A stretch of 64,000 nt of DNA from Burkholderia pyrrocinia (GTDB taxonomy: Bacteria > Pseudomonadota > Gammaproteobacteria > Burkholderiales > Burkholderiaceae). The notes beneath the pieces are model-generated. The model worked only from the letters and a program-made list of their open reading frames with translations, made no database searches and was not told the origin of the DNA. The stretch spans positions 3,162,001 to 3,226,000 of the forward strand of contig NZ_CP024903.1 of assembly GCF_003330765.1 (NCBI RefSeq), given 5' to 3'. This document shows positions 1 through 64,000 of this stretch, one piece after another. Position numbers and translations under genes: made by a program. The first letter of the stretch is position 1, and each line of letters begins with the position of its first letter.

Positions 1-537
1 CCCGCGCACGACGAAGTCGGACGCGGCCTCGAAGCCGGGTCGATCGATCTCGCGGTCGGCTACTTCCCCGACCTCGACGGCAACAACTTCTTCCAGCAGC
101 GGTTGTTCACGCACCGGTTCGTGTGCCTGATGCGGCGCGGCCATCCGTTCGAACAGGCGCCGCCGTTCACGGTCGAGCAGTTCCTCGCATGCGGGCACGC
201 GGTGGTGCGCGCCGAAGGCCGCAGCCAGGAGGTGCTCGAGAAATATCTCGCGAAGCAGCGCATGCAGCGCCGCGCGGTGCTCGAGACGCCGCACTTCATG
301 AGCCTGCCGTTCATCCTGAGCCGCACCGACCTGATCGCGACGGTGCCGCATGCGATCGGCTATGCGTATGCGGCCGAGCACGCGTTCATCGTGCCCGTCG
401 AGCCGCCGCTCGCGCTGCCGCGCTTCGACCTGAAGCAGCACTGGCACCGCAAGTACCACAACGATCCGCGCACCGCGTGGCTGCGCGGCGTCGTCGCATC
501 GCTGTTCAACGACGAGCAGGACGAATGGCCGAAGTGA
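1..537 (+). CDS. LysR-type regulator, C-terminal part (5' end outside window)
   Basis: The frame is open from the first base and codes for 178 residues before a TGA. The visible part has the look of the effector-binding (periplasmic-binding-like) domain of LysR regulators: a GSIDLAVGYFPDL strand near the start, a long charged middle, and a TVPHAIGYAYA stretch that matches the usual 'late' effector-domain motif. The DNA-binding helix-turn-helix lies upstream of the window, so neither target nor inducer can be judged. It is followed after 89 bp by folE on the same strand, but the spacing suggests a separate transcript. Confidence 0.85.
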   Translation, partial: PAHDEVGRGLEAGSIDLAVGYFPDLDGNNFFQQRLFTHRFVCLMRRGHPFEQAPPFTVEQFLACGHAVVRAEGRSQEVLEKYLAKQRMQRRAVLETPHFMSLPFILSRTDLIATVPHAIGYAYAAEHAFIVPVEPPLALPRFDLKQHWHRKYHNDPRTAWLRGVVASLFNDEQDEWPK

Positions 538-626
538 GCGCCGGGCCGCACGCACGACCCGCGAAAGCATGAAACAATCACCGGATACCGGCCGCCGCAG
601 GCGGCCGCCTTCGATGGAGCCACTAC

Positions 627-1256
627 ATGGGTAAGAAAACCGCGCGGCCCGAGCCGGCCACATCCCGGCCGAGCCGTAAAGAAGCAGAAGACGCGGTCCG
701 CGTGCTGTTGCGCTGGGCCGGCGACGACCCCGCGCGCGAAGGCCTGCTCGACACGCCCGCACGCGTCGTGCGCGCGTACGAGCAGTTCTTCGCCGGCTAT
801 GCGCTTGAGCCGCGCGACATCCTCGCGCGCACGTTCAGCGAGGTCGACGGCTACGACGAGATGATCGTGCTGAAGGACATCCGCTTCGAGAGCTACTGCG
901 AGCACCACATGGTGCCGATCATCGGCCGCGCACACGTCGCGTATCTGCCGAACCATCGCGTGGTCGGCATCTCGAAGCTCGCGCGCCTCGTCGACGCGTT
1001 CGCGAAGCGCCTGCAGATCCAGGAAAAGATGACCGTGCAGATCGCCGATACGCTGTTCGACGTGCTGCAGCCGAAAGGTGTCGGCGTGATCCTCGAAGCC
1101 GCGCACCAGTGCATCTCGACGCGCGGCGTGCACAAGCCGGGGGTCGAGATGGTCACGTCGCGCATGCTCGGCACGTTCCGCACCGATCCGTCGACGCGGC
1201 GCGAATTCCTCTCGATCGTCGCCAACCCTTCTTCAGTCAACCTGACGAATACGTAA
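627..1256 (+). CDS. folE: GTP cyclohydrolase I
   Basis: A 209-residue protein of the usual family length. It converts GTP to 7,8-dihydroneopterin triphosphate, the first step to folate and pterin cofactors, in the cytosol. The zinc site is complete: Cys91 and His94 in the CEHHMVP motif and Cys162 in [10 protein letters not shown]. The ATG follows a purine-rich GATGGAG stretch. The stop codon abuts directly on the ATG of the next gene, a pteridine-reductase-like SDR, so the two are translationally linked and probably work in the same pterin pathway. Confidence 0.96.
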
Positions 1257-2060
1257 ATGGAGCCGACGAAGCAAACGGCGCACGCGCCCGTCGTGCTCGT
1301 GACCGGCGCCGCGCGCCGGGCCGGGCGCGCGTTCGCCGAATATTTCGCCGCGCGCGGCTATCGCACCGCGGTGCATTACGACCGCTCGGCCGAAGCCGCG
1401 CAGGCCGCGGCCCGCGCGATCGCCGAACGCGGGCACGATTCGATTGCGCTGCAGGCCGACCTGTCGGATGCCGCGCAGATCACCGCGCTGATCGACCAGG
1501 TGTATGCACGCTTCGGGCGCCTCGACGTGCTCGTCAACAACGCGTCGGTATTCTGGCAGGACCATTTCCCGAGCTTCGACCTCGCGGCGTTCGACCAGGC
1601 GTGGGCCGTCAACTGCCGCGCGCCGATCCTGCTCACGCGCGCGTTCTACGAACGGGCCCGCGCGGCCGGCACGCAGGGCGTCGTCGTGAATGTGGTCGAC
1701 CAGAAGATCAAGGAAAACTTTCACCGCGACCATTTCAGCTACACGGTCGCGAAGGCCGCGCTCGGCAACCTCACGCAGATGCTCGCGCTGTCGTCCGCGC
1801 CCGTGCTGCGCGTGAACGCGGTATTCCCGGGGCTGATGCTGCCGAGCGACGACCAGACGCAGGCCGACTTCGAACACGCGAGCCGCGCATCGACACCGCT
1901 CGCGCGCATCGCGGGCCCCGAGGATGTCGCGAGCGCGATCCTGCTGCTGACGGGCAACGCGTACAACGGCGTGGATTTCGTCGTCGATGCGGGGCAGAAC
2001 CTGATCCGCGTCGACCAGGACGTGCTGTACAAGCACCGCTCGCCTGCCGGCAAGCACTGA
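1257..2060 (+). CDS. SDR oxidoreductase, FolM-like dihydromonapterin/dihydrofolate reductase
   Basis: A 267-aa Rossmann-fold short-chain reductase. The N-terminal nucleotide motif is TGAARRAG (residues 16-23), the arginine-rich version typical of pteridine reductases (PTR1/FolM) rather than the TGxxxGxG of ordinary SDRs. NNAS and a Y-x3-K catalytic pair (FSYTVAK) follow. The stretch around VVDQKIKEN and AKAALGNLTQ resembles E. coli FolM. Its ATG directly follows the folE stop. Seen: SDR fold, arginine-rich motif, linkage to folE. Inferred: NADPH-dependent reduction of dihydromonapterin or dihydrofolate. A general SDR of unknown substrate is the alternative. Confidence 0.8.
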   Translation: MEPTKQTAHAPVVLVTGAARRAGRAFAEYFAARGYRTAVHYDRSAEAAQAAARAIAERGHDSIALQADLSDAAQITALIDQVYARFGRLDVLVNNASVFWQDHFPSFDLAAFDQAWAVNCRAPILLTRAFYERARAAGTQGVVVNVVDQKIKENFHRDHFSYTVAKAALGNLTQMLALSSAPVLRVNAVFPGLMLPSDDQTQADFEHASRASTPLARIAGPEDVASAILLLTGNAYNGVDFVVDAGQNLIRVDQDVLYKHRSPAGKH

Positions 2061-2066
2061 CGCACG

Positions 2067-2095
2067 CGCGGCGGCGGCCGGCGGCCGCCGCCGCG
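2067..2095. terminator. Perfect GC hairpin between convergent genes
   Basis: A 13-bp perfect inverted repeat (CGCGGCGGCGGCC / GGCCGCCGCCGCG) with a 3-nt loop, lying in the 35 bp between the convergent folM-like gene and cysE. There is no U-tract, so it would be a strong hairpin rather than a textbook intrinsic terminator; it can serve both strands. Confidence 0.65.
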
Positions 2096-3016
2096 TTACG
2101 GCTTCTCGGCGCTCCCGCCTTCGCGAACCTTGCCCTGCGCGACGCTCGTGCCGGCCGGCACACTGTGCGTAAGCCACACGTTGCCGCCGATCACCGAGCC
2201 GCGCCCGATCGTCACGCGGCCGAGAATCGTCGCGCCCGCGTAGATCACCACGTCGTCCTCGACGATCGGGTGCCGTGCGTTGCCCTTGACCAGCGCGCCT
2301 TCGCCATCGGCCGGGAAGCTCTTCGCGCCGAGCGTGACGGCCTGGTACACGCGCACGCGCTCGCCGATGATCGCCGTCTCGCCGATCACGACGCCCGTGC
2401 CGTGGTCGATGAAGAAGCTCGGGCCGATCTGCGCACCGGGGTGGATGTCGATGCCGGTGGCCGAGTGGGCGATTTCATTGATGAACCGCGCGAGCAGCGG
2501 CACGCCGAGCTGATGCAGCGCGTGCGCGAGCCGGTGGTGCATCATCGCCAGCACGCCGGGGTAGCACAGCAGGATCTCGGTGATGTGCTGCGCGGCCGGA
2601 TCGCCCGCGTAGGCGGCCTGGATGTCGCTGACGAGCAGCGCGCGGACCGCCGGCAACTGCCGGCCGAATTCGCGCGCGATCTCGAACGCGCGCTCGTCGA
2701 GCTCCGCGGACGGCGTATCCACATGCTCGGGGAGGAACGGCAGCGCACGGCGAACCTGCTCGGACAGGATGCGCAGCGTGCTTTCGAGCGTATGGCCGAC
2801 GTAGTAGTCGACGCTTTCGTCAGTCAGATCCGGCGCGCCGTAATGCGTCGGAAACATCGACGCGCGCAGGCCGGTGACAATCTTGCAGATTGCATCGCGG
2901 GATGGCAGCTCACGGATGCCGCGCGGATGGCGCGTGCGATGGAGTTCCTCGCGCGACTCGCGCAAGCCGATGACGATTTCTTCGAGGCCCCACTGACGGA
3001 CGGGTGATGTCGACAT
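2096..3016 (-). CDS. cysE: Serine O-acetyltransferase
   Basis: A 306-aa cytosolic enzyme making O-acetyl-L-serine from serine and acetyl-CoA, the carbon skeleton for cysteine. The first ~165 residues are the helical N-terminal domain of serine acetyltransferases (long EpsC-like form). The rest is a left-handed parallel beta helix of hexapeptide repeats, with the signature DIHPGAQIG, the catalytic FIDHGTGVVIGET segment and a flexible C-terminal tail that would bind O-acetylserine sulfhydrylase. It is monocistronic by position, convergent with the pterin genes. Whether it is the housekeeping enzyme or a second copy cannot be told from this window. Confidence 0.93.
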   Translation of the reverse strand: MSTSPVRQWGLEEIVIGLRESREELHRTRHPRGIRELPSRDAICKIVTGLRASMFPTHYGAPDLTDESVDYYVGHTLESTLRILSEQVRRALPFLPEHVDTPSAELDERAFEIAREFGRQLPAVRALLVSDIQAAYAGDPAAQHITEILLCYPGVLAMMHHRLAHALHQLGVPLLARFINEIAHSATGIDIHPGAQIGPSFFIDHGTGVVIGETAIIGERVRVYQAVTLGAKSFPADGEGALVKGNARHPIVEDDVVIYAGATILGRVTIGRGSVIGGNVWLTHSVPAGTSVAQGKVREGGSAEKP

Positions 3017-3153
3017 ATGCCAATGCAGGCGGCCGCGCTCGGTCGCACGGCCGCTAATAAAGTGACGGGTTCCGCAAGATTACCGCGTTTTTTGTCCGGG
3101 AGCGGCACGCAGGAGATCGGCCGGACGGCCGACGATGCCGAATCGCGACGGCG

Positions 3154-3387
3154 TCAGATCGTGATGCTGCTCGCGTCGATCCATCGCACGGCCCAGTCGC
3201 GCGCATGCGCGATCGCGGCGCCTTCGTCGTTGAACTGGAGCTCGATCGGAAAAAATCGGTTCGCAACGAGTTCCCCGTCGCTCGATCGGGAGATCACGAC
3301 GTAGGGCTTGAACGAACCGTCACTGGCACGCGCGGGCGCACAATTCAACAGATAACCGCGGTGCGTGAAGGCAGTAGTCGCTTGCAT
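3154..3387 (-). CDS. Small conserved-looking protein of unknown function (77 aa)
   Basis: A compact 77-aa open frame with a protein-like composition (MQATTAFTHRGYLLNC... FKPYVVISRSSDGE... AIAHARDWAVRWIDASS). The pattern of short beta strands followed by one helix suggests a small alpha/beta fold. No signal peptide and no membrane segment. It stands alone, reading away from the next unknown gene. I do not recognise a family and propose no function; codon-position GC bias favours this frame over its overlaps. Confidence 0.6.
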   Translation of the reverse strand: MQATTAFTHRGYLLNCAPARASDGSFKPYVVISRSSDGELVANRFFPIELQFNDEGAAIAHARDWAVRWIDASSITI

Positions 3388-3666
3388 GAATCCGCCACCT
3401 CTAGTCCCTTGCTTTGTTGTTCACTACCCGTCTTTAAGGGTGCTGAGGCGCCCCCGGCGCGGGCAGAGGCGGCGCAACTGCATCCCCTGTCGCCGCTTCG
3501 CAGGAAAAGAATCATACTCTGTAGAAAACGGGTCTTCTAGCTGAAATAAATCATGACAAATCAGTGCGCGTCGCGCGACCGCGGCGATCGCCCGCGCGCC
3601 TTTTCCCGTCGTACCCGGAACGGGATTTGCTTCGATCCGGAGCGCTTCGCCGCCAGGAGAGCCGTG

Positions 3667-4077
3667 ATGGAATCATCCGGTCAAACAGGTCGTTCGCATC
3701 CGCGCAGCATCGAGCTCTACAACGACGACACGCACGACAGCACGGTCGACACCGACGGCAAGAACCGCGAGGCGTCGCGCCTCGCCGGCGGCGGGCCGAT
3801 CTCGCCCGACGAGATCACCGGCAGCAACGCATCACTCGTCAATGCGATGCCGGAAGCCGGCGACGGCCTCGCCGGTTTCGACAGCCGCCCCGGCGGCAAT
3901 CATCCGGCGTTCGCACTGCGCGCAGGCTACATGGTGATCGAGAAAGGCTTCGACGCGCCGACGCCCGCGGGCGACGCGCTGATCGGTCCCGTCCACCGGA
4001 TGTACGGCAGCGCGTACTGGCCCGGCCACGGACGGCGGCCGGAGCGCATCATCGAGCTGACAACCGCGCCGAAGTAG
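3667..4077 (+). CDS. Hypothetical protein (136 aa), hydrophilic
   Basis: The frame is open upstream from 3553, but the ATG at 3667 is preceded by an AGGAGA ribosome-binding site and is the better start. The 136-aa product begins with a polar, probably disordered segment (ELYNDDTHDSTVDTDGKNREASR), then has a more folded C-terminal half with GNHPAFALRAGYMVIEKGF and a Pro/Arg-rich tail. No signal peptide or membrane helix. It resembles small Burkholderia-restricted hypothetical proteins, possibly the DUF3005 type, but that recollection is weak. Function unknown. Confidence 0.6.
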   Translation: MESSGQTGRSHPRSIELYNDDTHDSTVDTDGKNREASRLAGGGPISPDEITGSNASLVNAMPEAGDGLAGFDSRPGGNHPAFALRAGYMVIEKGFDAPTPAGDALIGPVHRMYGSAYWPGHGRRPERIIELTTAPK

Positions 4078-4609
4078 CCGGCGCGGCGTTTGAATCGGTC
4101 GTTCGTTTGCGGACCGGCATCGGTCGACGACCGATGGCTGCGGATCGGCGCATGCGACTGTGTGCCGGTATCCCAGTGGTGCGCAAACGGACGATTCCGC
4201 GCATCGGCGTCGGCAGTTTCATGCATGCCGCGAATCGCACCGACGCACATGCGTTGATCGACATCATGTCGAAACGGCGCGGTTGCGATTGAATGGCGAT
4301 GCGTGCGGTTCATCAGCGTGGCTGTTGCGCCGTGTCGATGCAGTTCGCATGCGCCGCGATGCGCGTGCCCATGCAACGCGCGATTCCGATGCCTGCGCAT
4401 GCCTTCCCGCCGACGATGCGGACGACGGAGGCGACCGGGCCAGGCGACACGCGTCGCGCGGTGCAGCATGCGCCGCGCGCATGGCCGTGCGCGGCACGAC
4501 GGGCACCTCACTGCAAAGTCCCCGCCATTGGTTTACTCTGCCTCGCAGCAACGCCCAGCCTGATCGGCCATCCGGCCGACTTCGTTTCAACCCGCCACTC
4601 GGAGACACT
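4078..4609. other. 532-bp non-coding stretch upstream of the stress-protein gene
   Basis: Overlapping reading frames exist here but none has a ribosome-binding site, a protein-like composition or the local codon bias. The only structured element I see is the Fnr-like half-palindrome at 4254-4267. The stretch could be a long leader or could hold a small RNA; nothing in the sequence proves either. Confidence 0.5.
4254..4267. promoter_or_regulatory. Candidate Fnr/Anr box
   Basis: TTGATCGACATCAT matches 9 of 10 defined positions of the Fnr/Anr consensus TTGAT-N4-ATCAA. It lies about 340 bp upstream of the universal stress protein gene and 0.9 kb upstream of an Fnr-type regulator gene. A 9/10 match is expected about twice by chance in 64 kb, so the neighbourhood rather than the score is the argument. 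Confidence 0.35.
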
Positions 4610-5077
4610 ATGTACAAGCGCATTCTGGTTGCCGTCGACGGCAGCGACACGTCCCGCCATGCGTTCGATGCCGCGCTGGCGCTCGCGAAAGCGCACGGCG
4701 CCGAGCTGCAACCGTTCTATGTCGTCGAGAACGCCGCGATCTACTACAGCGTGCCGGGCTACGATCCGTCCGTGCTGCGCGATCAACTCGTCGCGCAGGG
4801 CGACGCGCTCGCGAAGGAGTTCACGAAGCTGATGCAGGCAGCGGGCGTGAAAGGCGAGACGCGGCTGAACGAGGCGACCTCGCTCAACGATGTGTCGTCG
4901 CTGATCCTCGAAGGCGCGAAGGCGTTCGGCGCCGATCTGCTCGTGCTCGGCACGCACGGCCGCCGCGGGTTCCGCCGTCTCGTGCTCGGCAGCATTGCCG
5001 AACAATGCGTGCGGCACGCGACGCTGCCCGTGCTGCTGATTCCGGCGGCCGCCAGCGTGGACGAGCAGGCCGCCTGA
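4610..5077 (+). CDS. Universal stress protein (UspA family)
   Basis: A 155-aa single-domain Usp protein starting MYKRILVAVDGSDTSRHA, with GGAGA 5-9 nt before the ATG; in-frame extension further upstream has no ribosome-binding site. The nucleotide-binding signature G-x2-G-x9-G-S is present (GTHGRRGFRRLVLGS near residue 110), so this is an ATP-binding-type Usp. It sits just upstream of an Fe-S Fnr-family regulator on the same strand. Usp genes next to Fnr/Anr regulators are common among oxygen-limitation regulons in proteobacteria; a role in low-oxygen survival is inferred from this context. Confidence 0.93.
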   Translation: MYKRILVAVDGSDTSRHAFDAALALAKAHGAELQPFYVVENAAIYYSVPGYDPSVLRDQLVAQGDALAKEFTKLMQAAGVKGETRLNEATSLNDVSSLILEGAKAFGADLLVLGTHGRRGFRRLVLGSIAEQCVRHATLPVLLIPAAASVDEQAA

Positions 5078-5180
5078 ACGGCGTTCGGCAGGCGCGGCCG
5101 GTCGCGACGTTTTGTCACCCGACAGCGGCAACTTGCGGTGGGACAATGATTCCGTCGATTCAACGCCGGAGTAAACGATC

Positions 5181-5927
5181 ATGCTGACGCCCGTCGCCAC
5201 ACGCCCCGCCGCCACGCCTCATGCCGGCAGCTGGGCTCCTCGCCAGGCCCCGCACTGCTCGTCGTGCGCAATGCGGCACTTGTGCATGCCGCAGGGCCTG
5301 GCGCCCGAAGCGCTCAGTCGCCTCGAGTCGGTCATCTGCGCGGCTCGCCCCGTCAAGCGCGGCGAAGCGCTGTTCCGCGAAGGCGATGCATTCGACAACC
5401 TGTATGCCGTGCGCTCGGGTTCGCTGAAAACCGTCGCGACGCGCCACGACGGCCGCGAACAGGTCACGGGCCTGCATCTCGCGGGCGAAGCGCTCGGCCT
5501 CGACGGCATCTGCGACGATACGCATCCGCGCACCGCGGTCGCGCTGGAAGACAGCTCCGTCTGCGTGATTCCGTACAGCGCGCTCAAGGCGCTGTGCTCG
5601 GAAGCCGGCTCGATGCAGTTGCGCATGCACAAGCTGATGAGCGAACAGATCGTGCGCGAAACGTCGCAAACGATGCTGCTCGGTTCGCTGAATGCCGAAG
5701 AACGTGTCGCCGCTTTCCTGCTCGACGTGTCGTCGCGCTACCTGAAGCGCGGTTACTCGCCGTCGGAATTCAACCTGCGGATGACGCGCGAAGATATCGG
5801 CAGCTATCTCGGCATGACGCTCGAAACGGTCAGCCGCACGCTGTCCAAATTCCAGAAGCGCGGCCTGATCGAAATGCAGGGCCGCCACGTCCAGATCGTC
5901 GACTTCGACGGCCTGCATCACCTCTGA
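5181..5927 (+). CDS. Crp/Fnr-family regulator with Fe-S cysteine set (Fnr/Anr-like)
   Basis: A 248-aa regulator. The N-terminal HCSSCAMRHLC motif gives Cys26, Cys29 and Cys35, and a fourth cysteine, Cys111 (GICDD), falls where Fnr has its distal ligand, so a [4Fe-4S] oxygen-sensing cluster is likely. A cyclic-nucleotide-binding-like beta barrel (KRGEALFREGDAFDNLYAVRSG) follows, then a dimer helix and a C-terminal HTH with DIGSYLGMTLETVSRTLSKF. The ETVSRT recognition helix has the E..SR pattern that reads TTGAT half-sites. Known of the family: anaerobic activation or repression. Inferred: control of the adjacent stress gene. Confidence 0.93.
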   Translation: MLTPVATRPAATPHAGSWAPRQAPHCSSCAMRHLCMPQGLAPEALSRLESVICAARPVKRGEALFREGDAFDNLYAVRSGSLKTVATRHDGREQVTGLHLAGEALGLDGICDDTHPRTAVALEDSSVCVIPYSALKALCSEAGSMQLRMHKLMSEQIVRETSQTMLLGSLNAEERVAAFLLDVSSRYLKRGYSPSEFNLRMTREDIGSYLGMTLETVSRTLSKFQKRGLIEMQGRHVQIVDFDGLHHL

Positions 5928-5935
5928 TGCCGCAC

Positions 5936-5956
5936 GGCGCGCGCCTGTCGCGCGCC
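5936..5956. terminator. Hairpin between convergent fnr-like and argP genes
   Basis: GGCGCGC / GCGCGCC, a 7-bp stem with a 7-nt loop, in the 57-bp gap between the stop codons of the Fnr-like gene and argP. No U-tract. Confidence 0.45.
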
Positions 5957-5984
5957 GCCCGCGTCGCCCGCGTGACGTTATCGA

Positions 5985-6878
5985 TCAGTCGAGAAACAGC
6001 GCGGCACGCGCCTTGAGCGCCGCGCTGAAATCGTCGAGCCAGCCGATCGACAAGCGCCAGCTCTGCCAGTAAAGATCGATGTCGACGGTTCGTCCGCGCG
6101 ACATGTCGACCAGTTCGCCCGCCGTCAGCAGGCGGTCGACCATCCGGTCCGGGCACATTCCCCATCCCAGCCCCGTCTCGCATGCGCGCAGGTAGCCCGC
6201 GACGTGCGGTATCCAGTGCTGCGGCGGATCGAGATCCGCGCGCGTCACGCGCCGGATGAAACGCGCCTGCAGCCCGTCCTTCGGATTGAACATCACGCAC
6301 GGCGCGCGGCGCAGCGCATCGCGCGTGATGCCCGCGCCGAAGTAGCGTGCGTGAAACGCCGGCGAGCACACCGCGCGATAGCGGATACGCCCGAGCCGCG
6401 TCGAGCGGCACCCGTGGATCGGCTCGGCCTGCGCGGTCACGGCGCCCTGCACGCTGCCGTCGCGAATGCGCGCCGCCGTGTAGTCCTGGTCATCGATCAC
6501 GAGGTCGAGCAGCATCTCGCGCTCCGTGCAGAACGGTCCCACCGCGTCGATGAACCACGTCGCGACGCTGTCGTCGTTGACGGCCACGCGCAACATCGGC
6601 CATGCGCTCGCGATCTGGCCCGGCAGCGTCGGCATCCGGCCGCCCAGTTCGGCCTCGAGCAGTTGCACGCGCTCGGTATGCCGGCACAGCAGCGCGCCCG
6701 ACGTCGTCGCGACGCACGGCTGCCCGCGCTTGACGAGCACGCTGCCGACACGCTCCTCCAGCAGTTTCACGCGCTGCGACACGGCCGACGGCGTGACATT
6801 CAGCTCCTTGGCCGCACGCTCGAACGAGCCGTGCCGGATCACGGCCGCGAGGGCGTCGAGCAACGCGTAGTCGAGCAT
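5985..6878 (-). CDS. argP: LysR-type regulator ArgP/LysG
   Basis: A 297-aa LysR regulator with an N-terminal HTH (GSFERAAKELNVTPSAVSQRVKLLEERVG) and a C-terminal effector domain. It is divergent from an LysE/ArgO exporter gene, the standard arrangement in which ArgP/LysG senses cytosolic lysine or arginine (and toxic analogues such as canavanine) and activates the exporter. The effector domain ends with the family's characteristic YWQSWRLSIGWLDDFS stretch. The shared 101-bp upstream region is AT-rich and carries a TAAT-N4-ATTA dyad. Confidence 0.9.
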   Translation of the reverse strand: MLDYALLDALAAVIRHGSFERAAKELNVTPSAVSQRVKLLEERVGSVLVKRGQPCVATTSGALLCRHTERVQLLEAELGGRMPTLPGQIASAWPMLRVAVNDDSVATWFIDAVGPFCTEREMLLDLVIDDQDYTAARIRDGSVQGAVTAQAEPIHGCRSTRLGRIRYRAVCSPAFHARYFGAGITRDALRRAPCVMFNPKDGLQARFIRRVTRADLDPPQHWIPHVAGYLRACETGLGWGMCPDRMVDRLLTAGELVDMSRGRTVDIDLYWQSWRLSIGWLDDFSAALKARAALFLD

Positions 6879-6885
6879 TAGATTT

Positions 6886-6902
6886 CCTTAATCCGCATTA
6901 GG
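6886..6902. promoter_or_regulatory. Candidate ArgP/LysG operator in divergent promoter
   Basis: CCTTAATCCGCATTAGG contains a perfect TAAT-N4-ATTA dyad, the AT-rich short palindrome expected of a LysR site. It sits just outside the argP start and about 80 bp before argO, inside an AT-rich stretch of otherwise GC-rich DNA. Confidence 0.45.
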
Positions 6903-6979
6903 TGATTTAGCTTCTCTTATTTTCATGCTGACCGCAGACTAGCGCTACCCGATTCATTCGTCTACTGCTTTCACCCACC

Positions 6980-7600
6980 ATGAACTGGCTCGCTTTTTCC
7001 CATGGCGCCGCGTTGTGCGCGTCGCTCATCGTCACCATCGGCGCGCAGAACGCATTCGTGCTCAGGCAGGGCATCATGCGCTCGCACGTCGGCAAGATCG
7101 TGCTGCTGTGCTCACTGTCCGACATGATCCTGATCGGCGCGGGCGTCGGCGGCGCATCGGTGCTCGTCGAACGCTATCCGACCTTCGTTCACGCGGTGCT
7201 GTACGTCGGCCTCGCGTATCTCGCGTGGTTCGGCATCAACGCGCTGCGCCGCGCGTTCAAGCCGGGCCACGAAACGCTCGACGTGCGCGGCGACGCGGTC
7301 GCGCCGCCGCCGCAGAGCGGCCTCGCGATCGTGCTGATGACGCTCGCGTTCACGTGGCTCAACCCGCACGTGTATCTCGACACGTTCCTGCTGATCGGCA
7401 CGGCCGGTGCGCGCGAGCCGGAAGGCGCGCGGGTCGCGTTCGCGATCGGCGCGATGACGGTCAGCTTCGTGTGGTTCCTCGGGCTTGGCTACGGTGCGCG
7501 ATTGCTCGCGCCGTGGTTCCGCAAGGCCGTTGCGTGGCGCGTGCTGGACGGTGCGATCGGCAGCATGGTGCTGTTTCTCGCGGCGGTGCAGTTGCGCTAA
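6980..7600 (+). CDS. argO: LysE/ArgO-family basic amino acid exporter
   Basis: A 206-aa inner-membrane protein with about six hydrophobic segments. The LysE signature is at the N terminus (VTIGAQNAFVLRQGI) and the second-half signature TWLNPHVYLDTFLL is present. It exports arginine and/or lysine, or toxic analogues, when cytosolic levels rise. It is divergent from argP, which should activate it. The 24-nt region before the ATG lacks a strong Shine-Dalgarno sequence. It may be functionally connected to the basic amino acid importer and putative canavanine-type module 30 kb downstream, but that is speculation. Confidence 0.93.
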   Translation: MNWLAFSHGAALCASLIVTIGAQNAFVLRQGIMRSHVGKIVLLCSLSDMILIGAGVGGASVLVERYPTFVHAVLYVGLAYLAWFGINALRRAFKPGHETLDVRGDAVAPPPQSGLAIVLMTLAFTWLNPHVYLDTFLLIGTAGAREPEGARVAFAIGAMTVSFVWFLGLGYGARLLAPWFRKAVAWRVLDGAIGSMVLFLAAVQLR

Positions 7601-7964
7601 CCGACTCATCGACTCACCGACGCACGGGCGGCGGCTTGCCGCCCGTCTTCCCATCCGCTCCGGCACGACGCCGGGGCACTCCGCCCTCCCGCCCGCTTCC
7701 CGTCGCGCCAGCCGCCACGAAAATCCGCTCCAGATCGAATGCAGCCGTACGGAACGCTCGCGTAACGGACGAGGCGTTCGCCATTTGCCTCAAACCGTCC
7801 ACCATCGCGTCGACTCGCCGCCTGCACGAATCGGACCGATCGGCGAGAATGTCCGGTGTCCCGCGACAACGGCGGAACCGCATCTCGCACCCCGCCGTCT
7901 CGCCGCAATCGTTTTGGCCAATCCCGCGGTTCAATCCCGTTACCCACCGATATCGGAGCAGAAC
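7601..7964. other. 364-bp intergenic region after argO
   Basis: Holds the argO terminator hairpin at its left end and presumably the promoter of the aldo/keto reductase gene at its right. Open frames extend the downstream gene leftward but have no start signal or protein-like sequence; I see nothing else. Confidence 0.5.
7625..7645 (+). terminator. argO terminator hairpin
   Basis: CGGGCGGC / GCCGCCCG, an 8-bp perfect stem with a 5-nt loop, 25 bp after the argO stop and followed by TCTTCCC, a weak pyrimidine tract on the + strand. Confidence 0.65.
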
Positions 7965-8912
7965 ATGGCACTACGCACCCTCGGCACGTCCAACATCCAG
8001 GTCTCGCCGCTCGCCTTCGGCGGCAACGTCTTCGGCTGGACCGTCGACGAGAACGCATCGTTTGCGCTGCTCGATGCGCTCGCCGACACCGGCATCAACT
8101 TCATCGACACGGCCGACGTCTATTCGGCCTGGGCGCCCGGCAACAGCGGCGGCGAATCGGAAACGATCATCGGCAAGTGGCTCAAGCGCTCCGGCAAGCG
8201 CGAACAGGTCGTGATCGCGACCAAGGTCGGCCTGCTGGCCGCACGCGCGGGGCTGACGAAGGACAACATCCTGAAGGCCGCAGACGATTCGCTGCGCCGC
8301 CTGCAGACCGACTACATCGACCTGTATTTCTCGCACCGCGATCTCGCCGATACGGCCCCGCTCGAAGAAACGCTCGGCGCGTACCAGGCGCTGATCGACG
8401 CGGGCAAGGTGCGTATCATCGGCGCATCGAACTACAGCGGCGCGCGCCTGCGCGAAGCCGCCGACATCAGCCGGCGCGACGGCCTGCCCGCTTACCAGGT
8501 CATCCAGCCCGAATACAACCTGATCGACCGCGCCGACTACGAACGCGATCTCGAACCGGTCGTGCGCGACCTGAAGCTCGGCGTCGTCAACTACTACGCG
8601 CTCGCGAGCGGCTTCCTGTCGGGCAAATACCGCAGCGAGGCCGACCTGAAGAAGAGCGTGCGCGGCGATCGCGTCGCCGGCTATCTGGACGAACGCGGCC
8701 TGCGCATACTCGCGGCACTCGACGCCGTTTCGGCCCGGCACGGTACGCAGCCGGCCGCGATCGCGCTCGCGTGGCAGATCGCCCGACCGACGATCACCGC
8801 GCCGATCGCGAGCGCGACGTCGCTCGCACAGCTCGAATCGCTCGGCGAAGCGATCCGCGTCCGGCTCGATCAGGACGACATCCGCCAGATCGACGAGGCC
8901 AGCGCAACCTGA
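7965..8912 (+). CDS. Aldo/keto reductase
   Basis: A 315-aa (alpha/beta)8-barrel NAD(P)H-dependent carbonyl reductase. The catalytic tetrad is intact: Asp48 and Tyr53 (FIDTADVYSAW), Lys87 (IATKVG) and His124 (YFSHRD). The C-terminal cofactor-binding region has APIASATSLAQLESL. The sequence is of the voltage-gated-K-channel-beta/YajO-type class. The start chosen follows GGAGCAGAAC; upstream in-frame extension is not protein-like. No neighbours suggest a specific substrate; a general detoxifying aldehyde reductase is the safest reading. Confidence 0.92.
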   Translation: MALRTLGTSNIQVSPLAFGGNVFGWTVDENASFALLDALADTGINFIDTADVYSAWAPGNSGGESETIIGKWLKRSGKREQVVIATKVGLLAARAGLTKDNILKAADDSLRRLQTDYIDLYFSHRDLADTAPLEETLGAYQALIDAGKVRIIGASNYSGARLREAADISRRDGLPAYQVIQPEYNLIDRADYERDLEPVVRDLKLGVVNYYALASGFLSGKYRSEADLKKSVRGDRVAGYLDERGLRILAALDAVSARHGTQPAAIALAWQIARPTITAPIASATSLAQLESLGEAIRVRLDQDDIRQIDEASAT

Positions 8913-8976
8913 CGTCGTCGCGGCGGGCCGGTCGGTGAAATCGCGGCATCTCGCGGTTTAGCGGCCGGCCTGCGTC

Positions 8977-9252
8977 ATGTGCACGCCAGTGTCGCCGGTT
9001 GCGCGGATGCGGGAAAAATCGGGGGTCGCGGATGGATACACCGGCGTGCGTCCCGACGGCCGCGCGACTCGACACGGCCGCACCGACCGCACGATCCCGC
9101 TCGCATGCGACGCGGGGATGGTGACGACATCGATCTACGCGAACGTCACCGACGCGCAGCGGGCCGGCCACGTGACCGTCGAATTCCGCGACAACAGGAT
9201 GGGATACGAACAGGACGTTCCGCTCGGGCTGCCGCCGTCTTCGTCGAAGTAA
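8977..9252 (+). CDS. Possible small hypothetical protein (91 aa)
   Basis: Weak candidate inside a 585-bp gap (8913-9497). The C-terminal half (GMVTTSIYANVTDAQRAGHVTVEFRD) reads like a folded protein, and an internal ATG at 9118 follows a G-rich stretch, so a 44-aa product from there is also possible. No clear ribosome-binding site at 8977 and no recognised family. The remainder of the gap (9253-9497) is the upstream region of the AraC gene and shows nothing else. Confidence 0.25.
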   Translation: MCTPVSPVARMREKSGVADGYTGVRPDGRATRHGRTDRTIPLACDAGMVTTSIYANVTDAQRAGHVTVEFRDNRMGYEQDVPLGLPPSSSK

Positions 9253-9497
9253 GCCCGCGACACCTGTCGGCAGCGCGTGGCGAAACACGCACCAACGCGC
9301 ACCGCATAGCCGAAATTCGCACCTGCGTTTTGACTGGCACGGCCGCTTCCGTTGACTGGACCGGACATCGATCGCGCTTGCAGCCGCAACGCCCCGCTGC
9401 AAGCGCGTCGCGCGCCCGCCCCGGGTCTTCCACGGATTGACCGCGGCATTCGACGTGCCCGAGACTGCGCCGCTCGGGCGGTCATTGGGAGAACGTC

Positions 9498-10466
9498 ATG
9501 CCGGACACCAGCACGGGGATCGTCACGATCTCGACGCGCGCCGTACGCGGCGCCGAGCGCGTCGACTTCTGGGTCGACCAGGTCGCCCGCACGCTCGTGA
9601 AGATCGAATGCAGCGGCAAGTCGTCCGAAGGCATCGACGCGACGCTGCGCAAGCGCGATCTCGGGCTGTTCAGCGCATGCGACATCGTCGCGAACCGGCA
9701 CGCGGTCGTGCGCACGCCGCACAACATCCATGCAGACCAGCGCGACGCCGTGTTCGTCTGCCTGATGCACGCAGGCCAAGGCTATACGTTCCAGGACGTC
9801 GACTGCATGCAGCATGCGCCCGGCGATCTCGTCCTTTACGACACGTCGATGCCGTACGGGCACGGCTTTCCCGCCGACATGGCGATGACCGTGCTCGACG
9901 TGCCGCGCGACGTGTTCGAGGCGCGTGTCGGCCCGTGGCGCTACCGCAGTCTCGTCAAGATCGACCGCGGCGACGGCGTCGCGTCGTGGGCCGTGCGGCA
10001 GGTGTATGCGCTGCTCGCCGCCCCGCAGGAGCCGACGCCCGACGCGCGCGAACGGCGCGCCGCCGCGATACTCGACCTGGTGCAGTCGATGCTGCGGCTG
10101 CGCGACGGCGACGCGTCGCCGACCAAGTCGACCGTCCATACGCTGTCGCGCGCGAAAGCCTTCATCGACAGCCATCTCGCCGACGACGATCTCGACAGCC
10201 AGTCGGTGAGCCGCGCGATCAACCTGTCGCCGCGCCAGCTCGCGCGCGTGTTCGAGATCGAAGGGATGCCGCTCACGCGCTACATCCTCGCGCGGCGGCT
10301 CGAACGCTGCCGCGCCGACCTGCGCGACCGGTCGCTGAAGCACCTGACGGTCAGCGAAATCGCGTTCCGCTGGGGCTTCAACAACAGCGCGCACTTCAGC
10401 CGCAGCTATCGCGCGCGCTTCGGCGAGACGCCGAGCGACACCCGCGCGCCGGCCGATGCGCGATAA
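9498..10466 (+). CDS. AraC-family transcriptional regulator (first of a related pair)
   Basis: A 322-aa regulator with an N-terminal AraC-binding-like sensor domain (residues ~1-180, with the GDLVLYDTSMPYGHGF strand pair) and a C-terminal double HTH (SQSVSRAINLSPRQLARVFE and LTVSEIAFRWGFNNSAHFSRSYRARFG). It lies upstream of, and in the same direction as, a GMC oxidoreductase gene. A second AraC gene at 12238-13218 has the same architecture and clear sequence similarity (VVYDTRVPYLFGF; FRWGFSSQAHFSRAIRERYG), so the two are paralogues. Its likely target is the promoter with paired GGTC repeats just downstream at 10530-10557. Confidence 0.92.
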   Translation: MPDTSTGIVTISTRAVRGAERVDFWVDQVARTLVKIECSGKSSEGIDATLRKRDLGLFSACDIVANRHAVVRTPHNIHADQRDAVFVCLMHAGQGYTFQDVDCMQHAPGDLVLYDTSMPYGHGFPADMAMTVLDVPRDVFEARVGPWRYRSLVKIDRGDGVASWAVRQVYALLAAPQEPTPDARERRAAAILDLVQSMLRLRDGDASPTKSTVHTLSRAKAFIDSHLADDDLDSQSVSRAINLSPRQLARVFEIEGMPLTRYILARRLERCRADLRDRSLKHLTVSEIAFRWGFNNSAHFSRSYRARFGETPSDTRAPADAR

Positions 10467-10529
10467 CCGCACGCTGCAAGGCCCGCCACCCGCCGCTCTG
10501 TCCCTGCGAGGCAAGCACGGCGTCCGTCC

Positions 10530-10557
10530 CGGTCAAATAGGGACGCAGCCCGGTCGC
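10530..10557 (+). promoter_or_regulatory. Candidate AraC-type operator upstream of the GMC gene
   Basis: CGGTCAA, then 9 nt, then CAGCCCGGTC: two GGTC half-sites 21 bp apart in direct orientation, about two helical turns, 60-90 bp before the GMC start. The same arrangement (CGGTCAA-N10-CAGCCCAGTC) occurs upstream of the cupin operon at 13304-13333, beside the paralogous AraC gene. Confidence 0.45.
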
Positions 10558-10619
10558 TAAGCTGGCTTCTTGCGCGGCGGTGCCTGTTCCGCCGCCCGAC
10601 AGCAAGGAGAAGAAGCGGA

Positions 10620-12185
10620 ATGGAGACGTATGACCATATCGTCGTCGGTGGCGGATCGGCGGGCTGCACGGTCGCGCATCGGCTGGTGAAGGCCGGCAGG
10701 CGCGTGCTGCTGCTCGAGGACGGCCCGAAGGACGACAGCCTGTTCATCCGGATTCCGGCGACATTCATCCGTGTGCTCGGCACGCAGCGCACGGTCACGT
10801 TCGAGAGCGAGCCGCAACCCGGCGCGGCGGGACGCAAGACCTACGTGCCGCAGGGCCGCACGCTCGGCGGCGGCAGTTCGGTCAATGCGATGCTGTACGT
10901 GCGCGGCACGCGCGACGACTACGACGACTGGGCCGCGCTCGGCTGCACCGGCTGGGGATGGGACGACGTGCTGCCCGTGTTCAAGCGCGCCGAATCGCAC
11001 CTGCGGCTTTCCGAGCCGTTCCACGGCACCGACGGGCCGTTGAAGGTCGGCGACACGCGCTTCCGGCATCCGCTGAGCCTCGCGTTCGTGAAGGCCGCGC
11101 AGGAAGCCGGCATCGCGTACAACGACGACTTCAACGGCGTCGCGCAGCATGGCGTCGGCTTCTACCACACGACGATTTTCGACGGGCAGCGCGGCAGTAC
11201 CGCGGCCACCTATCTCGCCGACGCGATCGGCCACCCGAACCTGCGCGTGCTGACCGGCTGCCGCGTGACGCGCGTGCGGTTCGACGGCCGGCGTGCGACC
11301 GGCGTCGAATGGCGCACGGAAAGCGGCGCGACGGGTTCGGCCGCCGCACGCGCCGACGTCGTGCTCGCGGCCGGCGCGCTGAGCACGCCGAAGCTGCTGA
11401 TGCTGTCGGGCATCGGGCCCGGCGCGCACCTGCACGCGCACGGCATCGACGTGCTGCACGACAGCCGCGACGTCGGCGCGAACTACCAGGATCACCTCGA
11501 AGTGTCGATCTACGGCTACAGCCACGCGCCGATCAGCCTGTTGGGCGAGGATCGCGGGCTGAAGGCGTTGCGGCACGGGCTGCAGTGGATGCTGTGCCGC
11601 ACCGGCCTGCTGACGTCGAACGTCGTCGAATCCGGCGCGTTCGTCGACACGACGGGCAGCGGCCGCCCGGACATCCAGTTCCACGTGCTGCCGACGCTCG
11701 TCGGCGACGTCGATCGCGAACCGCTGCCCGGCCACGGCCTGTCGATCAACCCGTGCCTGCTCAGGCCGCGTTCGCGCGGCGCCGTGCAACTGCGCGGCAA
11801 CGATCCGGCCGCGCCGATCCGGTTCGACAGCGGCGCACTGTCCGACCCGGCCGACGTCGACGGCCTCGTGCGCGGCGTCGCGCTCGCCCGGCAGATCATG
11901 CGCGCGCCGTCGCTCGCGCGCATCGTTCGCGAGGCCGAGACGCTGACCGAGGCGGCACTCGCCGACTACGTGCGGCACCGCGCGAAAACCGTCTACCACC
12001 CGGCCGGCACCTGCCGCATGGGCAACGATGCGCACGCGGTCGTCACACCGCGCCTCGCGGTGCAAGGCGTCGACGGATTGAGGATCTGCGATGCATCGGT
12101 GATGCCGCGCATCGTGTCCGGCAACACGAACGCGCCGACGATCATGATCGCGGAACGCTGCGCCGAATTCATGCTCGCGCGCTGA
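10620..12185 (+). CDS. GMC-family FAD oxidoreductase (choline dehydrogenase-like)
   Basis: A 521-aa flavoprotein alcohol dehydrogenase/oxidase. The FAD-binding GGGSAG (residues 10-15), the GMC signature GRTLGGGSSVNAMLYVRG and the C-terminal catalytic segment (YHPAGTCRMG with His460, then SGNTNAP with Asn502) are all present. AAGGAGAAG precedes the ATG. It has no signal peptide, so it is cytosolic or membrane-associated and would pass electrons to quinone or oxygen. It stands between two AraC regulators, and its neighbours are aromatic/alcohol catabolic genes, so the substrate is probably an aryl or alkyl alcohol. Choline itself is unlikely, since no bet genes are nearby. Confidence 0.92.
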   Translation: METYDHIVVGGGSAGCTVAHRLVKAGRRVLLLEDGPKDDSLFIRIPATFIRVLGTQRTVTFESEPQPGAAGRKTYVPQGRTLGGGSSVNAMLYVRGTRDDYDDWAALGCTGWGWDDVLPVFKRAESHLRLSEPFHGTDGPLKVGDTRFRHPLSLAFVKAAQEAGIAYNDDFNGVAQHGVGFYHTTIFDGQRGSTAATYLADAIGHPNLRVLTGCRVTRVRFDGRRATGVEWRTESGATGSAAARADVVLAAGALSTPKLLMLSGIGPGAHLHAHGIDVLHDSRDVGANYQDHLEVSIYGYSHAPISLLGEDRGLKALRHGLQWMLCRTGLLTSNVVESGAFVDTTGSGRPDIQFHVLPTLVGDVDREPLPGHGLSINPCLLRPRSRGAVQLRGNDPAAPIRFDSGALSDPADVDGLVRGVALARQIMRAPSLARIVREAETLTEAALADYVRHRAKTVYHPAGTCRMGNDAHAVVTPRLAVQGVDGLRICDASVMPRIVSGNTNAPTIMIAERCAEFMLAR

Positions 12186-12194
12186 AAACAAAAA

Positions 12195-12215
12195 CGGCGC
12201 GTGAACCACGCGCCG
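12195..12215 (-). terminator. Intrinsic terminator of the second AraC gene
   Basis: CGGCGCGTG / CACGCGCCG, a 9-bp perfect stem with a 3-nt loop, followed on the minus strand by TTTTTGTTTTC. A textbook U-tract for the leftward AraC gene; the hairpin can also help stop the convergent GMC transcript. Confidence 0.88.
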
Positions 12216-12237
12216 CCGCAACTGCAACCTGCCGGCT

Positions 12238-13218
12238 TCAGCATTCGGCCGCGCGCGCCGCATCGCGCAGCGCCATCGGCGACGCGCCATAGCGTTCGCG
12301 AATCGCGCGGCTGAAGTGCGCCTGGCTCGAGAACCCCCAGCGAAACGCGATCTCGCCGACGCTCGTCTTGCGCAGCCGCGCATCCGTCAGCTCGCGATAC
12401 GCATGCAACAGCCGTTCCGACCAGATGTGCTGCGTGATCGACTCGCCTTCGGCCGCAAAGAGCCGGCCCAGATGACGCAGCGACAGCCCGACCGCATCGG
12501 CGACGGCCTGCGGCCCGAGCTCCGGCTCGCCGAGATGCGTCGCGATGTACTGCTTCGCGGTCAGCAGATATGACAGCGACGCGCGCGACGCACCCGCGCC
12601 GTTCACCTCCGCGTCGATGAGTTCCGCGATCAGCGTGCGCGTGTGTTCGGCGAACCGCGCGGCATCGCGCTCGACGGGATCCTTCATGAACCGCTCGACG
12701 CTCGCGCGCAACGTCGCGCCCAGCATCGCACCCGCGCCCGGCTTCGGTGCGATCCGCAGCGGCAGCGCCGCCAGCTCCGCATCGAGCCGGTCGTCGAAGG
12801 TCGTGATCGGGATATCGATCAGCAGTTGCCGCATCGGCGTCAGGAATCCGAACAGATAAGGCACGCGCGTGTCGTAGACGACGACATCGCCGGCTTCCGC
12901 GAGCAGGCACCGGTCGTGCTGGATGAAATACGCGCGCCCGCTCAGGATCTGGCAGGCGAACAGCGATTCCTTCGGCAACTGGCGCACCAAAGCAGGGCTG
13001 CGCTCGATCACGTGATCCCGGCCGCTGATGTCGGCGATGCCGAGGCCCGGCAGTGCGATGTCGGTCTTCTCGACCTCGAGCCCGGCCGGCGACAGCGACG
13101 AGCAGCGCAGGCCGACCAGCGTCGCCGCATTGAACGCATCCCAGTACGCCATCCTGTCGCGCGCCGGCACGTCGGCCGTCGAGCCTCGCGTGCGTGAAAA
13201 AACGGTCGAATTCGTCAC
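12238..13218 (-). CDS. AraC-family transcriptional regulator (second of the pair)
   Basis: The frame is open further upstream, but a GTG at 13218 preceded by AGGAGG with 4-nt spacing is the evident start and gives 326 aa, matching the 322 aa of its paralogue. Sensor domain (residues ~1-200) with LAEAGDVVVYDTRVPYLFGF, then two HTH units ending in IAFRWGFSSQAHFSRAIRERYG. Divergent from the cupin/MFS/ADH/SDR/porin operon, whose promoter it probably controls together with or instead of the first AraC protein. Ends at a clear intrinsic terminator. Confidence 0.92.
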   Translation of the reverse strand: MTNSTVFSRTRGSTADVPARDRMAYWDAFNAATLVGLRCSSLSPAGLEVEKTDIALPGLGIADISGRDHVIERSPALVRQLPKESLFACQILSGRAYFIQHDRCLLAEAGDVVVYDTRVPYLFGFLTPMRQLLIDIPITTFDDRLDAELAALPLRIAPKPGAGAMLGATLRASVERFMKDPVERDAARFAEHTRTLIAELIDAEVNGAGASRASLSYLLTAKQYIATHLGEPELGPQAVADAVGLSLRHLGRLFAAEGESITQHIWSERLLHAYRELTDARLRKTSVGEIAFRWGFSSQAHFSRAIRERYGASPMALRDAARAAEC

Positions 13219-13303
13219 GTCGCCTCCTGCTGGCGCCTGTCGTGCGGAGCGGCACGGATTGGGGGATGGTTCGTCTGGAATTGGTGCGATGCAATGTCCG
13301 GCG

Positions 13304-13333
13304 CGGTCAAGCAATTCGTCCAGCCCAGTCAAG
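13304..13333 (+). promoter_or_regulatory. Candidate AraC-type operator upstream of the cupin operon
   Basis: Two GTCAAG half-sites (13306 and 13328) 22 bp apart, embedded in CGGTCAA-N10-CAGCCCAGTC. It lies in the divergent promoter between the second AraC gene and the dioxygenase-like gene and matches the element at 10530-10557. Confidence 0.45.
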
Positions 13334-13394
13334 AGCAGCAGGCACCGGCTGGCTAAAGTCGAGCCCACGACATCCATATACAAGGAGACAAACC

Positions 13395-13928
13395 GTGGTC
13401 GACCAAGCCGTAGCCGAATTCTGGCAAAACATCCCGCCGATTGCCAATCCGTTCAAGCCCGATGCGATGCCCGAAGCCTACATCCCGAACGCGGCCACCG
13501 ACGACGCGCGCTATTACGTTCCGTTCACCGAAACGGTTTCGTCGCGGCCGCTGTGGATCTCGCCGTCGCAGAACAAATGGTGCGACATCCTGATGGCGAA
13601 GGAAGCCGGGCTCGTGAACCGGCACTATCACCCGCATGAAGTGTTCGCATACACGCTGTCCGGCAAATGGGGCTACCTGGAGCACGAATGGACCGCGACG
13701 CGCGGCGATTTCGTGTACGAGACGCCGGGCGAAGGCCACACGCTCGTCGCGTTCGATCACCCCGAGCCGATGCGCGCGTTCTTCATCGTCAAGGGGCCGC
13801 TGATCTGGCTCGACGACGCAGGCAACCCCGACGGCTATTTCGACGTGCATTCGTACATCGCGATGTGCAAGGCGCATTACGAGAAGGTCGGCCTCGGCGC
13901 GCAAGCGATCGAGAAGCTGTACCGCTGA
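13395..13928 (+). CDS. Cupin dioxygenase, 2,4'-dihydroxyacetophenone dioxygenase family
   Basis: A GTG start after AAGGAG gives 177 aa, the length I associate with 2,4'-dihydroxyacetophenone dioxygenase (DAD). A single cupin domain carries the metal ligands: His77 and His79 in NRHYHPHEVF and His115 in GEGHTLVAF, the 3-His Fe site of this family. DAD cleaves the side-chain C-C bond of 2,4'-dihydroxyacetophenone to 4-hydroxybenzoate and formate. The first gene of a rightward operon with MFS carrier, alcohol dehydrogenase and SDR. Seen: fold, His triad, size. Inferred: an alpha-hydroxyketone is the substrate and the dehydrogenases act before it. Confidence 0.85.
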   Translation: MVDQAVAEFWQNIPPIANPFKPDAMPEAYIPNAATDDARYYVPFTETVSSRPLWISPSQNKWCDILMAKEAGLVNRHYHPHEVFAYTLSGKWGYLEHEWTATRGDFVYETPGEGHTLVAFDHPEPMRAFFIVKGPLIWLDDAGNPDGYFDVHSYIAMCKAHYEKVGLGAQAIEKLYR

Positions 13929-13946
13929 CGCGCGACGAGGCCGGCC

Positions 13947-15248
13947 ATGACATCCCACCCTTCCCCCCAATCCGCATGGACGTACGAGAACAGGCTGCTG
14001 CTGATCCTGTTCATGACGTTCGGCTTCGTATTCTTCGACCGCCTCGCGCTGTCGTTCCTGTTCCCGTTCATGTCGGCCGAGCTGCACCTGACGAACACGC
14101 AGCTCGGCATGGTGTCGTCCGCGCTCGCGCTCACGTGGGCGCTGTCGGGCGCGGCGACAGGCGCGTGGTCCGACGCGCGCGGCACGCGCAAGCCGCTGCT
14201 GATCGCGGCCGTGCTCGGCTTTTCCGCGTGCTCGGCGCTGTCGGGGCTCGTCGGCGGCTTCGCGAGCCTGATCGCGTTTCGCGCGCTGATGGGCATCGCC
14301 GAAGGGCCCGTGCTGCCGCTGTCGCAATCGCTGATGGTCGAGAGTTCGACGCCGAGCCGTCGCGGGCTGAACATGGGCCTGCTGCAGGGCTCGGCCGCCG
14401 GCCTGCTCGGCGCGATGATCGGGCCGCCGGTCGTGATCGGCATCGCGACCGCGTACGGCTGGCGCGAGGCGTTCTACGTGTCGTGCGTTCCGGGCTTCCT
14501 GATCGCGTTCTGCATCTGGCGCTGGGTGCGCGAAGTGCCGCCCGGCGGCGGGCGGCATGCGCAGGCCGACGGCGCCGCCGCGCGTTCGGCAGGCGGCACG
14601 GCGATCAGCCGCTGGGCGCTGCTGAAGGAACGCAACATCCTGCTCTGCATGCTGATCAGTTGCTTCTTCCTCACGTGGTTCGTCGTGATCATCTCGTTCG
14701 CGCCGGTGTTCCTCGTCGACAGCCGTCACCTGTCCCCATCCGACATGGGCGTCGTGATGACCTGCCTCGGCGCCGCGTGGGTGTTCTGGGGCTTCGCGGT
14801 GCCGGCAATCTCCGACCGGATCGGCCGCAAGCCGACGATGATCGTGTTCGCGCTGATCGCCGCTGCATGCCCCGTCGCGCTGATCCACGCGAGTTCGCTG
14901 GGTGCGCTCTGCGCGCTCGTGCTCGCGACCTACACGGGCCTCGGCTGCTTCACGCTGTTCATGGCGACGATCCCGGCCGAAACGGTGCCGCCGCGCGCGA
15001 TCGCCAGCGCGCTCGGCCTGATCATGGGCGCCGGCGAGCTGATCGGCGGCTTCGTCGCGCCGACCGTCGCCGGCTTCGCGGCGGACAAGTACGGCCTGCA
15101 GTTCGCGATGTGGACGTCGGCCACCGGCGCGATCCTCGCGTGCGTGCTGTCGTTCGGCCTCGTCGAGACCGCGCCCGCCGTGCTGCGCAAGCGCGCGCTC
15201 GCCGGTACCGCCAGCCGTCTCGATGCGCAGAACCTCGGAGGGCGATGA
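13947..15248 (+). CDS. MFS transporter
   Basis: A 433-aa carrier with about 12 hydrophobic segments, opening with a cytosolic tail and then NRLLLILFMTFGFVFFDRLA. The loop 2-3 signature is GAWSDARGTRKP, and its counterpart ISDRIGRKPTM is in the second half. The general look is of the anion:cation symporter group (hexuronate/aromatic acid type). It begins 18 bp after the cupin gene and its stop is one base from the next start, so it is in the operon and presumably takes up the substrate of these enzymes. Confidence 0.92.
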   Translation: MTSHPSPQSAWTYENRLLLILFMTFGFVFFDRLALSFLFPFMSAELHLTNTQLGMVSSALALTWALSGAATGAWSDARGTRKPLLIAAVLGFSACSALSGLVGGFASLIAFRALMGIAEGPVLPLSQSLMVESSTPSRRGLNMGLLQGSAAGLLGAMIGPPVVIGIATAYGWREAFYVSCVPGFLIAFCIWRWVREVPPGGGRHAQADGAAARSAGGTAISRWALLKERNILLCMLISCFFLTWFVVIISFAPVFLVDSRHLSPSDMGVVMTCLGAAWVFWGFAVPAISDRIGRKPTMIVFALIAAACPVALIHASSLGALCALVLATYTGLGCFTLFMATIPAETVPPRAIASALGLIMGAGELIGGFVAPTVAGFAADKYGLQFAMWTSATGAILACVLSFGLVETAPAVLRKRALAGTASRLDAQNLGGR

Positions 15249-15249
15249 C

Positions 15250-16371
15250 ATGCGAGCGCTTCAATGGCATGGCCCGCGCGACGTTCGTCTCGTGGAAATC
15301 GACACGCCGCGCGTCGGCCCCGGCGACGTGCGCATCGCGGTCGCGTATTGCGGCATCTGCGGCAGCGACCTGCACGAATATGCGGACGGCCCGCACGCGA
15401 TTCCCGTCGACGCGCCGCATCCGCTGTCGAACCGCACCGCGCCGCTGACGCTCGGCCACGAGTTCTGCGGCACCGTCGTCGAAGTCGGCGAAGGCGTGAC
15501 GGCGCTGCGCGCGGGCGACCGCGTCGCGGTCGAGCCCGAGTATCGCTGCCAGCAGTGCGCGTACTGCCGCTCGGGGTCGTACAACCTGTGCGTGTCGATG
15601 GGATTCGCCGGGCTGATGGGCGACGGCGGGATGGCCGACTTCGCGGTCGTGCCGGCCTACATGCTGCATCGCCTGCCCGACGGCGTGAATCTCGAACAGG
15701 CCGCGGTAATGGAGCCGGCCGCCGTCGCGCTGCACGCGCTGCGGCGCGGCGCGCTGAGGCTCGGCGAGACCTGCGCGGTGTTCGGGATCGGGCCGATCGG
15801 CCTGCTGCTGATCATGCTCGCGAAGCTGCAGGGCGCGACGACGATCGTCGCCGTCGACGTATCGCCCGAACGGCTCGCGGCGGCCACGCGCTTCGGCGCG
15901 ACGCACACATTCGACGCGCGCGCGCTCAATGCACCCGCGCTGCAGCACGCGATCCGCGCAGCCACCGGCGGGCTCGGCGTCGACGCGAGTTTCGAAGCGG
16001 CCGGGCTGCCGGCCACGTTCGAATCGGCGATGCAGGCGCTGCGCAAGGGCGGCCGCGTCGTGATGGTCGGCCTGATGCCGCATGCGGGCTTCGACGCGTT
16101 CCGCGCGGTCAACGACGAGCTGACCTTCACGGCGAGCGTCGGCTACCGGCATGCGTACGAAGACCTGCTGCGCATCGTCGCGTCGGGCGCGCTCGATCTC
16201 ACGTCGATCGTCACGCGCACCGTGTCGCTGGAAGATGCCGTCGCCGACGGCTTCGACGCGCTGCTCGCCGACCGCACGCAGATCAAGATCCTCGTTTCAC
16301 CCGCGCAACGGCCGGCCCGTCGCGCATACACCATCGGGAGTGTCGAGCATGAGTCGTCAGTGGGCGTTTGA
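15250..16371 (+). CDS. Zinc-dependent alcohol dehydrogenase (butanediol/sorbitol dehydrogenase-like)
   Basis: A 373-aa medium-chain dehydrogenase. Catalytic zinc ligands Cys37 (CGICGSD) and His70-Glu71 (GHEFCG) are present, as are the four structural-zinc cysteines 100, 103, 106 and 114. The nucleotide fold has [17 protein letters not shown] precedes the ATG. The 3' end overlaps the next SDR gene by 23 bp. The class includes 2,3-butanediol and polyol dehydrogenases; in this operon it most likely oxidises a secondary alcohol to the ketone that the cupin enzyme or SDR handles. Confidence 0.92.
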
Positions 16372-17071
16372 AGGCAAAACCGTCGTCGTGACGGGCGGCA
16401 CGTCAGGCATCGGCGCAAGCACCGCCTGGCGCTTCGCGGAAGCTGGCGCGTCGGTCGTCGCGCTCGGGCTCGACGTCGCCGGTCCGCATGCGCCCGTGCA
16501 TCCGCGCGTCCGGTGCGTGGAGCTCGACGTGACCGACAGCGATGCGCTGACGCGCACGATCGCCGCGCTGCCGCGACTCGACGTGCTCGTCAACGGCGTC
16601 GGCATCAGCCGGCACGCGGATGAATACCGGATGGACCAGTTCGAGCTCGTGCTGAACGTGAACCTGACGTCGGTGATGCGCGCTTCCGACGCCGCGTTGC
16701 CGGCACTGTCCGCGCACGGCGGCAGTATCGTCAACGTCGCGTCGATGTATACGTACTTCGGCAGCAAGGACCGGCCCGCATACAGCGCGAGCAAGGGCGG
16801 CATCGCGCAGCTCACGCGCTCGCTCGCGCAGGCGTGGGCCGATCGCGGCATCCGCGTGAACGCGGTCGCGCCCGGCTGGATCGAAACGCCGCTCAGCAGC
16901 GGCCTGATGGCCGATACGCAGGCGTCGCGGCAAATCCTCGATCGCACGCCGCTCGGGCGCTGGGGCACGGCCGACGAAGTCGCGGAAGTGATCCTGTTCC
17001 TGTGCTCGCCCGGCGCGTCGTTCGTGACCGGCGCGATCGTGCCGGTGGACGGCGGATATTCGACGGTCTAG
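16349..17071 (+). CDS. SDR-family dehydrogenase
   Basis: A 240-aa classical short-chain dehydrogenase: TGGTSGIG cofactor motif, [10 protein letters not shown] with the catalytic Ser, YSASK with Tyr and Lys, and a C terminus ending [14 protein letters not shown]. The ATG at 16349 lies inside the end of the alcohol dehydrogenase gene (23-bp overlap), so the two are translated together. The substrate is unknown; the neighbours suggest an alcohol/ketone pair derived from an imported aromatic or polyol compound. NVNGVG replaces the usual NNAG: the second Asn is kept as VNGVG, a mild deviation. Confidence 0.92.
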
Positions 17072-17081
17072 CAACCGGCGC

Positions 17082-17103
17082 GTCGCGCCCGTCTCGGCGC
17101 GAC
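17082..17103 (+). terminator. Hairpin between SDR and porin genes
   Basis: GTCGCGCC / GGCGCGAC, an 8-bp stem with a 6-nt loop 10 bp after the SDR stop. No U-tract. It may separate the enzyme operon from the porin, whose own AT-rich promoter-like stretch (TTAAAAATATCC) follows. Confidence 0.5.
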
Positions 17104-17176
17104 ATTCATCGCAACAATCAGTAGTCCAATTAAAAATATCCGACCCGATCGGAAACATGTGAGGAGCACATTGGAG

Positions 17177-18268
17177 ATGACGAAAAAGACCCTTCTGGCA
17201 CTCGCGGCCTGCACGATCCCCGCCGCGTCGTTCGCGCAGAGCAGCGTGACGATGTTCGGGCTGATGGATGCCGGCATCAGCTACGTCAGCAACGAAGGCG
17301 GCCACGGCAACCCGAAATTCGACGACAACATCTTCTTTCCGAACCTGCTCGGGTTCGAAGGCAAGGAAGATCTCGGCGCGGGCACGCGCGCGATCTTCCG
17401 GCTCGTCAACCAGTATTCGCTCGGCAACGGCTCGATTATCGGCGGCGGGCTGTTCGCGCGCACGGCCTATGTCGGGCTGCAGAACGACCGGTACGGCACG
17501 CTGACGCTCGGCAACCAGTACGAGTTCATGGTCGATTCGCTCGCCGCCAGCGGCAATGAAATCGCGCAGGATCTCGTCGGCCTGTACGGCTTTCGCAATG
17601 GACCATTCGACAAGCTCGCGTTGCCGAACAACCCGACCGGCGCCTTCGACTGGGATCGCGTCGCCGGCAGCAATCGCGTCGCGAATTCGGTCAAGGTCAC
17701 GAGCCCGTCGCTGTCGGGCCTGACCGTCGGCGCGCTGTACGGTTTCGGGAACGTCGCGGGGTCGGTGGGCGCAAACAACACGGTCAGCGTCGGCGCGCGC
17801 TACGACAACGGCCCGTTCGGCGCGGGCGTGGCCTATACGAACCAGAAATACGGCGCGGCGGCCGGGCTGCCGCCCACCAGCGTGCGAAACTGGGGCGCGG
17901 GCGTTCACTACACGGTCGGCACGGTCACGGGGAAGGCGCTCTTCACCACCGTGCGCAATGCGCAGAACGGCGCGGGCGCGTGGTCGGCGGAAGCCGGCGC
18001 CGCATGGCGGCCGTCGCCGGTATGGGTGATCGGCGCGAGCTATACGTACATGAAGGGCAACGACACCCTCGACAACGCGCACGCGCACCAGTTCCTGGCC
18101 GCGGTTCAGTACTGGCTGTCGAAGCGCACGATGGTGTATGTGGCGGGCGTGCATCAGCGCGCAAGCCATGGCAGCAACGCGCAGATCAACGGCGTGATGG
18201 ACGCGAACGGCGCGTCGAGCGGCGCACTGCAGTCGATCGCACGGATCGGGTTCAGCACGCGGTTCTAG
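17177..18268 (+). CDS. Outer-membrane porin (OmpC-type)
   Basis: A 363-aa precursor with a signal peptide (MTKKTLLALAACTIPAASFAQ, cleavage after AFA) and a mature part beginning QSSVTMFGLMDAGISY, the standard start of beta-proteobacterial general porins. The protein ends in an aromatic residue (RIGFSTRF), as needed for BAM-dependent assembly. Gly/Asn/Tyr-rich alternating strands predict a 16-stranded barrel. A TTG six bases upstream has better spacing to GAGGAG but the ATG gives a cleaner signal peptide. Placed after the catabolic operon, it probably admits the operon's substrate. Confidence 0.93.
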   Translation: MTKKTLLALAACTIPAASFAQSSVTMFGLMDAGISYVSNEGGHGNPKFDDNIFFPNLLGFEGKEDLGAGTRAIFRLVNQYSLGNGSIIGGGLFARTAYVGLQNDRYGTLTLGNQYEFMVDSLAASGNEIAQDLVGLYGFRNGPFDKLALPNNPTGAFDWDRVAGSNRVANSVKVTSPSLSGLTVGALYGFGNVAGSVGANNTVSVGARYDNGPFGAGVAYTNQKYGAAAGLPPTSVRNWGAGVHYTVGTVTGKALFTTVRNAQNGAGAWSAEAGAAWRPSPVWVIGASYTYMKGNDTLDNAHAHQFLAAVQYWLSKRTMVYVAGVHQRASHGSNAQINGVMDANGASSGALQSIARIGFSTRF

Positions 18269-18293
18269 GTTCCAGCCCCCTGGTGAATCCTGT

Positions 18294-18318
18294 CGGCGAT
18301 CCCGCGGCCGGATCGCCG
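18294..18318 (+). terminator. Porin terminator hairpin
   Basis: CGGCGATCC / GGATCGCCG, a 9-bp perfect stem with a 7-nt loop, 25 bp after the porin stop; no clear U-tract. Confidence 0.6.
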
Positions 18319-18457
18319 GACGCCAGTGCTTGAAGGTGTATTCGGCTGTCATGTCGCTGTCTCCGGACTGACGGCCGACATTCGCAGAAGAGCTGGCCGC
18401 GACACGGTTGCCCCGCATCAGACCCGTCACGCACCGCACTTCTCGTCGCACGCGCAC

Positions 18458-18474
18458 TGTAATCACGTGTAATC
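18458..18474 (+). promoter_or_regulatory. Direct repeat upstream of aidA
   Basis: TGTAATC ACG TGTAATC, two 7-bp copies one helical turn apart, about 155 bp upstream of the aidA ATG. A direct repeat with this phasing may be a regulator site. It is not a canonical lux/cep box. Confidence 0.3.
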
Positions 18475-18629
18475 GACTCGCGACGCAATCCTTCGTACGC
18501 TGTTCTGACTCTTCCGCGCGCCCGATTTCTCCGCGGGCGCCGCTTCGCAGGATGAGGGAGGTGCAGGCGCCACAAGCGTCGTCACTCAGCAGGGTGTTTT
18601 GCCAACGATAAACCGTGAAAGGAACTGCC

Positions 18630-19184
18630 ATGCCTGAAATTCTGAGTACCTACTCCATCATCGATGTCCTGATCGCGTTCGATGTCGAGGAAATCCTGAG
18701 AAGGAACAACAATTCGCTCAGTACGAATTCGAGTCAGCCGACCTCGCTCGGGAACAACCCCGATACCGTCTTCATGATCACCACGCTGGCGAACGCGGCG
18801 TATGGCTATAGCCAGGGCTCGCAGGGCGAGGGCGGCGGCAATTTGCGGATCAAGGCCGAAGTCAACGACTTGATTCACTGGCGCACCGTGTCGCTGACCG
18901 ACACGGCAGACTACAAGTGCTTCCTGTATCGCCTCACGCCGCGCGGCGCCAATCGGCTGGGCAATGTTTCGTACCTCACCGCCAACATCACCGAGCCTTA
19001 CCCGGCCCAGGGCTGGCCCGAGAACAACCAAGTGAATGAAGAGCCGCGCGCGGACTACTACGCGGAAGCCCGCGTGCGCAGTCCCGGCGACGAAACCTAT
19101 TCGTTTGTCGTCGCCATTTACGACCGGCATGCGCAACTGAAGGGCTACGTCACCTGGGATCCTTTCATCGGCATCAGCAGTTGA
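18630..19184 (+). CDS. aidA: AidA/PixA-family inclusion-body protein
   Basis: A 184-aa soluble protein with an all-beta look: a MPEILSTYSIIDVLIAFDVEEIL start, FMITTLANAAYGYSQGSQGEGGGNL and FVVAIYDRHAQLKGYVTWDPFI. This is the AidA/PixA ('inclusion body protein') family. In Burkholderia and Ralstonia, AidA is strongly quorum-sensing-controlled and in B. cenocepacia is needed for nematode killing; its biochemical role is unknown. The ATG at 18630 has AAGGA at good spacing; a GTG 15 bp upstream is less likely. It ends at a very strong bidirectional hairpin facing the TOMM operon. Confidence 0.85.
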   Translation: MPEILSTYSIIDVLIAFDVEEILRRNNNSLSTNSSQPTSLGNNPDTVFMITTLANAAYGYSQGSQGEGGGNLRIKAEVNDLIHWRTVSLTDTADYKCFLYRLTPRGANRLGNVSYLTANITEPYPAQGWPENNQVNEEPRADYYAEARVRSPGDETYSFVVAIYDRHAQLKGYVTWDPFIGISS

Positions 19185-19238
19185 TCTCAAAGCAGCGCCT
19201 GAACAAGACCGAGACGTGATCGGCGCAAGGCGCCCGGC

Positions 19239-19277
19239 GGCACCGGGCGGGCGGAATCGGTCCGCCCGCCCGGTGCC
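19239..19277. terminator. Very strong bidirectional hairpin between aidA and the TOMM operon
   Basis: A 17-bp perfect stem (GGCACCGGGCGGGCGGA on the left arm) with a 5-nt loop, between the convergent stops of aidA (19184) and the YcaO gene (19323). No U-tract on either side, but the stem is the longest in the window. Confidence 0.75.
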
Positions 19278-19322
19278 CTCTGCCGGCTCCATCCCGCTGG
19301 CGCAGGCGAACAAGCGGTCAAG

Positions 19323-21560
19323 TTACAGAAACAGTAGCGCCGGATTCAACTCCGGTTCGCCGCACGGCTGCGCGCGCCAACGCAGCTCCACCGGAACCGA
19401 ATAAAGCCGTCGCGCGCCAAAACGCGGCCAGAAATGGCACAGCCCCGGCGCGATGACTTGCACCACGGACAAGCCGATATCGGGCCGCGTCTTGTCGACG
19501 ACGAGCACGTCCATGCCGGCCGCCGCGATGCGCCCGACGCAATGCGCGAGCGCCGCCGGCAACGACGCAGCGTCGATCGGCCGCCACGTCGAGCGTGTCG
19601 TGCCGCGCACGTCTGTCGCCGGATACAGAAACCCGGTTGCTGAAAGTTTTTCGCGATCCCACGGGTGCGGCGCATCCGCTGCGACATCGAGCAACTGGTT
19701 GACTTCGGTCAGAGCCCGCTGCACCGCGATACGACCGTCCGGATGACAGCCGAAGCCGATCGAGAAGCGCCCGTCTTGCGGATTCTCCGCCAGCGCGGCC
19801 ACGGTCGGCACCCCGAGATCGGTGGTAATGTCGAGCGCCCACAAACGCCATCCGAGCGTCGCGTATTCGCGCACGAGCGCATCGAAATACGGATCGTCGA
19901 AACTCGCGAGATCGATGCCGGGGCGCGGGATCCGGTTGTACCACCAGATCGCGACCGCATCGCGCTCGATCAACTCGAGCATGCCTTGCAAAATCGCCTC
20001 GTCGACGCTCGATCCCGCCGCGCAGCCGTTGGGATTGTGTACGCATGCGGCCGGTGCCTGCGCACTGTCGGGCGTTTCCGCATAGCAGTAGCTCAGCGGT
20101 ACGAGCCGGCGCCTGCCGGTCACGAGCGACCAGGCAGGCGTCCAGTCGATCACGTCGCTCGCCGTGAAGCGCGGCGGCACCTGCTTTCGCACATCGCGGG
20201 TCAACGCGTTGATTTCATCGCGCGCGTCGAATTGCCGTTCGCTGAACTGCTGAAGATCGTTCACGTGAATGGGTGCAGCATCACAAGCCGGGTCGGCGAG
20301 CAGGCTTTCGATACTTCCGGTCAACGTCGCCTCGTCGCCTTGATACACGCTGCTGAATCGTTCGAGCGCTTCGCACAGCGCGCTCACGCGGGCTTGATCG
20401 TCGGTGCGGCCCTTGCCGGAGCAGATCCGGTCGAACCGGTTGCTGCCCGGTACGGCGGCCGGGCACACGAGAAAACCCGACGCATAGACCTTGCGCAAGC
20501 CCGCGTGTCGCTTCGGCATCGGATGCAGATACGCGATCGCGCCGCTGACCGGCGAGATCAGATGCGCATGGCGCTCGAACACCTGTTGCGGATCGGCGGT
20601 CCGGTAGCCGCCGTCGGTGCGCGCCAACGGCGCATGATCGGCGAGCCGCGGCGCGCGCGCCGCCTGCTCGCGCATCCACGCGGGATTGCCGCAGCACGGG
20701 CATTGCGGACGCCTGAGCACGCGGTGCCGCTCGGCAGCCAACGTGTCGATGCGCTGCGCCACGATATGCGTTTGCGACCGTTCCGATGCCGTGCGGTTGA
20801 CCGCAATCTGCTCGACCGTCGCCGCCACGAGTGCCGCTGCGGCCGCGGCCCCGGCACGCGAGGCGGCCGGCGGCACGCGCGTTGCGTCGCTGCCGTGATG
20901 GCGCGCAAGCAGCGCCTCGACGGGCCGGTTGATGCGAATCCAGTAACGCACGCATTCGATGCAGGGCGCGTCCGCAAGCGCGCCGCCGCCGGCCAGCAAC
21001 GGCCCGATCAGCGTCTGCACGCCACTGGCCGCCACGACGAGCAATGCCCCGCCGCGCGCCACCACGCGGGCAGCGCACGCGGCGAGATCGTCGCGGTCGT
21101 GCGTATCGGTGATCGCGACGGTCAGTTCGGCGTCCGGCACGACGTCGATGCCGGCCATGTCGAGCGCACGCCTGAGCGCCGCATCGTCGGCGCCGAACGC
21201 TTCGACGGCGACGCGCAGATGCGCGATGCGCGCACAAGCCGCGTCGCCGTCGAGCCCGGCGCGCTCGAAGAAGCCGCGCGCCGCATCGTCGTCGTGCGGC
21301 ACGTCGGCGCGCACGTACCCGCGACGCACCAGATGATCGAGCCGCGCGAGCACGTCCCATTCACCGAACGTGCCGGCGAGCGATGCCACGGTCTCGGCGA
21401 TCGTCATCCGCGCGCGCAAGCAGGCGGCGATCCGCACGAAGATCGCGCCGGACAGCATCGCGCGTTTGAATTCGTCGACAACGAACAGGGTCTCGGGCCC
21501 CGCATCGAGCACGAGCAAATGCGGTTTGAAGCGCAACACGCGCGAAAGGTCATCGAGCAT
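19323..21560 (-). CDS. Fused TOMM cyclodehydratase (C-domain + YcaO)
   Basis: A 745-aa RiPP-modifying enzyme. Residues ~1-300 are the E1-like/partner domain of azoline-forming cyclodehydratases, with a tetracysteine zinc site: Cys200/Cys203 (CIEC) and Cys287/Cys290 (CPCC). Residues ~330-745 are the YcaO domain, with ATP-binding segments SGKGRTDDQARVSALCEALER and MLELIERDAVAIWW. It would activate backbone amides with ATP to cyclise Cys/Ser/Thr side chains of the two precursors encoded just upstream. The C terminus (ELNPALLFL) lacks the usual PxPxP tail. No flavin dehydrogenase gene is in the operon, so products may stay at the azoline level. Confidence 0.92.
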   Translation of the reverse strand: MLDDLSRVLRFKPHLLVLDAGPETLFVVDEFKRAMLSGAIFVRIAACLRARMTIAETVASLAGTFGEWDVLARLDHLVRRGYVRADVPHDDDAARGFFERAGLDGDAACARIAHLRVAVEAFGADDAALRRALDMAGIDVVPDAELTVAITDTHDRDDLAACAARVVARGGALLVVAASGVQTLIGPLLAGGGALADAPCIECVRYWIRINRPVEALLARHHGSDATRVPPAASRAGAAAAAALVAATVEQIAVNRTASERSQTHIVAQRIDTLAAERHRVLRRPQCPCCGNPAWMREQAARAPRLADHAPLARTDGGYRTADPQQVFERHAHLISPVSGAIAYLHPMPKRHAGLRKVYASGFLVCPAAVPGSNRFDRICSGKGRTDDQARVSALCEALERFSSVYQGDEATLTGSIESLLADPACDAAPIHVNDLQQFSERQFDARDEINALTRDVRKQVPPRFTASDVIDWTPAWSLVTGRRRLVPLSYCYAETPDSAQAPAACVHNPNGCAAGSSVDEAILQGMLELIERDAVAIWWYNRIPRPGIDLASFDDPYFDALVREYATLGWRLWALDITTDLGVPTVAALAENPQDGRFSIGFGCHPDGRIAVQRALTEVNQLLDVAADAPHPWDREKLSATGFLYPATDVRGTTRSTWRPIDAASLPAALAHCVGRIAAAGMDVLVVDKTRPDIGLSVVQVIAPGLCHFWPRFGARRLYSVPVELRWRAQPCGEPELNPALLFL

Positions 21561-21592
21561 CGTCTGGTTCCGTGCGGCGGGTCAACAAACAT

Positions 21593-21625
21593 CGCGCGGC
21601 CCGGGCAGCCGGCCCGGGCCGCGCG
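21593..21625 (-). promoter_or_regulatory. Intra-operon GC hairpin, candidate attenuator
   Basis: A 14-bp perfect stem (CGCGCGGCCCGGGC) with a 5-nt loop, in the 91 bp between the second precursor gene and the YcaO gene. A leaky terminator after small precursor genes would give more precursor than enzyme, as is known at other RiPP loci. There is no U-tract, so readthrough is plausible. Confidence 0.6.
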
Positions 21626-21651
21626 ACGGTGCGCGGTTCGGCCGCGCGGGG

Positions 21652-22014
21652 TCAGCAGCAGGTGAACAGGTAACTCGGCCCGGCGTCGCAGTATGCCGCG
21701 AGTGCAACGGCCTCTTCGTCCACGCTCGTCGGTTGCTCCGGGATGCCGACCGTCATCACGTTGCGCGGTAGGCTCCAGCTCCCGTGGCCGTTACCGTGGC
21801 TCGTCCAGCCATGATCGCCGTCCGTCTTGACGACCTCGATGTCGATGATCCACGGACACTGGTAACCGAAGTATTTCGCGAGCGTCTCCAGCGGCTTCTC
21901 CAGCAGCTCACCCTTGAACTCCGGGTTCCGCCATGAAAGCGCGATCGCACGCAGATAGACCTTCTGAAACTCCAGCATCGATTCGAGCGTCGGATTAGCG
22001 TTGTCCTTTGCCAT
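21652..22014 (-). CDS. TOMM precursor protein 2 (core ends in Cys-Cys)
   Basis: A 120-aa precursor of the Burkholderia BMA_0021/BMA_0022-like TOMM family (recognised by context and general layout, not by a search). The leader, residues ~10-60, shares with its upstream paralogue the pattern LEF/Y...RAIALxW...F...EL...P(V/L)E(A/T)L..YF/HFxY. The C-terminal core is CDAGPSYLFTCC: three Cys, one Ser and one Thr as potential cyclisation sites. AGGAAAA precedes the ATG; the start is 15 bp after the stop of precursor 1. Confidence 0.85.
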   Translation of the reverse strand: MAKDNANPTLESMLEFQKVYLRAIALSWRNPEFKGELLEKPLETLAKYFGYQCPWIIDIEVVKTDGDHGWTSHGNGHGSWSLPRNVMTVGIPEQPTSVDEEAVALAAYCDAGPSYLFTCC

Positions 22015-22029
22015 GTCGGTTTTCCTGGG

Positions 22030-22374
22030 TCATTCCATGATGGTGATGTGGTTCGCGTTGTAGGCGGCCAGCGCCTGCGCGAATTGCGCTTCGTCCGCCG
22101 GCGCGGGCGGCAGAAACAGCGTGAGCTTGTTTTTCCGGCCGCCCGTCCAGTCGCCGTTGACGCTCGGCGTCCAGGCCGACGATTTGACCTGCACCTTCAA
22201 GTCGAGCTTGAACGGGAAGTGATAGTCGAAATGCGCGCGCAATGCCTCGACCGGATCGGCCTCGAGTTCGTCGAGAAACGCCGGGGAATGCCACGCGAGG
22301 GCGATTGCCCGGATGACGGTTGCCCGGTATTCGAGAAATTGTTCGTACGTCGGTAATCGAAGATCCTTGCTCAT
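22030..22374 (-). CDS. TOMM precursor protein 1 (core without cysteine)
   Basis: A 114-aa protein paralogous to precursor 2: TYEQFLEYRATVIRAIALAWHSPAF and ALAAY line up with SMLEFQKVYLRAIALSWRNPEF and ALAAY. After ALAAY it ends NANHITIME, with no Cys or Ser and only one Thr, so the presumed core is nearly devoid of cyclisable residues. The ATG at 22374 follows GGAGAG; a longer upstream reading lacks such a site. It starts 33 bp after the kinase/cyclase stop. It could be a partner protein, a chaperone-like decoy or a precursor modified differently. Confidence 0.8.
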   Translation of the reverse strand: MSKDLRLPTYEQFLEYRATVIRAIALAWHSPAFLDELEADPVEALRAHFDYHFPFKLDLKVQVKSSAWTPSVNGDWTGGRKNKLTLFLPPAPADEAQFAQALAAYNANHITIME

Positions 22375-22407
22375 CGGTATGCTCTCCTGAATGACGAATG
22401 GAACCAC

Positions 22408-25400
22408 TTACGGCAACGACTGCAACATCGCCCCGGCGAGCCTGGCGATGCGGCCCATGCCCGCCGTTGTTGCAATTTCGACTGCGCGCCGGCACGCATC
22501 CAGCGCGGCCACGCCGCCGCAGCGCGGATCGGCCCGGCGCAGGTACTCGCACTTCTTCAGCCACAGCTGCGCTTCGTAATACCGCTCTCCGGTCGACTCG
22601 CACCATGCGAGGCATTGCTCGACCTGCGCGAGCGCGGCGTGGTAGTCGCCGCGCGCGGCATCCAGCTCGGCAAGCAGCGACGCGTAGTAGGTCATCCCGA
22701 GCAGGCCGCCCGACTGCCGCTGCGCATCGAGATGCGCGACGACGCCCGCGCGATCCCCTTGCGTCCACGCATGAATGATCGCGGCGTAGTGCCCGACCGC
22801 GCGCAGCCGATGCACATCCGACAGGCGGAGAATCGCTTCCGACAGGGTGCGGGCCGCGTCGCGATCGCCCGTCAGCTGGTACATGCGCGCGAGGTACATC
22901 ATCGTGACGCCGAGCGTCGGCAAATGGTCGAGGCAGGTCGCGCAATACACCGCGTCGCGCGCCATCGCGAGCGATGCGTGCGGATCGTCGTCCATGCACC
23001 AGCGCACGCTCGCGAGCGACGCCATCGTCCACGCACGCGTATCGAGCCCCAGGATGCGCCGATGGTCCGCGTCGCGCCGCACGTCGTAGCCGGCCAGCAC
23101 CGCGTCGAACGCGGCGCGGGCGCGCGCATAGTGGCCGTCGACCCACAGGCTCATGCCGCGCATCGCGTCCGCCGCGACCTGAGCGCCGGCGTCGCCGCGC
23201 TCGGTCGCGAGCGCGTCGAGCCGCATGCTGATCCCACGCACCGTGGGACGATCGCCGGCGACGTGGTAGTAAGTCGACAGCGTCCAGAGCGCGCTGATCT
23301 CGAGTTCCTGGTCGTCGACCGTCTGCATTTGCCGCAACAGCTGCTCCGCATGCTCGCGCACCTGCGGATCGGCCCAGCCGAACCGGGCCATCGTCGCGTG
23401 CGTCAACGTGGCGCGGATGCGCGCGCTGTCGTGTTCGCGTTGTGCGTAGTCGGCGTCGACAAGCCAGTCGAACACCGACTGCCCATAGCGGATCGCGTCG
23501 TCGTAACGGGAACGTTCGAGTGCGCGACGCGCCGCGTCGATGCCGTGGGCGATCGCGTCGGCGAAGGCGCCCGAGCGCGCGAAGTGCCCGGCGACGCCGA
23601 ACGCGTGCGCACCGGCCTCGCGATCGGCTTGCGCGACCAGCGCATGGCCGACGCACGCATGGTTGCCGCGCCGCACGGCGGGCGGCATCGATTCATACGC
23701 CGCGTCGCGAATCAACGCGTGGCGGAACGAATAGAACACGCGATCGCGCCGATGTTGCGCGTACAGGATCCGCTCTTCGAGCAGCAACCGCAGATGCGCG
23801 TCGAGCGTGGCCCGATCATGCGGCGATGCGTCGGCGAGCAGTTGCGCATCCACCTCGAGCCCGATGGTCGCGGCGAGCTGTGCGGTGTCGCGCGCGTCGT
23901 CGATCCGGTCGAACGCGAGACCGAGCATGCCGCCGAGGCTGAGCGGAAGCGGATAAGGGTCCGTCGCCGGCGGCCCCGCGAGCGAGCCGTCCACGCCGCT
24001 CATCGTCAGCTCGCGCGCGACGGCCTCGATAAACAGCGGGATGCCCGCCGTACGATGGGCGAGCTGGTCGAGCCAGGCCGGATCGAGCGCGCCTTGGCCC
24101 AGACACGCCGAAATAAGGCGCTGCGCGTCGTCGCGCGGCAGGCGGCGCAGCACCAGGCGTTCGGTCGCACCGCGCCAGCGCCCGAGCTTGTCGGGGCGCG
24201 ACGTGAACACGATGCCGAGGGCCGCTGCGCGCGGCGAGCGCTGCAGGTACGCGAGAAAATCCTCGGTCGAGCGGTCGATCCACTGGACGTCCTCGACGAC
24301 GAGCAGCACCGGAGCGCCGTTGCCGAGCGACACGATCAGTTGCTCGAGGACGTCGAACAGCGCGTGCTGCTCGCGCGCACTCGACCACAGGAGCCCCTTC
24401 GCCTCGCAAGGCAGCCCCAGCCAGGTCGCGAGCGCGACACGGGCCGCCGCATGATCGCAATCGAGCGGCGCGATCATGGTGTCGATCGCCGCGAGCGCGA
24501 AACCGGCCGGACAATCGGCGTCGATATGCCAATGCGCGCCGATGAACCGCAGGATCGGAAACAGCGCGTGATTCTCCCGCTCGGGCAGGCACCCGCAATG
24601 CGCGAAGGCGTGGCCCTGGGTCCGGACCGCCTCGCACAGCTCGTGCACGAGGCGCGACTTGCCGATTCCCGCATCGCCGACGACGAGCCGCGGCACGCTG
24701 TGCGGCACCGGCTCGCCGCCCATCACGCGACGATGTCGTGCGAGCGTCTCCTGCCACGCACGCAGCAGCGCGTCGAGCTCGCGCGCGCGGCCGACCATCG
24801 GCGCCCGCATGCCGGCGTCGAGCGAATCGAACGGCGTATCGGCGCGACGCTCGCCGAGCAATTCATGAACCGGCTGCGGCACGAGGCCCGCCCGCGCCAG
24901 CCGCAACGCACTCGGCCGACAGTCGGCATGCCGTTCGAGCGCGAGCCGCGCATCGTCGCTGATCAGAATCTGCCCGGGCCCGGCGAGCCGCAGCAGCCGC
25001 GATGCCGCGGCGGGCGTCGAACCGCCCGACATGTGCGACGCATGCGCGAGAACCTGCCCGACGTGAATCGCGGCGGCCACTTCGACGCGCCAGCTTTCGC
25101 CACCGGCGCGGCCGCCGGCAGCCGCAGACACCGGCAGCCGTGCGCGATCGGCCACCCGCACCATGTCGAGCGCCGCGCGCGCCGCACGGCGCGCGGGCCG
25201 GTCGATATCGCCTTGCAGGCCGAAATGGAACAGCAGCGTGTCGCCGAGCCGGCCGCCTGCGTGCGCGCCATAACCGACGGCGATGTCGGCACACTTCGTC
25301 AGCCATTGCTCCTCGTAGCCGTCGAGCAAGTCACCGTGATCGGCTCCGGCGTAGCGTTGCCGGCCTTCTCCGGTGATCGTCACACAACAACACAGCGTGG

Positions 25401-26436
25401 TGATCTGCCGGTACTCGCCAGGCGTTGCGATCGTCTCGCTGCGCGTGACCAGGCGCGGACGCGTCTGCCGGCTGGCGCGGCTGGCATCGAACTGGCCGAC
25501 GAGCGCGGCAAAGTTGAGCGCGCGGAACTGCTCCGCGAGTTCATCGGCCGACGCGGCGCGCTGCGCCGGATTCTTGCTCAGCGCGCGCCGCAGTACCGAG
25601 CCGAGCGGATGCGATGCGATCGACGCAGGGAGCGCGACATCCACCGGGCTGAGCTGCTGATAGAGAATGTCGGCCACGCTTGCGCCGTGCATGACGACGT
25701 CGCCCGTCAGGCATTCGATCACGACCAGGCCCCACGCATAAAGATCGCTTCTGGGCGTCGGCGGCTCGTTGCGCAATTGCTCCGGTGCGCAATAGGGCGG
25801 CGAGCCGAGCACCTCGGTCACCAGCGTCGCGGTCTGGCGCGCGATCTCTTCCGTGCCGGGCAACAACGCGCCGATGCCGAAATCGAGGAGCTTCGCGTGC
25901 GGCCCGTCATCGGCCATCGTGATCACGATGTTCTGCGGCGTCAGATCCCGATGCACGATGCCCCGCCGATGCGCGGCCGCGAGCGCGTCGAGCACCTCCG
26001 TCATCAGTTGGCCCGTGTCGACGGCCGACAGCGGCCCCTCCGCCGCGAGCCGGTCGCGCACGGTCCGGCCCTGTACCAGCTCGAATACGGCGAACAGCCG
26101 CCCGTCGGGCGCTTCCCCCTTGTCCAGCAGCGCCACGATGTTCGGGTGCCGCAGCGCCTCGCACAGGCTCGTCTCGCGCCGAAAGCGCGCACGCTGGGCC
26201 GCGCGCTCCGCGGCGGTCCGCGCGACATCGTCCCGCATCAGCTTGATCGCGACGTCTTGTCCCGTCTCGCCGCAGGTCGCGCGAAACACCACGCCGTTGC
26301 CGCCTTCGCCGAGCAACGCGCCGAGCCGGTAGTGCCGCTTGCCGGCAAGCTCCGCGAAAGGTACGGCGGGCTGCCGCGGTTCACGTGCTTCCGGCACGAC
26401 GGGCGCGCGAGGCGCGGCCGGTTCTCGCGCGTTCAC
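22408..26436 (-). CDS. TOMM-system Ser/Thr kinase / cyclase-like / ATPase / TPR fusion protein
   Basis: A 1342-aa multidomain regulator. Residues ~36-300 are a Hanks-type kinase, complete: glycine loop GEGGNG (43-48), VAIK Lys65, HRD 162-164, DFG from 186, APEQ. Residues ~344-525 resemble a class III nucleotide cyclase (GDTLLFHFG at 398-406), but where active enzymes have the first metal Asp the sequence is LCCCVTITG, so the cyclase is probably inactive. Residues ~545-900 are a STAND-type ATPase (Walker A GDAGIGKS 587-594, Walker B LLVVED 711-716). The rest is helical repeats of TPR type. This layout matches the known 'TOMM system kinase/cyclase fusion' family. It overlaps the FHA gene by 4 bp. 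Confidence 0.92.
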   Translation of the reverse strand: MNAREPAAPRAPVVPEAREPRQPAVPFAELAGKRHYRLGALLGEGGNGVVFRATCGETGQDVAIKLMRDDVARTAAERAAQRARFRRETSLCEALRHPNIVALLDKGEAPDGRLFAVFELVQGRTVRDRLAAEGPLSAVDTGQLMTEVLDALAAAHRRGIVHRDLTPQNIVITMADDGPHAKLLDFGIGALLPGTEEIARQTATLVTEVLGSPPYCAPEQLRNEPPTPRSDLYAWGLVVIECLTGDVVMHGASVADILYQQLSPVDVALPASIASHPLGSVLRRALSKNPAQRAASADELAEQFRALNFAALVGQFDASRASRQTRPRLVTRSETIATPGEYRQITTLCCCVTITGEGRQRYAGADHGDLLDGYEEQWLTKCADIAVGYGAHAGGRLGDTLLFHFGLQGDIDRPARRAARAALDMVRVADRARLPVSAAAGGRAGGESWRVEVAAAIHVGQVLAHASHMSGGSTPAAASRLLRLAGPGQILISDDARLALERHADCRPSALRLARAGLVPQPVHELLGERRADTPFDSLDAGMRAPMVGRARELDALLRAWQETLARHRRVMGGEPVPHSVPRLVVGDAGIGKSRLVHELCEAVRTQGHAFAHCGCLPERENHALFPILRFIGAHWHIDADCPAGFALAAIDTMIAPLDCDHAAARVALATWLGLPCEAKGLLWSSAREQHALFDVLEQLIVSLGNGAPVLLVVEDVQWIDRSTEDFLAYLQRSPRAAALGIVFTSRPDKLGRWRGATERLVLRRLPRDDAQRLISACLGQGALDPAWLDQLAHRTAGIPLFIEAVARELTMSGVDGSLAGPPATDPYPLPLSLGGMLGLAFDRIDDARDTAQLAATIGLEVDAQLLADASPHDRATLDAHLRLLLEERILYAQHRRDRVFYSFRHALIRDAAYESMPPAVRRGNHACVGHALVAQADREAGAHAFGVAGHFARSGAFADAIAHGIDAARRALERSRYDDAIRYGQSVFDWLVDADYAQREHDSARIRATLTHATMARFGWADPQVREHAEQLLRQMQTVDDQELEISALWTLSTYYHVAGDRPTVRGISMRLDALATERGDAGAQVAADAMRGMSLWVDGHYARARAAFDAVLAGYDVRRDADHRRILGLDTRAWTMASLASVRWCMDDDPHASLAMARDAVYCATCLDHLPTLGVTMMYLARMYQLTGDRDAARTLSEAILRLSDVHRLRAVGHYAAIIHAWTQGDRAGVVAHLDAQRQSGGLLGMTYYASLLAELDAARGDYHAALAQVEQCLAWCESTGERYYEAQLWLKKCEYLRRADPRCGGVAALDACRRAVEIATTAGMGRIARLAGAMLQSLP

Positions 26437-27434
26437 GAGTAGTGGACGACCGGGTCAGGCGCCGGACGATGCACGCCGATTCGCGGCTCGACGCCCGGCA
26501 CCGACTGGCACTCGAGGTGCTCGCCGCGCATGATGCGGAACGGAAAATCGCCGAAGCGCACGCTGCCGCGCCGGCGCTCGACGAGCTGGCTCGCGTCCAG
26601 CCCCGGCAGCGCCGCGAGCTGGCTCCGGGCGCGGTGAATCTGCACGTTGAGATGGGACGTATCGATGCCGAGCATGCGTGCCAGCCGGTCGAGTTCGATC
26701 CAGCCTTGCGTGGCGGCGTCGTAGCCGGCCTGCATGTCGGCCGAGCGTGCCCGGGCGAGCGTGACGAGGCTGTAGTGATGGACGCGCTCGCCGAGGTCGA
26801 CCACGCCGCCGCGGACATGCAGCAACATGCGCACGTGCTCTTCGTTCCGACTGACGAAGAATTCGAGCAACTGCGCCGGCACGGCCGGATCGGCGGGCGC
26901 GGCGAGCATCATCGTCGAGCCGCTGCGCACGAGCGCCAGGCGCCACGAGAAGTCGCCGGTCGATACTTCATCGCCGTCATGGAGCGCGCGCGGCGGCAAC
27001 GTGTCGTCACACAGCCATTCGCCGGCCGGCGACCGGGCGATCGTGACCGGCTGCGCGGCGTGGGCAAGCAGGATCTGGCTCGGCGCGAGCACGATCGGAT
27101 GCGTGGCGCCCCGTATCGGCCACAGCGTATCGGCCGGATCGTCGAGCGCATCGACGCGCCAGGGTGCGATACCCGTCCTGCCGAACCGGATCACGTCGCC
27201 TTGTTGCAGCACCGCATGCTCGCCGTCGCGCAGCGGCACGCCCGATACCGACGTGCCGTTGCTGCTGTGATCGTGGAGTTCCCACACCCCGCCGATCCAG
27301 CGGATATGGGCATGGACACGGGACACCGACGCATCCCGGATGACCGTGTCGCAGCGCGCTGCATCGCGGCCGAACACGTGATACGCGCGGAGCAGGCACG
27401 TTTCTCCGGAAGCATCGTTCTTGAGTATTGCCAT
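26433..27434 (-). CDS. FHA-domain protein with C-terminal winged helix
   Basis: A 333-aa protein from the ATG at 27434 (a TTG at 27494 would extend it). The FHA phosphothreonine-binding domain is complete: FGRD (21-24), SRVH (38-41) and the SNG loop (58-60). The middle is unassigned. The C-terminal ~100 residues (YSLVTLARARS, GWIELDRLARMLGI, LNVQIHRARSQL, ERRRGSVRFGDFPFRI) look like a winged-helix DNA-binding domain with an RRRG wing. Its stop overlaps the kinase start (ATGA), so both are made together. Inferred: the kinase phosphorylates itself or a partner, and this FHA protein reads the phosphothreonine and regulates transcription of the operon. Confidence 0.85.
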   Translation of the reverse strand: MAILKNDASGETCLLRAYHVFGRDAARCDTVIRDASVSRVHAHIRWIGGVWELHDHSSNGTSVSGVPLRDGEHAVLQQGDVIRFGRTGIAPWRVDALDDPADTLWPIRGATHPIVLAPSQILLAHAAQPVTIARSPAGEWLCDDTLPPRALHDGDEVSTGDFSWRLALVRSGSTMMLAAPADPAVPAQLLEFFVSRNEEHVRMLLHVRGGVVDLGERVHHYSLVTLARARSADMQAGYDAATQGWIELDRLARMLGIDTSHLNVQIHRARSQLAALPGLDASQLVERRRGSVRFGDFPFRIMRGEHLECQSVPGVEPRIGVHRPAPDPVVHYS

Positions 27435-28184
27435 GGCTGCCCCGTGTCGGATTCGCCCGGATCGCTCGAGTGACGCATCGACGCTGCCGGGCAAACGATT
27501 GATTCACTGATCGCGAACAATGTCGACTGTTCGCCGCCTCGTTACCTGTTTTTTCGTCAGCCTGCTTTCGAATCGTTGCTCATCGGGCATGCGTTATTTC
27601 AGCCAATTGAATTATCGACCGTTTTGTTGTTTTAAAATCGAGCAACCTGATGAAAATCCTGCCAAATAAATTCGCACACCGCAACCGTAATTCCAATTTC
27701 CGAGTTTTATATTGCAATGCTTTACATTCTCGATGAATTTCCGGGTCGCAAATAAAGGGTCGAACATCTTAATCGGCGCGCAAACCACGGCGGGACATGC
27801 GCTGGCCGAACATGTTCACATTGGATGACGGGGTTGGTTTAATCACCTTTGCCGCCGCGGAAATTTTGTTTGGCAAACCGGAAATAAATTAAATCATTTC
27901 GACAATTTAAATAATGATCGACGGTGTTTTGGCAATCGTCATTACTTAACTTATTGAGAAATTCCGGTACGCCACATCGGATGTTTCGCGATGTCATCGG
28001 CTGGCGATTGAAGCAGGCACGGCGCCGTTCATTCGGCGGCGTCGGACGCTGCGCGGCTTCCGGAGCCGATCACGTTCCGCCAGTGCTTAAGCAATCGTTA
28101 AGCAGGCGGCCAACATAATCGCCCGAATCAGCGTTCCGGCCCGCCGGAATGACGTTTTCATGACAACCGCACAGGGAGCGCCCG
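27435..28184. promoter_or_regulatory. 750-bp AT-rich divergent regulatory region
   Basis: Separates the leftward TOMM operon from the rightward RND operon. Roughly 27,540-27,960 is conspicuously AT-rich against its surroundings (runs such as TTGTTGTTTTAAAATC, AATAAATTAAATCATTT, AATTTAAATAATGATC), the kind of DNA bound by H-NS-type silencers. No convincing gene. A GCTTAA-N7-TTAAGC dyad lies at 28085-28103, near the RND operon. Confidence 0.55.
28085..28103. promoter_or_regulatory. GCTTAA-N7-TTAAGC inverted repeat
   Basis: A perfect 6-bp dyad with 7-bp centre, 82 bp upstream of the TTG start of the efflux operon; also contains AAGCA direct repeats. A plausible operator for the RND genes. No local TetR/MerR regulator gene accompanies it. 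Confidence 0.4.
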
Positions 28185-29588
28185 TTGTCCCGCTTATCTC
28201 AGACAGCGTCGCCGCGGCTCGTACGCACGCTCGTCGTAGGTGCCGCGTCGTGCGCATTCGCGCTCGGCGGCTGCACGGCCTATCGCCCGCAGCCGCTTGC
28301 CGCGCATTCGACATTCACGACGGCCGTCGAGCTCGGCAGGCTGCGCATCGACCCGGCGAAAATGCCGCTGCCGGAACTGGCCGCGCATCGCTTCGATCCG
28401 TCCGGCGGCTTCGACATCGAGGACGTTGCGATGCTCGCGGTCGCGAACAATCCCGATCTGAAACTCGCGCGCGACGATCTCGGGATCGCGCAGGCGCAGG
28501 CGTATTCCGCGGGGCTGCTGCCCGATCCGCAACTGTCGGTATCGAGCGATTATCCGGGCGCGGCCGGCCTCGAGCGTGCGTTCAACTACGGCCTGAGCAT
28601 GGACGTGATGGCGATCGTCACGCGCAATGCGAACAAGCGCTCCGCCGACGCGACCGTGCGCAAGACCGATCTCGGCCTGCTTTGGCAGGAGTGGCAGGTT
28701 GTCGCGCAGGCGAAGCAGCTCTATACGAAGGCGCGCTACGAAGATGCGGTGCTGCCGCTGCTCGCGCAGACGCGCGATCTCGGCGCGACGCGTTACGAAC
28801 GGATCGCGCACGCGCGGCGGGCCGGCAATGTGACCGACGACACCGTCACCGTCGCGTCGGCCGCCTACGGCGACGCGCGCAAGCAATACGACGACATGGT
28901 CCGGGCGCGCGAACAGACCCGTCACGATCTGAATGCGCTGCTCGGACTCGCGCCGGATGTCGAACTGCGGCTCGCCGGCTCCGATCAGGTGGTGCCGGTG
29001 ACCGACGCGACGCTCGACGCCGCACTGACCGAATTGCCGAAGCGGCGTCCGGACCTGATCGCGCTGCAGGCCGGCTACGACGCGCAGGAACAGAAGTACC
29101 GCGCGGCGATCCTGAACCAGTTTCCGAGCCTGAACGTCGGCTTCAATCGCGCGCGCGACACGTCGGGCATCTATACGACCGGCTTCCAGATTGCGCTGAG
29201 CCTGCCGATCTTCAACCGCAATCGCGGCAACATCGCGATCGAGCAGGCGACCCGCCAGCGGCTCGGTGACGAATACCAGACCCGGCTGAACGCCGCCTAT
29301 GCGGACATCGCGCATCTGCGCACCGATGCTCGACTCGCCGCGCAGCAGCTTGCTCAGGACGAGGCCGCGTTGCCCGCGCTCGAGCAGGCGGCCGCGCATG
29401 CGGAGCACGCGTACGCCGCGCACGACATCACGCTCGGGCAGGATACCGACGCGCAGCTCGCCGCGCTGACGAAGCGGATCGACGCGGCCACGCAGCGCGA
29501 TGCACTGGCCGAGCAGCGCATCGGCCTGCAGGCGCTGCTCGGCAGCGCGGTCCCGGATGCCTTTTCCACCGATTCCACCCAGCGTTGA
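28185..29588 (+). CDS. TolC/NodT-family outer-membrane efflux lipoprotein
   Basis: A TTG start after AGGGAG gives 467 aa. The N terminus is a lipoprotein signal with lipobox LGGC (cleavage before Cys30). Two OEP repeats of long coiled-coil helices follow, each with the ALLGLAP/ALLGSAV type turn. It forms the outer-membrane channel of the tripartite pump encoded by the next two genes. First gene of a tight three-gene operon (4-bp gap to the next). It faces away from the TOMM operon across the AT-rich region. Confidence 0.9.
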   Translation: MSRLSQTASPRLVRTLVVGAASCAFALGGCTAYRPQPLAAHSTFTTAVELGRLRIDPAKMPLPELAAHRFDPSGGFDIEDVAMLAVANNPDLKLARDDLGIAQAQAYSAGLLPDPQLSVSSDYPGAAGLERAFNYGLSMDVMAIVTRNANKRSADATVRKTDLGLLWQEWQVVAQAKQLYTKARYEDAVLPLLAQTRDLGATRYERIAHARRAGNVTDDTVTVASAAYGDARKQYDDMVRAREQTRHDLNALLGLAPDVELRLAGSDQVVPVTDATLDAALTELPKRRPDLIALQAGYDAQEQKYRAAILNQFPSLNVGFNRARDTSGIYTTGFQIALSLPIFNRNRGNIAIEQATRQRLGDEYQTRLNAAYADIAHLRTDARLAAQQLAQDEAALPALEQAAAHAEHAYAAHDITLGQDTDAQLAALTKRIDAATQRDALAEQRIGLQALLGSAVPDAFSTDSTQR

Positions 29589-29592
29589 CCTC

Positions 29593-30687
29593 ATGCCAGC
29601 CGTCCTGAATCGCTTTACCTGCCGTCGCGCGGCCGTGCTTGCCGCCGCATTTGCCACACTCACGCCGTTCGCCGGCCCCGCGCGGGCCGACGAACCCGTG
29701 TCCGCCGCGGTCGATACCGTGCGCGTGCAACGCGCGCCGATCTCGCAACAGGTGCGTGCCTATGGCGTCGTCGCCACATCGTCAGCCAGCGTCACGTCGG
29801 TGAACCTGCCGTACACGGCGCGCATCCGCAAGGTGCTCGTGTTGCCCGGCCAGACGGTCGCACGCGGCGCGCCGCTGGTCGTCGTGCAGGCCGATCCCGC
29901 TGCGGTGCTGGCCGCGTCGCAGGCCTCGAGCGGGTTGACGCTCGCGCGCGGCGAACTCGCACGTACGCGCGCACTGCTCGACGACGGCCTGGCGACGCAA
30001 TCGCAGCTCGCCGCTGCGCAGAAGGCGCTCGACGATGCGCAGCAGGGGCAAGCCGCGCAGCGGCTGATGGGCGTGCGGAACGGCGACGTGACGATCGCCG
30101 CGCCGTTCGCCGGCGTCGTGTCGCAGCTTTCCGCACTGCCGGGCGACCAGGTGCAGGCGGGCGCGACGATTGCACAGCTGGCGGCGACGGGCGGCGCGTC
30201 CAGCCGTCAGGCGAACGTGACGCTCGGCGTCGAGCCGTCCGCGGCCGCATCGATTCACGCGGGCGATACGGTCGTGCTGCACGGGCTGTCCACCGCGCTC
30301 GCACACGCGGCTCCGGCAGGACAGGTCATCGTCGCGGGCGCGTCGATCGATCCGCAGAGCCAGCTCGTGGACGTCGGCGCGAACGTGCCGCTCGGCGGCA
30401 CCGCATTCATCCCCGGCACCCGCGTAAGCGCCGACATCGCGACGCAGACCGGCACGTGGTGGGTCGTGCCGCGCGCCGCCGTGCTGCGTGATACGAAGGG
30501 CGCGTACGTGTTCCAGGTCACGCCGAAGCATGCCGCGCATCGCGTCGATGTCGCAGTGCGCGTCGAAAGCGGCGACCGTTACGGCGTGGACGGCCCGCTG
30601 AATGCATCGGAGCCGCTCGTCGTCACCGGCAACTACGAATTGCAGGACGGGATGACCGTGCGTTCTGCCGGAGGCACGCACCCATGA
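29593..30687 (+). CDS. RND periplasmic adaptor (membrane-fusion protein, HlyD/AcrA type)
   Basis: A 364-aa protein with a signal peptide (RRAAVLAAAFATLTPFAGPARA) and mature start DEPVSAAVDTVRV. Biotinyl-lipoyl half-motifs (RIRKVLVLPGQTVARGAPLVVV and MGVRNGDVTIAAPFAGVVSQL) flank a short helical hairpin (LARGELARTRALLDDGLATQSQLAAAQ... region). A beta-barrel and membrane-proximal domain follow. It couples the inner-membrane pump to the outer-membrane channel. The earlier in-frame ATG was rejected because it lies inside the preceding gene and destroys the signal peptide. Confidence 0.9.
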   Translation: MPAVLNRFTCRRAAVLAAAFATLTPFAGPARADEPVSAAVDTVRVQRAPISQQVRAYGVVATSSASVTSVNLPYTARIRKVLVLPGQTVARGAPLVVVQADPAAVLAASQASSGLTLARGELARTRALLDDGLATQSQLAAAQKALDDAQQGQAAQRLMGVRNGDVTIAAPFAGVVSQLSALPGDQVQAGATIAQLAATGGASSRQANVTLGVEPSAAASIHAGDTVVLHGLSTALAHAAPAGQVIVAGASIDPQSQLVDVGANVPLGGTAFIPGTRVSADIATQTGTWWVVPRAAVLRDTKGAYVFQVTPKHAAHRVDVAVRVESGDRYGVDGPLNASEPLVVTGNYELQDGMTVRSAGGTHP

Positions 30688-33600
30688 ATGTCGGGCAATG
30701 GATGCAGATGCACCGGCGATCGTTGCTGTTCGTCGTCGCGCTACTCGCGATCGCCGGCGCGCTGACGGCTTTCCGGCTGCCGATCTCGCTGTTTCCGAAC
30801 GTAGCGTTTCCGCGCGCCGTCGTGTCGCTCGATGCGGGCGACCGGCCTGCCGAGCAGATGGCGACGCTCGTGACGATGCCGGTCGAGGAGGCGCTGCGGC
30901 GCGTGCCGGGCGTGCGCGACGTCGAATCGAAAACGAGCCGCGGCTCGGCGGAGATCTCGCTGAATTTCGACTGGGGCACCGACATGGCGCAGGCGACGCT
31001 GCAGGCGCAGTCGGCGATTTCGGAGATCCTGCCGTCGATGCCGGCCGGCACGACGATGCAGGTCAAGCGGATGGATCCGACCGTGTTCCCGGTACTGGCA
31101 TACAGCCTCACGTCGTCGCGGCAGTCGCTGTCGCAGTTGCGCGATCTCGCGCAATTTCAGTTGCGGCCGCTGCTGTCGTCCGTCGACGGCGTGGCGCGTG
31201 TCGAAGTGACGGGCGGTGCGCAGGACGAATTGCAGGTCGACATCGATCCCGCGCGGCTCGCCGCGTACAAGCTGTCGGTCGAGGACGTGTCGAAGGCGAT
31301 CGGCGCGGGCAACGTGCTGACTGCGGCCGGCCGAATCGAGGATCACTACAAGCTGTATCTCGTCGTTGCCGACACGACGATCACGTCGCTCGACACGCTT
31401 CGCAATACGGTCGTTTCGTCGTCGGGCGGCAACCAGGTACGCGTCGGCGACGTCGCGACGGTATCGCGCGGCACGGTTCCGCAATGGATCCGCGTGACCG
31501 CCGACGGCCAGGACGCGGTGCTCGTGAACGTGTTCCAGCAGCCGGGCGCGAACAGCGTCGCGATGGCCGCGGCGATCCGTGCGAAGCTTGCGGATTTTCA
31601 GAAGCAGATGCCACCCGGCGTGCATCTCGCAAACTGGTACGACCAGAGCCAGCTCGTGATCGCGTCCGCGTCGAGCGTGCGTGATGCAATCCTGATCGGC
31701 GTCGTGCTGGCTGCGCTCACGCTGTTCGTCTTCCTGCGCAACTGGAAGATCACCGCGATCGCCGTCGCGCTGGTGCCGGTCGTGATGAGCGCGACGATCC
31801 TGCTGCTCGACGTGTTCGGCATGGGCTTCAACATCATGACGCTCGGCGGGATGGCCGCGGCGGTCGGGCTCGTGATCGACGACGCGATCGTGATGATCGA
31901 ACACATCGCGCGGCGCATGCGCGAGGCGGGCGCGCACGCATTTCACGGCCGCGTGATGAGCGCGGCGCTCGAATTCACGCGGCCGCTGGCGGGCTCGTCG
32001 GCCGCGACGCTGATCATCTTCGTGCCGCTCGCGTTCCTGTCCGGCGTGACTGGCGCGTTTTTCAAGGCGCTGTCGATCACGATGGCGAGTGCGCTGTTCA
32101 TCTCGTTCGTCGTGAGCTGGCTCGCGATCCCGATCCTGTGCGATCACTGGCTCACGCCGGCCGACGCGGAGGAGCATCGCGAGTCGCGCTTCACGCACTG
32201 GCTGAACACGCGTTATGCGACGCTGATCGAGCGCGTGAGTCGCAGGCCGGTGCTCGCGCTCGCGGGTGTGCTGCCGCTCGTCGTCGTCGCCGCGTTTGCA
32301 TTCACGCGCGTCGGCAGCGGCTTCATGCCGTCGATGGACGAGGGCGGTTTCGTGCTCGATTACCACACGGCGCCCGGTACTTCGATCACCGAGACGGATC
32401 GCCTGATGCGCGAGATCGAGACGATCATCCGCGAGAACCCGAACGTGGCGACGTATTCGCGTCGAACCGGGGCGGGCCTCGGCGGCGATCTCAACGAGCC
32501 GAACAAGGGCGATTTCTTCGTGCGCCTGAAATCGGGTTCGCGCGAGCCGATCGACACCGTGATGGAAGAAATCCGCTCGAAGGTCGAGACGAACGTGCCC
32601 GGCGTCAACATCGAGCTCGCGCAGTTGATGGAAGACCTGATCGGCGATCTGACCGCGGTGCCACAGCCGGTGCAGATCAAGATCTACTCGGACGATCCGA
32701 ACGTGCTCGACGCGACCGCGCAGCGCGTGGCCGCGCGCATCGGCAAGATTCCGGGCATCGTCGACGTCGACGACGGTATCAACCCGGCCGGCGACGCGCT
32801 CGATCTGCATATCCGGCCCGACGCGGCCGCCGCCGAAGGCATGGACCCGCAGTCGATCGCACAGCAGGTGTCGAATCTGCTCGAAGGCAGCGTCGCGACA
32901 CAGTTCCAGCAGGGGCCGAAGACGGTCGGCGTGCGCGTGCGGGTGTCGGACGCAATGCGGATGAATGGCACGGGGCTCGGCGCATTGCAGATCCATGCGC
33001 CCGATGGGCACCTGTTCCCGCTCGATCGCGTAACCGATCGCATCACGGTCAGCGGGCAGCCCGAGATCAGCCGCGACAACCTGAAACGGATGGTCGCCGT
33101 TACCGCGCGGATCGACGGGCGCGATCTCGGCTCGACGATCGCCGACGTGCAGCGCGCGCTCGGCGATGCGAACCTGCTGCCGCAAGGCGTCTATTACGAA
33201 CTGGGCGGGCTGTACCAGCAACAACAGATCGCGTTCCGCGGACTGATCGCCGTGTTCGGCGCGGCGGTCGCGCTGGTATTCGGGCTGCTGCTGTTTCTCT
33301 ACGAACGCTTTCGCGTCGCGCTCGCGGTCATGGCGATGCCGCTGTGCGCGACCGGCGCGGTGTTCATCGGGCTGTGGGCGACGGGCATCGAGCTCAACAT
33401 CTCCGCGATGATGGGCATGACGATGATCGTCGGTATCGTGACCGAGGTCGCGATCTTCTACGTATCGGAATTCCAGGGGCTCGTGCGCGACGAAGGGATG
33501 GCGCCCGATGCCGCGTTGCTCGCGGCGGGCCGCAACCGGCTGCGGCCGATCGCGATGACGACGATCGCGGCGATCCTCGCCCTGCTTCCGCTCGCGTTCG

Positions 33601-33749
33601 CGCTCGGGCAGGGCTCGGCGATGCAGCAGCCGCTGGCGGTGGCGATCATCTCGGGGCTGATCGTGCAACTGCCGCTGGTGTTGCTGGTACTGCCGGCGCT
33701 ATTGCAGTTGCTGTTGATCGAAAGAAGACCGCGCCGCCAGACACGCTGA
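30684..33749 (+). CDS. RND inner-membrane efflux pump
   Basis: A 1021-aa proton-driven transporter of the AcrB/CzcA superfamily. One N-terminal membrane helix, a large periplasmic loop, a block of helices with the proton-relay DD pair in TM4 (GLVIDDAIVMIEHIARR), a second periplasmic loop and a second block (GLLLFLYERFRVALAVMAMP...). It overlaps the adaptor gene by 4 bp (ATGA). The TM4 motif has DD, without the extra Glu of classical metal-efflux CzcA pumps, so an organic substrate is more likely. It may export the neighbouring TOMM product, an inference from position only. Confidence 0.93.
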   Translation: MNVGQWMQMHRRSLLFVVALLAIAGALTAFRLPISLFPNVAFPRAVVSLDAGDRPAEQMATLVTMPVEEALRRVPGVRDVESKTSRGSAEISLNFDWGTDMAQATLQAQSAISEILPSMPAGTTMQVKRMDPTVFPVLAYSLTSSRQSLSQLRDLAQFQLRPLLSSVDGVARVEVTGGAQDELQVDIDPARLAAYKLSVEDVSKAIGAGNVLTAAGRIEDHYKLYLVVADTTITSLDTLRNTVVSSSGGNQVRVGDVATVSRGTVPQWIRVTADGQDAVLVNVFQQPGANSVAMAAAIRAKLADFQKQMPPGVHLANWYDQSQLVIASASSVRDAILIGVVLAALTLFVFLRNWKITAIAVALVPVVMSATILLLDVFGMGFNIMTLGGMAAAVGLVIDDAIVMIEHIARRMREAGAHAFHGRVMSAALEFTRPLAGSSAATLIIFVPLAFLSGVTGAFFKALSITMASALFISFVVSWLAIPILCDHWLTPADAEEHRESRFTHWLNTRYATLIERVSRRPVLALAGVLPLVVVAAFAFTRVGSGFMPSMDEGGFVLDYHTAPGTSITETDRLMREIETIIRENPNVATYSRRTGAGLGGDLNEPNKGDFFVRLKSGSREPIDTVMEEIRSKVETNVPGVNIELAQLMEDLIGDLTAVPQPVQIKIYSDDPNVLDATAQRVAARIGKIPGIVDVDDGINPAGDALDLHIRPDAAAAEGMDPQSIAQQVSNLLEGSVATQFQQGPKTVGVRVRVSDAMRMNGTGLGALQIHAPDGHLFPLDRVTDRITVSGQPEISRDNLKRMVAVTARIDGRDLGSTIADVQRALGDANLLPQGVYYELGGLYQQQQIAFRGLIAVFGAAVALVFGLLLFLYERFRVALAVMAMPLCATGAVFIGLWATGIELNISAMMGMTMIVGIVTEVAIFYVSEFQGLVRDEGMAPDAALLAAGRNRLRPIAMTTIAAILALLPLAFALGQGSAMQQPLAVAIISGLIVQLPLVLLVLPALLQLLLIERRPRRQTR

Positions 33750-33760
33750 TGCGCTGATGA

Positions 33761-33800
33761 ACGTGCCTGACTCGTTGACGAATCAATGGGTCAGGCACGT
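33761..33800. terminator. Long hairpin after the RND operon
   Basis: An 11-bp perfect stem (ACGTGCCTGAC / GTCAGGCACGT) whose 18-nt loop contains a second small stem (TTGA-CGAA-TCAA). It lies between the convergent RND operon and the Lrp gene; no long U-tract. Confidence 0.7.
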
Positions 33801-33896
33801 TCGCCGAGGATTCGGCAACCGGGAATTCTCACAATTCGGTGTCGCATCCTGCGAAGTTCTCGTGAAGCTGACCGCACGCGCAAAGGGCGCCCCCGC

Positions 33897-34334
33897 TCAC
33901 CGCCTGTGTATCACCGAATCGAGCACGAAGCAGGTCGTCATGTTCTGCACGCCGTCCATCGCGCTGATCGCCGCCCAGATCTCGCTGATGCGTTCGTGCG
34001 ACGCAGCCTCGATCTGGACGAGCAGATCAACCTCGCCGCTCAGCACCGAACAGTCGCGCACCTCAGCGATCCGCGCGAGCGCGGCCAGCACGTCCGCGCC
34101 GCGCATCCGGTCCTTGCGGTAAACCAGCATCACCGCGCGTACCGATGCCACCTCGTCAGGCAGCGAGAGCCGCACCGTGTAGCCGGCAATGATCTTCAGC
34201 GCTTCGAGGCGGTCGACCCGGTGCCGGACCGCCTGCCGCGACAGGCCGATCCGGTCGGCCAGCACGGCAAGCGGAATCCGCGCATCCGTGCACAGCACGT
34301 CGATGATCTTCTGGTCGATGCCGTCGACCTTCAT
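33897..34334 (-). CDS. Lrp/AsnC-family regulator
   Basis: A 145-aa regulator: N-terminal HTH (KIIDVLCTDARIPLAVLADRIGLSRQAVRHRVDRLEALKII) and a C-terminal RAM/ACT-like effector domain. Its ATG overlaps the stop of the homocysteine methyltransferase gene by 4 bp, so it is the last gene of the amino-acid operon and probably feeds back on it. A longer upstream frame is an artefact of reading through that gene. It is one of two Lrp proteins in this 10-kb module. Confidence 0.9.
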   Translation of the reverse strand: MKVDGIDQKIIDVLCTDARIPLAVLADRIGLSRQAVRHRVDRLEALKIIAGYTVRLSLPDEVASVRAVMLVYRKDRMRGADVLAALARIAEVRDCSVLSGEVDLLVQIEAASHERISEIWAAISAMDGVQNMTTCFVLDSVIHRR

Positions 34335-35260
34335 TGCGGCGTCCCGGCCTTGCCGGTATCGCGCGTATCGACCGCGCTCCGCAGCGCCGCAATGTGATCC
34401 GGGCCGATCCCGCAGCACCCGCCAACGATCTGCGCGCCCAGGGCCATCCATTGCTCCGCCCATTTCGCATATCCGGGCGGATCGAGATCGCCGCGCAATC
34501 CGTGCAGCTCCGCGTTGGCCTGCGCATCGTCGCGCTGCGGCGGAAACGCGTTCGCATAGACACCGACCGGCAACGCCGCGCCCGAGCGCGCGAGTGCGCG
34601 CCGTACCGTGTCGACCGCCGCGCCCATCACTTCGGGCTGGCTGCAGTTGAACAGCAGCGCGGCAGCGCGCGCCGACAACGCGGCGTCGACCGCCTCGTCG
34701 AGCGTCTGCCCCGACCGCAGCACCGGGCACGCGCTCGCGTCGACGTCGTCACGCAGCGTGAACGACACCCACAGCGGCTTCGGATTCGCGCCGAGCGCGC
34801 GCCGGACCGCGTCGATCTCCTCGATCAGGCTCTGCGTCTCGGCGAGCCACAGGTCGACATACGGATCGAGCCCGTCGACGAGCGTCGCGAGGATTGCATC
34901 GGCGCGCACCGCGTCGAACAGGTCGGGTCGGTACGAGCCGCCCGTCGGCGGCAACGAGCCCGCGACGCGCACCGGCCGCCCCGCCCGGCCGGCCGACTGC
35001 CGCGCGAGCTGTCCGGCCAGCGCCGCGAGCGCGACGCCGTCGCGGCGGAACCGGTCCTCGCCAATATGGAACGGCACGACCGCGTAGCTGTTCGCGGTGA
35101 TGACGTCGGCACCCGCCGCGACGAACGCGTCGTGCGCGAGGCCGACGTAGTGCGGCGCTTCAATCAGCGCGAGCGCCGACCATTCCGGCTGCCGGAACGG
35201 TGCGCCGATACGCGCCAGCTCGCGTCCCATGCCGCCGTCGAGTACCGTGATGCCGTTCAT
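34331..35260 (-). CDS. mmuM: Homocysteine S-methyltransferase
   Basis: A 309-aa barrel enzyme that methylates homocysteine to methionine, classically with S-methylmethionine as donor. The zinc thiolate triad is present: Cys206 (FNCSQP) and Cys282-Cys283 (GGCCGIGP). The N terminus LDGGMGREL is the family hallmark. It overlaps dapA by 4 bp upstream and the Lrp gene by 4 bp downstream. In this operon it may salvage homocysteine formed by the PLP enzyme or detoxify a related thiol/oxy-amino acid. Confidence 0.9.
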
Positions 35261-36204
35261 TGTCCGTACCCCTTCGACGCGATCTGCCCGGTTCGCGGCA
35301 GGATTGCGTCGCATGCGGTTTCGGCGCGGTCGTACGCCTCTGCCAGCGCCGCATGAAAGCGCGCGTCGTGCGGCGTCAGCGGCAGCCGGATGCCGCCGCG
35401 CAGCTTGCCCATCCGCGCGAGCAGCCACTTCACCGGAATCGGGTTCGCTTCGGTGAACAGCGCGCGATGCAGCTCGATCAGCGCGAGTTGCATCGCGCGT
35501 ACCGTGGCCGCGTCGCCGGCGAGCGCGGCGTCGCACAGCCCGGCCATCGCGCGCGGCATCACGTTCGCGGTCACCGAGATGTTGCCGCTGCCGCCCATCA
35601 GCATCAGCAGGGGCGCGGTCGCGTCGTCGCCGCTGTAGACCGAGAAGCCGGGCGGTGCCGCGCGCAGCAGACGCATTCCGCGTTCGAGGTCGCCCGTCGC
35701 GTCCTTGATGCCGACGACACCCGGGACGTGCGCGAGACGCAGCACCGTGTCGTGGCCAAGATCCGCCACCGTGCGGCCCGGCACGTTGTAGAGGATGACC
35801 GGCAGGTCGACCGCCTCGGCGATCCGCGCGAAATGCCGATACAGGCCCTCCTGGGTCGGCTTGTTGTAGTACGGCACCACTTGCAGCGACGCTCGCGCGC
35901 CGAGCGCTTTCGCGCGCACGGTCAGCTCGATCGCCTCGGCCGTCGAATTGGCGCCGCTGCCCGCGATCACCGGAATGCGGCCGGCTGCGTGTTCGACACA
36001 GGCGGCGATCACGCGCAGATGCTCGTCGACGGAGACGGTCGGCGATTCGCCGGTGGTACCGACTGCGACGAGCGCGGCGGTGCCGCTCGCGACATGCCAG
36101 TCGACGAGTGCGCGCAGCGCCGGAAGATCGAGGCTGCCGTCATCATGCATCGGCGTGACGAGCGCGACGATGCTGCCCCGGATCGGATGGGAAAGGTGGG
36201 TCAT
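35257..36204 (-). CDS. dapA: 4-Hydroxy-tetrahydrodipicolinate synthase family (DapA)
   Basis: A 315-aa class I aldolase. GTTGES (49-54), Tyr112-Tyr113 region (PYYNKP), Tyr139 in YNVPGRT with its substrate-carboxylate Arg144, and the Schiff-base Lys167 (GIKDATGD) are all in place. The conserved Arg favours true DapA (aspartate semialdehyde + pyruvate) over N-acetylneuraminate lyase-type relatives. In an operon that should generate aspartate semialdehyde from homoserine, DapA would offer a route from that intermediate into lysine/diaminopimelate; that link is inference. Probably an accessory copy. Confidence 0.88.
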
Positions 36205-36229
36205 GGTTCGTTGTGCGTAAGCCGAAAGA

Positions 36230-37399
36230 TCAGAGGCGTTCGAGCGCCTGCGCGAGGTCCGCCTTCAGGTCGTCGACGTGCTCGATGCCGACCGAATAGC
36301 GGATGAAGTTGAGCGGAATGTCCGCCGCGCGCATCTGCTCCGCGGACATCGTGCCGGCCCACATCGCCGCCGTGTGGATCGCAAGCGAATCGACGCCGCC
36401 GAGGTTGCCCGCGTTCAGCGGCACGCGCAGCGCCTCGACGAAACGCTGCGCGTCGTCGTAGCCGCCCCGCACGCCGAACGCAACCACCCCGCCGAAGCCG
36501 CTCATCTGCCGGCACGCGAGCGCGTGCTGCGGATGGCTGCGCAGGCCCGGGTAGAACACGCGCTCGACCTTCGGCTGACCTTCGAGGAATTCGGCGAGCG
36601 CCAGCGCATTCGCATTGATCCGCTCGACCCGCAGCGGCAGCGTGCGCAGCCCGCGCAGCAGCAGCCAGGCGTCCATCGGCGACAGCACCGAGCCAAGCGT
36701 GATGTGCGTATGCCAGATCTGCTCGGCGAGCACGCGGCTCGTGCAGATCACGCCGCCGGTGAGGTCGTGATGGCCGCCGAGGTACTTGGTCGCACTGTGC
36801 ACGACGATGTCGACGCCGAGCCGGTGCGGTTGCTGGTTGACCGGCGACGCGAACGTGTTGTCCGCAAGCGTCAGGATGCCGCGTGCCCGCGCGATCTCCG
36901 TCACCGCAGCGATGTCGGTCACGAGCAGCAGCGGATTGACCGGCGTCTCGAGCACGATCAGCCGCGTGTTCGGACGGATCGCGCGGTCGAACGCGGCGGG
37001 GTCGGCCTGGTCGACGAACGTCACGTCCACGCCGAACTTGCGCAGCATGTCGTCGAGCATCTTTGTCGTGCTCATGTAATGACGCGTCTGGCCGATCACG
37101 TGATCGCCCGCCTTCACGACGCTGAGGATCGCCGTCGTAATCGCACCCATCCCGGAGGCGGTGACGAGCGCAGTCTCCGTGCCTTCGAGCTCGGCCATGA
37201 TCGCCTTCACGCGTTCGTGGACGGGGTTGCCGTAGCGCGTGTAGTTGCGCGGATGCTGCGGCACGCTCGACATCTCCGCGAATTCCTCGCTGCCGGCGGC
37301 CTTGAACACGGCCGAATAATGGATGGCTGGCGCGACCGTCTTCTCGTCGGTCACGTCGCGGTCGGCGGCAAGCGCCAGCGTTTCAAGCTTGTATCCCAT
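36230..37399 (-). CDS. PLP-dependent Cys/Met-metabolism enzyme (gamma-lyase/gamma-synthase)
   Basis: A 389-aa fold-type I enzyme of the cystathionine gamma-synthase family. YTRYGNP (53-59), Asp180 and the PLP lysine Lys205 (SATKYLGG) are conserved. Where methionine gamma-lyases have LYGCT with a key Cys, this protein has RHYMSTT, so a methionine gamma-lyase role is not supported. The operon partners (homoserine dehydrogenase, aldehyde dehydrogenase, basic-amino-acid importer) suggest it releases a homoserine-level C4 skeleton from an O- or S-substituted substrate, canavanine being the best fit. Cystathionine/O-acylhomoserine chemistry remains possible. Confidence 0.88.
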
Positions 37400-37444
37400 A
37401 TCGTCCTCGGATCGTTCGATGTATTCCGTACATGCCGCACCGCG

Positions 37445-38140
37445 CTAGACGCGTACGCGTCCCAGATGCCGGTTCAGCGAGCCTTCCACGTATCTCAGCG
37501 CGGTCGACAGCACCGCCGTGATGCCGACGTACACGATGCCGGCGAGCATCAGCGCATCGGTCGTATAGGTTTCGATCGAAATGCGCCGCGCGACGCCCGT
37601 CAGGTCGAGCACGGTGATCGTGCTCGCGAGCGCGGTCGACTTGAGCTGCAGCACGATCTCGTTGCCGAGCGTCGGCGCGACGATGCCGATCGCGCGCGGC
37701 ACGACCACGTACCAGGTCAGCATGAATCGGCTCATCCCGAACGCGAGTGCAGCCTCCTTTTCACCGGCGGGCACGCCGGCGATCCCGCCGCGGATGTCTT
37801 CCGCCATGTAGGCAGCAAGGTTGAGCGTCAGCGCACACAACGCGCACGAGAACGAGCCGCCGACCAGCAGCCACAGCGGCGACGCGCGCACGACCGAGAA
37901 CTGCGCGAGCCCGTAATACAGCACGAAGATCTGCACGAGCAGCGGCGTGCCGCGGAACACCGACATGAAGAGGCGGCTCGGCGTGGACAGCCAGCGGCTC
38001 TCCGAGGTGCGCGCGATGGCGAGCGGCACCGCGAGCGCGAATGCGAGCGCGCACGACAGCACCAGCAACTGCAGCGTGATCCACACGCCGCGCACGATGT
38101 CCGGGCCGGACTGGGCGAGCAGGGAAAGAAGGTCGTTCAT
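37445..38140 (-). CDS. Amino acid ABC transporter permease (HisM type)
   Basis: A 231-aa inner-membrane protein with about five helices. The EAA loop for ATPase docking is in EKEAALAFGMSRFMLTWYVVVPRAIGI. It forms a heterodimer with the permease encoded 12 bp upstream. Both belong to the His/Glu/Gln/Arg/opine permease family, matching the ArgT-like binding protein of the same operon. Confidence 0.92.
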   Translation of the reverse strand: MNDLLSLLAQSGPDIVRGVWITLQLLVLSCALAFALAVPLAIARTSESRWLSTPSRLFMSVFRGTPLLVQIFVLYYGLAQFSVVRASPLWLLVGGSFSCALCALTLNLAAYMAEDIRGGIAGVPAGEKEAALAFGMSRFMLTWYVVVPRAIGIVAPTLGNEIVLQLKSTALASTITVLDLTGVARRISIETYTTDALMLAGIVYVGITAVLSTALRYVEGSLNRHLGRVRV

Positions 38141-38152
38141 GGCAGGTCCTGT

Positions 38153-38830
38153 TCAGGTGCGCTTCGCGTAGCCACGACCCGCGACACGTTCGAGCCACGC
38201 GAACGCGGGGTTGGAGACGGCGAGAAAGCCGAAGTAGACGAGACCGACCGCCATGTAGAAGACGAACGGCTGCTTGGTGAACTGCGCGGCGATGTTGGCC
38301 TTGCGCAGCATGTCCTCGAGCCCGACGATCGACACGAGCGAGGTGTCCTTCAGCAGGTTCTGCCACATGTTGTTCAGGCTCGGCAGGCAGATCCGCCACG
38401 CCTGCGGCAGGCGGACGAACCACAGCGTCTGCAGGCGCGTCATCCCGTACGCGCGCGCCGCCTCGATCTGCCCGGCCGGCACCGCAAGGAACGCGCCGCG
38501 GAACATCTCCGACGAATAGGCGCCGAACACCAGCGCGAGCGCGATCACGCCGGCCGAGAACGGACTGACCGTGATCGCGCCATCGAAATGCGTGTTCAGC
38601 ATCCGCGACAGCCCGAAGTAGCAAATCAGCAGGATCAGGAATTCGGGAATGCCGCGCAGGAAATTGGTCACCGCGTAGGTCGCGCCGCTCAGCCAGCGGA
38701 TGCTCGACAGCTTCGCCGATGCGCCGGCGATGCCGAGCAGCATGCCGACGCACAGCGCGGCCACCGCAAGCTCCAGCGTGACGAGCGCGCCCGCCGCGAT
38801 CTGGGCGCCGTAGTTCACCAACATGTCCAT
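38153..38830 (-). CDS. Amino acid ABC transporter permease (HisQ type)
   Basis: A 225-aa inner-membrane partner of the preceding permease. The EAA loop is QIEAARAYGMTRLQTLWFVRLPQAWRI. It begins 74 bp after the binding-protein stop; that gap contains a short GC hairpin. The N terminus (MDMLVNYGAQIAAGALVTLELAV) is the usual first helix of this family. Confidence 0.92.
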   Translation of the reverse strand: MDMLVNYGAQIAAGALVTLELAVAALCVGMLLGIAGASAKLSSIRWLSGATYAVTNFLRGIPEFLILLICYFGLSRMLNTHFDGAITVSPFSAGVIALALVFGAYSSEMFRGAFLAVPAGQIEAARAYGMTRLQTLWFVRLPQAWRICLPSLNNMWQNLLKDTSLVSIVGLEDMLRKANIAAQFTKQPFVFYMAVGLVYFGFLAVSNPAFAWLERVAGRGYAKRT

Positions 38831-38868
38831 CGTGGTATCGCTCCTTGTGAGGCGCGGACCGTGCGCGC

Positions 38869-38884
38869 GCCGCCGCCCGGCGGC
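38869..38884 (-). promoter_or_regulatory. Short GC hairpin after the binding-protein gene
   Basis: GCCGCC-N4-GGCGGC in the gap between the binding-protein gene and the permeases. Such hairpins often limit downstream readthrough or protect the more abundant binding-protein mRNA. The stem is only 6 bp. Confidence 0.35.
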
Positions 38885-38904
38885 TGCTCGATCCGGATGC
38901 GCGG

Positions 38905-39684
38905 TTATTGCGGCGCGATGCTGAACGGGAAATAGCGCTTGTTGGCGGCCGAGAACGTGCCGTCGGCCTGCACCTGCGCGATGCCCTTGTCGAACAGCGT
39001 CTTCAGCGGCGCGTCACCCTTGCGCACGGCGATCGCCGTGCCGTCGCCGAAGATCTCCATGTCGACAATCGGCTTGCCGACGAAATCGAAGCCCTCCTTC
39101 TTGCCGGCCTTTTCCAGCCAGTCGTAGGCCACCGTGTTGTCCGCCAGCACGGCGTCGACGCGGCCGGCCTCGAGATCGAGCCACGCCTCGTCGAGGGTCT
39201 GGTAGACCTTCACGTTGACCCCCGACTTGCTCGCCGGCAGCCGGCGGCGCAGATAGGATTCATGCGTCGATGCGGTCTGCACGCCGATCGTCTTGCCGCG
39301 CAGCGCGGCCGGGTTGTCGGTGATGCCCGAACCCTGCTTCGCGACGAACTGCACCGGCGCCGTCGTGAAGATGCGCGTGAAGTCGACCGACTGCTCGCGC
39401 TCCGGCGTCTTCGACATCTGCGCGAGCACCGCATCGATCTGCCTGGCCTTCAGCGCCGGAATCAGCGCGTCGAAATCCATGGTCACCCACTGGCACTTGA
39501 CCTTCATCGCGTCGCACATCTTCTTGCCGACGTCGATCTCCATGCCCTGCAGCTTGCCGGACGCGTCCTTGTATTCGAACGGCGCGTAATCGGCGAGCGT
39601 GCCGACCCGCACGACCTGTTCGGCATGCGCGACGGATCCGAGCAAGGCCGCGCCCACGCACAGCGACTGAAGCAGTTTCTTCAT
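38905..39684 (-). CDS. Periplasmic amino acid-binding protein (ArgT/HisJ type)
   Basis: A 259-aa precursor with signal peptide (MKKLLQSLCVGAALLGSVAHA) and mature start EQVVRVGTLADYAPFEYKD. YAPFEYKDASGKLQGMEIDVG and the FDALIPALKARQIDAVLAQMS segment closely follow lysine/arginine/ornithine-binding proteins, pointing to a basic amino acid or analogue as ligand. GAAGGGGAAATC before the ATG is a good ribosome site; the longer frame upstream reads into the ATPase gene. It is the specificity subunit of the importer. Confidence 0.93.
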   Translation of the reverse strand: MKKLLQSLCVGAALLGSVAHAEQVVRVGTLADYAPFEYKDASGKLQGMEIDVGKKMCDAMKVKCQWVTMDFDALIPALKARQIDAVLAQMSKTPEREQSVDFTRIFTTAPVQFVAKQGSGITDNPAALRGKTIGVQTASTHESYLRRRLPASKSGVNVKVYQTLDEAWLDLEAGRVDAVLADNTVAYDWLEKAGKKEGFDFVGKPIVDMEIFGDGTAIAVRKGDAPLKTLFDKGIAQVQADGTFSAANKRYFPFSIAPQ

Positions 39685-39715
39685 GATTTCCCCTTCGGTT
39701 GGCAATGGATCCGCA

Positions 39716-40513
39716 TCAGATGATGCTGGACAGAAACTTCTGGAACCGCGGCGATTTCTGGTTCGCGAACACTTCGTCAGGACTGCCGTCCTCCTCGATC
39801 CGCCCCTGGTGGACGAACACGACGCGGTTCGCGACCTCGCGCGCAAAGCCCATCTCGTGCGTGACGACCAGCATCGTGCGGCCCTCGTCGGCGAGCGAGC
39901 GCATCACCTTCAGCACTTCGCCGACGAGCTCGGGATCGAGCGCCGACGTCGGTTCGTCGAACAGCATCACTTCGGGATCGGTCGCGAGCGCACGTGCAAT
40001 GGCGACGCGCTGCTGCTGGCCGCCCGACAACTGGTTCGGGTAGTGCTCGCACTTGCCCGCGAGCCCGACACGATCGAGCATCGCGATCGCCTTGTCGCGC
40101 GCGTCGCGCTTCGGCACGCCGAGCACGCGCATCGGCACGAACATCACGTTCTGCAGCACCGTCATGTGCGCCCACAGGTTGAACTGCTGGAACACCATCG
40201 CGAGCTTGCGGCGCACCCGCATCACCTGGCTTGGATCGGCCGCGACGAGCGCGCCGTCCCGGCCCGCCGGCTTCAGCGCGAGCGTCTCGCCGTTCACGCT
40301 GATCCGGCCTCGATCGGGTGTTTCCAGCAGGTTGATGCACCTGAGGAACGTGCTCTTGCCCGATCCGCTGCTTCCGAGGATCGACACGACCTCGTGATTT
40401 CTCGCGGTCAGCGAGATGCCTTTCAGCACCTCGACGCCACCGAACGACTTGTGAATATCCTCGACCACCAGCACGTCGGCCGCTGGCTTGCACGCAGGAA
40501 TTACTGCTGGCAT
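39716..40513 (-). CDS. Amino acid ABC transporter ATP-binding protein
   Basis: A 265-aa ATPase (HisP/GlnQ class). Walker [11 protein letters not shown]-loop [10 protein letters not shown], signature LSGGQQQR, Walker B VMLFDEP and the H-loop THEMGF are present. The ATG follows AGGGAGTCGGGG. It drives the two permeases encoded downstream. Separated from the aldehyde dehydrogenase gene by 77 bp containing a long hairpin, so importer genes may also have their own promoter. Confidence 0.94.
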
Positions 40514-40556
40514 CCCCGACTCCCTCTTCGATACGTTGCACACCGCCCCGGTCCGC

Positions 40557-40587
40557 GAGGTGCCGGCGCCCCACGCGCCGGCGCCTC
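40557..40587 (-). terminator. Hairpin between aldehyde dehydrogenase and importer genes
   Basis: A 13-bp stem with one G-U wobble and a 5-nt loop, beginning 4 bp after the aldehyde dehydrogenase stop codon. No U-tract; it may be a partial terminator separating the enzyme pair from the ABC genes. Confidence 0.6.
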
Positions 40588-40590
40588 GCG

Positions 40591-42021
40591 TCAGTTCGAC
40601 AGCACCCGGTTGCGCCTGAAGCAGACCACTTTCGGCTGCGTCATCTCCGTCATCGCGAACCGCACGCCTTCGCGGCCCAGCGACCCATACTTGAATCCGC
40701 CGAACGGCATGCCGTCGAAACGGTAGTCGGACGAATCGTTGATCATCACGCCGCCCGCCTGCAGGCGCTCTGCCGCGCCGAGCGCAATCTCCAGCCGACT
40801 CGTGAACACGCCCGCGTGCAGGCTGCTTTCGGACGCGTTCGCAGCATCGAGTGCCTGCTGCAGATCGGTGAATTTCGTGATCGTCACGACCGGCGCGAAC
40901 ACTTCGTCGGTCCACACGCGCGCGTCGCACGGTACGTCGACGAGCACCGTCGGCTCGACCAGCGCGCCGCGCCGGCGATGGCCGGTCAGCACCGTCGCAC
41001 CGCCCGCCACCGCTTCGTCGATCCAGCGTTCGATCCGGATCGCCTGTTCCTCGCCGATCATCGGCCCCATGTCCGTCGCGTCGTCGAGCGGATCGCCGAC
41101 GACCATCTTGCGGGTCAGCTCGACGAAGTAGCGGACGAACGGCTCGTACGCGGCCTCGGCGACGAAGACCCGCTGCGTGCCGATGCAGTTCTGGCCCGCG
41201 GCCCAGAACGCGCCCGACACGCATGATTCGGCGGCGTCCTTCAGGTCGCAGTCGGCCATCACGATCACCGGTGCGTTGCCGCCGAGATCCATCGCGATCT
41301 TCTTGAGCCCCGCGTCGCGCGCGATCGCCTCGCCGGTTGCCGGGCCGCCCGTGAAGGTCACCATTCGGATCCGCCGGTCGCGCACCAGCGCGGACGCGAT
41401 CTCCGCACCGCCGTGCACGATCTGCAGCGCGTCGTGCGGCGCACCGGCTTCCCACATGATCTCGACGAGCGCCTGCGCGGAGAGCGGTGCAAGCAGCGAT
41501 GGTTTCAGGATCACGGCATTGCCGGTCGCGATCGCCGGCCCGAGCTTGTGCGCGACCAGGTTCAGCGGATCGTTGAACGGCGTGATCGCGAGAATCACGC
41601 CGAGCGGCGCCAGCGTGTAAAAGCCGCTGCGATCCTCGGAACCCGGATACGCATCGAACGGGATCGTCTCGCCGACCAGGCGTTTCGCCTCTTCGCCGGA
41701 CAGGCGCAGTGTATTCACGCAACGCGCGACCTCCTTGCGCGCCTGCCTGAGCGGCTTGCCCGCTTCGAGCGCAATCGTGCGCGCGAGCGTCTCTGCGCGC
41801 GCCTCGACGAGAGCCGCCGCACGAAACAGGATGTCGGAACGCCGGCTGCGTGCGAGCGACTCGGCCACGATTGCGCCGGCGAGCGCCCGCTCGACGATCG
41901 CCGGCGCCGCCTCGACCGGCGACAGGCGAACCGTGCCGACGACCGCCCCGTCATACGGCGACCGGACGTCGGCCACACCGGCCGTCGCGAGATCGCCGAT
42001 CACTGCATCGCGCGCGGTCAT
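40591..42021 (-). CDS. NAD(P)-dependent aldehyde dehydrogenase
   Basis: A 476-aa ALDH-superfamily enzyme. Asn150 (TPFNDP), FTGGPATG cofactor motif and the nucleophile Cys279 (GQNCIGTQ) are intact. The usual general-base Glu in ELGG is Asp245 here (MDLGGNAP). Its ATG overlaps the homoserine dehydrogenase stop by 4 bp, so the two probably act in series: homoserine to aspartate semialdehyde, then semialdehyde to aspartate. This is an ALDH-fold enzyme, unrelated to the biosynthetic phosphorylating aspartate-semialdehyde dehydrogenase, and so is suited to the catabolic direction. Substrate is inferred from context. Confidence 0.9.
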
Positions 42022-43097
42022 GCGAGCACCTCCGATGCGGCGGCACCGATGCGGTCGCCCAGTTCGATCAGGTCCGACAGGATCGCGAAAGCGGTCTCCT
42101 CGCGGCCTGCGCCGGGCCCGCTGATCGTCACGCCGCCGAGCACGTCGGTATCGAACGTGATCGCATTCGTCACACCGTTCGCGGCGCGCAGCGGATGGCC
42201 GGCCGGCAGCTTGCGCGGCTCGACGCTCGCAGTCACCGTGCCGTCCGGATGACGCGTCGCCGAACCGATCAATCGCCACGACATCCCCTCGGCCGCCGCG
42301 GCGCGCACATCGTCCTCGGTCAGTTCGACGATGCCGCGGCACGTCACGTCGCCGCGCTTGAGGCCCGCGTTCCACAGCGTGTTCGCGAGAATGACAACCT
42401 TCAGCTGCACGTCCGAGCCATTGACGTCGGCTGCGGGATTCGCCTCCGCGTAACCGCGCTGCTGAGCCTCCTTGATCGCCGCGTCGAAGCTCGCGCCGGC
42501 CTCGACCTGCCCGAGCACGAAGTTCGACGTACCGTTCAGGATGCCGGCGAAGCCATTCACGTCGCAGCCGCGCAGCGTCGTCGCGAGCTGGCGCAGCACC
42601 GGCGTGCCGCTCATCACCGTGCCTTCGTACTTGAGGCACGCGCCCGACTGCGCGGCAATCCGCGTCAGCGCATGCTGTGCGAGCGCGATCGGCCCCTTGT
42701 TGGTGGTGATCACGTGCTTGCCGCATTCGAGTGCGGTTCGGCAGTGCGACAGCGCCGGTTCGCCCGTATTCGGGTCGGTGAAGGTCGCTTCGACGACGAC
42801 ATCGACATGCTCCGACGCGATCGCCTTCAGCACCGCGCCGAGGCTGACGTCCGGCGACACCAGCGTGCCGGGGTCGCGGTGCAACGCACCGGCATCGACA
42901 CCGCGCCGCGCGGTTTCGTCGAGCACACCCAGATCGATGCCTCGGGAATTCGTCGCGATCCCGAGCCGCAGGTCGGCGACCATCGTGACCGATACGTCGA
43001 GCCCCGCGGCCGACAGCATCGCGTTCTTCTTCTTGAGCAGCTCGACGAGTCCTTGATTGACTCCGCCGAAGCCGATCAGTGCCAGCTTGAGTTCCAT
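42018..43097 (-). CDS. Homoserine dehydrogenase (single-domain, no ACT)
   Basis: A 359-aa enzyme from the ATG at 43097; a second ATG 9 bp upstream directly abuts the AGGAG and is less likely. Rossmann motif GFGGVNQG (9-16), TTNKGP with Lys134, [16 protein letters not shown] (215-221), then catalytic Asp229 and Lys233. The regulatory ACT domain of biosynthetic enzymes is absent and no aspartokinase or threonine genes are nearby, so a catabolic role (homoserine oxidation) fits better than threonine/methionine synthesis. First gene of the leftward module, preceded by an Lrp gene. Confidence 0.92.
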
Positions 43098-43207
43098 CTC
43101 GATCATCTCCTGTTCAGTGAATTCAGGAAATATGTTAGTCCTGCGAATTGATCGACAAATTATGCGTTTCGACCGATATCAAGACGCGCCGCTTGCGATT
43201 CGTTACG

Positions 43208-43232
43208 GAGGACGGCCGAGTAGGCCGTCCTC
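43208..43232 (-). terminator. Terminator hairpin after the second Lrp gene
   Basis: GAGGACGGCC / GGCCGTCCTC, a 10-bp perfect stem with a 5-nt loop, just after the Lrp stop at 43238 on the minus strand. It separates the Lrp gene from the promoter of the homoserine dehydrogenase operon. Confidence 0.7.
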
Positions 43233-43237
43233 GCGCG

Positions 43238-43735
43238 TCAGCCGGCGGGCGGCTCGTCGTCGGCGTCCTTTTCCACCGGAACAAACAGTCCGATCTTGAT
43301 CGGACTCAGCACGACGTTCGTGTTGATCCGGCGGATCATCGGATTGCTCTGCATGATCCGCAGGGACAGACGGTCGTATGCTTCGACGTCGGCGGCGGTG
43401 ATGATCGCGATCAGGTCGACGGAGCCGGTCACGTAATAGATCTGCTGGATCTCGTCCTGCGATTTCGACCACTCGCGGAATTTCGCGATCGTCTCGTAGT
43501 TTTCGCGTTCGATTTCGATCCCGGCGATGAAGGTCATCGGGCGCCCGACCGCCGCGCGATCGACTACCGCGATTTCCGCCGAGATGATCTTTTCATTGCG
43601 CATCCGCTTCAGCCGTTTCTGCACGGCGGACGTGGACAAGCCGATGCGCTCGGCGATGGCATCAGCGGTCGCGGTGCAATCCCGCTGGACGATGGACAGG
43701 ATCTTGCGGTCGAAGGCGTCGAGTACGTCGGTCAT
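43238..43735 (-). CDS. Lrp/AsnC-family regulator
   Basis: A 165-aa regulator. HTH in the first 55 residues (FDRKILSIVQRDCTATADAIAERIGLSTSAVQKRLKRM), then the RAM domain with the typical VTGSVDLIAIITAADVEAYDRL. Placed immediately upstream of the homoserine dehydrogenase operon, so it is the natural candidate for its control, sensing an amino acid intermediate. It follows the unknown 226-aa gene by 31 bp and is likely co-transcribed with it. Confidence 0.92.
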   Translation of the reverse strand: MTDVLDAFDRKILSIVQRDCTATADAIAERIGLSTSAVQKRLKRMRNEKIISAEIAVVDRAAVGRPMTFIAGIEIERENYETIAKFREWSKSQDEIQQIYYVTGSVDLIAIITAADVEAYDRLSLRIMQSNPMIRRINTNVVLSPIKIGLFVPVEKDADDEPPAG

Positions 43736-43766
43736 GGCGTTGCCTGGCGGATGGGCTGCATCGAAT

Positions 43767-44447
43767 TCAAAGGTAGAACGGGCGGGCAGACTTGAGCCCG
43801 ACGAGACGCCGGACGCCGTCAAGTGCTGCGACGAGTGCTTCGCGCCATTGTTCGGCCGGCCCGTCGATGCAGACCGGTGCGAAATGGATCGTGTCCACAC
43901 CTGCAGGTATGCGGAACGGGCGCTCGATGCCATCGTCCGATTCGGTCACGAGCGCGGTGCCGTCGATCGCGGTCAGGCTCATCAGCAGATACGCGGAAGC
44001 GGTCACGCCGAGCACGTCGAGCAGCGGCTTCACGGTCGCGGGCAATTGCTCGAGCAGCGGCAGTTCATACGTGCCGGGCCACCACGTATCGCGCTCGGCG
44101 AGCCAGGGGCCGACGCCCGGCATGCCGACCATCTCGATGATCCGGTCGGTGCCCAAGTGGGCATACGCCCGGCAACGGTCGTCCGCATCGAGCACCGAAC
44201 GGGCCAGCCAGCCACTCGCGCGCGCAACTCGACCGGCCAACGCGACGTTCGCGGGCCTCAGCCGACCCAGCATCTCGGCCGCCCGTGCGGCCTGCGTCGG
44301 CTCGACATCGGCCTCTACCGCGCAGTCGGACACGATCTGGCACACCCACTTGGGCCCTTCCAGCAAGGCGGCAGGAACATCGCCGAACCGAATCTGGGCG
44401 GTTCGCCTGCGGGCGCGTTCAACGATGGCGAATGGCGTGTCCGGCAT
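43767..44447 (-). CDS. Unknown protein (226 aa) upstream of the Lrp gene
   Basis: The frame is open further upstream but the ATG at 44447, after GAGAG, gives the protein-like product (MPDTPFAIVERARRRTAQIRFGDV). No signal peptide or clear membrane helix except a moderately hydrophobic PLLDVLGVTASAYLLMSLTAI. Trp-rich loop (WLAERDTWWPGTYELP) and a conserved-looking C terminus. I do not recognise the family. Its position suggests a role with the Lrp regulator or with the amino acid module: sensor, hydrolase or toxicity-relief factor are all open. Confidence 0.65.
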   Translation of the reverse strand: MPDTPFAIVERARRRTAQIRFGDVPAALLEGPKWVCQIVSDCAVEADVEPTQAARAAEMLGRLRPANVALAGRVARASGWLARSVLDADDRCRAYAHLGTDRIIEMVGMPGVGPWLAERDTWWPGTYELPLLEQLPATVKPLLDVLGVTASAYLLMSLTAIDGTALVTESDDGIERPFRIPAGVDTIHFAPVCIDGPAEQWREALVAALDGVRRLVGLKSARPFYL

Positions 44448-45330
44448 ACGACTCTCTCGATACTCGCGGGGCCGCTTCGGGCGATCCCGGATGGTTCCAC
44501 TATCTGGTGTTGGGTCGAAGAAATCATATCGCCCGGCTTCGGCGAAAAAAATCTCATTCGTGCCGGCATGGGGTGAAATACGTAAAAAGACTGCGCATTT
44601 CTCGACGTATTTCGTCGCGATAATGGAAAACCCCGCGGGTACTGCGATCACGGATGCACGCCCGACGCGCACCGTTCGCGGCCGGATCCAGACGTGGCAA
44701 TGAAGCCGAAACGGCTTCCGTGCCGCGTCACAAGACTCGTCACGACATCAGTCGTACATGCGCCGTCACACGCACGTTCTGCATTTGTTCGACAAGGCGT
44801 TCGCAAGGATGCTTACTGCGCGTCGCTGGCATTGAGATCTTTGTAGGTTCGCAAAATAGGTGGCCTCTCCCGTCCATATGAATCAATGGCTTGGGCACCT
44901 TTTCGGAGAATTTCCCTCCGTAGAAGTGGCAGAAAAGGTGACCTTTCCCTACAAAATTCGCAGAAAAGTTGAACTCTGATCGGAGACCATTCTATAACGT
45001 TCGAATACGGTCGTTCGAACTCACCTTTCCGCTCCACGTGTCGAAACGCAGGCTCGCTACTACTTGTCCGAGGCTGTAGTACGTAACCAGGCTGTCTCGG
45101 TCCGACTCAACAGTCTGGAATCCGTGAACGGGATCCGTCTGACAAGCAGAGTCCTCCGCTGAATCGATCGGGTGATGGTTTTTCCACAAACGTAGAATTA
45201 TCTTTCGCATGGCTCGATTCCACATTGAGTCCACTGCCGAGGCCTGCATACAGACCTCGACGAATGACAAATCGCACGATGCCAACGACAACGACATCGG
45301 GACGACGACGATTCGAGCGACGTGGATGAT
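44448..45330. other. 883-bp low-GC region without intact genes
   Basis: Marks the boundary where GC content and codon use drop. Two short leftward frames (44813-45037 and 44992-45297) are unlike known proteins. IS-end-like imperfect repeats lie at 44911-44974. The left end holds the promoter of the 226-aa gene. I take the rest to be remnants of mobile DNA. Confidence 0.5.
44911..44974. repeat. Two imperfect ~32-nt tandem repeats (IS-end-like)
   Basis: TTTCCCT...GCAGAAAAG-G-TGAC at 44911 is repeated as TTTCCCT...GCAGAAAAG-T-TGAA at 44944, with a palindromic AAAGGT-G-ACCTTT at the junction. Multiple short repeats of this kind are typical of IS21-family ends. No transposase gene of that family is present, so this would be an orphan end. 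Confidence 0.35.
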
Positions 45331-45591
45331 CTATACGTCGTCTATAGCGATACCCGACGCCCCCAGCTTGGCCAAGGCTTCTGCCAATAGCTTCCGTAGC
45401 CGATCGTTCTCGGTCTCAAGGTCCTTCACCCTTTGCGATTCGACGCCGTCCTTGACGCCAAATTTCGCCCGCCAAGAGTAGAAGGAGGTATCGCTGAAAC
45501 CGTACGTCCTGCACAGATACTGGACCGCCTCGCCAGCCTTGGCCTCTCTCAAGAAGCCGATGATTTGCTCTTCCGTGAAGCGCTTCCTCAT
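45331..45591 (-). mobile_element. IS3-family (IS407-group) transposase orfA, truncated
   Basis: MRKRFTEEQIIGFLREAKAGEA... SFYSWRAKFGVKDG... is the HTH-leucine zipper protein OrfA of IS3/IS407-type elements. After ETENDRLRKLLAEA the sequence departs from the family (LAKLGASGIAIDDV) and orfB, the DDE transposase that should follow by frameshifting, is missing. The element is therefore a remnant and cannot move on its own. It lies at the end of the frameshifted permease gene. An in-frame extension to 45630 exists. Confidence 0.85.
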
Positions 45592-45676
45592 CCTCACATC
45601 TTCCTCGAACGTGACCTTCGCTAGCGTCAAGTTGCCTCGCGCTCCGGAACACCGATCAATTTCTCACGTGGTCCCT

Positions 45677-47006
45677 CTAACTCGAGGCAGCATGTGACGA
45701 CACTCCCCTCCGTCGGCTGGAGTACGATTCGATACCAAGAAAAAGAGTTGCCTGGACAAGCACGGACAACGGTGTCGCCCACTGGTACAACGAAGGGAAA
45801 AACGACGCGTTACCGACGCACACTCCACACAGGGTTGCGATCAGGCATGAACTCAATCCGGTCCATCGCCAGTTTTCAATCGCTTGGGGTGTGGCCTCGG
45901 CCCCATCCCGGGAGCGCCTGACCCAGAACTGATCGACGAGCAACAATGTGACGAAGCAAGCCATGGACATGCCGATATAGTTCAGGGCACTCGCGAGCAA
46001 GTGCGTGCCATCTGAAATCAGCACAGTGGCCGCAACCGCGCAGAAAACAACGATGACGACTCTTCTGCTGACCGCAACGCCGAATAGATGCTCGACTGCG
46101 TTGACGAAGGCAACGGTGCCTGAGTAGATGTTTCCGAGATTGATTCTGAGCTGAGTCGTACAGGCGAAAATGATCCCCCCTGCACCCAGCAACGAAACGA
46201 AATAGACGCCAGGATTGCTTTCCCGCATCTGGATGGCAAACCAGATGCCCAAGATCCCGGTGATCCCGTAGCAGAACGCCGGAAACAAGGCTCCAACAAA
46301 CACCGTCCCTGCTCGGAGTTCTCGCCTGCGTACAAATCTTGCGTAGTCGGCCGTCACGAGACCGATGATGAAGGCAAGGCCGTTAACGATGCCCAATACC
46401 TCAAGCAAGCTTTTGTACGGGTCCGCTGCAAGCTGAATCTCCGGAAGAGGGACTCGCGCAACTGGAGTACCAAGCGCATTTCTTATCGCCCACACGACGA
46501 ACACAACAAACAGCACGAGGCTTATCGTCTGGAATCTTGCAAGGACCTTCATGCCCGACCACACGAGCGGCAACATGACGAAGACCAGGCAGACGTATAT
46601 CAACGCATGAGGAACCTCAGGAAAGAGGGCCTGCAGCGAAGCTCCCATGATGCTGGCTTCTGCAACGAAGTAAGTGAGGCAGGCCACTCCGTAAGCCAGG
46701 CTGAACAATCCCGCTCCACGATACCCGAGCACGGTTCTGGCCCAGATATTGATGCCAAATCCTGTCTCGATGGATCGACGAACAAGGAGCACACCGACAA
46801 ATGTCGAAACGCAGTATCCGTAAGCCAGTCCGATCAGCGCCGCTACTACGCCAAACCTTACGGTAATAATCGACGCAATCTGAGCAAAGAAAAGCGCGGT
46901 CGCAATACCTAACGTAGCAAAGAATATGCCCCCCCCAACTGGTCCTTGCATCTTCAGGAACCGGACTGGAGGCGTAATCCTCATCGGAGTGAGTTGATGC
47001 CGGCAT
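45677..47006 (-). pseudogene. NCS1-family cytosine/purine permease, frameshifted at a G8 tract
   Basis: Read from 47006 the first frame gives MPASTHSDEDYASSPVPEDA-RTSWGG, the N-terminal signature of NCS1 permeases (DYA..PVPEDAR), then becomes nonsense. The second frame, from the same region, gives the membrane part (GIFFATLGIATALFFAQIAS ... to 45677) with about 12 helices. The two join exactly at a run of eight C on the + strand (46929-46936): seven would restore one continuous ~442-aa protein. So there is a one-base insertion. It may be a true pseudogene, a phase-variable tract or a sequencing error. If functional, it would import a nucleobase, hydantoin or related ring compound. Confidence 0.85.
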
Positions 47007-47052
47007 TCAGAAATCCCAATACGCTCGTGTAAAGAAAAGGAGCTATGTGGTT

Positions 47053-47094
47053 CCGCGGACCTCGCAAAGGAATCGTCCTCGTATCGGTCCGCGG
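47053..47094 (-). terminator. Hairpin after the second porin gene
   Basis: CCGCGGACC / GGTCCGCGG, a 9-bp perfect stem whose 24-nt loop holds a smaller AGGA-N4-TCCT stem, 19 bp after the porin stop codon on the minus strand. Confidence 0.55.
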
Positions 47095-47112
47095 CGCCTC
47101 ATGTAGATTGCT

Positions 47113-48237
47113 TCAGAACTTGTGCCGCAGGCCAACGGCTACAACTTCCTGAGTGCTTTTGCCCGCCGCAATTCCGTACGAACCGATGGAGGCCTCGGCG
47201 GCACCTTGCCCGTTCTGCCCGCTCGCGTGCTGATACCCTGCGAGCGCATAGACGTCGGTGCGCTTGCTCAAGCTGTAGTCGGCCCCGATATTCACCTGGT
47301 GGTACTTGGCAGACGAATCCCCCAGTGCGCGCGTGTAGTTGTAGCCCGCGATCAGCAGGAACGCAGGCGTCATCTGATACTGGGCAAAGACCGAGCCGTT
47401 GTGATACTTTTCCGAACCTGTGAACGTCGACGCGGAGTCTGCCGAATACTGGGCATAGCCATACGCCGCGCCGACCGTGAACGGACCTGCAACGTAATTG
47501 GCACCGACCCGTGCGATATTGATCGAGCGGGCTGACGCATAGGCCGCATTCACCGGCGAATTGAACAGCGTGTCGGACGAGGAGGTGCCGCGATTGCCCA
47601 ACGTTGCGTTGCCGTTGTCGATGTGGAGAACGCCACCGCCGACGCTGAACGACGTGCTTTGATAGCCGACTGCCGCGCTCCACGTCTGCCCCGACCCCGT
47701 GGATCCGGCGACGCCGCCGAGTGCATACATGACCTCGGCCGAAACGCCCCCCCACGACGGACTCACCCATTTGACGGCGTTGTTGAACCGAGCACTCGAG
47801 TCGTAGTTGTCGACGTCACCCGGCGTAGCGAACCAGCCGCTGTAAACGTCAGCGGTCAACTGCTGTTCGAGGTCGGTCAGGGGATCGTACTGACGACCAA
47901 GCGTCAGGGTGCCGTACGGGCTCGAAATACCCACGAACGCTTCTCGGCTGAACAACTTGCCCGGTGTCGCAAGTGCGCCGTTCGTGCCGTCAAAGCCGCT
48001 CTCTACCGTAAAGATGGCCGAGAGCCCACCACCCAGATCCTCCGTTCCCTTCAATCCCCACAGGGAAGCAGAAAGATTGCTGGGCAACATCCTCACTTGC
48101 GAATTCTGCCCGCCGCTGTTGTGCACGTACCCCACACCCGTGTCGACAATCCCGTAAAGCGTCACGGAACTTTGAGCCTTTGCTTGCGAGAACGCTACGA
48201 CGCTCAGTGCGGCCACTGCAATGACTTTCTTTTTCAT
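47113..48237 (-). CDS. Outer-membrane porin (OmpC-type)
   Basis: A 374-aa precursor: signal peptide MKKKVIAVAALSVVAFSQAKA, mature start QSSVTLYGIVDTGVGYV and a C-terminal aromatic residue (VVAVGLRHKF). A 16-strand general porin of beta-proteobacteria. It is preceded by an unusually AT-rich promoter region (48245-48290). It lies between an NCS1 permease and an alpha/beta hydrolase, and probably served the same uptake route. Codon use is less GC-biased than the porin at 17 kb. Confidence 0.93.
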   Translation of the reverse strand: MKKKVIAVAALSVVAFSQAKAQSSVTLYGIVDTGVGYVHNSGGQNSQVRMLPSNLSASLWGLKGTEDLGGGLSAIFTVESGFDGTNGALATPGKLFSREAFVGISSPYGTLTLGRQYDPLTDLEQQLTADVYSGWFATPGDVDNYDSSARFNNAVKWVSPSWGGVSAEVMYALGGVAGSTGSGQTWSAAVGYQSTSFSVGGGVLHIDNGNATLGNRGTSSSDTLFNSPVNAAYASARSINIARVGANYVAGPFTVGAAYGYAQYSADSASTFTGSEKYHNGSVFAQYQMTPAFLLIAGYNYTRALGDSSAKYHQVNIGADYSLSKRTDVYALAGYQHASGQNGQGAAEASIGSYGIAAGKSTQEVVAVGLRHKF

Positions 48238-48485
48238 ATGCCTCCCCCAATCTTCAAAGTTAATTACAATAGGAATACTTATTAAATAAGCTGAAGAATT
48301 TCGTCGATGCAGGCCGTTTTCGTCTCAAGATCAGCAATCGCTCGCCGAGCGGAACGCAGCACCCGCGACGCACTGACCTCGATCGGCAGCATGCCGCGTG
48401 AACTCCGTACCCGTACAAACTGCGCGACGGATATCTTCAGACGCCAGCTCGGTCGTCAGAACCGGCGCCTGCCTATCCGCCCGTA

Positions 48486-49370
48486 CTAGCCGAAGAAATT
48501 CTCGAGTTCCTTCGCAAGTGCGTCAGGCGCCTCCTCCGGAATGTAGTGACCGGAAGTGACCATCGTGCCGCGAACATCTACCGCAACCTGCTGCAATTGA
48601 GGAACCAGATCCGGCATCGACCCCTGATCTGCGCGGACCGCAAGAACCGGCATCTTGAGCTTGCCCTTCGCGCTCAATTCGCGATTCTGCTCCGCAGACA
48701 CGGAGATAGCCCGGTAGTATGCGAGACCGCCCTTCAAGCCATTCGTCAAAAAGACGCGATGGTATTCCTCAAAGTCCGCTTGGGAGAACACCTGCGGATT
48801 TGCCGCCTTCCGTTGCAAATACCACTCGAGATAGATGTGCTCGCGTCCGGCCAGGAGCGCCTCCGGAAGATCCGGGATGTTGTGAAATGCGACATGCCAC
48901 GTCCGCCACGCAACATCGGAAGCCCACGGCAGCGTGTCCGGAAGGCTGATGCCCGGGATACCGGTGTCGAGGATCGCGAGGCCAGTGACCTTATCGCCGT
49001 TCATCGACGCATACGGATAACCGACCCATCCACCGATGTCGTGCACGACAAGTGCGTGTCGATCGACACCAAGTTTTTCGACCAGGCCACGAAGGAGCTT
49101 GGCCGCCTTGACCGTATCGAGCGAACCTGCAGGCCGATCCGAATCACCTTGTCCCGGAAGATCCGGCGCAATGATGCGATATCGATGCGCGAGCAGAGGC
49201 ATGATCTTGCGCCATGCATACCAGCTTTGAGGAAAGCCGCAGATCAGTACCAGTACGTCACCATCCGGCTTACCACCGCTCACATAGTGCAGCCGTACGC
49301 CATCGACCGTTTGAAAGCCACGCTCGAAACCTTCGATGCCTGTCTCCGGCCATTCACGATTCGAAAACAT
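48486..49370 (-). CDS. Alpha/beta hydrolase (epoxide hydrolase/dehalogenase-like)
   Basis: A 294-aa enzyme. The nucleophile is Asp111 in VVHDIGGWVG, as in epoxide hydrolases and haloacetate dehalogenases rather than Ser esterases. The catalytic His275 is in TSGHYIPEEAP. The oxyanion motif, normally HGFPQSW, reads CGFPQSW (Cys44 replacing His). Cytosolic, no signal peptide. It is 72 bp downstream of an SDR gene in the same direction; together they could open an epoxide or remove a halogen and then oxidise the alcohol. Substrate unknown. Confidence 0.88.
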   Translation of the reverse strand: MFSNREWPETGIEGFERGFQTVDGVRLHYVSGGKPDGDVLVLICGFPQSWYAWRKIMPLLAHRYRIIAPDLPGQGDSDRPAGSLDTVKAAKLLRGLVEKLGVDRHALVVHDIGGWVGYPYASMNGDKVTGLAILDTGIPGISLPDTLPWASDVAWRTWHVAFHNIPDLPEALLAGREHIYLEWYLQRKAANPQVFSQADFEEYHRVFLTNGLKGGLAYYRAISVSAEQNRELSAKGKLKMPVLAVRADQGSMPDLVPQLQQVAVDVRGTMVTSGHYIPEEAPDALAKELENFFG

Positions 49371-49442
49371 TCACAAGCTCCTCTTGTCCCACCAACATGC
49401 GCAAGCGCCCGCGTCACACCACGCTTGTCGTCAGACGTTCGA

Positions 49443-50216
49443 TTAAAAGGGATCCCGAGCGGCAGCAAGCCAACCGCCATCCATCACGTACTCACTCCCA
49501 TGCACGAAGTCGGCGTCGTCTCCACCCAGATAGGCTGCGAGCTTGGCAATTTCTTCAGGCTGACACCAACGACGAGCCGGGAATTTCTGAAGTGCCGCTT
49601 CCATGTCGGGAGAATTCGCTGCCGTCTGCTCGGACATAGCCAGCGGAGTCGCCGTCGCGCCCGGGCAGATAGTGTTGACCCGGATCCCTCGAGCGCCGTA
49701 TTCGAAGGTGAGTTGTCGAGTCAGGCCGATCACACCATGTTTGGACGCGGTGTATGCGGTACCACCGCCCGCCGCACTGAATCCCGAAGTGGATGACGTG
49801 TTCACGATCGCCCCCTTGCCTTGCTTCAGCATCTGCGGAATGACCGCGCGCGCCATCAGGAACGGCCCCGTGAGATTGACAGCGATAACGCGGTTCCACT
49901 CTTCGATGCTCACCTCGTGGGCCGTTGCGTGCCCATCCAGAATGCCGGCGTTATTGCACAGGAGATCAATGTGCCCCCAGCGCTCGATCACCGCATTTAC
50001 AGCGGCCTCAACGCTACGCGGGTCGCTGACATCCACTTGATGTGCGGACGCCATCGACGAGTTCGCCAATGCCTCGACCGTTGCAACGGCACCTTTGAGA
50101 TTGATATCAAGCGCGGCAACGTTCGCCCCTCGGGCGACAAATTCGCGAACCATTGCGCGGCCCATGCCAGACCCCGCACCGGTTACGACAACCACGCGTC
50201 CGGAATAATCATTCAC
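49443..50216 (-). CDS. SDR-family dehydrogenase
   Basis: A 257-aa classical SDR: TGAGSGMG, NNAG, catalytic SSTSGFSAAGGGTAYTASK with Ser, Tyr and Lys, and DGGW near the C terminus. It leads a short leftward operon with the alpha/beta hydrolase. The ATG is 6 bp after AAGGAG (read from the minus strand ...TTAAGGAGATGTTTCAGTG). It likely oxidises the alcohol produced by the hydrolase. The upstream LuxR-type gene is the obvious candidate regulator. Confidence 0.9.
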   Translation of the reverse strand: MNDYSGRVVVVTGAGSGMGRAMVREFVARGANVAALDINLKGAVATVEALANSSMASAHQVDVSDPRSVEAAVNAVIERWGHIDLLCNNAGILDGHATAHEVSIEEWNRVIAVNLTGPFLMARAVIPQMLKQGKGAIVNTSSTSGFSAAGGGTAYTASKHGVIGLTRQLTFEYGARGIRVNTICPGATATPLAMSEQTAANSPDMEAALQKFPARRWCQPEEIAKLAAYLGGDDADFVHGSEYVMDGGWLAAARDPF

Positions 50217-50714
50217 TGAAACATCTCCTTAACTTGACTTTGACTAGTACACGCGCCGCTCACTGAGCCAGCGAATCGTGCGCCCGCTTCTTTCCCGCAT
50301 CGTCTTGCGCCAATTTGACAAGGTCCAATTGTGATTCGCGATGCGTACAGATCACGAATTTCTATCAATTTGGTGAGCCATGCCTGATACGGTAACCACG
50401 ATCGATCGACGCTCGGCAAATATCCTTCACGAACTAAAATTTATTTTGGAATGCGAATTTATATCCGAGAATCGATCGAGCTACGTCTGACCCGCGCCAT
50501 CTTTGAAGGTGAAGTACCAAGCCGATGAAGCAATCGGTCGGGCCACGCTACAGGTGAGCGCCGATTCGCGCGTACCGACCGTCAAGACGACATCCGGCGG
50601 CCTTGAAACCATTGTATGTATGGTCCAGACGCCCTTCGTCCATCTAAAGGATGAGAAAAATTTCTATTGAAGCAACGGGCGCGAAGACGAATGCACTGCG
50701 CCGGTGCATGCAGG
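50217..50714. other. 498-bp promoter region upstream of the SDR gene
   Basis: AT-rich in its centre (AACTAAAATTTATTTTGGAATGCG at about 50434-50457, split here by frame-free DNA). A CCAATT direct repeat lies at 50310-50330. No convincing gene; probably the control region of the SDR/hydrolase operon plus the end of the LuxR transcript. Confidence 0.45.
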
Positions 50715-51419
50715 CTACTTCGTTGCCGGAGTACCCAGATCCGCAGAGAATGCCGCAAGCTGCGTTCGGCTATCGATTCCCAACTTGCCCAGGATTCGAA
50801 TGACATGCGACTTGACGGTGGCAAGCTCGATGCCCAGCGTCTCCGCAATGTCCTTGTTGGACAGGCCAGCGGTCATTAGGGACGCGACGCCCAGTTCCCG
50901 CTCCGTCAGGAAATACTCGTTTCGCAACACGTGGTCTGCCTGGACCTTCTTGACGGATGCGAGCATCGAGAAGCTGTGCTGCATGTAGTCGTACATCTGC
51001 CCGAAAGGCTCAGGGGTCGAGAAAGGACTGTCGCCTTGCTTCTTGATGACCGAAAGGCACGCCAATGGTGTGTCGCCCGCCCAAAACAGAAACCCGACTT
51101 CGTCTACGAGACCGTACTTTCTCTGGTAATCCGACCAGTTGGAGTGCTGGTCGTCGCGCTTCGTCCCTTTGAGGGTCACCACGGTCGCACGCTGTTTAAT
51201 CAGACGATATACGTTCAACGGATCGGCAGAGGCGAATACTGTGTAATAGTCCTTGATCGTTTCTTCAGGCCATCCCATTTGGGTGTGCGGCAAGAGCTGG
51301 TCGTGCGAATCGAGCCATGTAAACACGGCCGCCGAACAGTTGAGCATCGACCGCGCAAAGTTAACGGTCTGAAGGGCGAACTCCTGGGATTCCCTGAATC
51401 TGCTGACTTCGACTAACAT
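50715..51419 (-). CDS. LuxR-family (GerE HTH) transcriptional regulator
   Basis: The ATG at 51419 (MLVEVSRFRES) gives 234 aa; a GTG at 51464 is a longer alternative. The C-terminal 65 residues are a GerE-type HTH (LTERELGVASLMTAGLSNKDIAETLGIELATVKSHVIRILGKLGI). The N-terminal ~165 residues form a sensor with Trp/Tyr-rich loops (TWLDSHDQ, GWPEETIKDYYTVF, FLFWAGDTPLACLSVI) that could be an autoinducer-binding-like or GAF-like fold. No luxI-type synthase is nearby, so if it binds an acyl-homoserine lactone it is a solo receptor. A lux-box-like palindrome lies 119 bp upstream. Confidence 0.88.
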   Translation of the reverse strand: MLVEVSRFRESQEFALQTVNFARSMLNCSAAVFTWLDSHDQLLPHTQMGWPEETIKDYYTVFASADPLNVYRLIKQRATVVTLKGTKRDDQHSNWSDYQRKYGLVDEVGFLFWAGDTPLACLSVIKKQGDSPFSTPEPFGQMYDYMQHSFSMLASVKKVQADHVLRNEYFLTERELGVASLMTAGLSNKDIAETLGIELATVKSHVIRILGKLGIDSRTQLAAFSADLGTPATK

Positions 51420-51537
51420 CGCCAATTCTCTTTGCCGAAAGGGACGAGCGCGCACGCCGATCACGCGGAATCAGCGGCCTTGCAGGTGCGCCAGCACCGG
51501 GAACGAAAGCCGCATGAGCGTCGAGCATGAAATTCGC

Positions 51538-51555
51538 ACCAGACTAGCATCTGGT
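51538..51555. promoter_or_regulatory. Lux-box-like palindrome upstream of the LuxR-type gene
   Basis: ACCAGACTAGCATCTGGT: perfect 6-bp arms around a 6-bp centre, resembling the ACCTG-N10-CAGGT layout of lux boxes with A/T swapped at one position. Located 119 bp before the regulator's start, a suitable place for autoregulation. Confidence 0.45.
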
Positions 51556-51586
51556 ACCCCTAACATGACAGGCTATCGCAATGCGC

Positions 51587-51624
51587 CGCCGGTTCATACT
51601 AGGGAAGTCATATACGAACCGGCG
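51587..51624. repeat. Inverted repeat CGCCGGTTC / GAACCGGCG
   Basis: Perfect 9-bp arms separated by 20 bp, between the LysR stop and the LuxR-type start. The long loop is more operator-like than terminator-like, though it could end the leftward LysR transcript. Confidence 0.4.
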
Positions 51625-51731
51625 ACTATATCTCGAAAATCAATCGAGACGCCTGCGGTACCCGCATCGGCACTGCAAACGCTCTGCGATTCCCAGCCCA
51701 CCACCCGAACGAACGCAACGGGGATGATCGG

Positions 51732-52664
51732 TCATGCCGCCCGGATCAGCGTCCCTGGCCTTCGACTGCAGTATGCGACGCACACGTCCCTGGCCGCGTC
51801 GGCTGCCGCTACGACCGCCGGTGACGCATTGACCGACATGCATAACGACACGTCGATCGAGGGCGGCTGCGGCTCCAGCGCGAGCTCGGCGATGTGCCCG
51901 TTCTCCAGTTCGTCGTGTACGAAAAGACGAGGAACTGCCCCGACACCATATCCATCGCGCACCAATTGCACGATCGCAGCGACAGAAGAGGCACAGGTTA
52001 TGCGTATCGCCTCGTCCGGGATGCCGACTTCGCTGGCGAGTGTTCGGACGATACGTTCCACCGCCAGGTGAGACGTCGTGCCCCTTCCGAACGTCAGTAC
52101 CGGCCGCTCAAGGGCAAGCCGAACCGGATCCGCTTCTGGACACGAAAGCAGTTCCCGGCTAACAATCCATCGAACCGGATAGCTTGCAATCTTGCACGAC
52201 GTGATCTTCTCGCTATCGACTACCTCTGCGCAGACAGCAATGTCGAGTTCACCGTGCAGGATTTTCTTTTTCAATGCCGGACTCGAATCTACGGTCAGCT
52301 CGACCACCAATCCCGGGAGGCGCTCTCTCAACTGCGTTACATATAAAGAAAGCCAGCTATGAACAATCGTGTCGATGACGCCAAAACGTATCGGCCCGCG
52401 CAACTCGAGTTCGAGACCAGCGGCCTGCTTGAGTGCACGGGCTGCGTCTACCACATTCTTCGCCAGCGCCAACAAAGTCTCCCCCGATAGCGTGAGACGA
52501 AAGTCCGTCGCCGTTCGATCGACAAGTACGGTCTTCAACTCGTCTTCCAAAGCCTTGATACGTGTCGATATCGTCGCAGGCGAAGTATGGAGAAGACGCG
52601 CCGTGGCCCGGAAGCTACCTTGTTGCGCGAGCGTCACGAACGTCTCCAGAAAGCGTGTATTCAT
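51732..52664 (-). CDS. LysR-type transcriptional regulator
   Basis: A 310-aa regulator with N-terminal HTH (FLETFVTLAQQGSFRATARLLHTSPATISTRIKALEDEL) and a type 2 periplasmic-binding-like effector domain (RGPIRFGVIDTIVHSWL ... VRDGYGVGAVPRLF). Transcribed leftward, like its neighbours. Its targets could be the SDR/hydrolase operon or the Gfo/Idh/MocA genes on the other side. Codon use is intermediate between the GC-rich backbone and the decaying region. Confidence 0.92.
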   Translation of the reverse strand: MNTRFLETFVTLAQQGSFRATARLLHTSPATISTRIKALEDELKTVLVDRTATDFRLTLSGETLLALAKNVVDAARALKQAAGLELELRGPIRFGVIDTIVHSWLSLYVTQLRERLPGLVVELTVDSSPALKKKILHGELDIAVCAEVVDSEKITSCKIASYPVRWIVSRELLSCPEADPVRLALERPVLTFGRGTTSHLAVERIVRTLASEVGIPDEAIRITCASSVAAIVQLVRDGYGVGAVPRLFVHDELENGHIAELALEPQPPSIDVSLCMSVNASPAVVAAADAARDVCVAYCSRRPGTLIRAA

Positions 52665-53255
52665 TGATCCACCATAGAGGAGGCCGGAATCCCTCCCGAC
52701 ACCCGGTATCGAGCATCCGCCCGCGCCGGTCGATCTGCTCGAGCCAACATGGCGATAACCTCACATCTGCCCTGAGCATTGAGACGTTCGTCACCTCCTG
52801 TCAGGAAAATGTTGACAGCCGTGATCATGATTTCTCGTTGGTTCAAGGTCATTTTCCATCCTATTATTTATTCGCATTCCTACTTTAATGACGTAGAACG
52901 CGGGAACCACTCGGGCAACCGTGAGTCTCGAAATAACGGATCTATCTGGACCTTCTTCCAATGACGCCACGGACAGTTCTCGGCACCGCCCTTTACAACG
53001 CTGACCCGGGAACCCGGGCGAGCAATCGAAAGGTGCCTACCACCGACCAGCGAAGCACCTCGCCGTACACGGTCCTTCTTCGTGAACCCATGTCTTCCAT
53101 CGCGGCGAATGTTCCCGATCGGCCTGATCTCAGGTCGGTGTCGATCCTCGGCTACAACTGAATCTCGAGCCTCGCTTCGCGATCCACAACAGGAATTCGA
53201 GGCTCGTCGGGCGAGCCTCGAACAGTGCATCCCGCAGGGCCTCGTGACTTGACAC
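52665..53255. other. 591-bp gene-poor region
   Basis: Low GC in the left half (ATTATTTATTCGCATTCC near 52860). No frame with start signal and protein-like composition; frames present are Arg/Ser/Cys-rich shadows. The right end carries the hairpin at 53196-53222. Possibly the scar of a deletion. Confidence 0.45.
53196..53222 (-). terminator. Hairpin after the first Gfo/Idh/MocA gene
   Basis: TTCGAGGCTCG / CGAGCCTCGAA, 11 bp perfect with a 5-nt loop, 33 bp beyond the stop codon of the leftward dehydrogenase gene; followed on the minus strand by TTCCTGTTG, a weak U-tract. Confidence 0.65.
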
Positions 53256-54329
53256 CTACAGCAGCAACCGCTTTTCCGTTCTCGGCACGGCGCGCACATC
53301 GTCCAGCGTCAGGTTTCGACGGCTGAAACGCGTCGGCTCGACGGATACCACTGTTCCCGTACGCGCAGACTCCTCGATCGCCAACAGGGCCTTCAGATCA
53401 GCCAATCCTTCTTCGACACTCGCCACAGGTTTGCTGCCTTTCTGAATGCATTCGGAAAATTGCTGAATCATCCCGCCAAAGTGATCGCTGTGCCTGAAAT
53501 GCATCGTCTCCGAAGCGTCCTTCGCGTTCAGTACCATCCGCGTCGGCGTCTCGAACCTGAAACCGGGCTCCATGGTCAGGTCCCCTTCGCTCCCCAGCAC
53601 CCTGTACATATCGATTGGCGCGGTGCCGAAACTGCAATAGAACTGCGCAATTCGATCGCTGGGGAAGCGCAAGGTGACCGCAATGGCGTCGTCAATGTCG
53701 GCGAAGCGGGGATCCCCAGAACGACGCGTCGTAATCGCCGACGCCTCGACGGGTTCGTCAGAGAAGACGTGTCGTGCCGCATTGACGCAGTAAATCCCGA
53801 TGTCTTGAAGCGGGCCACCCCAGTTTTTACTGTCCAGCCGATGGTTGCCCGTAGCGGACTGAAAGCCGAAAACCCCGCTGAAGTACTTCGGATCGCCAAT
53901 GCGACCTTCCCGGATTGCTTCCAGCGCCGCAATCGTCCCTGCCTCGAGATGCAAGCGGTAACAGGTGCTCAACAACACGCCGGCCTCGGCGACGGCCGCA
54001 ATCATCGCTTCGGCGTCCGCGACGTTGGTCGCCATCGGCTTCTCGACCAATACGTGCTTGCCGGTCCGCGCCGCGCGAATCGCGTAATCCGCGTGAAGCG
54101 GGTTGGGTACCGCGATGTAGACGGCGTCGACGATATCGCTATTCAGCATCCGCTCGTAGTCGTCGTAGCCTACGATCGTGTCGACACCATGGAATCTCGC
54201 AAGCTTCCGTGCCCCTTCAGGATTTCCGGAGACCAACGCACCAATCGTCGAATTTCCGGTCTGCGCGACAGCCGGCATGAACGCTTCTTGCGATATCCAT
54301 CCGGCGCCTACAACAGCGTATCTGATCAT
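53256..54329 (-). CDS. Gfo/Idh/MocA-family oxidoreductase
   Basis: A 357-aa NAD(P)-dependent sugar/inositol-type dehydrogenase. N-terminal Rossmann motif VVGAGWISQEAF, the family's catalytic Lys in GKHVLVEKPMATN, and the C-terminal beta-sheet domain with DIGIYCVNAARHVF (Asp/Asn-His region). It starts 19 bp after the end of a truncated paralogue (54349-54711) and is read leftward; the longer upstream frame is rejected. Likely substrate: a glucose-, xylose- or inositol-like sugar. It has no transporter neighbour now. Confidence 0.9.
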   Translation of the reverse strand: MIRYAVVGAGWISQEAFMPAVAQTGNSTIGALVSGNPEGARKLARFHGVDTIVGYDDYERMLNSDIVDAVYIAVPNPLHADYAIRAARTGKHVLVEKPMATNVADAEAMIAAVAEAGVLLSTCYRLHLEAGTIAALEAIREGRIGDPKYFSGVFGFQSATGNHRLDSKNWGGPLQDIGIYCVNAARHVFSDEPVEASAITTRRSGDPRFADIDDAIAVTLRFPSDRIAQFYCSFGTAPIDMYRVLGSEGDLTMEPGFRFETPTRMVLNAKDASETMHFRHSDHFGGMIQQFSECIQKGSKPVASVEEGLADLKALLAIEESARTGTVVSVEPTRFSRRNLTLDDVRAVPRTEKRLLL

Positions 54330-54348
54330 GTTCGCCCCAGTTCGTGTC

Positions 54349-54711
54349 TCAGGAACCGTATACGACCGGCACAACCCTCCGCTCGCGGAGGGACATCGGG
54401 CCATTGAACCAATCCGGCGCGACGGGATTGCGGTGGATGTTGTGCACGACAACCGGTGCACCGATCTCGCCGTCTCCGATGGCGTGCTTCATCTCGAGGT
54501 ACGGTTGGTCAAAACGACGCATGTAACCAACCTGGACCAGCCTGCGGCCTTTCGCGATTTCCGCGTCGACGACCCTGATGGCCTCACGCGCGCGCCCTTC
54601 GTGTGCATCGCAAACGGCGATCAGCTCCGCTCCCGACGTCTCTTCACGCAAAATGCGCGCGTGCTCCGATCCCATTACACCGACGCCGATCACCCCAATT
54701 GCCAACGTCAT
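54349..54711 (-). pseudogene. Gfo/Idh/MocA dehydrogenase (inositol 2-dehydrogenase-like), internally deleted and truncated
   Basis: A 120-aa open frame made of pieces of a normally ~340-aa enzyme. MTLAIGVIGVGVMGSEHARIL and ELIAVCDAHEGRAREAI are the start of the Rossmann fold. They run directly into VVDAEIAKGRRLVQVGYMRRFDQPYLEMK, which normally lies about 60 residues later, after the catalytic EKP segment. The C-terminal domain is cut off after VAPDWFNGPM and replaced by a short foreign tail. The catalytic Lys is therefore gone. An in-frame deletion plus a 3' truncation; not functional as a dehydrogenase. Confidence 0.8.
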
Positions 54712-54835
54712 CTACTGCCTCCGATCTATTGACACGCTGTCGTTTTAATGTGGCCGCCCTGACGGCCGCATCCGGATCTATCGCGATTCGCCGCCTTGAC
54801 GGTGATGCTTCAACGTTGGTAGTGGATGAAAAGGC

Positions 54836-54861
54836 GCCCGTCGGATTTCTTGCCGACGGGC
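54836..54861 (-). terminator. Intrinsic terminator of the second intact Gfo/Idh/MocA gene
   Basis: GCCCGTCGG / CCGACGGGC, a 9-bp perfect stem with an 8-nt loop, followed on the minus strand by GCCTTTTC, a short U-tract. It lies 67 bp after the stop at 54928 and isolates the operon from the pseudogene. Confidence 0.8.
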
Positions 54862-54927
54862 CGCCTGACAGATTTGCCGCTCCCGAAGAAGCTCACCGTC
54901 TCAGCACGACTTCAGGCGGCAGCCGTG

Positions 54928-56094
54928 TTATCCGCGAGTCGGCTGCTGGACGTGTTCCCACACGCCGCTTTGCCCCGACACGAGGATCGCGTCTGCGATG
55001 CGCTCGATCTGAACGCCGTCTTCGAAGTTCGGTGCGGCGGGCTTGTTCCCGGCGATTGCCTGCAGGAAGTTGTACCACTCGATCGACTTGATATCGATGT
55101 AGCCCTGCCCCATCCCGGCAACCGGCCACAGCTTGTCGCCGAACGGCTGATGCGGGCCCGAATAGATCGTGCGGAAGCCGAACGCGTCCGACGGATCATC
55201 AGCGAATGCCACACGCAACTCGTTCAGGCGCTGATAATCGAACGCAATCGAACCGCGGGTGCCGTGGATTTCAAAGCCGAGCTGGTTGTGGTGGCCCCAC
55301 GCATTGCGCGTCACTTCGATCGTCCCGCACACGCCGTTGGTGAACTTGATCATCGTCATGGCCATGTCGTCGACGTCGACCTTGCCCTTTTCGGATGACG
55401 CCTGACCTGCCGGGCCGAAGAAGCGACCGGCCGGAAGGGGCCGCTCGGCGATGAAGGTCTTGACGATCGAATTCACCGATTCGAACTCGCCGACGAGCAG
55501 GCGCGCTGCGTCGATGACGTGCGTACCGATATCGCCTAGCGTCCCCGAGCCGGCCTTCTCCTTGTTGAAGCGCCACGACAGCGGCGTGCTCGGATCGGCG
55601 CCCCAGTCCTGCAGGTAGTAGCCACGGAACGTCAGGATCTCGCCGATACGCCCCTCGTCGATCAGGCGCTTGGCCATCTGCAGTGCCGGCGTGTGGCGAT
55701 AGTTGTACGAGATCATCGTTACTACGCCCGTTTCCTTCGCGGCTGCATACATGGCCTCCGCGTCGGCCACCGTCATGGCCATCGGCTTCTCGCACATCAC
55801 GTGCTTGCCCGCCTTCGCGGCAGCGATCGCGATAGCCGCGTGCGTGTCGTTCGGCGTGCAGATATCGACGATATCGATATCCGGGCGCGACACGACTTCG
55901 CGCCAGTCCGTCGCATGTTCGGCGAACCCGTATTGCGCAGCTGCATTGCGCGCGAGTTCGTCGTCGATGTCGACCACGACCTTGCGCTCGATCTCCACCG
56001 GCGAGCCGAACAAAATCGGCACCACGGCAGTAGCGATGGAGTGGGCCTTGCCCATGAAGCCAGTGCCTACCAGAGCGACATTCAGTTTTTTCAC
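54928..56094 (-). CDS. Gfo/Idh/MocA-family oxidoreductase
   Basis: A 388-aa enzyme. VGTGFMGKAHS Rossmann loop, GKHVMCEKPMAM with the catalytic Lys, GDIGTHVIDAARLLVG, and a long C-terminal beta domain with WYNFLQAIAGNKP typical of the larger sugar dehydrogenases (levoglucosan/scyllo-inositol type). AT-rich upstream sequence (56101-56260) suggests its own promoter, so it is probably separate from the biotin carboxylase operon that precedes it. Ends at a good intrinsic terminator. Confidence 0.9.
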   Translation of the reverse strand: MKKLNVALVGTGFMGKAHSIATAVVPILFGSPVEIERKVVVDIDDELARNAAAQYGFAEHATDWREVVSRPDIDIVDICTPNDTHAAIAIAAAKAGKHVMCEKPMAMTVADAEAMYAAAKETGVVTMISYNYRHTPALQMAKRLIDEGRIGEILTFRGYYLQDWGADPSTPLSWRFNKEKAGSGTLGDIGTHVIDAARLLVGEFESVNSIVKTFIAERPLPAGRFFGPAGQASSEKGKVDVDDMAMTMIKFTNGVCGTIEVTRNAWGHHNQLGFEIHGTRGSIAFDYQRLNELRVAFADDPSDAFGFRTIYSGPHQPFGDKLWPVAGMGQGYIDIKSIEWYNFLQAIAGNKPAAPNFEDGVQIERIADAILVSGQSGVWEHVQQPTRG

Positions 56095-56260
56095 GGTTTT
56101 CCTCCATTAAGGCTGTCGTACTCGTGACGCACTCAGCCGATTTCTTGACTCTTCCGACAAAAAATTTGATTTTTCGCCAGTTACTCAGGATTCCAAATTA
56201 CACGGCGTATATCTTCCGCGTCTCGACAGTTCAAGCTCGATTCAATGTCTCCTTCGCTCC

Positions 56261-57973
56261 TTACTCGATAACCGCGATCTTCTCGCCCGCCGCGACCGGA
56301 CTTCCCGATGCCCCATGGATCCGGATTCGCCCGCCTTTCGGTGCGACGACACGCATCTCCATCTTCATTGCCTCCATGATGGCGACACCATCACCTTTTG
56401 CGACCGTCGAACCGTCTTCCACGAGCCACTTCTGCAACGTTCCCGGCACCGGCGCCGTCACGATATCGGCACGCTCCTCCGTGTTCGCCGCATCGTCGAA
56501 CGCACGCGGGGCACCCAGGTTCGCGAACAGCGACACAGGCAGGCCGATCGTGTGACGCTTTCCGTCAATCTCGATGAAGCTCTGCAGCACGCCGCCCTCA
56601 GCCGGCGCGACGCGCGCAGAAGGATCGACACCGCCGAACTCCGTTTCGATCCAGTTGGTATGGATCCTGAATCCATCTTCGCCGGTGAAGCTCTTGTCCT
56701 CGAGCACCGCTCGATGGAAAGGCAGTACCGATGCCACGCCCTCGATTCTGAATTCGGCGAGCGCTCGACGCGCACGAGTCAGCGCTTGTTGCCGCGTCTC
56801 ACCGGTAATCACCAGCTTGGCCATCAGCGAGTCATACAGTCCCGGAATCTGCGAGCCGGATTCGACGCCGGAGTCGAGCCGCACGCCGGGGCCTGCTGGT
56901 GGACGAAAACGCGTGATCGCACCAGGTGTCGGCAAGAAGCCGCGCCCCGGGTCCTCCGCGTTGATACGAAATTCGATTGCGTGACCGCGTGGCTCCGGCG
57001 TGGCCGTTGTCGAGACAGGAAGGCCGTCCGCGATGCGCAGTTGCTCGATCACGATGTCGACTCCGGTGGTTTCCTCCGTCACCGGATGCTCGACCTGCAA
57101 CCTCGTATTCACTTCGAGAAACGAGATGACCCCGTCTTGAGAAAGCAGAAACTCGACCGTGCCCGCCCCCGTATAGCCGGCTTCAGCACATATCCGTCGC
57201 GCCGAGTCGTGAATGCGCGATCGCTGGTCATTGGTGATAAAAGGCGCGGGTGCCTCCTCCACGAGCTTCTGGTTTCGACGTTGAAGCGAACAGTCGCGCG
57301 TTCCGAGAACAACGGTGTTGCCATGATGGTCGGCGAGGATCTGCGCCTCGATGTGGCGCGGACGATCGAGAAATTGCTCGGCGTAGCAATCGCCCCGGCC
57401 GAACGCTTCCGTCGCCTCACGGACGGCCGAATCGAACATTTCCGCGACATCCTCCATTCGCCGGACGATCTTCATACCGCGACCGCCGCCGCCGAACGCC
57501 GCCTTGATCGCCAGCGGCAAGCCGGCTTCCCGCGCGAAAGCTACCGCGTCCGACGCACTGTGCAACGGCCCGTCGGATCCCTTGACCAGCGGCGCGCCTA
57601 CCTTCGATGCGATACGTCGAGCCTGCACCTTGTCGCCGAGTGCGGTGATGACCTCCGGTGACGGGCCGACCCAGATCAACCCGGCATCAATGACCGCCTG
57701 AGCGAATTCCGCACGCTCGGACAAGAAGCCGTAGCCGGGGTGAATCGCATCGGCACCGGAGCGACGTGCGATCGCCAGAATCTTCGCGATGTCAAGATAG
57801 GTGTCCGCCGGGCGACCGGCACCCAACCCGTACGCTTCGTCGGCCAGTTCGGCATGCAGCGAACCGGCATCGGCGTCCGAGTAAATTGCGACCGACGTCA
57901 CGTTGTAGTCGCGCGCGGCACGAATGACGCGAATGGCGATTTCGCCACGATTTGCGATGAGCAGCTTCTTCAT
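56261..57973 (-). CDS. Biotin carboxylase fused to biotin carboxyl carrier domain
   Basis: A 570-aa protein. Residues ~1-450 are a biotin carboxylase (N-terminal [22 protein letters not shown]-grasp, [18 protein letters not shown]). Residues ~500-570 are a biotinyl domain with the MKM motif and biotinylated Lys537. The long BT linker of acyl-CoA carboxylase alpha chains is missing. It overlaps the PxpB-PxpC fusion gene by 4 bp. No carboxyltransferase of the acyl-CoA type is nearby; the AHS1/AHS2 (PxpB/PxpC) protein is the natural partner, as in urea carboxylase. So it probably carboxylates an amide/lactam, not acetyl-CoA. Confidence 0.92.
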
Positions 57974-59568
57974 CGAACGAGTTCCTTCACTTGCGGATCG
58001 AATGCGGATATCGGGTTGAAGCGAATGCGGGCGCCGATCGGAATCTGTCCGAGCATGCCCAGATGATTGGCCGCGACCACGGCAATCACCGGATACCCAC
58101 CGGTGACGGGGTGATCGGTCAGAAACAGCACCGGCTGCCCGCTGTGCGGCACCTGAATCGATCCGAACAGCGTGCCTTCCGACGGCAGCTCCGCGTCATC
58201 GCGCCGCTGCAGCGGCAGGTCACCCGACAGCCGCATGCCGACGCGGCTCGACTCGGACGTGACATGCCATTCCTGCGACAGAAACCGTGCGACGCTTTCA
58301 TCGGTAAACCAATCGGTGCGCGGCCCCGGGACGACATCGACCTCGATGACGTCGCCGGCGCACGGAAGCGGCCGCACGGCCAGCGGCTCGGGCTCGACGA
58401 ACGTAGCCGCTTCGTCGGCCGGAACGAGAACATCGCCACGGGCAATCGGCGCCGGGCCGATCCTCGAAAGCGTGTCGGTCGACGCGGATCCCAACGTGCG
58501 CGCGACGACAAACCCGCCGCGCAGTGCGACATAGCTCCGCATGCCGCGGCCGGGAATGTCGAGCGTGACTTCCTCGCCCGCATCGACGGCAAAAGGTCGC
58601 GAGTGGGGGGCAACTGTCACGTGGCCATTCGCGTCGCGAATCGAAATCGGGCACGACGCCCCCGTCACCGCCAGGGTCACCGCACGATCGGGCACCAGCG
58701 AAAGACCGCCGAACGTCACTTCGAGCGCGGCGCTACTGTCGGGATTGCCGACACAGGCGTTCGCGGTCCGTAGCGCGGCGCTATCGACGGCACCGCACAC
58801 GGAGACACCCTGGTCAGCCTGTCGAGGCCGACCGAGATCCTGGTACAACACCGGGCGATCCGCACGCGTGACCACGATGCCGCTGGCTGAAACCTGGCGC
58901 ACCGGCGCCGGCTCCCGTCGCCGCGATACCGGAACGGCCGCGCCTTTCTTCGCGTCGAGAAAGCGGACGCGATCGCCGGGCGCGAGCAATGCCGCACGCG
59001 GACGCGCCGGGTCCCACATCGGCACCTGCGTCGTACCGAGAAGCTGCCATCCGCCGGGGCTATCCGACGGATAGATTCCGCTGAATTTGCCCGCGATCGC
59101 GACCGAGCCCGCCGGGATACGCACACGAGGTGTTTTGCGCCGCGGGACATCGAATCCCGGATCGTCAGTGGTCATATAGGCAAACCCCGGCGCGAATCCG
59201 GTAAACGCGACCGAGTGGACTGCATCCAGGTGCCGCTGGACGAGTTCCGCCACGGACCATCCCAGCAGCTCGGCGACCTCGCCAAGATCCTCCCCGTCGT
59301 AGGAAACCGGGATATCGAACGTGCTCCCGCTACGCTCCCGACGAACGGACACGTCGAGCTGCCCGAGCCGTCCGATCAGCGCCGCACGATCGATGACGAC
59401 CGGGTCGAAGCGAACCAGCACGGTACGCGCACCCGGAATGACCTCGTCGACTCCCTCCACTTCGCTCGCGAGCAGCCGGTCGAGAATCGCCAGCGTCATT
59501 TCGAGACTCTCGAGCTCGACCAGAACGCCGGCGGAGCCGGCCGAAAGGATGCGCATCTGCTCACGCAC
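57970..59568 (-). CDS. PxpB-PxpC (KipI-KipA, AHS1-AHS2) fusion, biotin-dependent carboxyltransferase family
   Basis: A 532-aa protein from the GTG at 59568 (GGGGAGAG before it, overlapping the pxpA stop); a longer frame exists but has no start signal. Residues ~1-225 are the AHS1/PxpB domain ([29 protein letters not shown]). Residues ~240-532 are AHS2/PxpC ([38 protein letters not shown]-type segment [10 protein letters not shown]). In most bacteria these are two subunits of 5-oxoprolinase PxpABC; fused in this order they match the carboxyltransferase part of urea carboxylase. Confidence 0.92.
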
Positions 59569-60346
59569 GGTTCTCTCCCCTGCACGCTCCGGCAAACGGC
59601 CGAAGTGCAACGCCACGCGCCGCGAGTTGCGTTTGCAGCAGACGAGCGGTCGCAACGGCCGACGGGTTGTCTCCGTGAATGCAGATCGACTGGGCATCGA
59701 CGGTGATGTCCGTTCCATCGATTGCCGTCACGACACCCTCCTGCACGAACCGCAGCATGCGACGTGCAACGACGTTCGGATCATGAATGACCGCCCCTTC
59801 CATGCGGCGATTCACGAGGCTTCCATCCACGTTGTACGCCCGGTCGGCAAACGTCTCGCTGACGACGGCGAGGCCGGCTTCACGGGCCTGATCCGCGACG
59901 GGTGCGCCGGCCAGCGTCATCAGTACGAGCGTCGGATCGATCGCCCGAATCGCGTCGATGACGGCCGCCGCCTGGTAGGTATCGTGCGCGATCGTGTTGT
60001 ACAGCGCACCATGGGGCTTCACGTAGCGAATCGACGTGCCCGCGGCTTTTGCAAGCCCCTGCAGTGCACCGATCTGGTAGATCACGTCGCCCGTCAGTTC
60101 TGCACGGGATGGCTGCATGTTGCGACGCCCGAAACCCACCAGGTCGCGATAACCGACGTGCGCGCCGACGGCGACACCGCGCCGTGCCGCTTCATGCAGC
60201 ACGGTATAGATCCCCGCCGGATCGCCGGCATGAAAACCGCAAGCAACATTTGCGCTAGTCACGATGTCGAGCATCGCCGCATCGTCGCCCATCCGCCAAG
60301 CGCCGAAGCTCTCACCGAGATCGCAGTTCAAATCAATGCTTACCAT
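59561..60346 (-). CDS. pxpA: LamB/YcsF-family 5-oxoprolinase subunit A
   Basis: A 261-aa cytosolic protein with all family blocks: [11 protein letters not shown] near the start, [36 protein letters not shown] and CIHGDNP. It opens the lactam ring of 5-oxoproline or an activated form of it. Its stop overlaps the PxpB-PxpC start by 8 bp. It forms the hydrolytic end of the operon whose carboxylase parts follow. Confidence 0.93.
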
Positions 60347-60411
60347 GACGCTGCCTACAGGATTCCTTCAATGCACGAACACACGATGCTGCTCTAGCGT
60401 TCGTGCGAGGT

Positions 60412-60708
60412 TCACGCGATTTTCCGGAACTTGCTGAGCGAGACGGACTCGATCCATTGCCCCGCCCGTGCGCCGAACGCCTTCGCAAACTCGGTATTCG
60501 AATGCGTCTCAAGAGCGGCTTCGTTCTCCCAGATTTCGTAGAAGACGAACTGCCCGGGCGTCTCGGTCGATTCATGAAGATCGTATTGAATGAAGCCCGG
60601 CTCCGTCTTTGCATACGGCACCAGCTCCTTCAACGCTTCGCGCAGCACGTCTTCGCTGCCGGAGCGAGCAACGACGGTTGCGACCACGACCAGATCTTCC
60701 TTTTTCAT
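60412..60708 (-). CDS. Antibiotic biosynthesis monooxygenase (ABM)-domain protein
   Basis: A 98-aa ferredoxin-like dimeric fold: VVVATVVARSGSEDVLREALKELVPYAKTEPGFIQYDLHES and VFYEIWENEAALETHSNTEF are diagnostic of the ABM/YgiN family. Such small proteins are cofactor-free oxygenases or chaperone-like factors acting on reactive ring compounds. AGGAGAGTG precedes the ATG. It lies in the operon between OsmC and PxpA; substrate unknown. Confidence 0.88.
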   Translation of the reverse strand: MKKEDLVVVATVVARSGSEDVLREALKELVPYAKTEPGFIQYDLHESTETPGQFVFYEIWENEAALETHSNTEFAKAFGARAGQWIESVSLSKFRKIA

Positions 60709-60762
60709 CTCACTCTCCTCATTACGGTTTTTGATCGGCTGATAGTCGATCCTGGTCCCAGT

Positions 60763-61212
60763 TCAGCCGAGATAGATTTCCACTTTCGACTTGATCGAAT
60801 TGGCGATGAAGCACCCTTTGTGGGCACGGTGATGCAGTCGCTCGAGTTGCGCCTGATTCGGCTGCTTTTCGGACGTGAAGGTCGCGCGAGGCCTGAGCAC
60901 GATCTCAGATACCCAGTGAAACCCCTCTGCGCTCTTCTCGACCTTCCCGACTGCATTGTCAGAGTACGACTCGACCGCATAGCCACTGCCTTCGCAGAGC
61001 GCGAGGAAGTACAGCATGTGGCAACTTGCGAGTGCGTTGACGAGCAACTGCTCCGGGTCCGCCAGGTTTTCGTTCCCGAGATAATCGGGGGCCGCGGATA
61101 CAGGGATCGTCACCGTCGGACTGATGATCGCCCGGTGGTCCCGGCTATAGGTCCCTTCTCGCTCGTGATGCTTCTCGACATTCCATTCCAATCGAACGCC
61201 ATGCTCGGACAT
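60763..61212 (-). CDS. OsmC-family protein
   Basis: A 149-aa protein of the OsmC/Ohr fold: TYSRDHRAIISPTVTIPVSAAPDYLGNENLADPEQLLVNALASCHMLYFLALCEGSG. The first redox Cys lies in ASCHMLYFL; a second Cys seven residues later (ALCEG) is not at the classical Ohr position, so the peroxidase activity is uncertain. Members detoxify organic hydroperoxides. Its place next to an ABM protein hints at protection against a reactive intermediate of the pathway. Confidence 0.88.
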   Translation of the reverse strand: MSEHGVRLEWNVEKHHEREGTYSRDHRAIISPTVTIPVSAAPDYLGNENLADPEQLLVNALASCHMLYFLALCEGSGYAVESYSDNAVGKVEKSAEGFHWVSEIVLRPRATFTSEKQPNQAQLERLHHRAHKGCFIANSIKSKVEIYLG

Positions 61213-61285
61213 CGGTGTCTCCCGGCGAGCTTCCTCGCCAATCAGTCAATTTCCATTGCGGACAGACTGCGACGGTTTCGTCTGC

Positions 61286-61603
61286 TCATTCCGCCGCAAT
61301 GTATTTATTCGCACTCTTTATCGATTTGATGTCACCCGATTTCGCAATCGAAACCCATTCGCTCCAACACGTCTGCACGTCATCCGTACGAATGCGCAAC
61401 GCGCGGGAGCCGTCGCCGAATGTCAGCCACTCGATTTCGCGAGGAACTTCGGAACCGGCGTCCTGTACGGCCAGACGCTCGATCCTGTGAGAAAAATCAA
61501 GCAGCCCCTCGTTCAATACGTCGAGGTATTGCATGCCACAGTCGTCCGACGCCTGCGATGTTCCGCGATTGAGCAGCTTCGCAGCGATTTCTGCATCGAA
61601 CAT
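61286..61603 (-). CDS. Hypothetical protein (105 aa)
   Basis: The ATG at 61603 gives MFDAEIAAKLLNRG..., preceded by AAGGAGTCG on the minus strand; a longer frame upstream runs into the DUF1445 gene. Acidic, soluble, with helix then beta-rich C-terminal half (IEWLTFGDGSRALRIRTDDVQTCWSEWVSIAKSG). No recognised family. It lies 16 bp after the DUF1445 gene, so it is part of the operon. Confidence 0.7.
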   Translation of the reverse strand: MFDAEIAAKLLNRGTSQASDDCGMQYLDVLNEGLLDFSHRIERLAVQDAGSEVPREIEWLTFGDGSRALRIRTDDVQTCWSEWVSIAKSGDIKSIKSANKYIAAE

Positions 61604-61619
61604 TGCAACGACTCCTTGC

Positions 61620-62414
61620 TCACACGACTGCCGTGTTCGCTGGCAAATCCGTGACGAGCATGTACCCCGGTTCATGCGTGATCGCAAAGTCCGGCTTCGC
61701 CGCCTGAAGTGCCATCTGCGGTGTTACCCCGCAGGCCCAGAAGCCGAGAATGTCGCCTGCTTCGATCACCGGCGGATCACCGAACTCCGGCCGGGCAACG
61801 TCGCGAATCCCGATGGTTGCCGGGTCGCCGATATGAACCGGCGCGCCATGCGCGAGCGGAAACCGCTCCGACAGCACAATCGCCTGGATCGCGTCGGCAG
61901 GCTTGAACGCACGCATCGACACAACCATCGGGCCATGAAACGGCCCCGCGGCTGCCGTCTGGATGTTCGTCACATACATCGGCACGTTCCGGTTTGCGCT
62001 GATGTGGCGAATGTCGATCCCGGCCTGCAGAATCGCGCTCTCGAATGAAAACGAGCAACCGAGTGCGAACGTCACGAGATCGTCGCGCCACAGATCGACT
62101 AGATCGTCGACCGTGTCGGTGTGAACCCCGTTCCGATACACGCGATAACGGGGCACGTCGGTTCGAATGTCGATTGCGCCAAGTCCGTCCAGCTCCGGGT
62201 TTCCGGGTTGCCCGACTCCGACCAACGGACAGCTCTTGGGGTTGAGTCGGCAAAACTCGCGAAATTCATCTGCATACATCTTCGGCAGAATTGCCAGATT
62301 TGCCTGCATGAATCCATCGGCGTATCCCGTGGTCGGCGCACGCAACTTGCCGTTGCGAATCAGCAGCCGGACCTGGTCGGCCGACATCGTCCGCGTACCT
62401 GCAGTCGATTCCAT
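61620..62414 (-). CDS. DUF1445 protein (putative hydro-lyase / D-glutamate cyclase family)
   Basis: A 264-aa protein from the ATG at 62414, the normal length of the family. Diagnostic blocks: AILPKMYADEFREFCRLNPKSCPLVGV, DIRTDVPRYRVYRNG, LVTFALGCSFSFESAILQAGI, PFHGPMVVSMR and DILGFWACGVTPQMAL. The eukaryotic relative DGLUCY cyclises D-glutamate to 5-oxo-D-proline, which would feed the PxpABC-type proteins of this operon. The bacterial annotation 'putative hydro-lyase' is otherwise uninformative. Role inferred from family and operon. Confidence 0.88.
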   Translation of the reverse strand: MESTAGTRTMSADQVRLLIRNGKLRAPTTGYADGFMQANLAILPKMYADEFREFCRLNPKSCPLVGVGQPGNPELDGLGAIDIRTDVPRYRVYRNGVHTDTVDDLVDLWRDDLVTFALGCSFSFESAILQAGIDIRHISANRNVPMYVTNIQTAAAGPFHGPMVVSMRAFKPADAIQAIVLSERFPLAHGAPVHIGDPATIGIRDVARPEFGDPPVIEAGDILGFWACGVTPQMALQAAKPDFAITHEPGYMLVTDLPANTAVV

Positions 62415-62439
62415 TGAAAGCACCCTTGCCCGAAATTGT

Positions 62440-62853
62440 TCAGTTCTCGCCGAGCGCAGCGACCATCGCACGCGCAATCGCAACGTCCGCTTCCTCCGGG
62501 CCACCCGACACACCAACACCACCGATAACGTCCTCGCCGCTTTTCACCGGCAGGCCGCCGCCGAACACGACCAACGGACGGGACGCCGAGCGCTCGAGCC
62601 CGTACAGCTCGGCTCCGGGTTGCACGGTTTTCATCCAGTAATCGGTCGGGAGCCGCAATGCCGCCGCGGTATAGGCCTTGTTATGCGCAATTTCAATCGT
62701 GCCAAACGCTGCGTCGTTCACTCGCGCGAACGCCATAAGATGGCCACCGGCATCCACGATTGACAGCGACGAGCGCTGTGCCAGTTCGTTCGCTTTGGCG
62801 ACGCCCGCCTCAATCGCTCGCCGAGCGGCTTCGCATGTGATCTGTTTGCTCAT
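62440..62853 (-). CDS. GlcG/HbpS-family protein
   Basis: A 137-aa protein of the HbpS/GlcG (DUF336) fold: SLSIVDAGGHLMAFARVNDAAFGTIEIAHNKAYTAA and PLVVFGGGLPVKSGEDVIGGVGVSGG. Members bind haem or small ligands or act as lyases/chaperones in catabolic operons. AGGAGGAGA before the ATG is a strong ribosome site. It sits between the SDR and DUF1445 genes. Confidence 0.9.
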   Translation of the reverse strand: MSKQITCEAARRAIEAGVAKANELAQRSSLSIVDAGGHLMAFARVNDAAFGTIEIAHNKAYTAAALRLPTDYWMKTVQPGAELYGLERSASRPLVVFGGGLPVKSGEDVIGGVGVSGGPEEADVAIARAMVAALGEN

Positions 62854-62880
62854 TGTTCTCCTCCTGATCCTGTCCGGGAG

Positions 62881-63636
62881 TCAGTTGTATGCGCCACCGT
62901 CGACGTTGATCGCCTGCGCGGTCACGTAGGACGACTCGTCCGAGGCAAGGTAGACGAACAGCGGCGCGACCTCGTCCGGCGTCGCCTGTCGGCCAAGAGG
63001 GATGGCCGTTCGAACGACCGATTCCTGCTTCTCGCGACCGCCCATGAAATCGATCGCCGGTTGATTGAACGGCGTATCGATCCAGCCGGGGCACACGGCG
63101 TTGACGCGCACGCCGTCCTGTGCGAGCTCGATGGCAAGCGTGGTCGTGAGACCGATGATGGCCGCCTTGGACGCCGAATAGCATGCGAGGCCAGTACCAC
63201 CGCGCTTGCCCGCGAGGGACGACATCATCACGATCGATGACTTCTTCGCGGCTCGCAGGTAGCGAAGCGACTCGCGCGCGAAAATGAAGTTGGCCCGCAC
63301 GTTGATCCTGAACACCTTGTCCCAGTTCTCGGTGCTGAAATCCTCGACGCGCCCGGAGAGCTGGACGCCGGCATTCAGACACAACGTGTCGATGCCGTGC
63401 ATCCATTCGGACGACTTCCCGATTACGGTCTTGATCTCTTCTTCGCTCGAGATGTCCGCTCGGAAAAAGCGCACCTTGTCACCAAACCGGGATTCGAGTG
63501 CGCGGCCCTTGACTTCGTCGATATCGACGACCGACACCGTCGCGCCTTCGGCAACGAACGACTCCAGAATGGCGAGACCGATATTGGCAACGCCGCCGGT
63601 CAGAAGTACCCGCTTGCCTGTCAAACGTCCTGACAT
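62881..63636 (-). CDS. SDR-family dehydrogenase
   Basis: A 251-aa classical SDR: TGGVANIG cofactor loop, LNAGV, SSLAGKRGGTGLACYSASK with Ser, Tyr and Lys, and a C terminus ending VTAQAINVDGGAYN. The ATG at 63636 is chosen because the upstream extension is Arg-rich shadow sequence. It begins the visible run of closely spaced leftward genes leading to the carboxylase. Substrate unknown. Confidence 0.9.
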   Translation of the reverse strand: MSGRLTGKRVLLTGGVANIGLAILESFVAEGATVSVVDIDEVKGRALESRFGDKVRFFRADISSEEEIKTVIGKSSEWMHGIDTLCLNAGVQLSGRVEDFSTENWDKVFRINVRANFIFARESLRYLRAAKKSSIVMMSSLAGKRGGTGLACYSASKAAIIGLTTTLAIELAQDGVRVNAVCPGWIDTPFNQPAIDFMGGREKQESVVRTAIPLGRQATPDEVAPLFVYLASDESSYVTAQAINVDGGAYN

Positions 63637-63713
63637 CACAGTTTCCTCAAGATCACTGCGCGGATAACCGCACCACGCCGCCGAATCGGCATCCCGCCGC
63701 TCGGCAGGCGCGG

Positions 63714-64000
63714 TTATCGGGCGCGATTGATGTTGTCCAGCACCGCATCGTTCACAACCGACGCTGCCTCCATTTGCGGCATGTGGCCGACGTCCGGAAT
63801 CACGCGCAGCTGCACCGTGGACGGCAGGCTGTCGGCCCGCGGGACCGGGATTATTCCGTCGCGCTCGCCCCAGAGCAGCATCACGGGACATGTGAGCCCC
63901 GCGAGCGTCGCGCCGATCGTCTGAACCTGACCGTTTTCGTCGGCGATGGTGTCGGCAATGGCGGACAGCGCCTCCTGGACGCCTTCCAGACGCTTGAACT
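63714..64000 (-). CDS. Alpha/beta hydrolase, C-terminal part (5' end outside window)
   Basis: The minus strand is open from the right edge to a TAA at 63714-63716 (94 residues visible): LEGVQEALSAIADTIADENGQ, CPVMLLWGERDGIIPV with the catalytic Asp, and VIPDVGHMPQMEAASVVND with the catalytic His. The KRLEGVQEAL start and GHMPQMEA end recall the hydrolase domain fused to the acetoin dehydrogenase E2 subunit (AcoC), but a free-standing hydrolase is equally possible from this fragment. It ends 78 bp before the SDR gene in the same direction. Confidence 0.75.
   Translation of the reverse strand, partial: FKRLEGVQEALSAIADTIADENGQVQTIGATLAGLTCPVMLLWGERDGIIPVPRADSLPSTVQLRVIPDVGHMPQMEAASVVNDAVLDNINRAR

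Follow-up and report, generated by a model that had tools for sequence, protein, structure and literature searches.

What does a TOMM (azole/azoline peptide) operon make when its precursor and cyclodehydratase genes are joined to those of a kinase and an FHA protein, and what do the two latter contribute? The locus that raises the question lies in a 64,000-nucleotide stretch of Burkholderia pyrrocinia DNA (the window; contig NZ_CP024903.1, positions 3,162,001 to 3,226,000), and its features are collected in Table 1. The answer toward which the evidence leans is that the P1/P2 precursor pair and the LynD-like YcaO protein yield a likely intracellular, fixed, azoline-tailed product whose supply is probably set by the STAND kinase acting on the FHA protein.

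Table 1. Features of the operon and its upstream region (window positions)
Feature	Position	Strand	Support
Whole operon, five genes	19323-27434	-	order FHA-KIN-P1-P2-YcaO
Fused RRE/E1-like/YcaO cyclodehydratase, 745 aa	19323..21560	-	LynD 4v1t E 3.1e-108 over aa 8-741
GC hairpin in the P2-YcaO gap	21589..21629	-	17 pairs
Precursor P2, 120 aa	21652..22014	-	TIGR03795 152.3 bits (cut-off 41)
P2 last six codons Y-L-F-T-C-C, predicted azoline core	21655..21672	-	pN/pS 0.074
Precursor-like P1, 114 aa, Cys-less, with relaxed C-terminus	22030..22374	-	TIGR03795 146.3 bits (cut-off 41)
TOMM kinase/cyclase-like/STAND/TPR-type protein, 1342 aa	22408..26436	-	TIGR03903 1931.1 bits (cut-off 705.75)
Kinase C-terminal segment, about aa 905-1342	22411..23724	-	profile scores track cargo
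STAND-type AAA ATPase, about aa 545-900	23737..24804	-	PF13191 E 5.1e-16; GIGKS Walker A
Cyclase-like domain, about aa 335-540	24817..25434	-	PF00211 at E 0.036-0.12 only
Ser/Thr kinase domain, about aa 30-310	25507..26349	-	PF00069 E 3.2e-41
FHA domain + C-terminal helix-turn-helix-like regulator, 333 aa	26433..27434	-	PF00498 68.6 bits (cut-off 20.7)
Dyad GCGAAC-N10-GTTCGC, leader region	27513..27534	-	in 26/30 loci
Upstream box TTTGGCAGGATTTTCA, candidate promoter/operator	27651..27666	-	conserved
Upstream box AATGTAAAGCATTGCAATAT	27709..27728	-	core pattern in 24/30 loci

All five leftward genes are present where the preliminary description had placed them, and their standing as one unit is borne out by the coordinates and by family profiles, the YcaO, kinase and precursor families all being recovered over NCBIfam cut-offs. 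The order FHA-KIN-P1-P2-YcaO was found again in Burkholderia carriers (in genome G027 the genes are divided between contigs L066 and L067, and the kinase gene of L068 is broken), so the arrangement is not due to chance. Profiles, gene order across genera and conserved YcaO motifs thus support a TOMM operon with FHA and kinase genes. The overlap of the latter two, given earlier as ATGA, reads GTGA in the printed sequence. The short gaps proposed at the same time also need correction, P2 and YcaO being separated by 91 nt with a strong hairpin.

By its families the operon belongs to the NHLP-Burk TOMM group (TIGR03795), and nothing found speaks against membership. In the parts of Haft et al. 2010 drawn on here (PMC2887384), this group, BMA_0021-BMA_0022 included, is described with the same tandem precursors, one ending Cys-Cys, and a fused cyclodehydratase; the large kinase already figures in the legend of their Figure 2. 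[Fused precursor pairs of the group occur in Delftia and Acidovorax.] The precursor pair, the Cys-Cys end, the fused cyclodehydratase and the kinase are therefore already known, and novelty is limited. What is added here is the invariance of the tail and the selection on it, the Cys-less P1, the spread to SAR324 and Gammaproteobacteria, the separable FHA-kinase chassis, the link of the kinase C-terminal segment to cargo, the upstream box and the hairpin. As the preliminary description had supposed, product, target and signal appear to be undescribed, no report of them for the group having been found in the open-access literature.

The chemistry is best approached from the cyclodehydratase, which is the one YcaO gene of its genome. 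The protein scores 251.6 bits on TIGR03604 (cut-off 219.25) and 103.5 bits on TIGR03882 (cut-off 36.9), and its nearest solved structures are those of the heterocyclases LynD and TruD (4v1t, 4bs9), then MusD, the first two having the same single chain of RRE, E1-like and YcaO parts. In alignment columns G382-K383-G384, E397, E400, R401, N511, E529, E532-R533-D534, T618, E619, Q622 and R692 are identical in 59/59 distinct relatives, and Q389 in 98% of the same 59; these we take to be the catalytic and ATP-site residues. (Simple regular expressions undercounted the motifs because the flanking letters vary.) A C-terminal PxPxP is expected of azoline-forming YcaO proteins but is present in 0/59 of the distinct relatives, the C-terminal residues here being unlike those of LynD and TruD. 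This absence, together with the chemical versatility of the YcaO superfamily, is what could be said for thioamide or amidine chemistry, or for modification of Thr only with the tail Cys left free. Such chemistry is judged very improbable, since the best near-full-length matches are heterocyclases and the conserved site is F-[ST]-C.

That site is at the end of P2. The tail Y-x-F-[ST]-C(-C) is present in 73 of the 75 loci with a precursor match, which were not chosen by motif, and F-[ST]-C in 74/75; it is near-invariant across Beta- and Gammaproteobacteria and SAR324. The two exceptions are L096, which ends NLFTCC, and L073, which is a different NHLP. Over 26 loci (325 pairs) pN/pS in P2 falls from 0.446 in the leader to 0.074 in the last six codons, while the values for P1 are 0.493 and 0.679. 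P1 of the window has no Cys and P2 ends YLFTCC. Each carrier genome (26/65 in the genus, 31/398 in the family) has two TIGR03795 copies; Variovorax paradoxus is also a carrier. Among precursor ORFs lacking the motif, 11/58 have Cys, and these include long ORFs, the P2 of L096 itself and genuine P1s. [One or two Cys are present, for example, in the P1s of L068, L069 and L120.] The C-terminal Thr-Cys-Cys of P2 is accordingly the predicted site at which YcaO would cyclise. The P2 model has weak matches to proteusin and nitrile hydratase alpha folds, and no relatives of P2 were found in the viral collection.

Other TOMMs are bacteriocins, and that is also the NCBI family name of TIGR03795. The product could then be a secreted two-peptide bacteriocin: the P1 and P2 tails would be cut off, leave the cell through a housekeeping or distant transporter and kill competitors. 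A two-peptide product was indeed proposed in Haft et al. 2010 (PMC2887384, in the part consulted), an RND pump (28185-33749, divergent) adjoins the operon in this genome, and a small protein recurring near Comamonadaceae operons could confer immunity. The precursors themselves make it unlikely. Instead of the hypervariable Cys/Ser/Thr-rich core expected of a TOMM bacteriocin there is a short tail near-invariant over classes, and its constraint, with a partner that lacks Cys and is relaxed at its end, is more in line with a single fixed product than with a bacteriocin that diversifies.

Neighbouring genes do not help the bacteriocin either. Locus comparison covered 40 other loci, 28 with TOMM genes, with flanks mostly of about 5 kb and shorter at contig ends; none of the three RND pump genes has a match in any of them, and the pump was discarded as a dedicated exporter. 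A PixA/AidA-like neighbour (18615-19184) was likewise discarded as an obligatory sixth gene, being beside only part of the loci. When the flanking genes of 46 TOMM loci were clustered, only some of the clusters being profiled, no flanking family reached more than 4/14 genus labels, and no sixth gene was found across genera. The operon itself contains no dehydrogenase, protease or dedicated exporter, as had been noted from its sequence, and genome-wide no SagB-type dehydrogenase is over cut-off (best 43 bits vs 78.4). Because of this, and because most genera share no sixth family, an azoline-only, intracellular product is only indirectly supported.

The kinase is where maturation and regulation may meet. 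Its kinase domain has both the HRD and DFG motifs. The class III nucleotidyl cyclase motif includes two metal-binding Asp, of which the first is replaced by Cys in the cyclase-like domain here; it is lost in 22 of the 23 aligned kinases shown (L071 retains it), and cyclase activity of the domain is predicted to be absent. No Pfam TPR match was obtained for the C-terminal segment, the TPR label being that of the preliminary description. What this segment does follow, by profile scores, appears to be cargo. When segments were scored by leave-one-out profiles of TOMM-linked and non-TOMM kinases, the C-terminal segments of 10 TOMM-linked kinases scored 392-611 bits on the TOMM profile vs 42-92 bits for 5 kinases without YcaO. 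In L169 and L167, both with YcaO nearby, the STAND segment is nearer the non-TOMM set (458 v 262 and 360 v 243) and the C-terminal segment is TOMM-type (218 v 59 and 154 v 95). L145, with no YcaO, is the reverse: STAND scores 295 on the TOMM profile v 209, the C-terminal segment only 92 v 33. By the same scores the STAND segment follows lineage, with crossings both ways. Trees of the two segments each support 5/15 inner branches; in the STAND tree L169 and L167 fall inside the gammaproteobacterial clade (100/100), while the C-terminal tree leaves the two apart from the TOMM set and does not settle the cargo link.

The FHA protein, with the kinase, appears separable from the peptide genes. Of its pThr-binding residues G22, S38, H41 and G60 are invariant, and R23 and N59 are present in at least 90% of 48 sequences. 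The C-terminal part has weak HTH matches in 13/48, a predicted order strand-helix-helix-helix-strand and no sequence match among solved structures (PDB) for the HTH part; FHA domains are among the Foldseek and VIA matches listed for the model. Compared with EmbR of M. tuberculosis (2fez), the FHA domain here is N-terminal and the C-terminal domain is without a match to a known fold. A class-wide profile search gave FHA matches in 169/369 genomes (E <= 0.001); among the matches listed, coverage of the whole protein is confined to 5 genomes, its own included, and the others listed are the FHA domain alone or little more. Among L078-L082, which have lost the cargo, FHA dN/dS is 0.10-0.19, the medians for carriers being 0.24-0.26 at dS 0.1-0.5, and elsewhere the FHA-kinase pair adjoins other genes as cargo. 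On these comparisons of sequence, the FHA-kinase pair is a chassis that can be separated from the peptide genes and stays under purifying selection once they are lost. The idea of a self-contained operon with its own circuit is thereby only half right, the circuit being kept after TOMM loss and found beside other cargo.

A STAND kinase invites comparison with anti-phage defence, in which it would detect invasion and the azoline protein would be the toxic effector. The architecture, strong PADLOC kinase-model matches (PD-T4-6, E 3.2e-68) and the patchy distribution (26/65 genus genomes) are in keeping with such conflict. However, the best 25 of 32 PADLOC matches all fall within aa 17-323, the kinase domain, there is no match to any of the other four operon proteins, and the full system set was not found. 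Porin-SDR-ADH neighbours are common to 10/40 loci, carriers and cargo-less alike, so at least there the operon has no look of a shifting island. In the B. thailandensis stationary-phase proteome, as far as the portion of the source used here goes (PMC12322963), BTH_I0516 of the 'two-chain TOMM family' is up 2.21 log2 and its neighbour BTH_I0515 up 2.08, which indicates growth state rather than invasion. A defence role is on balance quite improbable.

Control of the operon may be exerted at a single upstream region. The first 13 bases of TTTGGCAGGATTTTCA are present in 30/30 cepacia-type loci, 228-239 nt upstream of the FHA start. TTTGGCAGGATTTTCA and AATGTAAAGCATTGCAATAT each match the genome exactly at a single site, the next best sites having two mismatches for TTTGGCAGGATTTTCA and three for AATGTAAAGCATTGCAATAT; with no second good site for either, a regulon was rejected. 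Also rejected were a sigma-54 promoter at the conserved TTTGGCAG box, in which the -12 GC is absent (by eye), and covariation in the dyad: the position beside its six constant pairs is mismatched, so the dyad alone is claimed. A sigma-70 scan gave one site vs 1.2 expected by chance. The hairpin between P2 and YcaO has changes on both sides at 5/12 pairs (14 sequences); terminator-like sites in that scan were at chance level (7 vs 6.9).

For the fixed, azoline-tailed product, the following course may be proposed. P1 and P2 would form a heterodimeric leader docking on the RRE of YcaO, as leader docking has been proposed for proteusin MprE7 with MprC (PMC12455567, consulted in part). The azolines that the MprC and NstD systems of that source form on nitrile-hydratase-like leaders are predicted here, and while MprC handles ten precursors, the operon here has a single near-invariant tail, carried by a two-chain precursor, with kinase and FHA genes alongside. 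The leader here is folded and nitrile-hydratase-like, unlike the short, disordered leaders of LynD and TruD, and there is no repeated core and no PatA/PatG-like gene in the operon. YcaO would convert P2 T-C-C to unoxidised methyloxazoline-thiazoline-thiazoline. The kinase C-terminal segment may read precursor or product, the kinase would phosphorylate a Thr, the FHA domain would bind that pThr, and the C-terminal domain of the FHA protein would bind the upstream region. The hairpin would hold precursor above enzyme level, and expression would probably rise at stationary-phase entry in this species too. Candidate end uses of the tail are metal binding, a cofactor or an internal signal, and a metal-binding or signal tail that is protein-bound or released by a housekeeping protease is favoured over a secreted bacteriocin.

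A more general version, put forward tentatively and considered somewhat doubtful, has the FHA protein and STAND kinase as a general chassis with a plug-in C-terminal reader swapped with the cargo, the tail being a fixed azoline group and no antibiotic. On this view the C-terminal segment is exchanged along with cargo, and the kinase would sense its own azoline-tailed protein, as unmodified precursor or finished tail, and tune the single upstream region; the ribosomal azoline tail would stay on its carrier protein or close to it. PqqA and MftA are cofactor precursors, and the logic of the azoline tail may be likened to theirs.

The selection on P2 and its conservation argue for a fixed-function molecule rather than the bacteriocin after which the BMA_0021/0022 TOMM family is named. 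The C-terminal Thr-Cys-Cys of P2 provides the exact residues for mass spectrometry, and if the kinase C-terminal segment does travel with its RiPP cargo across lineages, the family would offer a concrete model, open to test, for the coupling of a STAND kinase to a peptide-maturation operon.

The five leftward genes placed at 19323-27434 by the preliminary description are borne out there, and in the TIGRFAM/Pfam check proposed with it all four genes with NCBIfam TOMM models reach the curated cut-offs, while the remaining gene matches Pfam FHA. By the definition in PMC2887384 (see also PMC4603692) the cluster belongs to NHLP-Burk, and as far as belonging to an already described family goes, it is ordinary. 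The nearest named relatives of its second precursor, P2, are from cepacia-type Burkholderia species (83-88% identity), which suggests that the 8.0-Mb genome is that of a host close to the cepacia complex. No product or activity for the family was found in the open-access literature, subscription papers being outside the scope. The relevant passages of PMC6997564 merely list a TOMM kinase cyclase as a transcript in a myxobacterium, and those of PMC7159879 concern other conflict systems having kinases and FHA domains.

Among 65 genus genomes, 26 have a pair of matches to the precursor model TIGR03795; so do 31/398 in the family sample (from 4 of its 25 genera) and 2/398 in the phylum sample, and in the order sample 4/399 have the model over cut-off (own genome counted throughout). 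Each carrier over cut-off has two matches. Searching with an FHA profile gave 184 confirmed loci, 80 of them named, including ones from Variovorax, Delftia, Paracidovorax, Massilia, Dyella, Psychromonas and SAR324. A YcaO match accompanies 45 of the 80, and FHA, full kinase, precursor and YcaO occur together in 37 (contig ends cut some others). Comamonadaceae have another gene order, with a fused precursor pair and FHA in last position.

Over aa 8-741 the fused C-YcaO protein can be aligned with LynD and TruD; its alignment to MusD falls into two stretches. It is the sole YcaO found genome-wide, and no SagB-type dehydrogenase is over cut-off in the genome (best 43 bits vs 78.4). Of 73 relatives collected, the 59 distinct ones were used for residue counts: the motif residues are unchanged throughout, the four zinc-type cysteines are 95-98% conserved and the C-terminus is N-x-x-x-[LM]-[FYL]-[LVIF] in 59/59, with PxPxP at that end in none of the 59. 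Studies of MprC (PMC12455567) support the view that a folded nitrile-hydratase-like leader can be read by a YcaO. Extra genes in the YcaO clusters of four relatives (L159, L167, L169 and L111) look asparagine-synthetase-like, PhyH-like and amidohydrolase-like by eye; tailoring of the same tail is possible.

In 30/30 cepacia-type loci tested, the FHA start is preceded at a distance of 228-239 nt by a box, TTTGGCAGGATTT; the test omitted eight other loci, and four of these (L044, L053, L054, L069) are without it. Its 16-nt form has one genomic site, the next best having two mismatches. The gap between P2 and YcaO contains a GC hairpin with energy z-scores from -5.9 to +0.3 (mononucleotide shuffles, 27 loci), and changes on both sides occur at 5 of its 12 pairs in the 14 of 26 genus loci picked for a long stem at this gap. 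The hairpin fits a single transcript yielding less enzyme than precursor. According to the protein table of PMC12322963, B. thailandensis BTH_I0516 ('Ribosomal natural product, two-chain TOMM family') rises by 2.21 log2 in stationary phase, and BTH_I0515 ('ABC transporter ATPase') by 2.08 log2. The latter is probably the second precursor, since the P2 homologue P0010 also bears the label 'ABC transporter ATPase'.

Among the families flanking 46 TOMM loci, the widest-spanning is a protein of ~130 aa (21 loci, four Comamonadaceae genera), located behind FHA in L115 and other Variovorax, Delftia, Paracidovorax and Curvibacter loci. The second is PixA-like (6 loci). The window's PixA/AidA-like gene has homologues in the same place in several Burkholderia loci; a homologue also adjoins the operon in L120 (Dyella) and L142 (Paraburkholderia) and lies farther off in L089/L090. 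Because of this recurrence, its tie to the operon may exceed synteny. The gene beginning MTAEYT is longer beside the cargo-less loci L079 and L080, and is aldehyde-dehydrogenase-like by eye. Most 1-kb steps at 43001-64000 of the window have a G+C of 0.54-0.63, down from ~0.67 (58001-60000 is at 0.65-0.68), and this stretch is possibly an island.

Genes beside the operon in the window
Feature	Position	Strand	Remarks
PixA/AidA-like inclusion-body protein	18615-19184	+	PF12306, E 1.1e-30; convergent with operon
Gene start, beginning MTAEYT	~18280-18352	-	remnant only in window

The FHA domain of the FHA protein is confident, with EmbR at the top of the list, tied with others. Its C-terminal part, with predicted strands, three helices and strands, and with a weak Sigma70_r4_2 match in 13/48 homologues, may be helix-turn-helix-like. 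HRD is present in 79/80 kinases and DFG in 80/80. The cyclase-like domain matches PF00211 at E 0.036-0.12 only, and of 23 kinases displayed in the alignment 22 are without its first metal Asp, L071 being the one that retains it.

FHA and kinase are separable from the peptide genes, the cargo. The kinase is present in all 26 genomes with the precursor pair (broken in one, G038), and TIGR03903, the kinase model, is over cut-off without precursors in 9/65 genus genomes. The upstream box is present in all nine precursor-less loci. Two, L074 and L075, retain the full kinase; in the other seven it breaks off where the C-terminal segment begins or a short way into it. One loss event is likely for L078-L082, since a deletion junction is common to L078, L079, L080 and L082, and L081 shares its beginning. 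Among these five, dN/dS is 0.10-0.19 for FHA and 0.25-0.41 for the shortened kinase. Short YcaO remnants behind the kinase (L075, 10717-11061; L077, 9660-9839) are marks of lost cargo genes. The neighbour genes are quite different for a full FHA-kinase pair in Moritella, Pseudoalteromonas and relatives, and also in Polaromonas, Acidovorax and relatives, where the kinase that accompanies FHA is short. [By eye, subtilisin-like proteases near the FHA-kinase genes of L100, L105 and L106 are PatA/PatG (cyanobactin)-like, with no YcaO in view; L103, L104, L108, L109, L113 and L147 have FHA, a short kinase and a common set of tail-collar-like, glycosyltransferase-like and GH25-like neighbours; in L209-L212, with FHA and ~860-aa kinases, the small convergent genes downstream look alike and are another cargo type.]

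The C-terminal segment was compared between ten TOMM-linked kinases spanning lineages (the window, L070-L072 and six of the 80 named loci, one of which, L107, has a precursor and no YcaO match in view) and six of 13 full kinases without YcaO (L119, L145, L150, L157, L163, L168); the Burkholderia relics L131, L136, L146 and L160, contig-edge L124, and L100 and L162 were excluded. The ratio of C-terminal to STAND identity to the window is 0.69-1.17 in 22 TOMM-linked kinases vs 0.42-0.60 in the six without YcaO; it is 1.00 in recent relics and 1.19 in L100, over a short remainder. In leave-one-out comparisons, with L168 removed as a near copy, all TOMM-linked segments score 392-611 bits on the TOMM profile and all others 42-92 (best shuffled control, 7.0). 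L169 (Psychromonas) and L167 combine a gammaproteobacterial STAND with a TOMM-type segment and have YcaO, their signs unchanged with equal-size profiles; L145 has a TOMM-like STAND, and neither a TOMM-type segment nor YcaO. However, L169 and L167 fall beside L119 and L157 in the segment tree, where their branches are very long, L208 combines a TOMM-type segment with a lack of YcaO up to the contig end, and the non-TOMM profile is weak because its segments are so unlike one another. These three points slightly lower the odds that the segment is exchanged with the cargo, the kinase sensing its own azoline-tailed protein.

What makes the cluster interesting is that its sequence evolution speaks for a fixed product, probably not a bacteriocin, and that the kinase's reader segment appears to travel together with the cargo.
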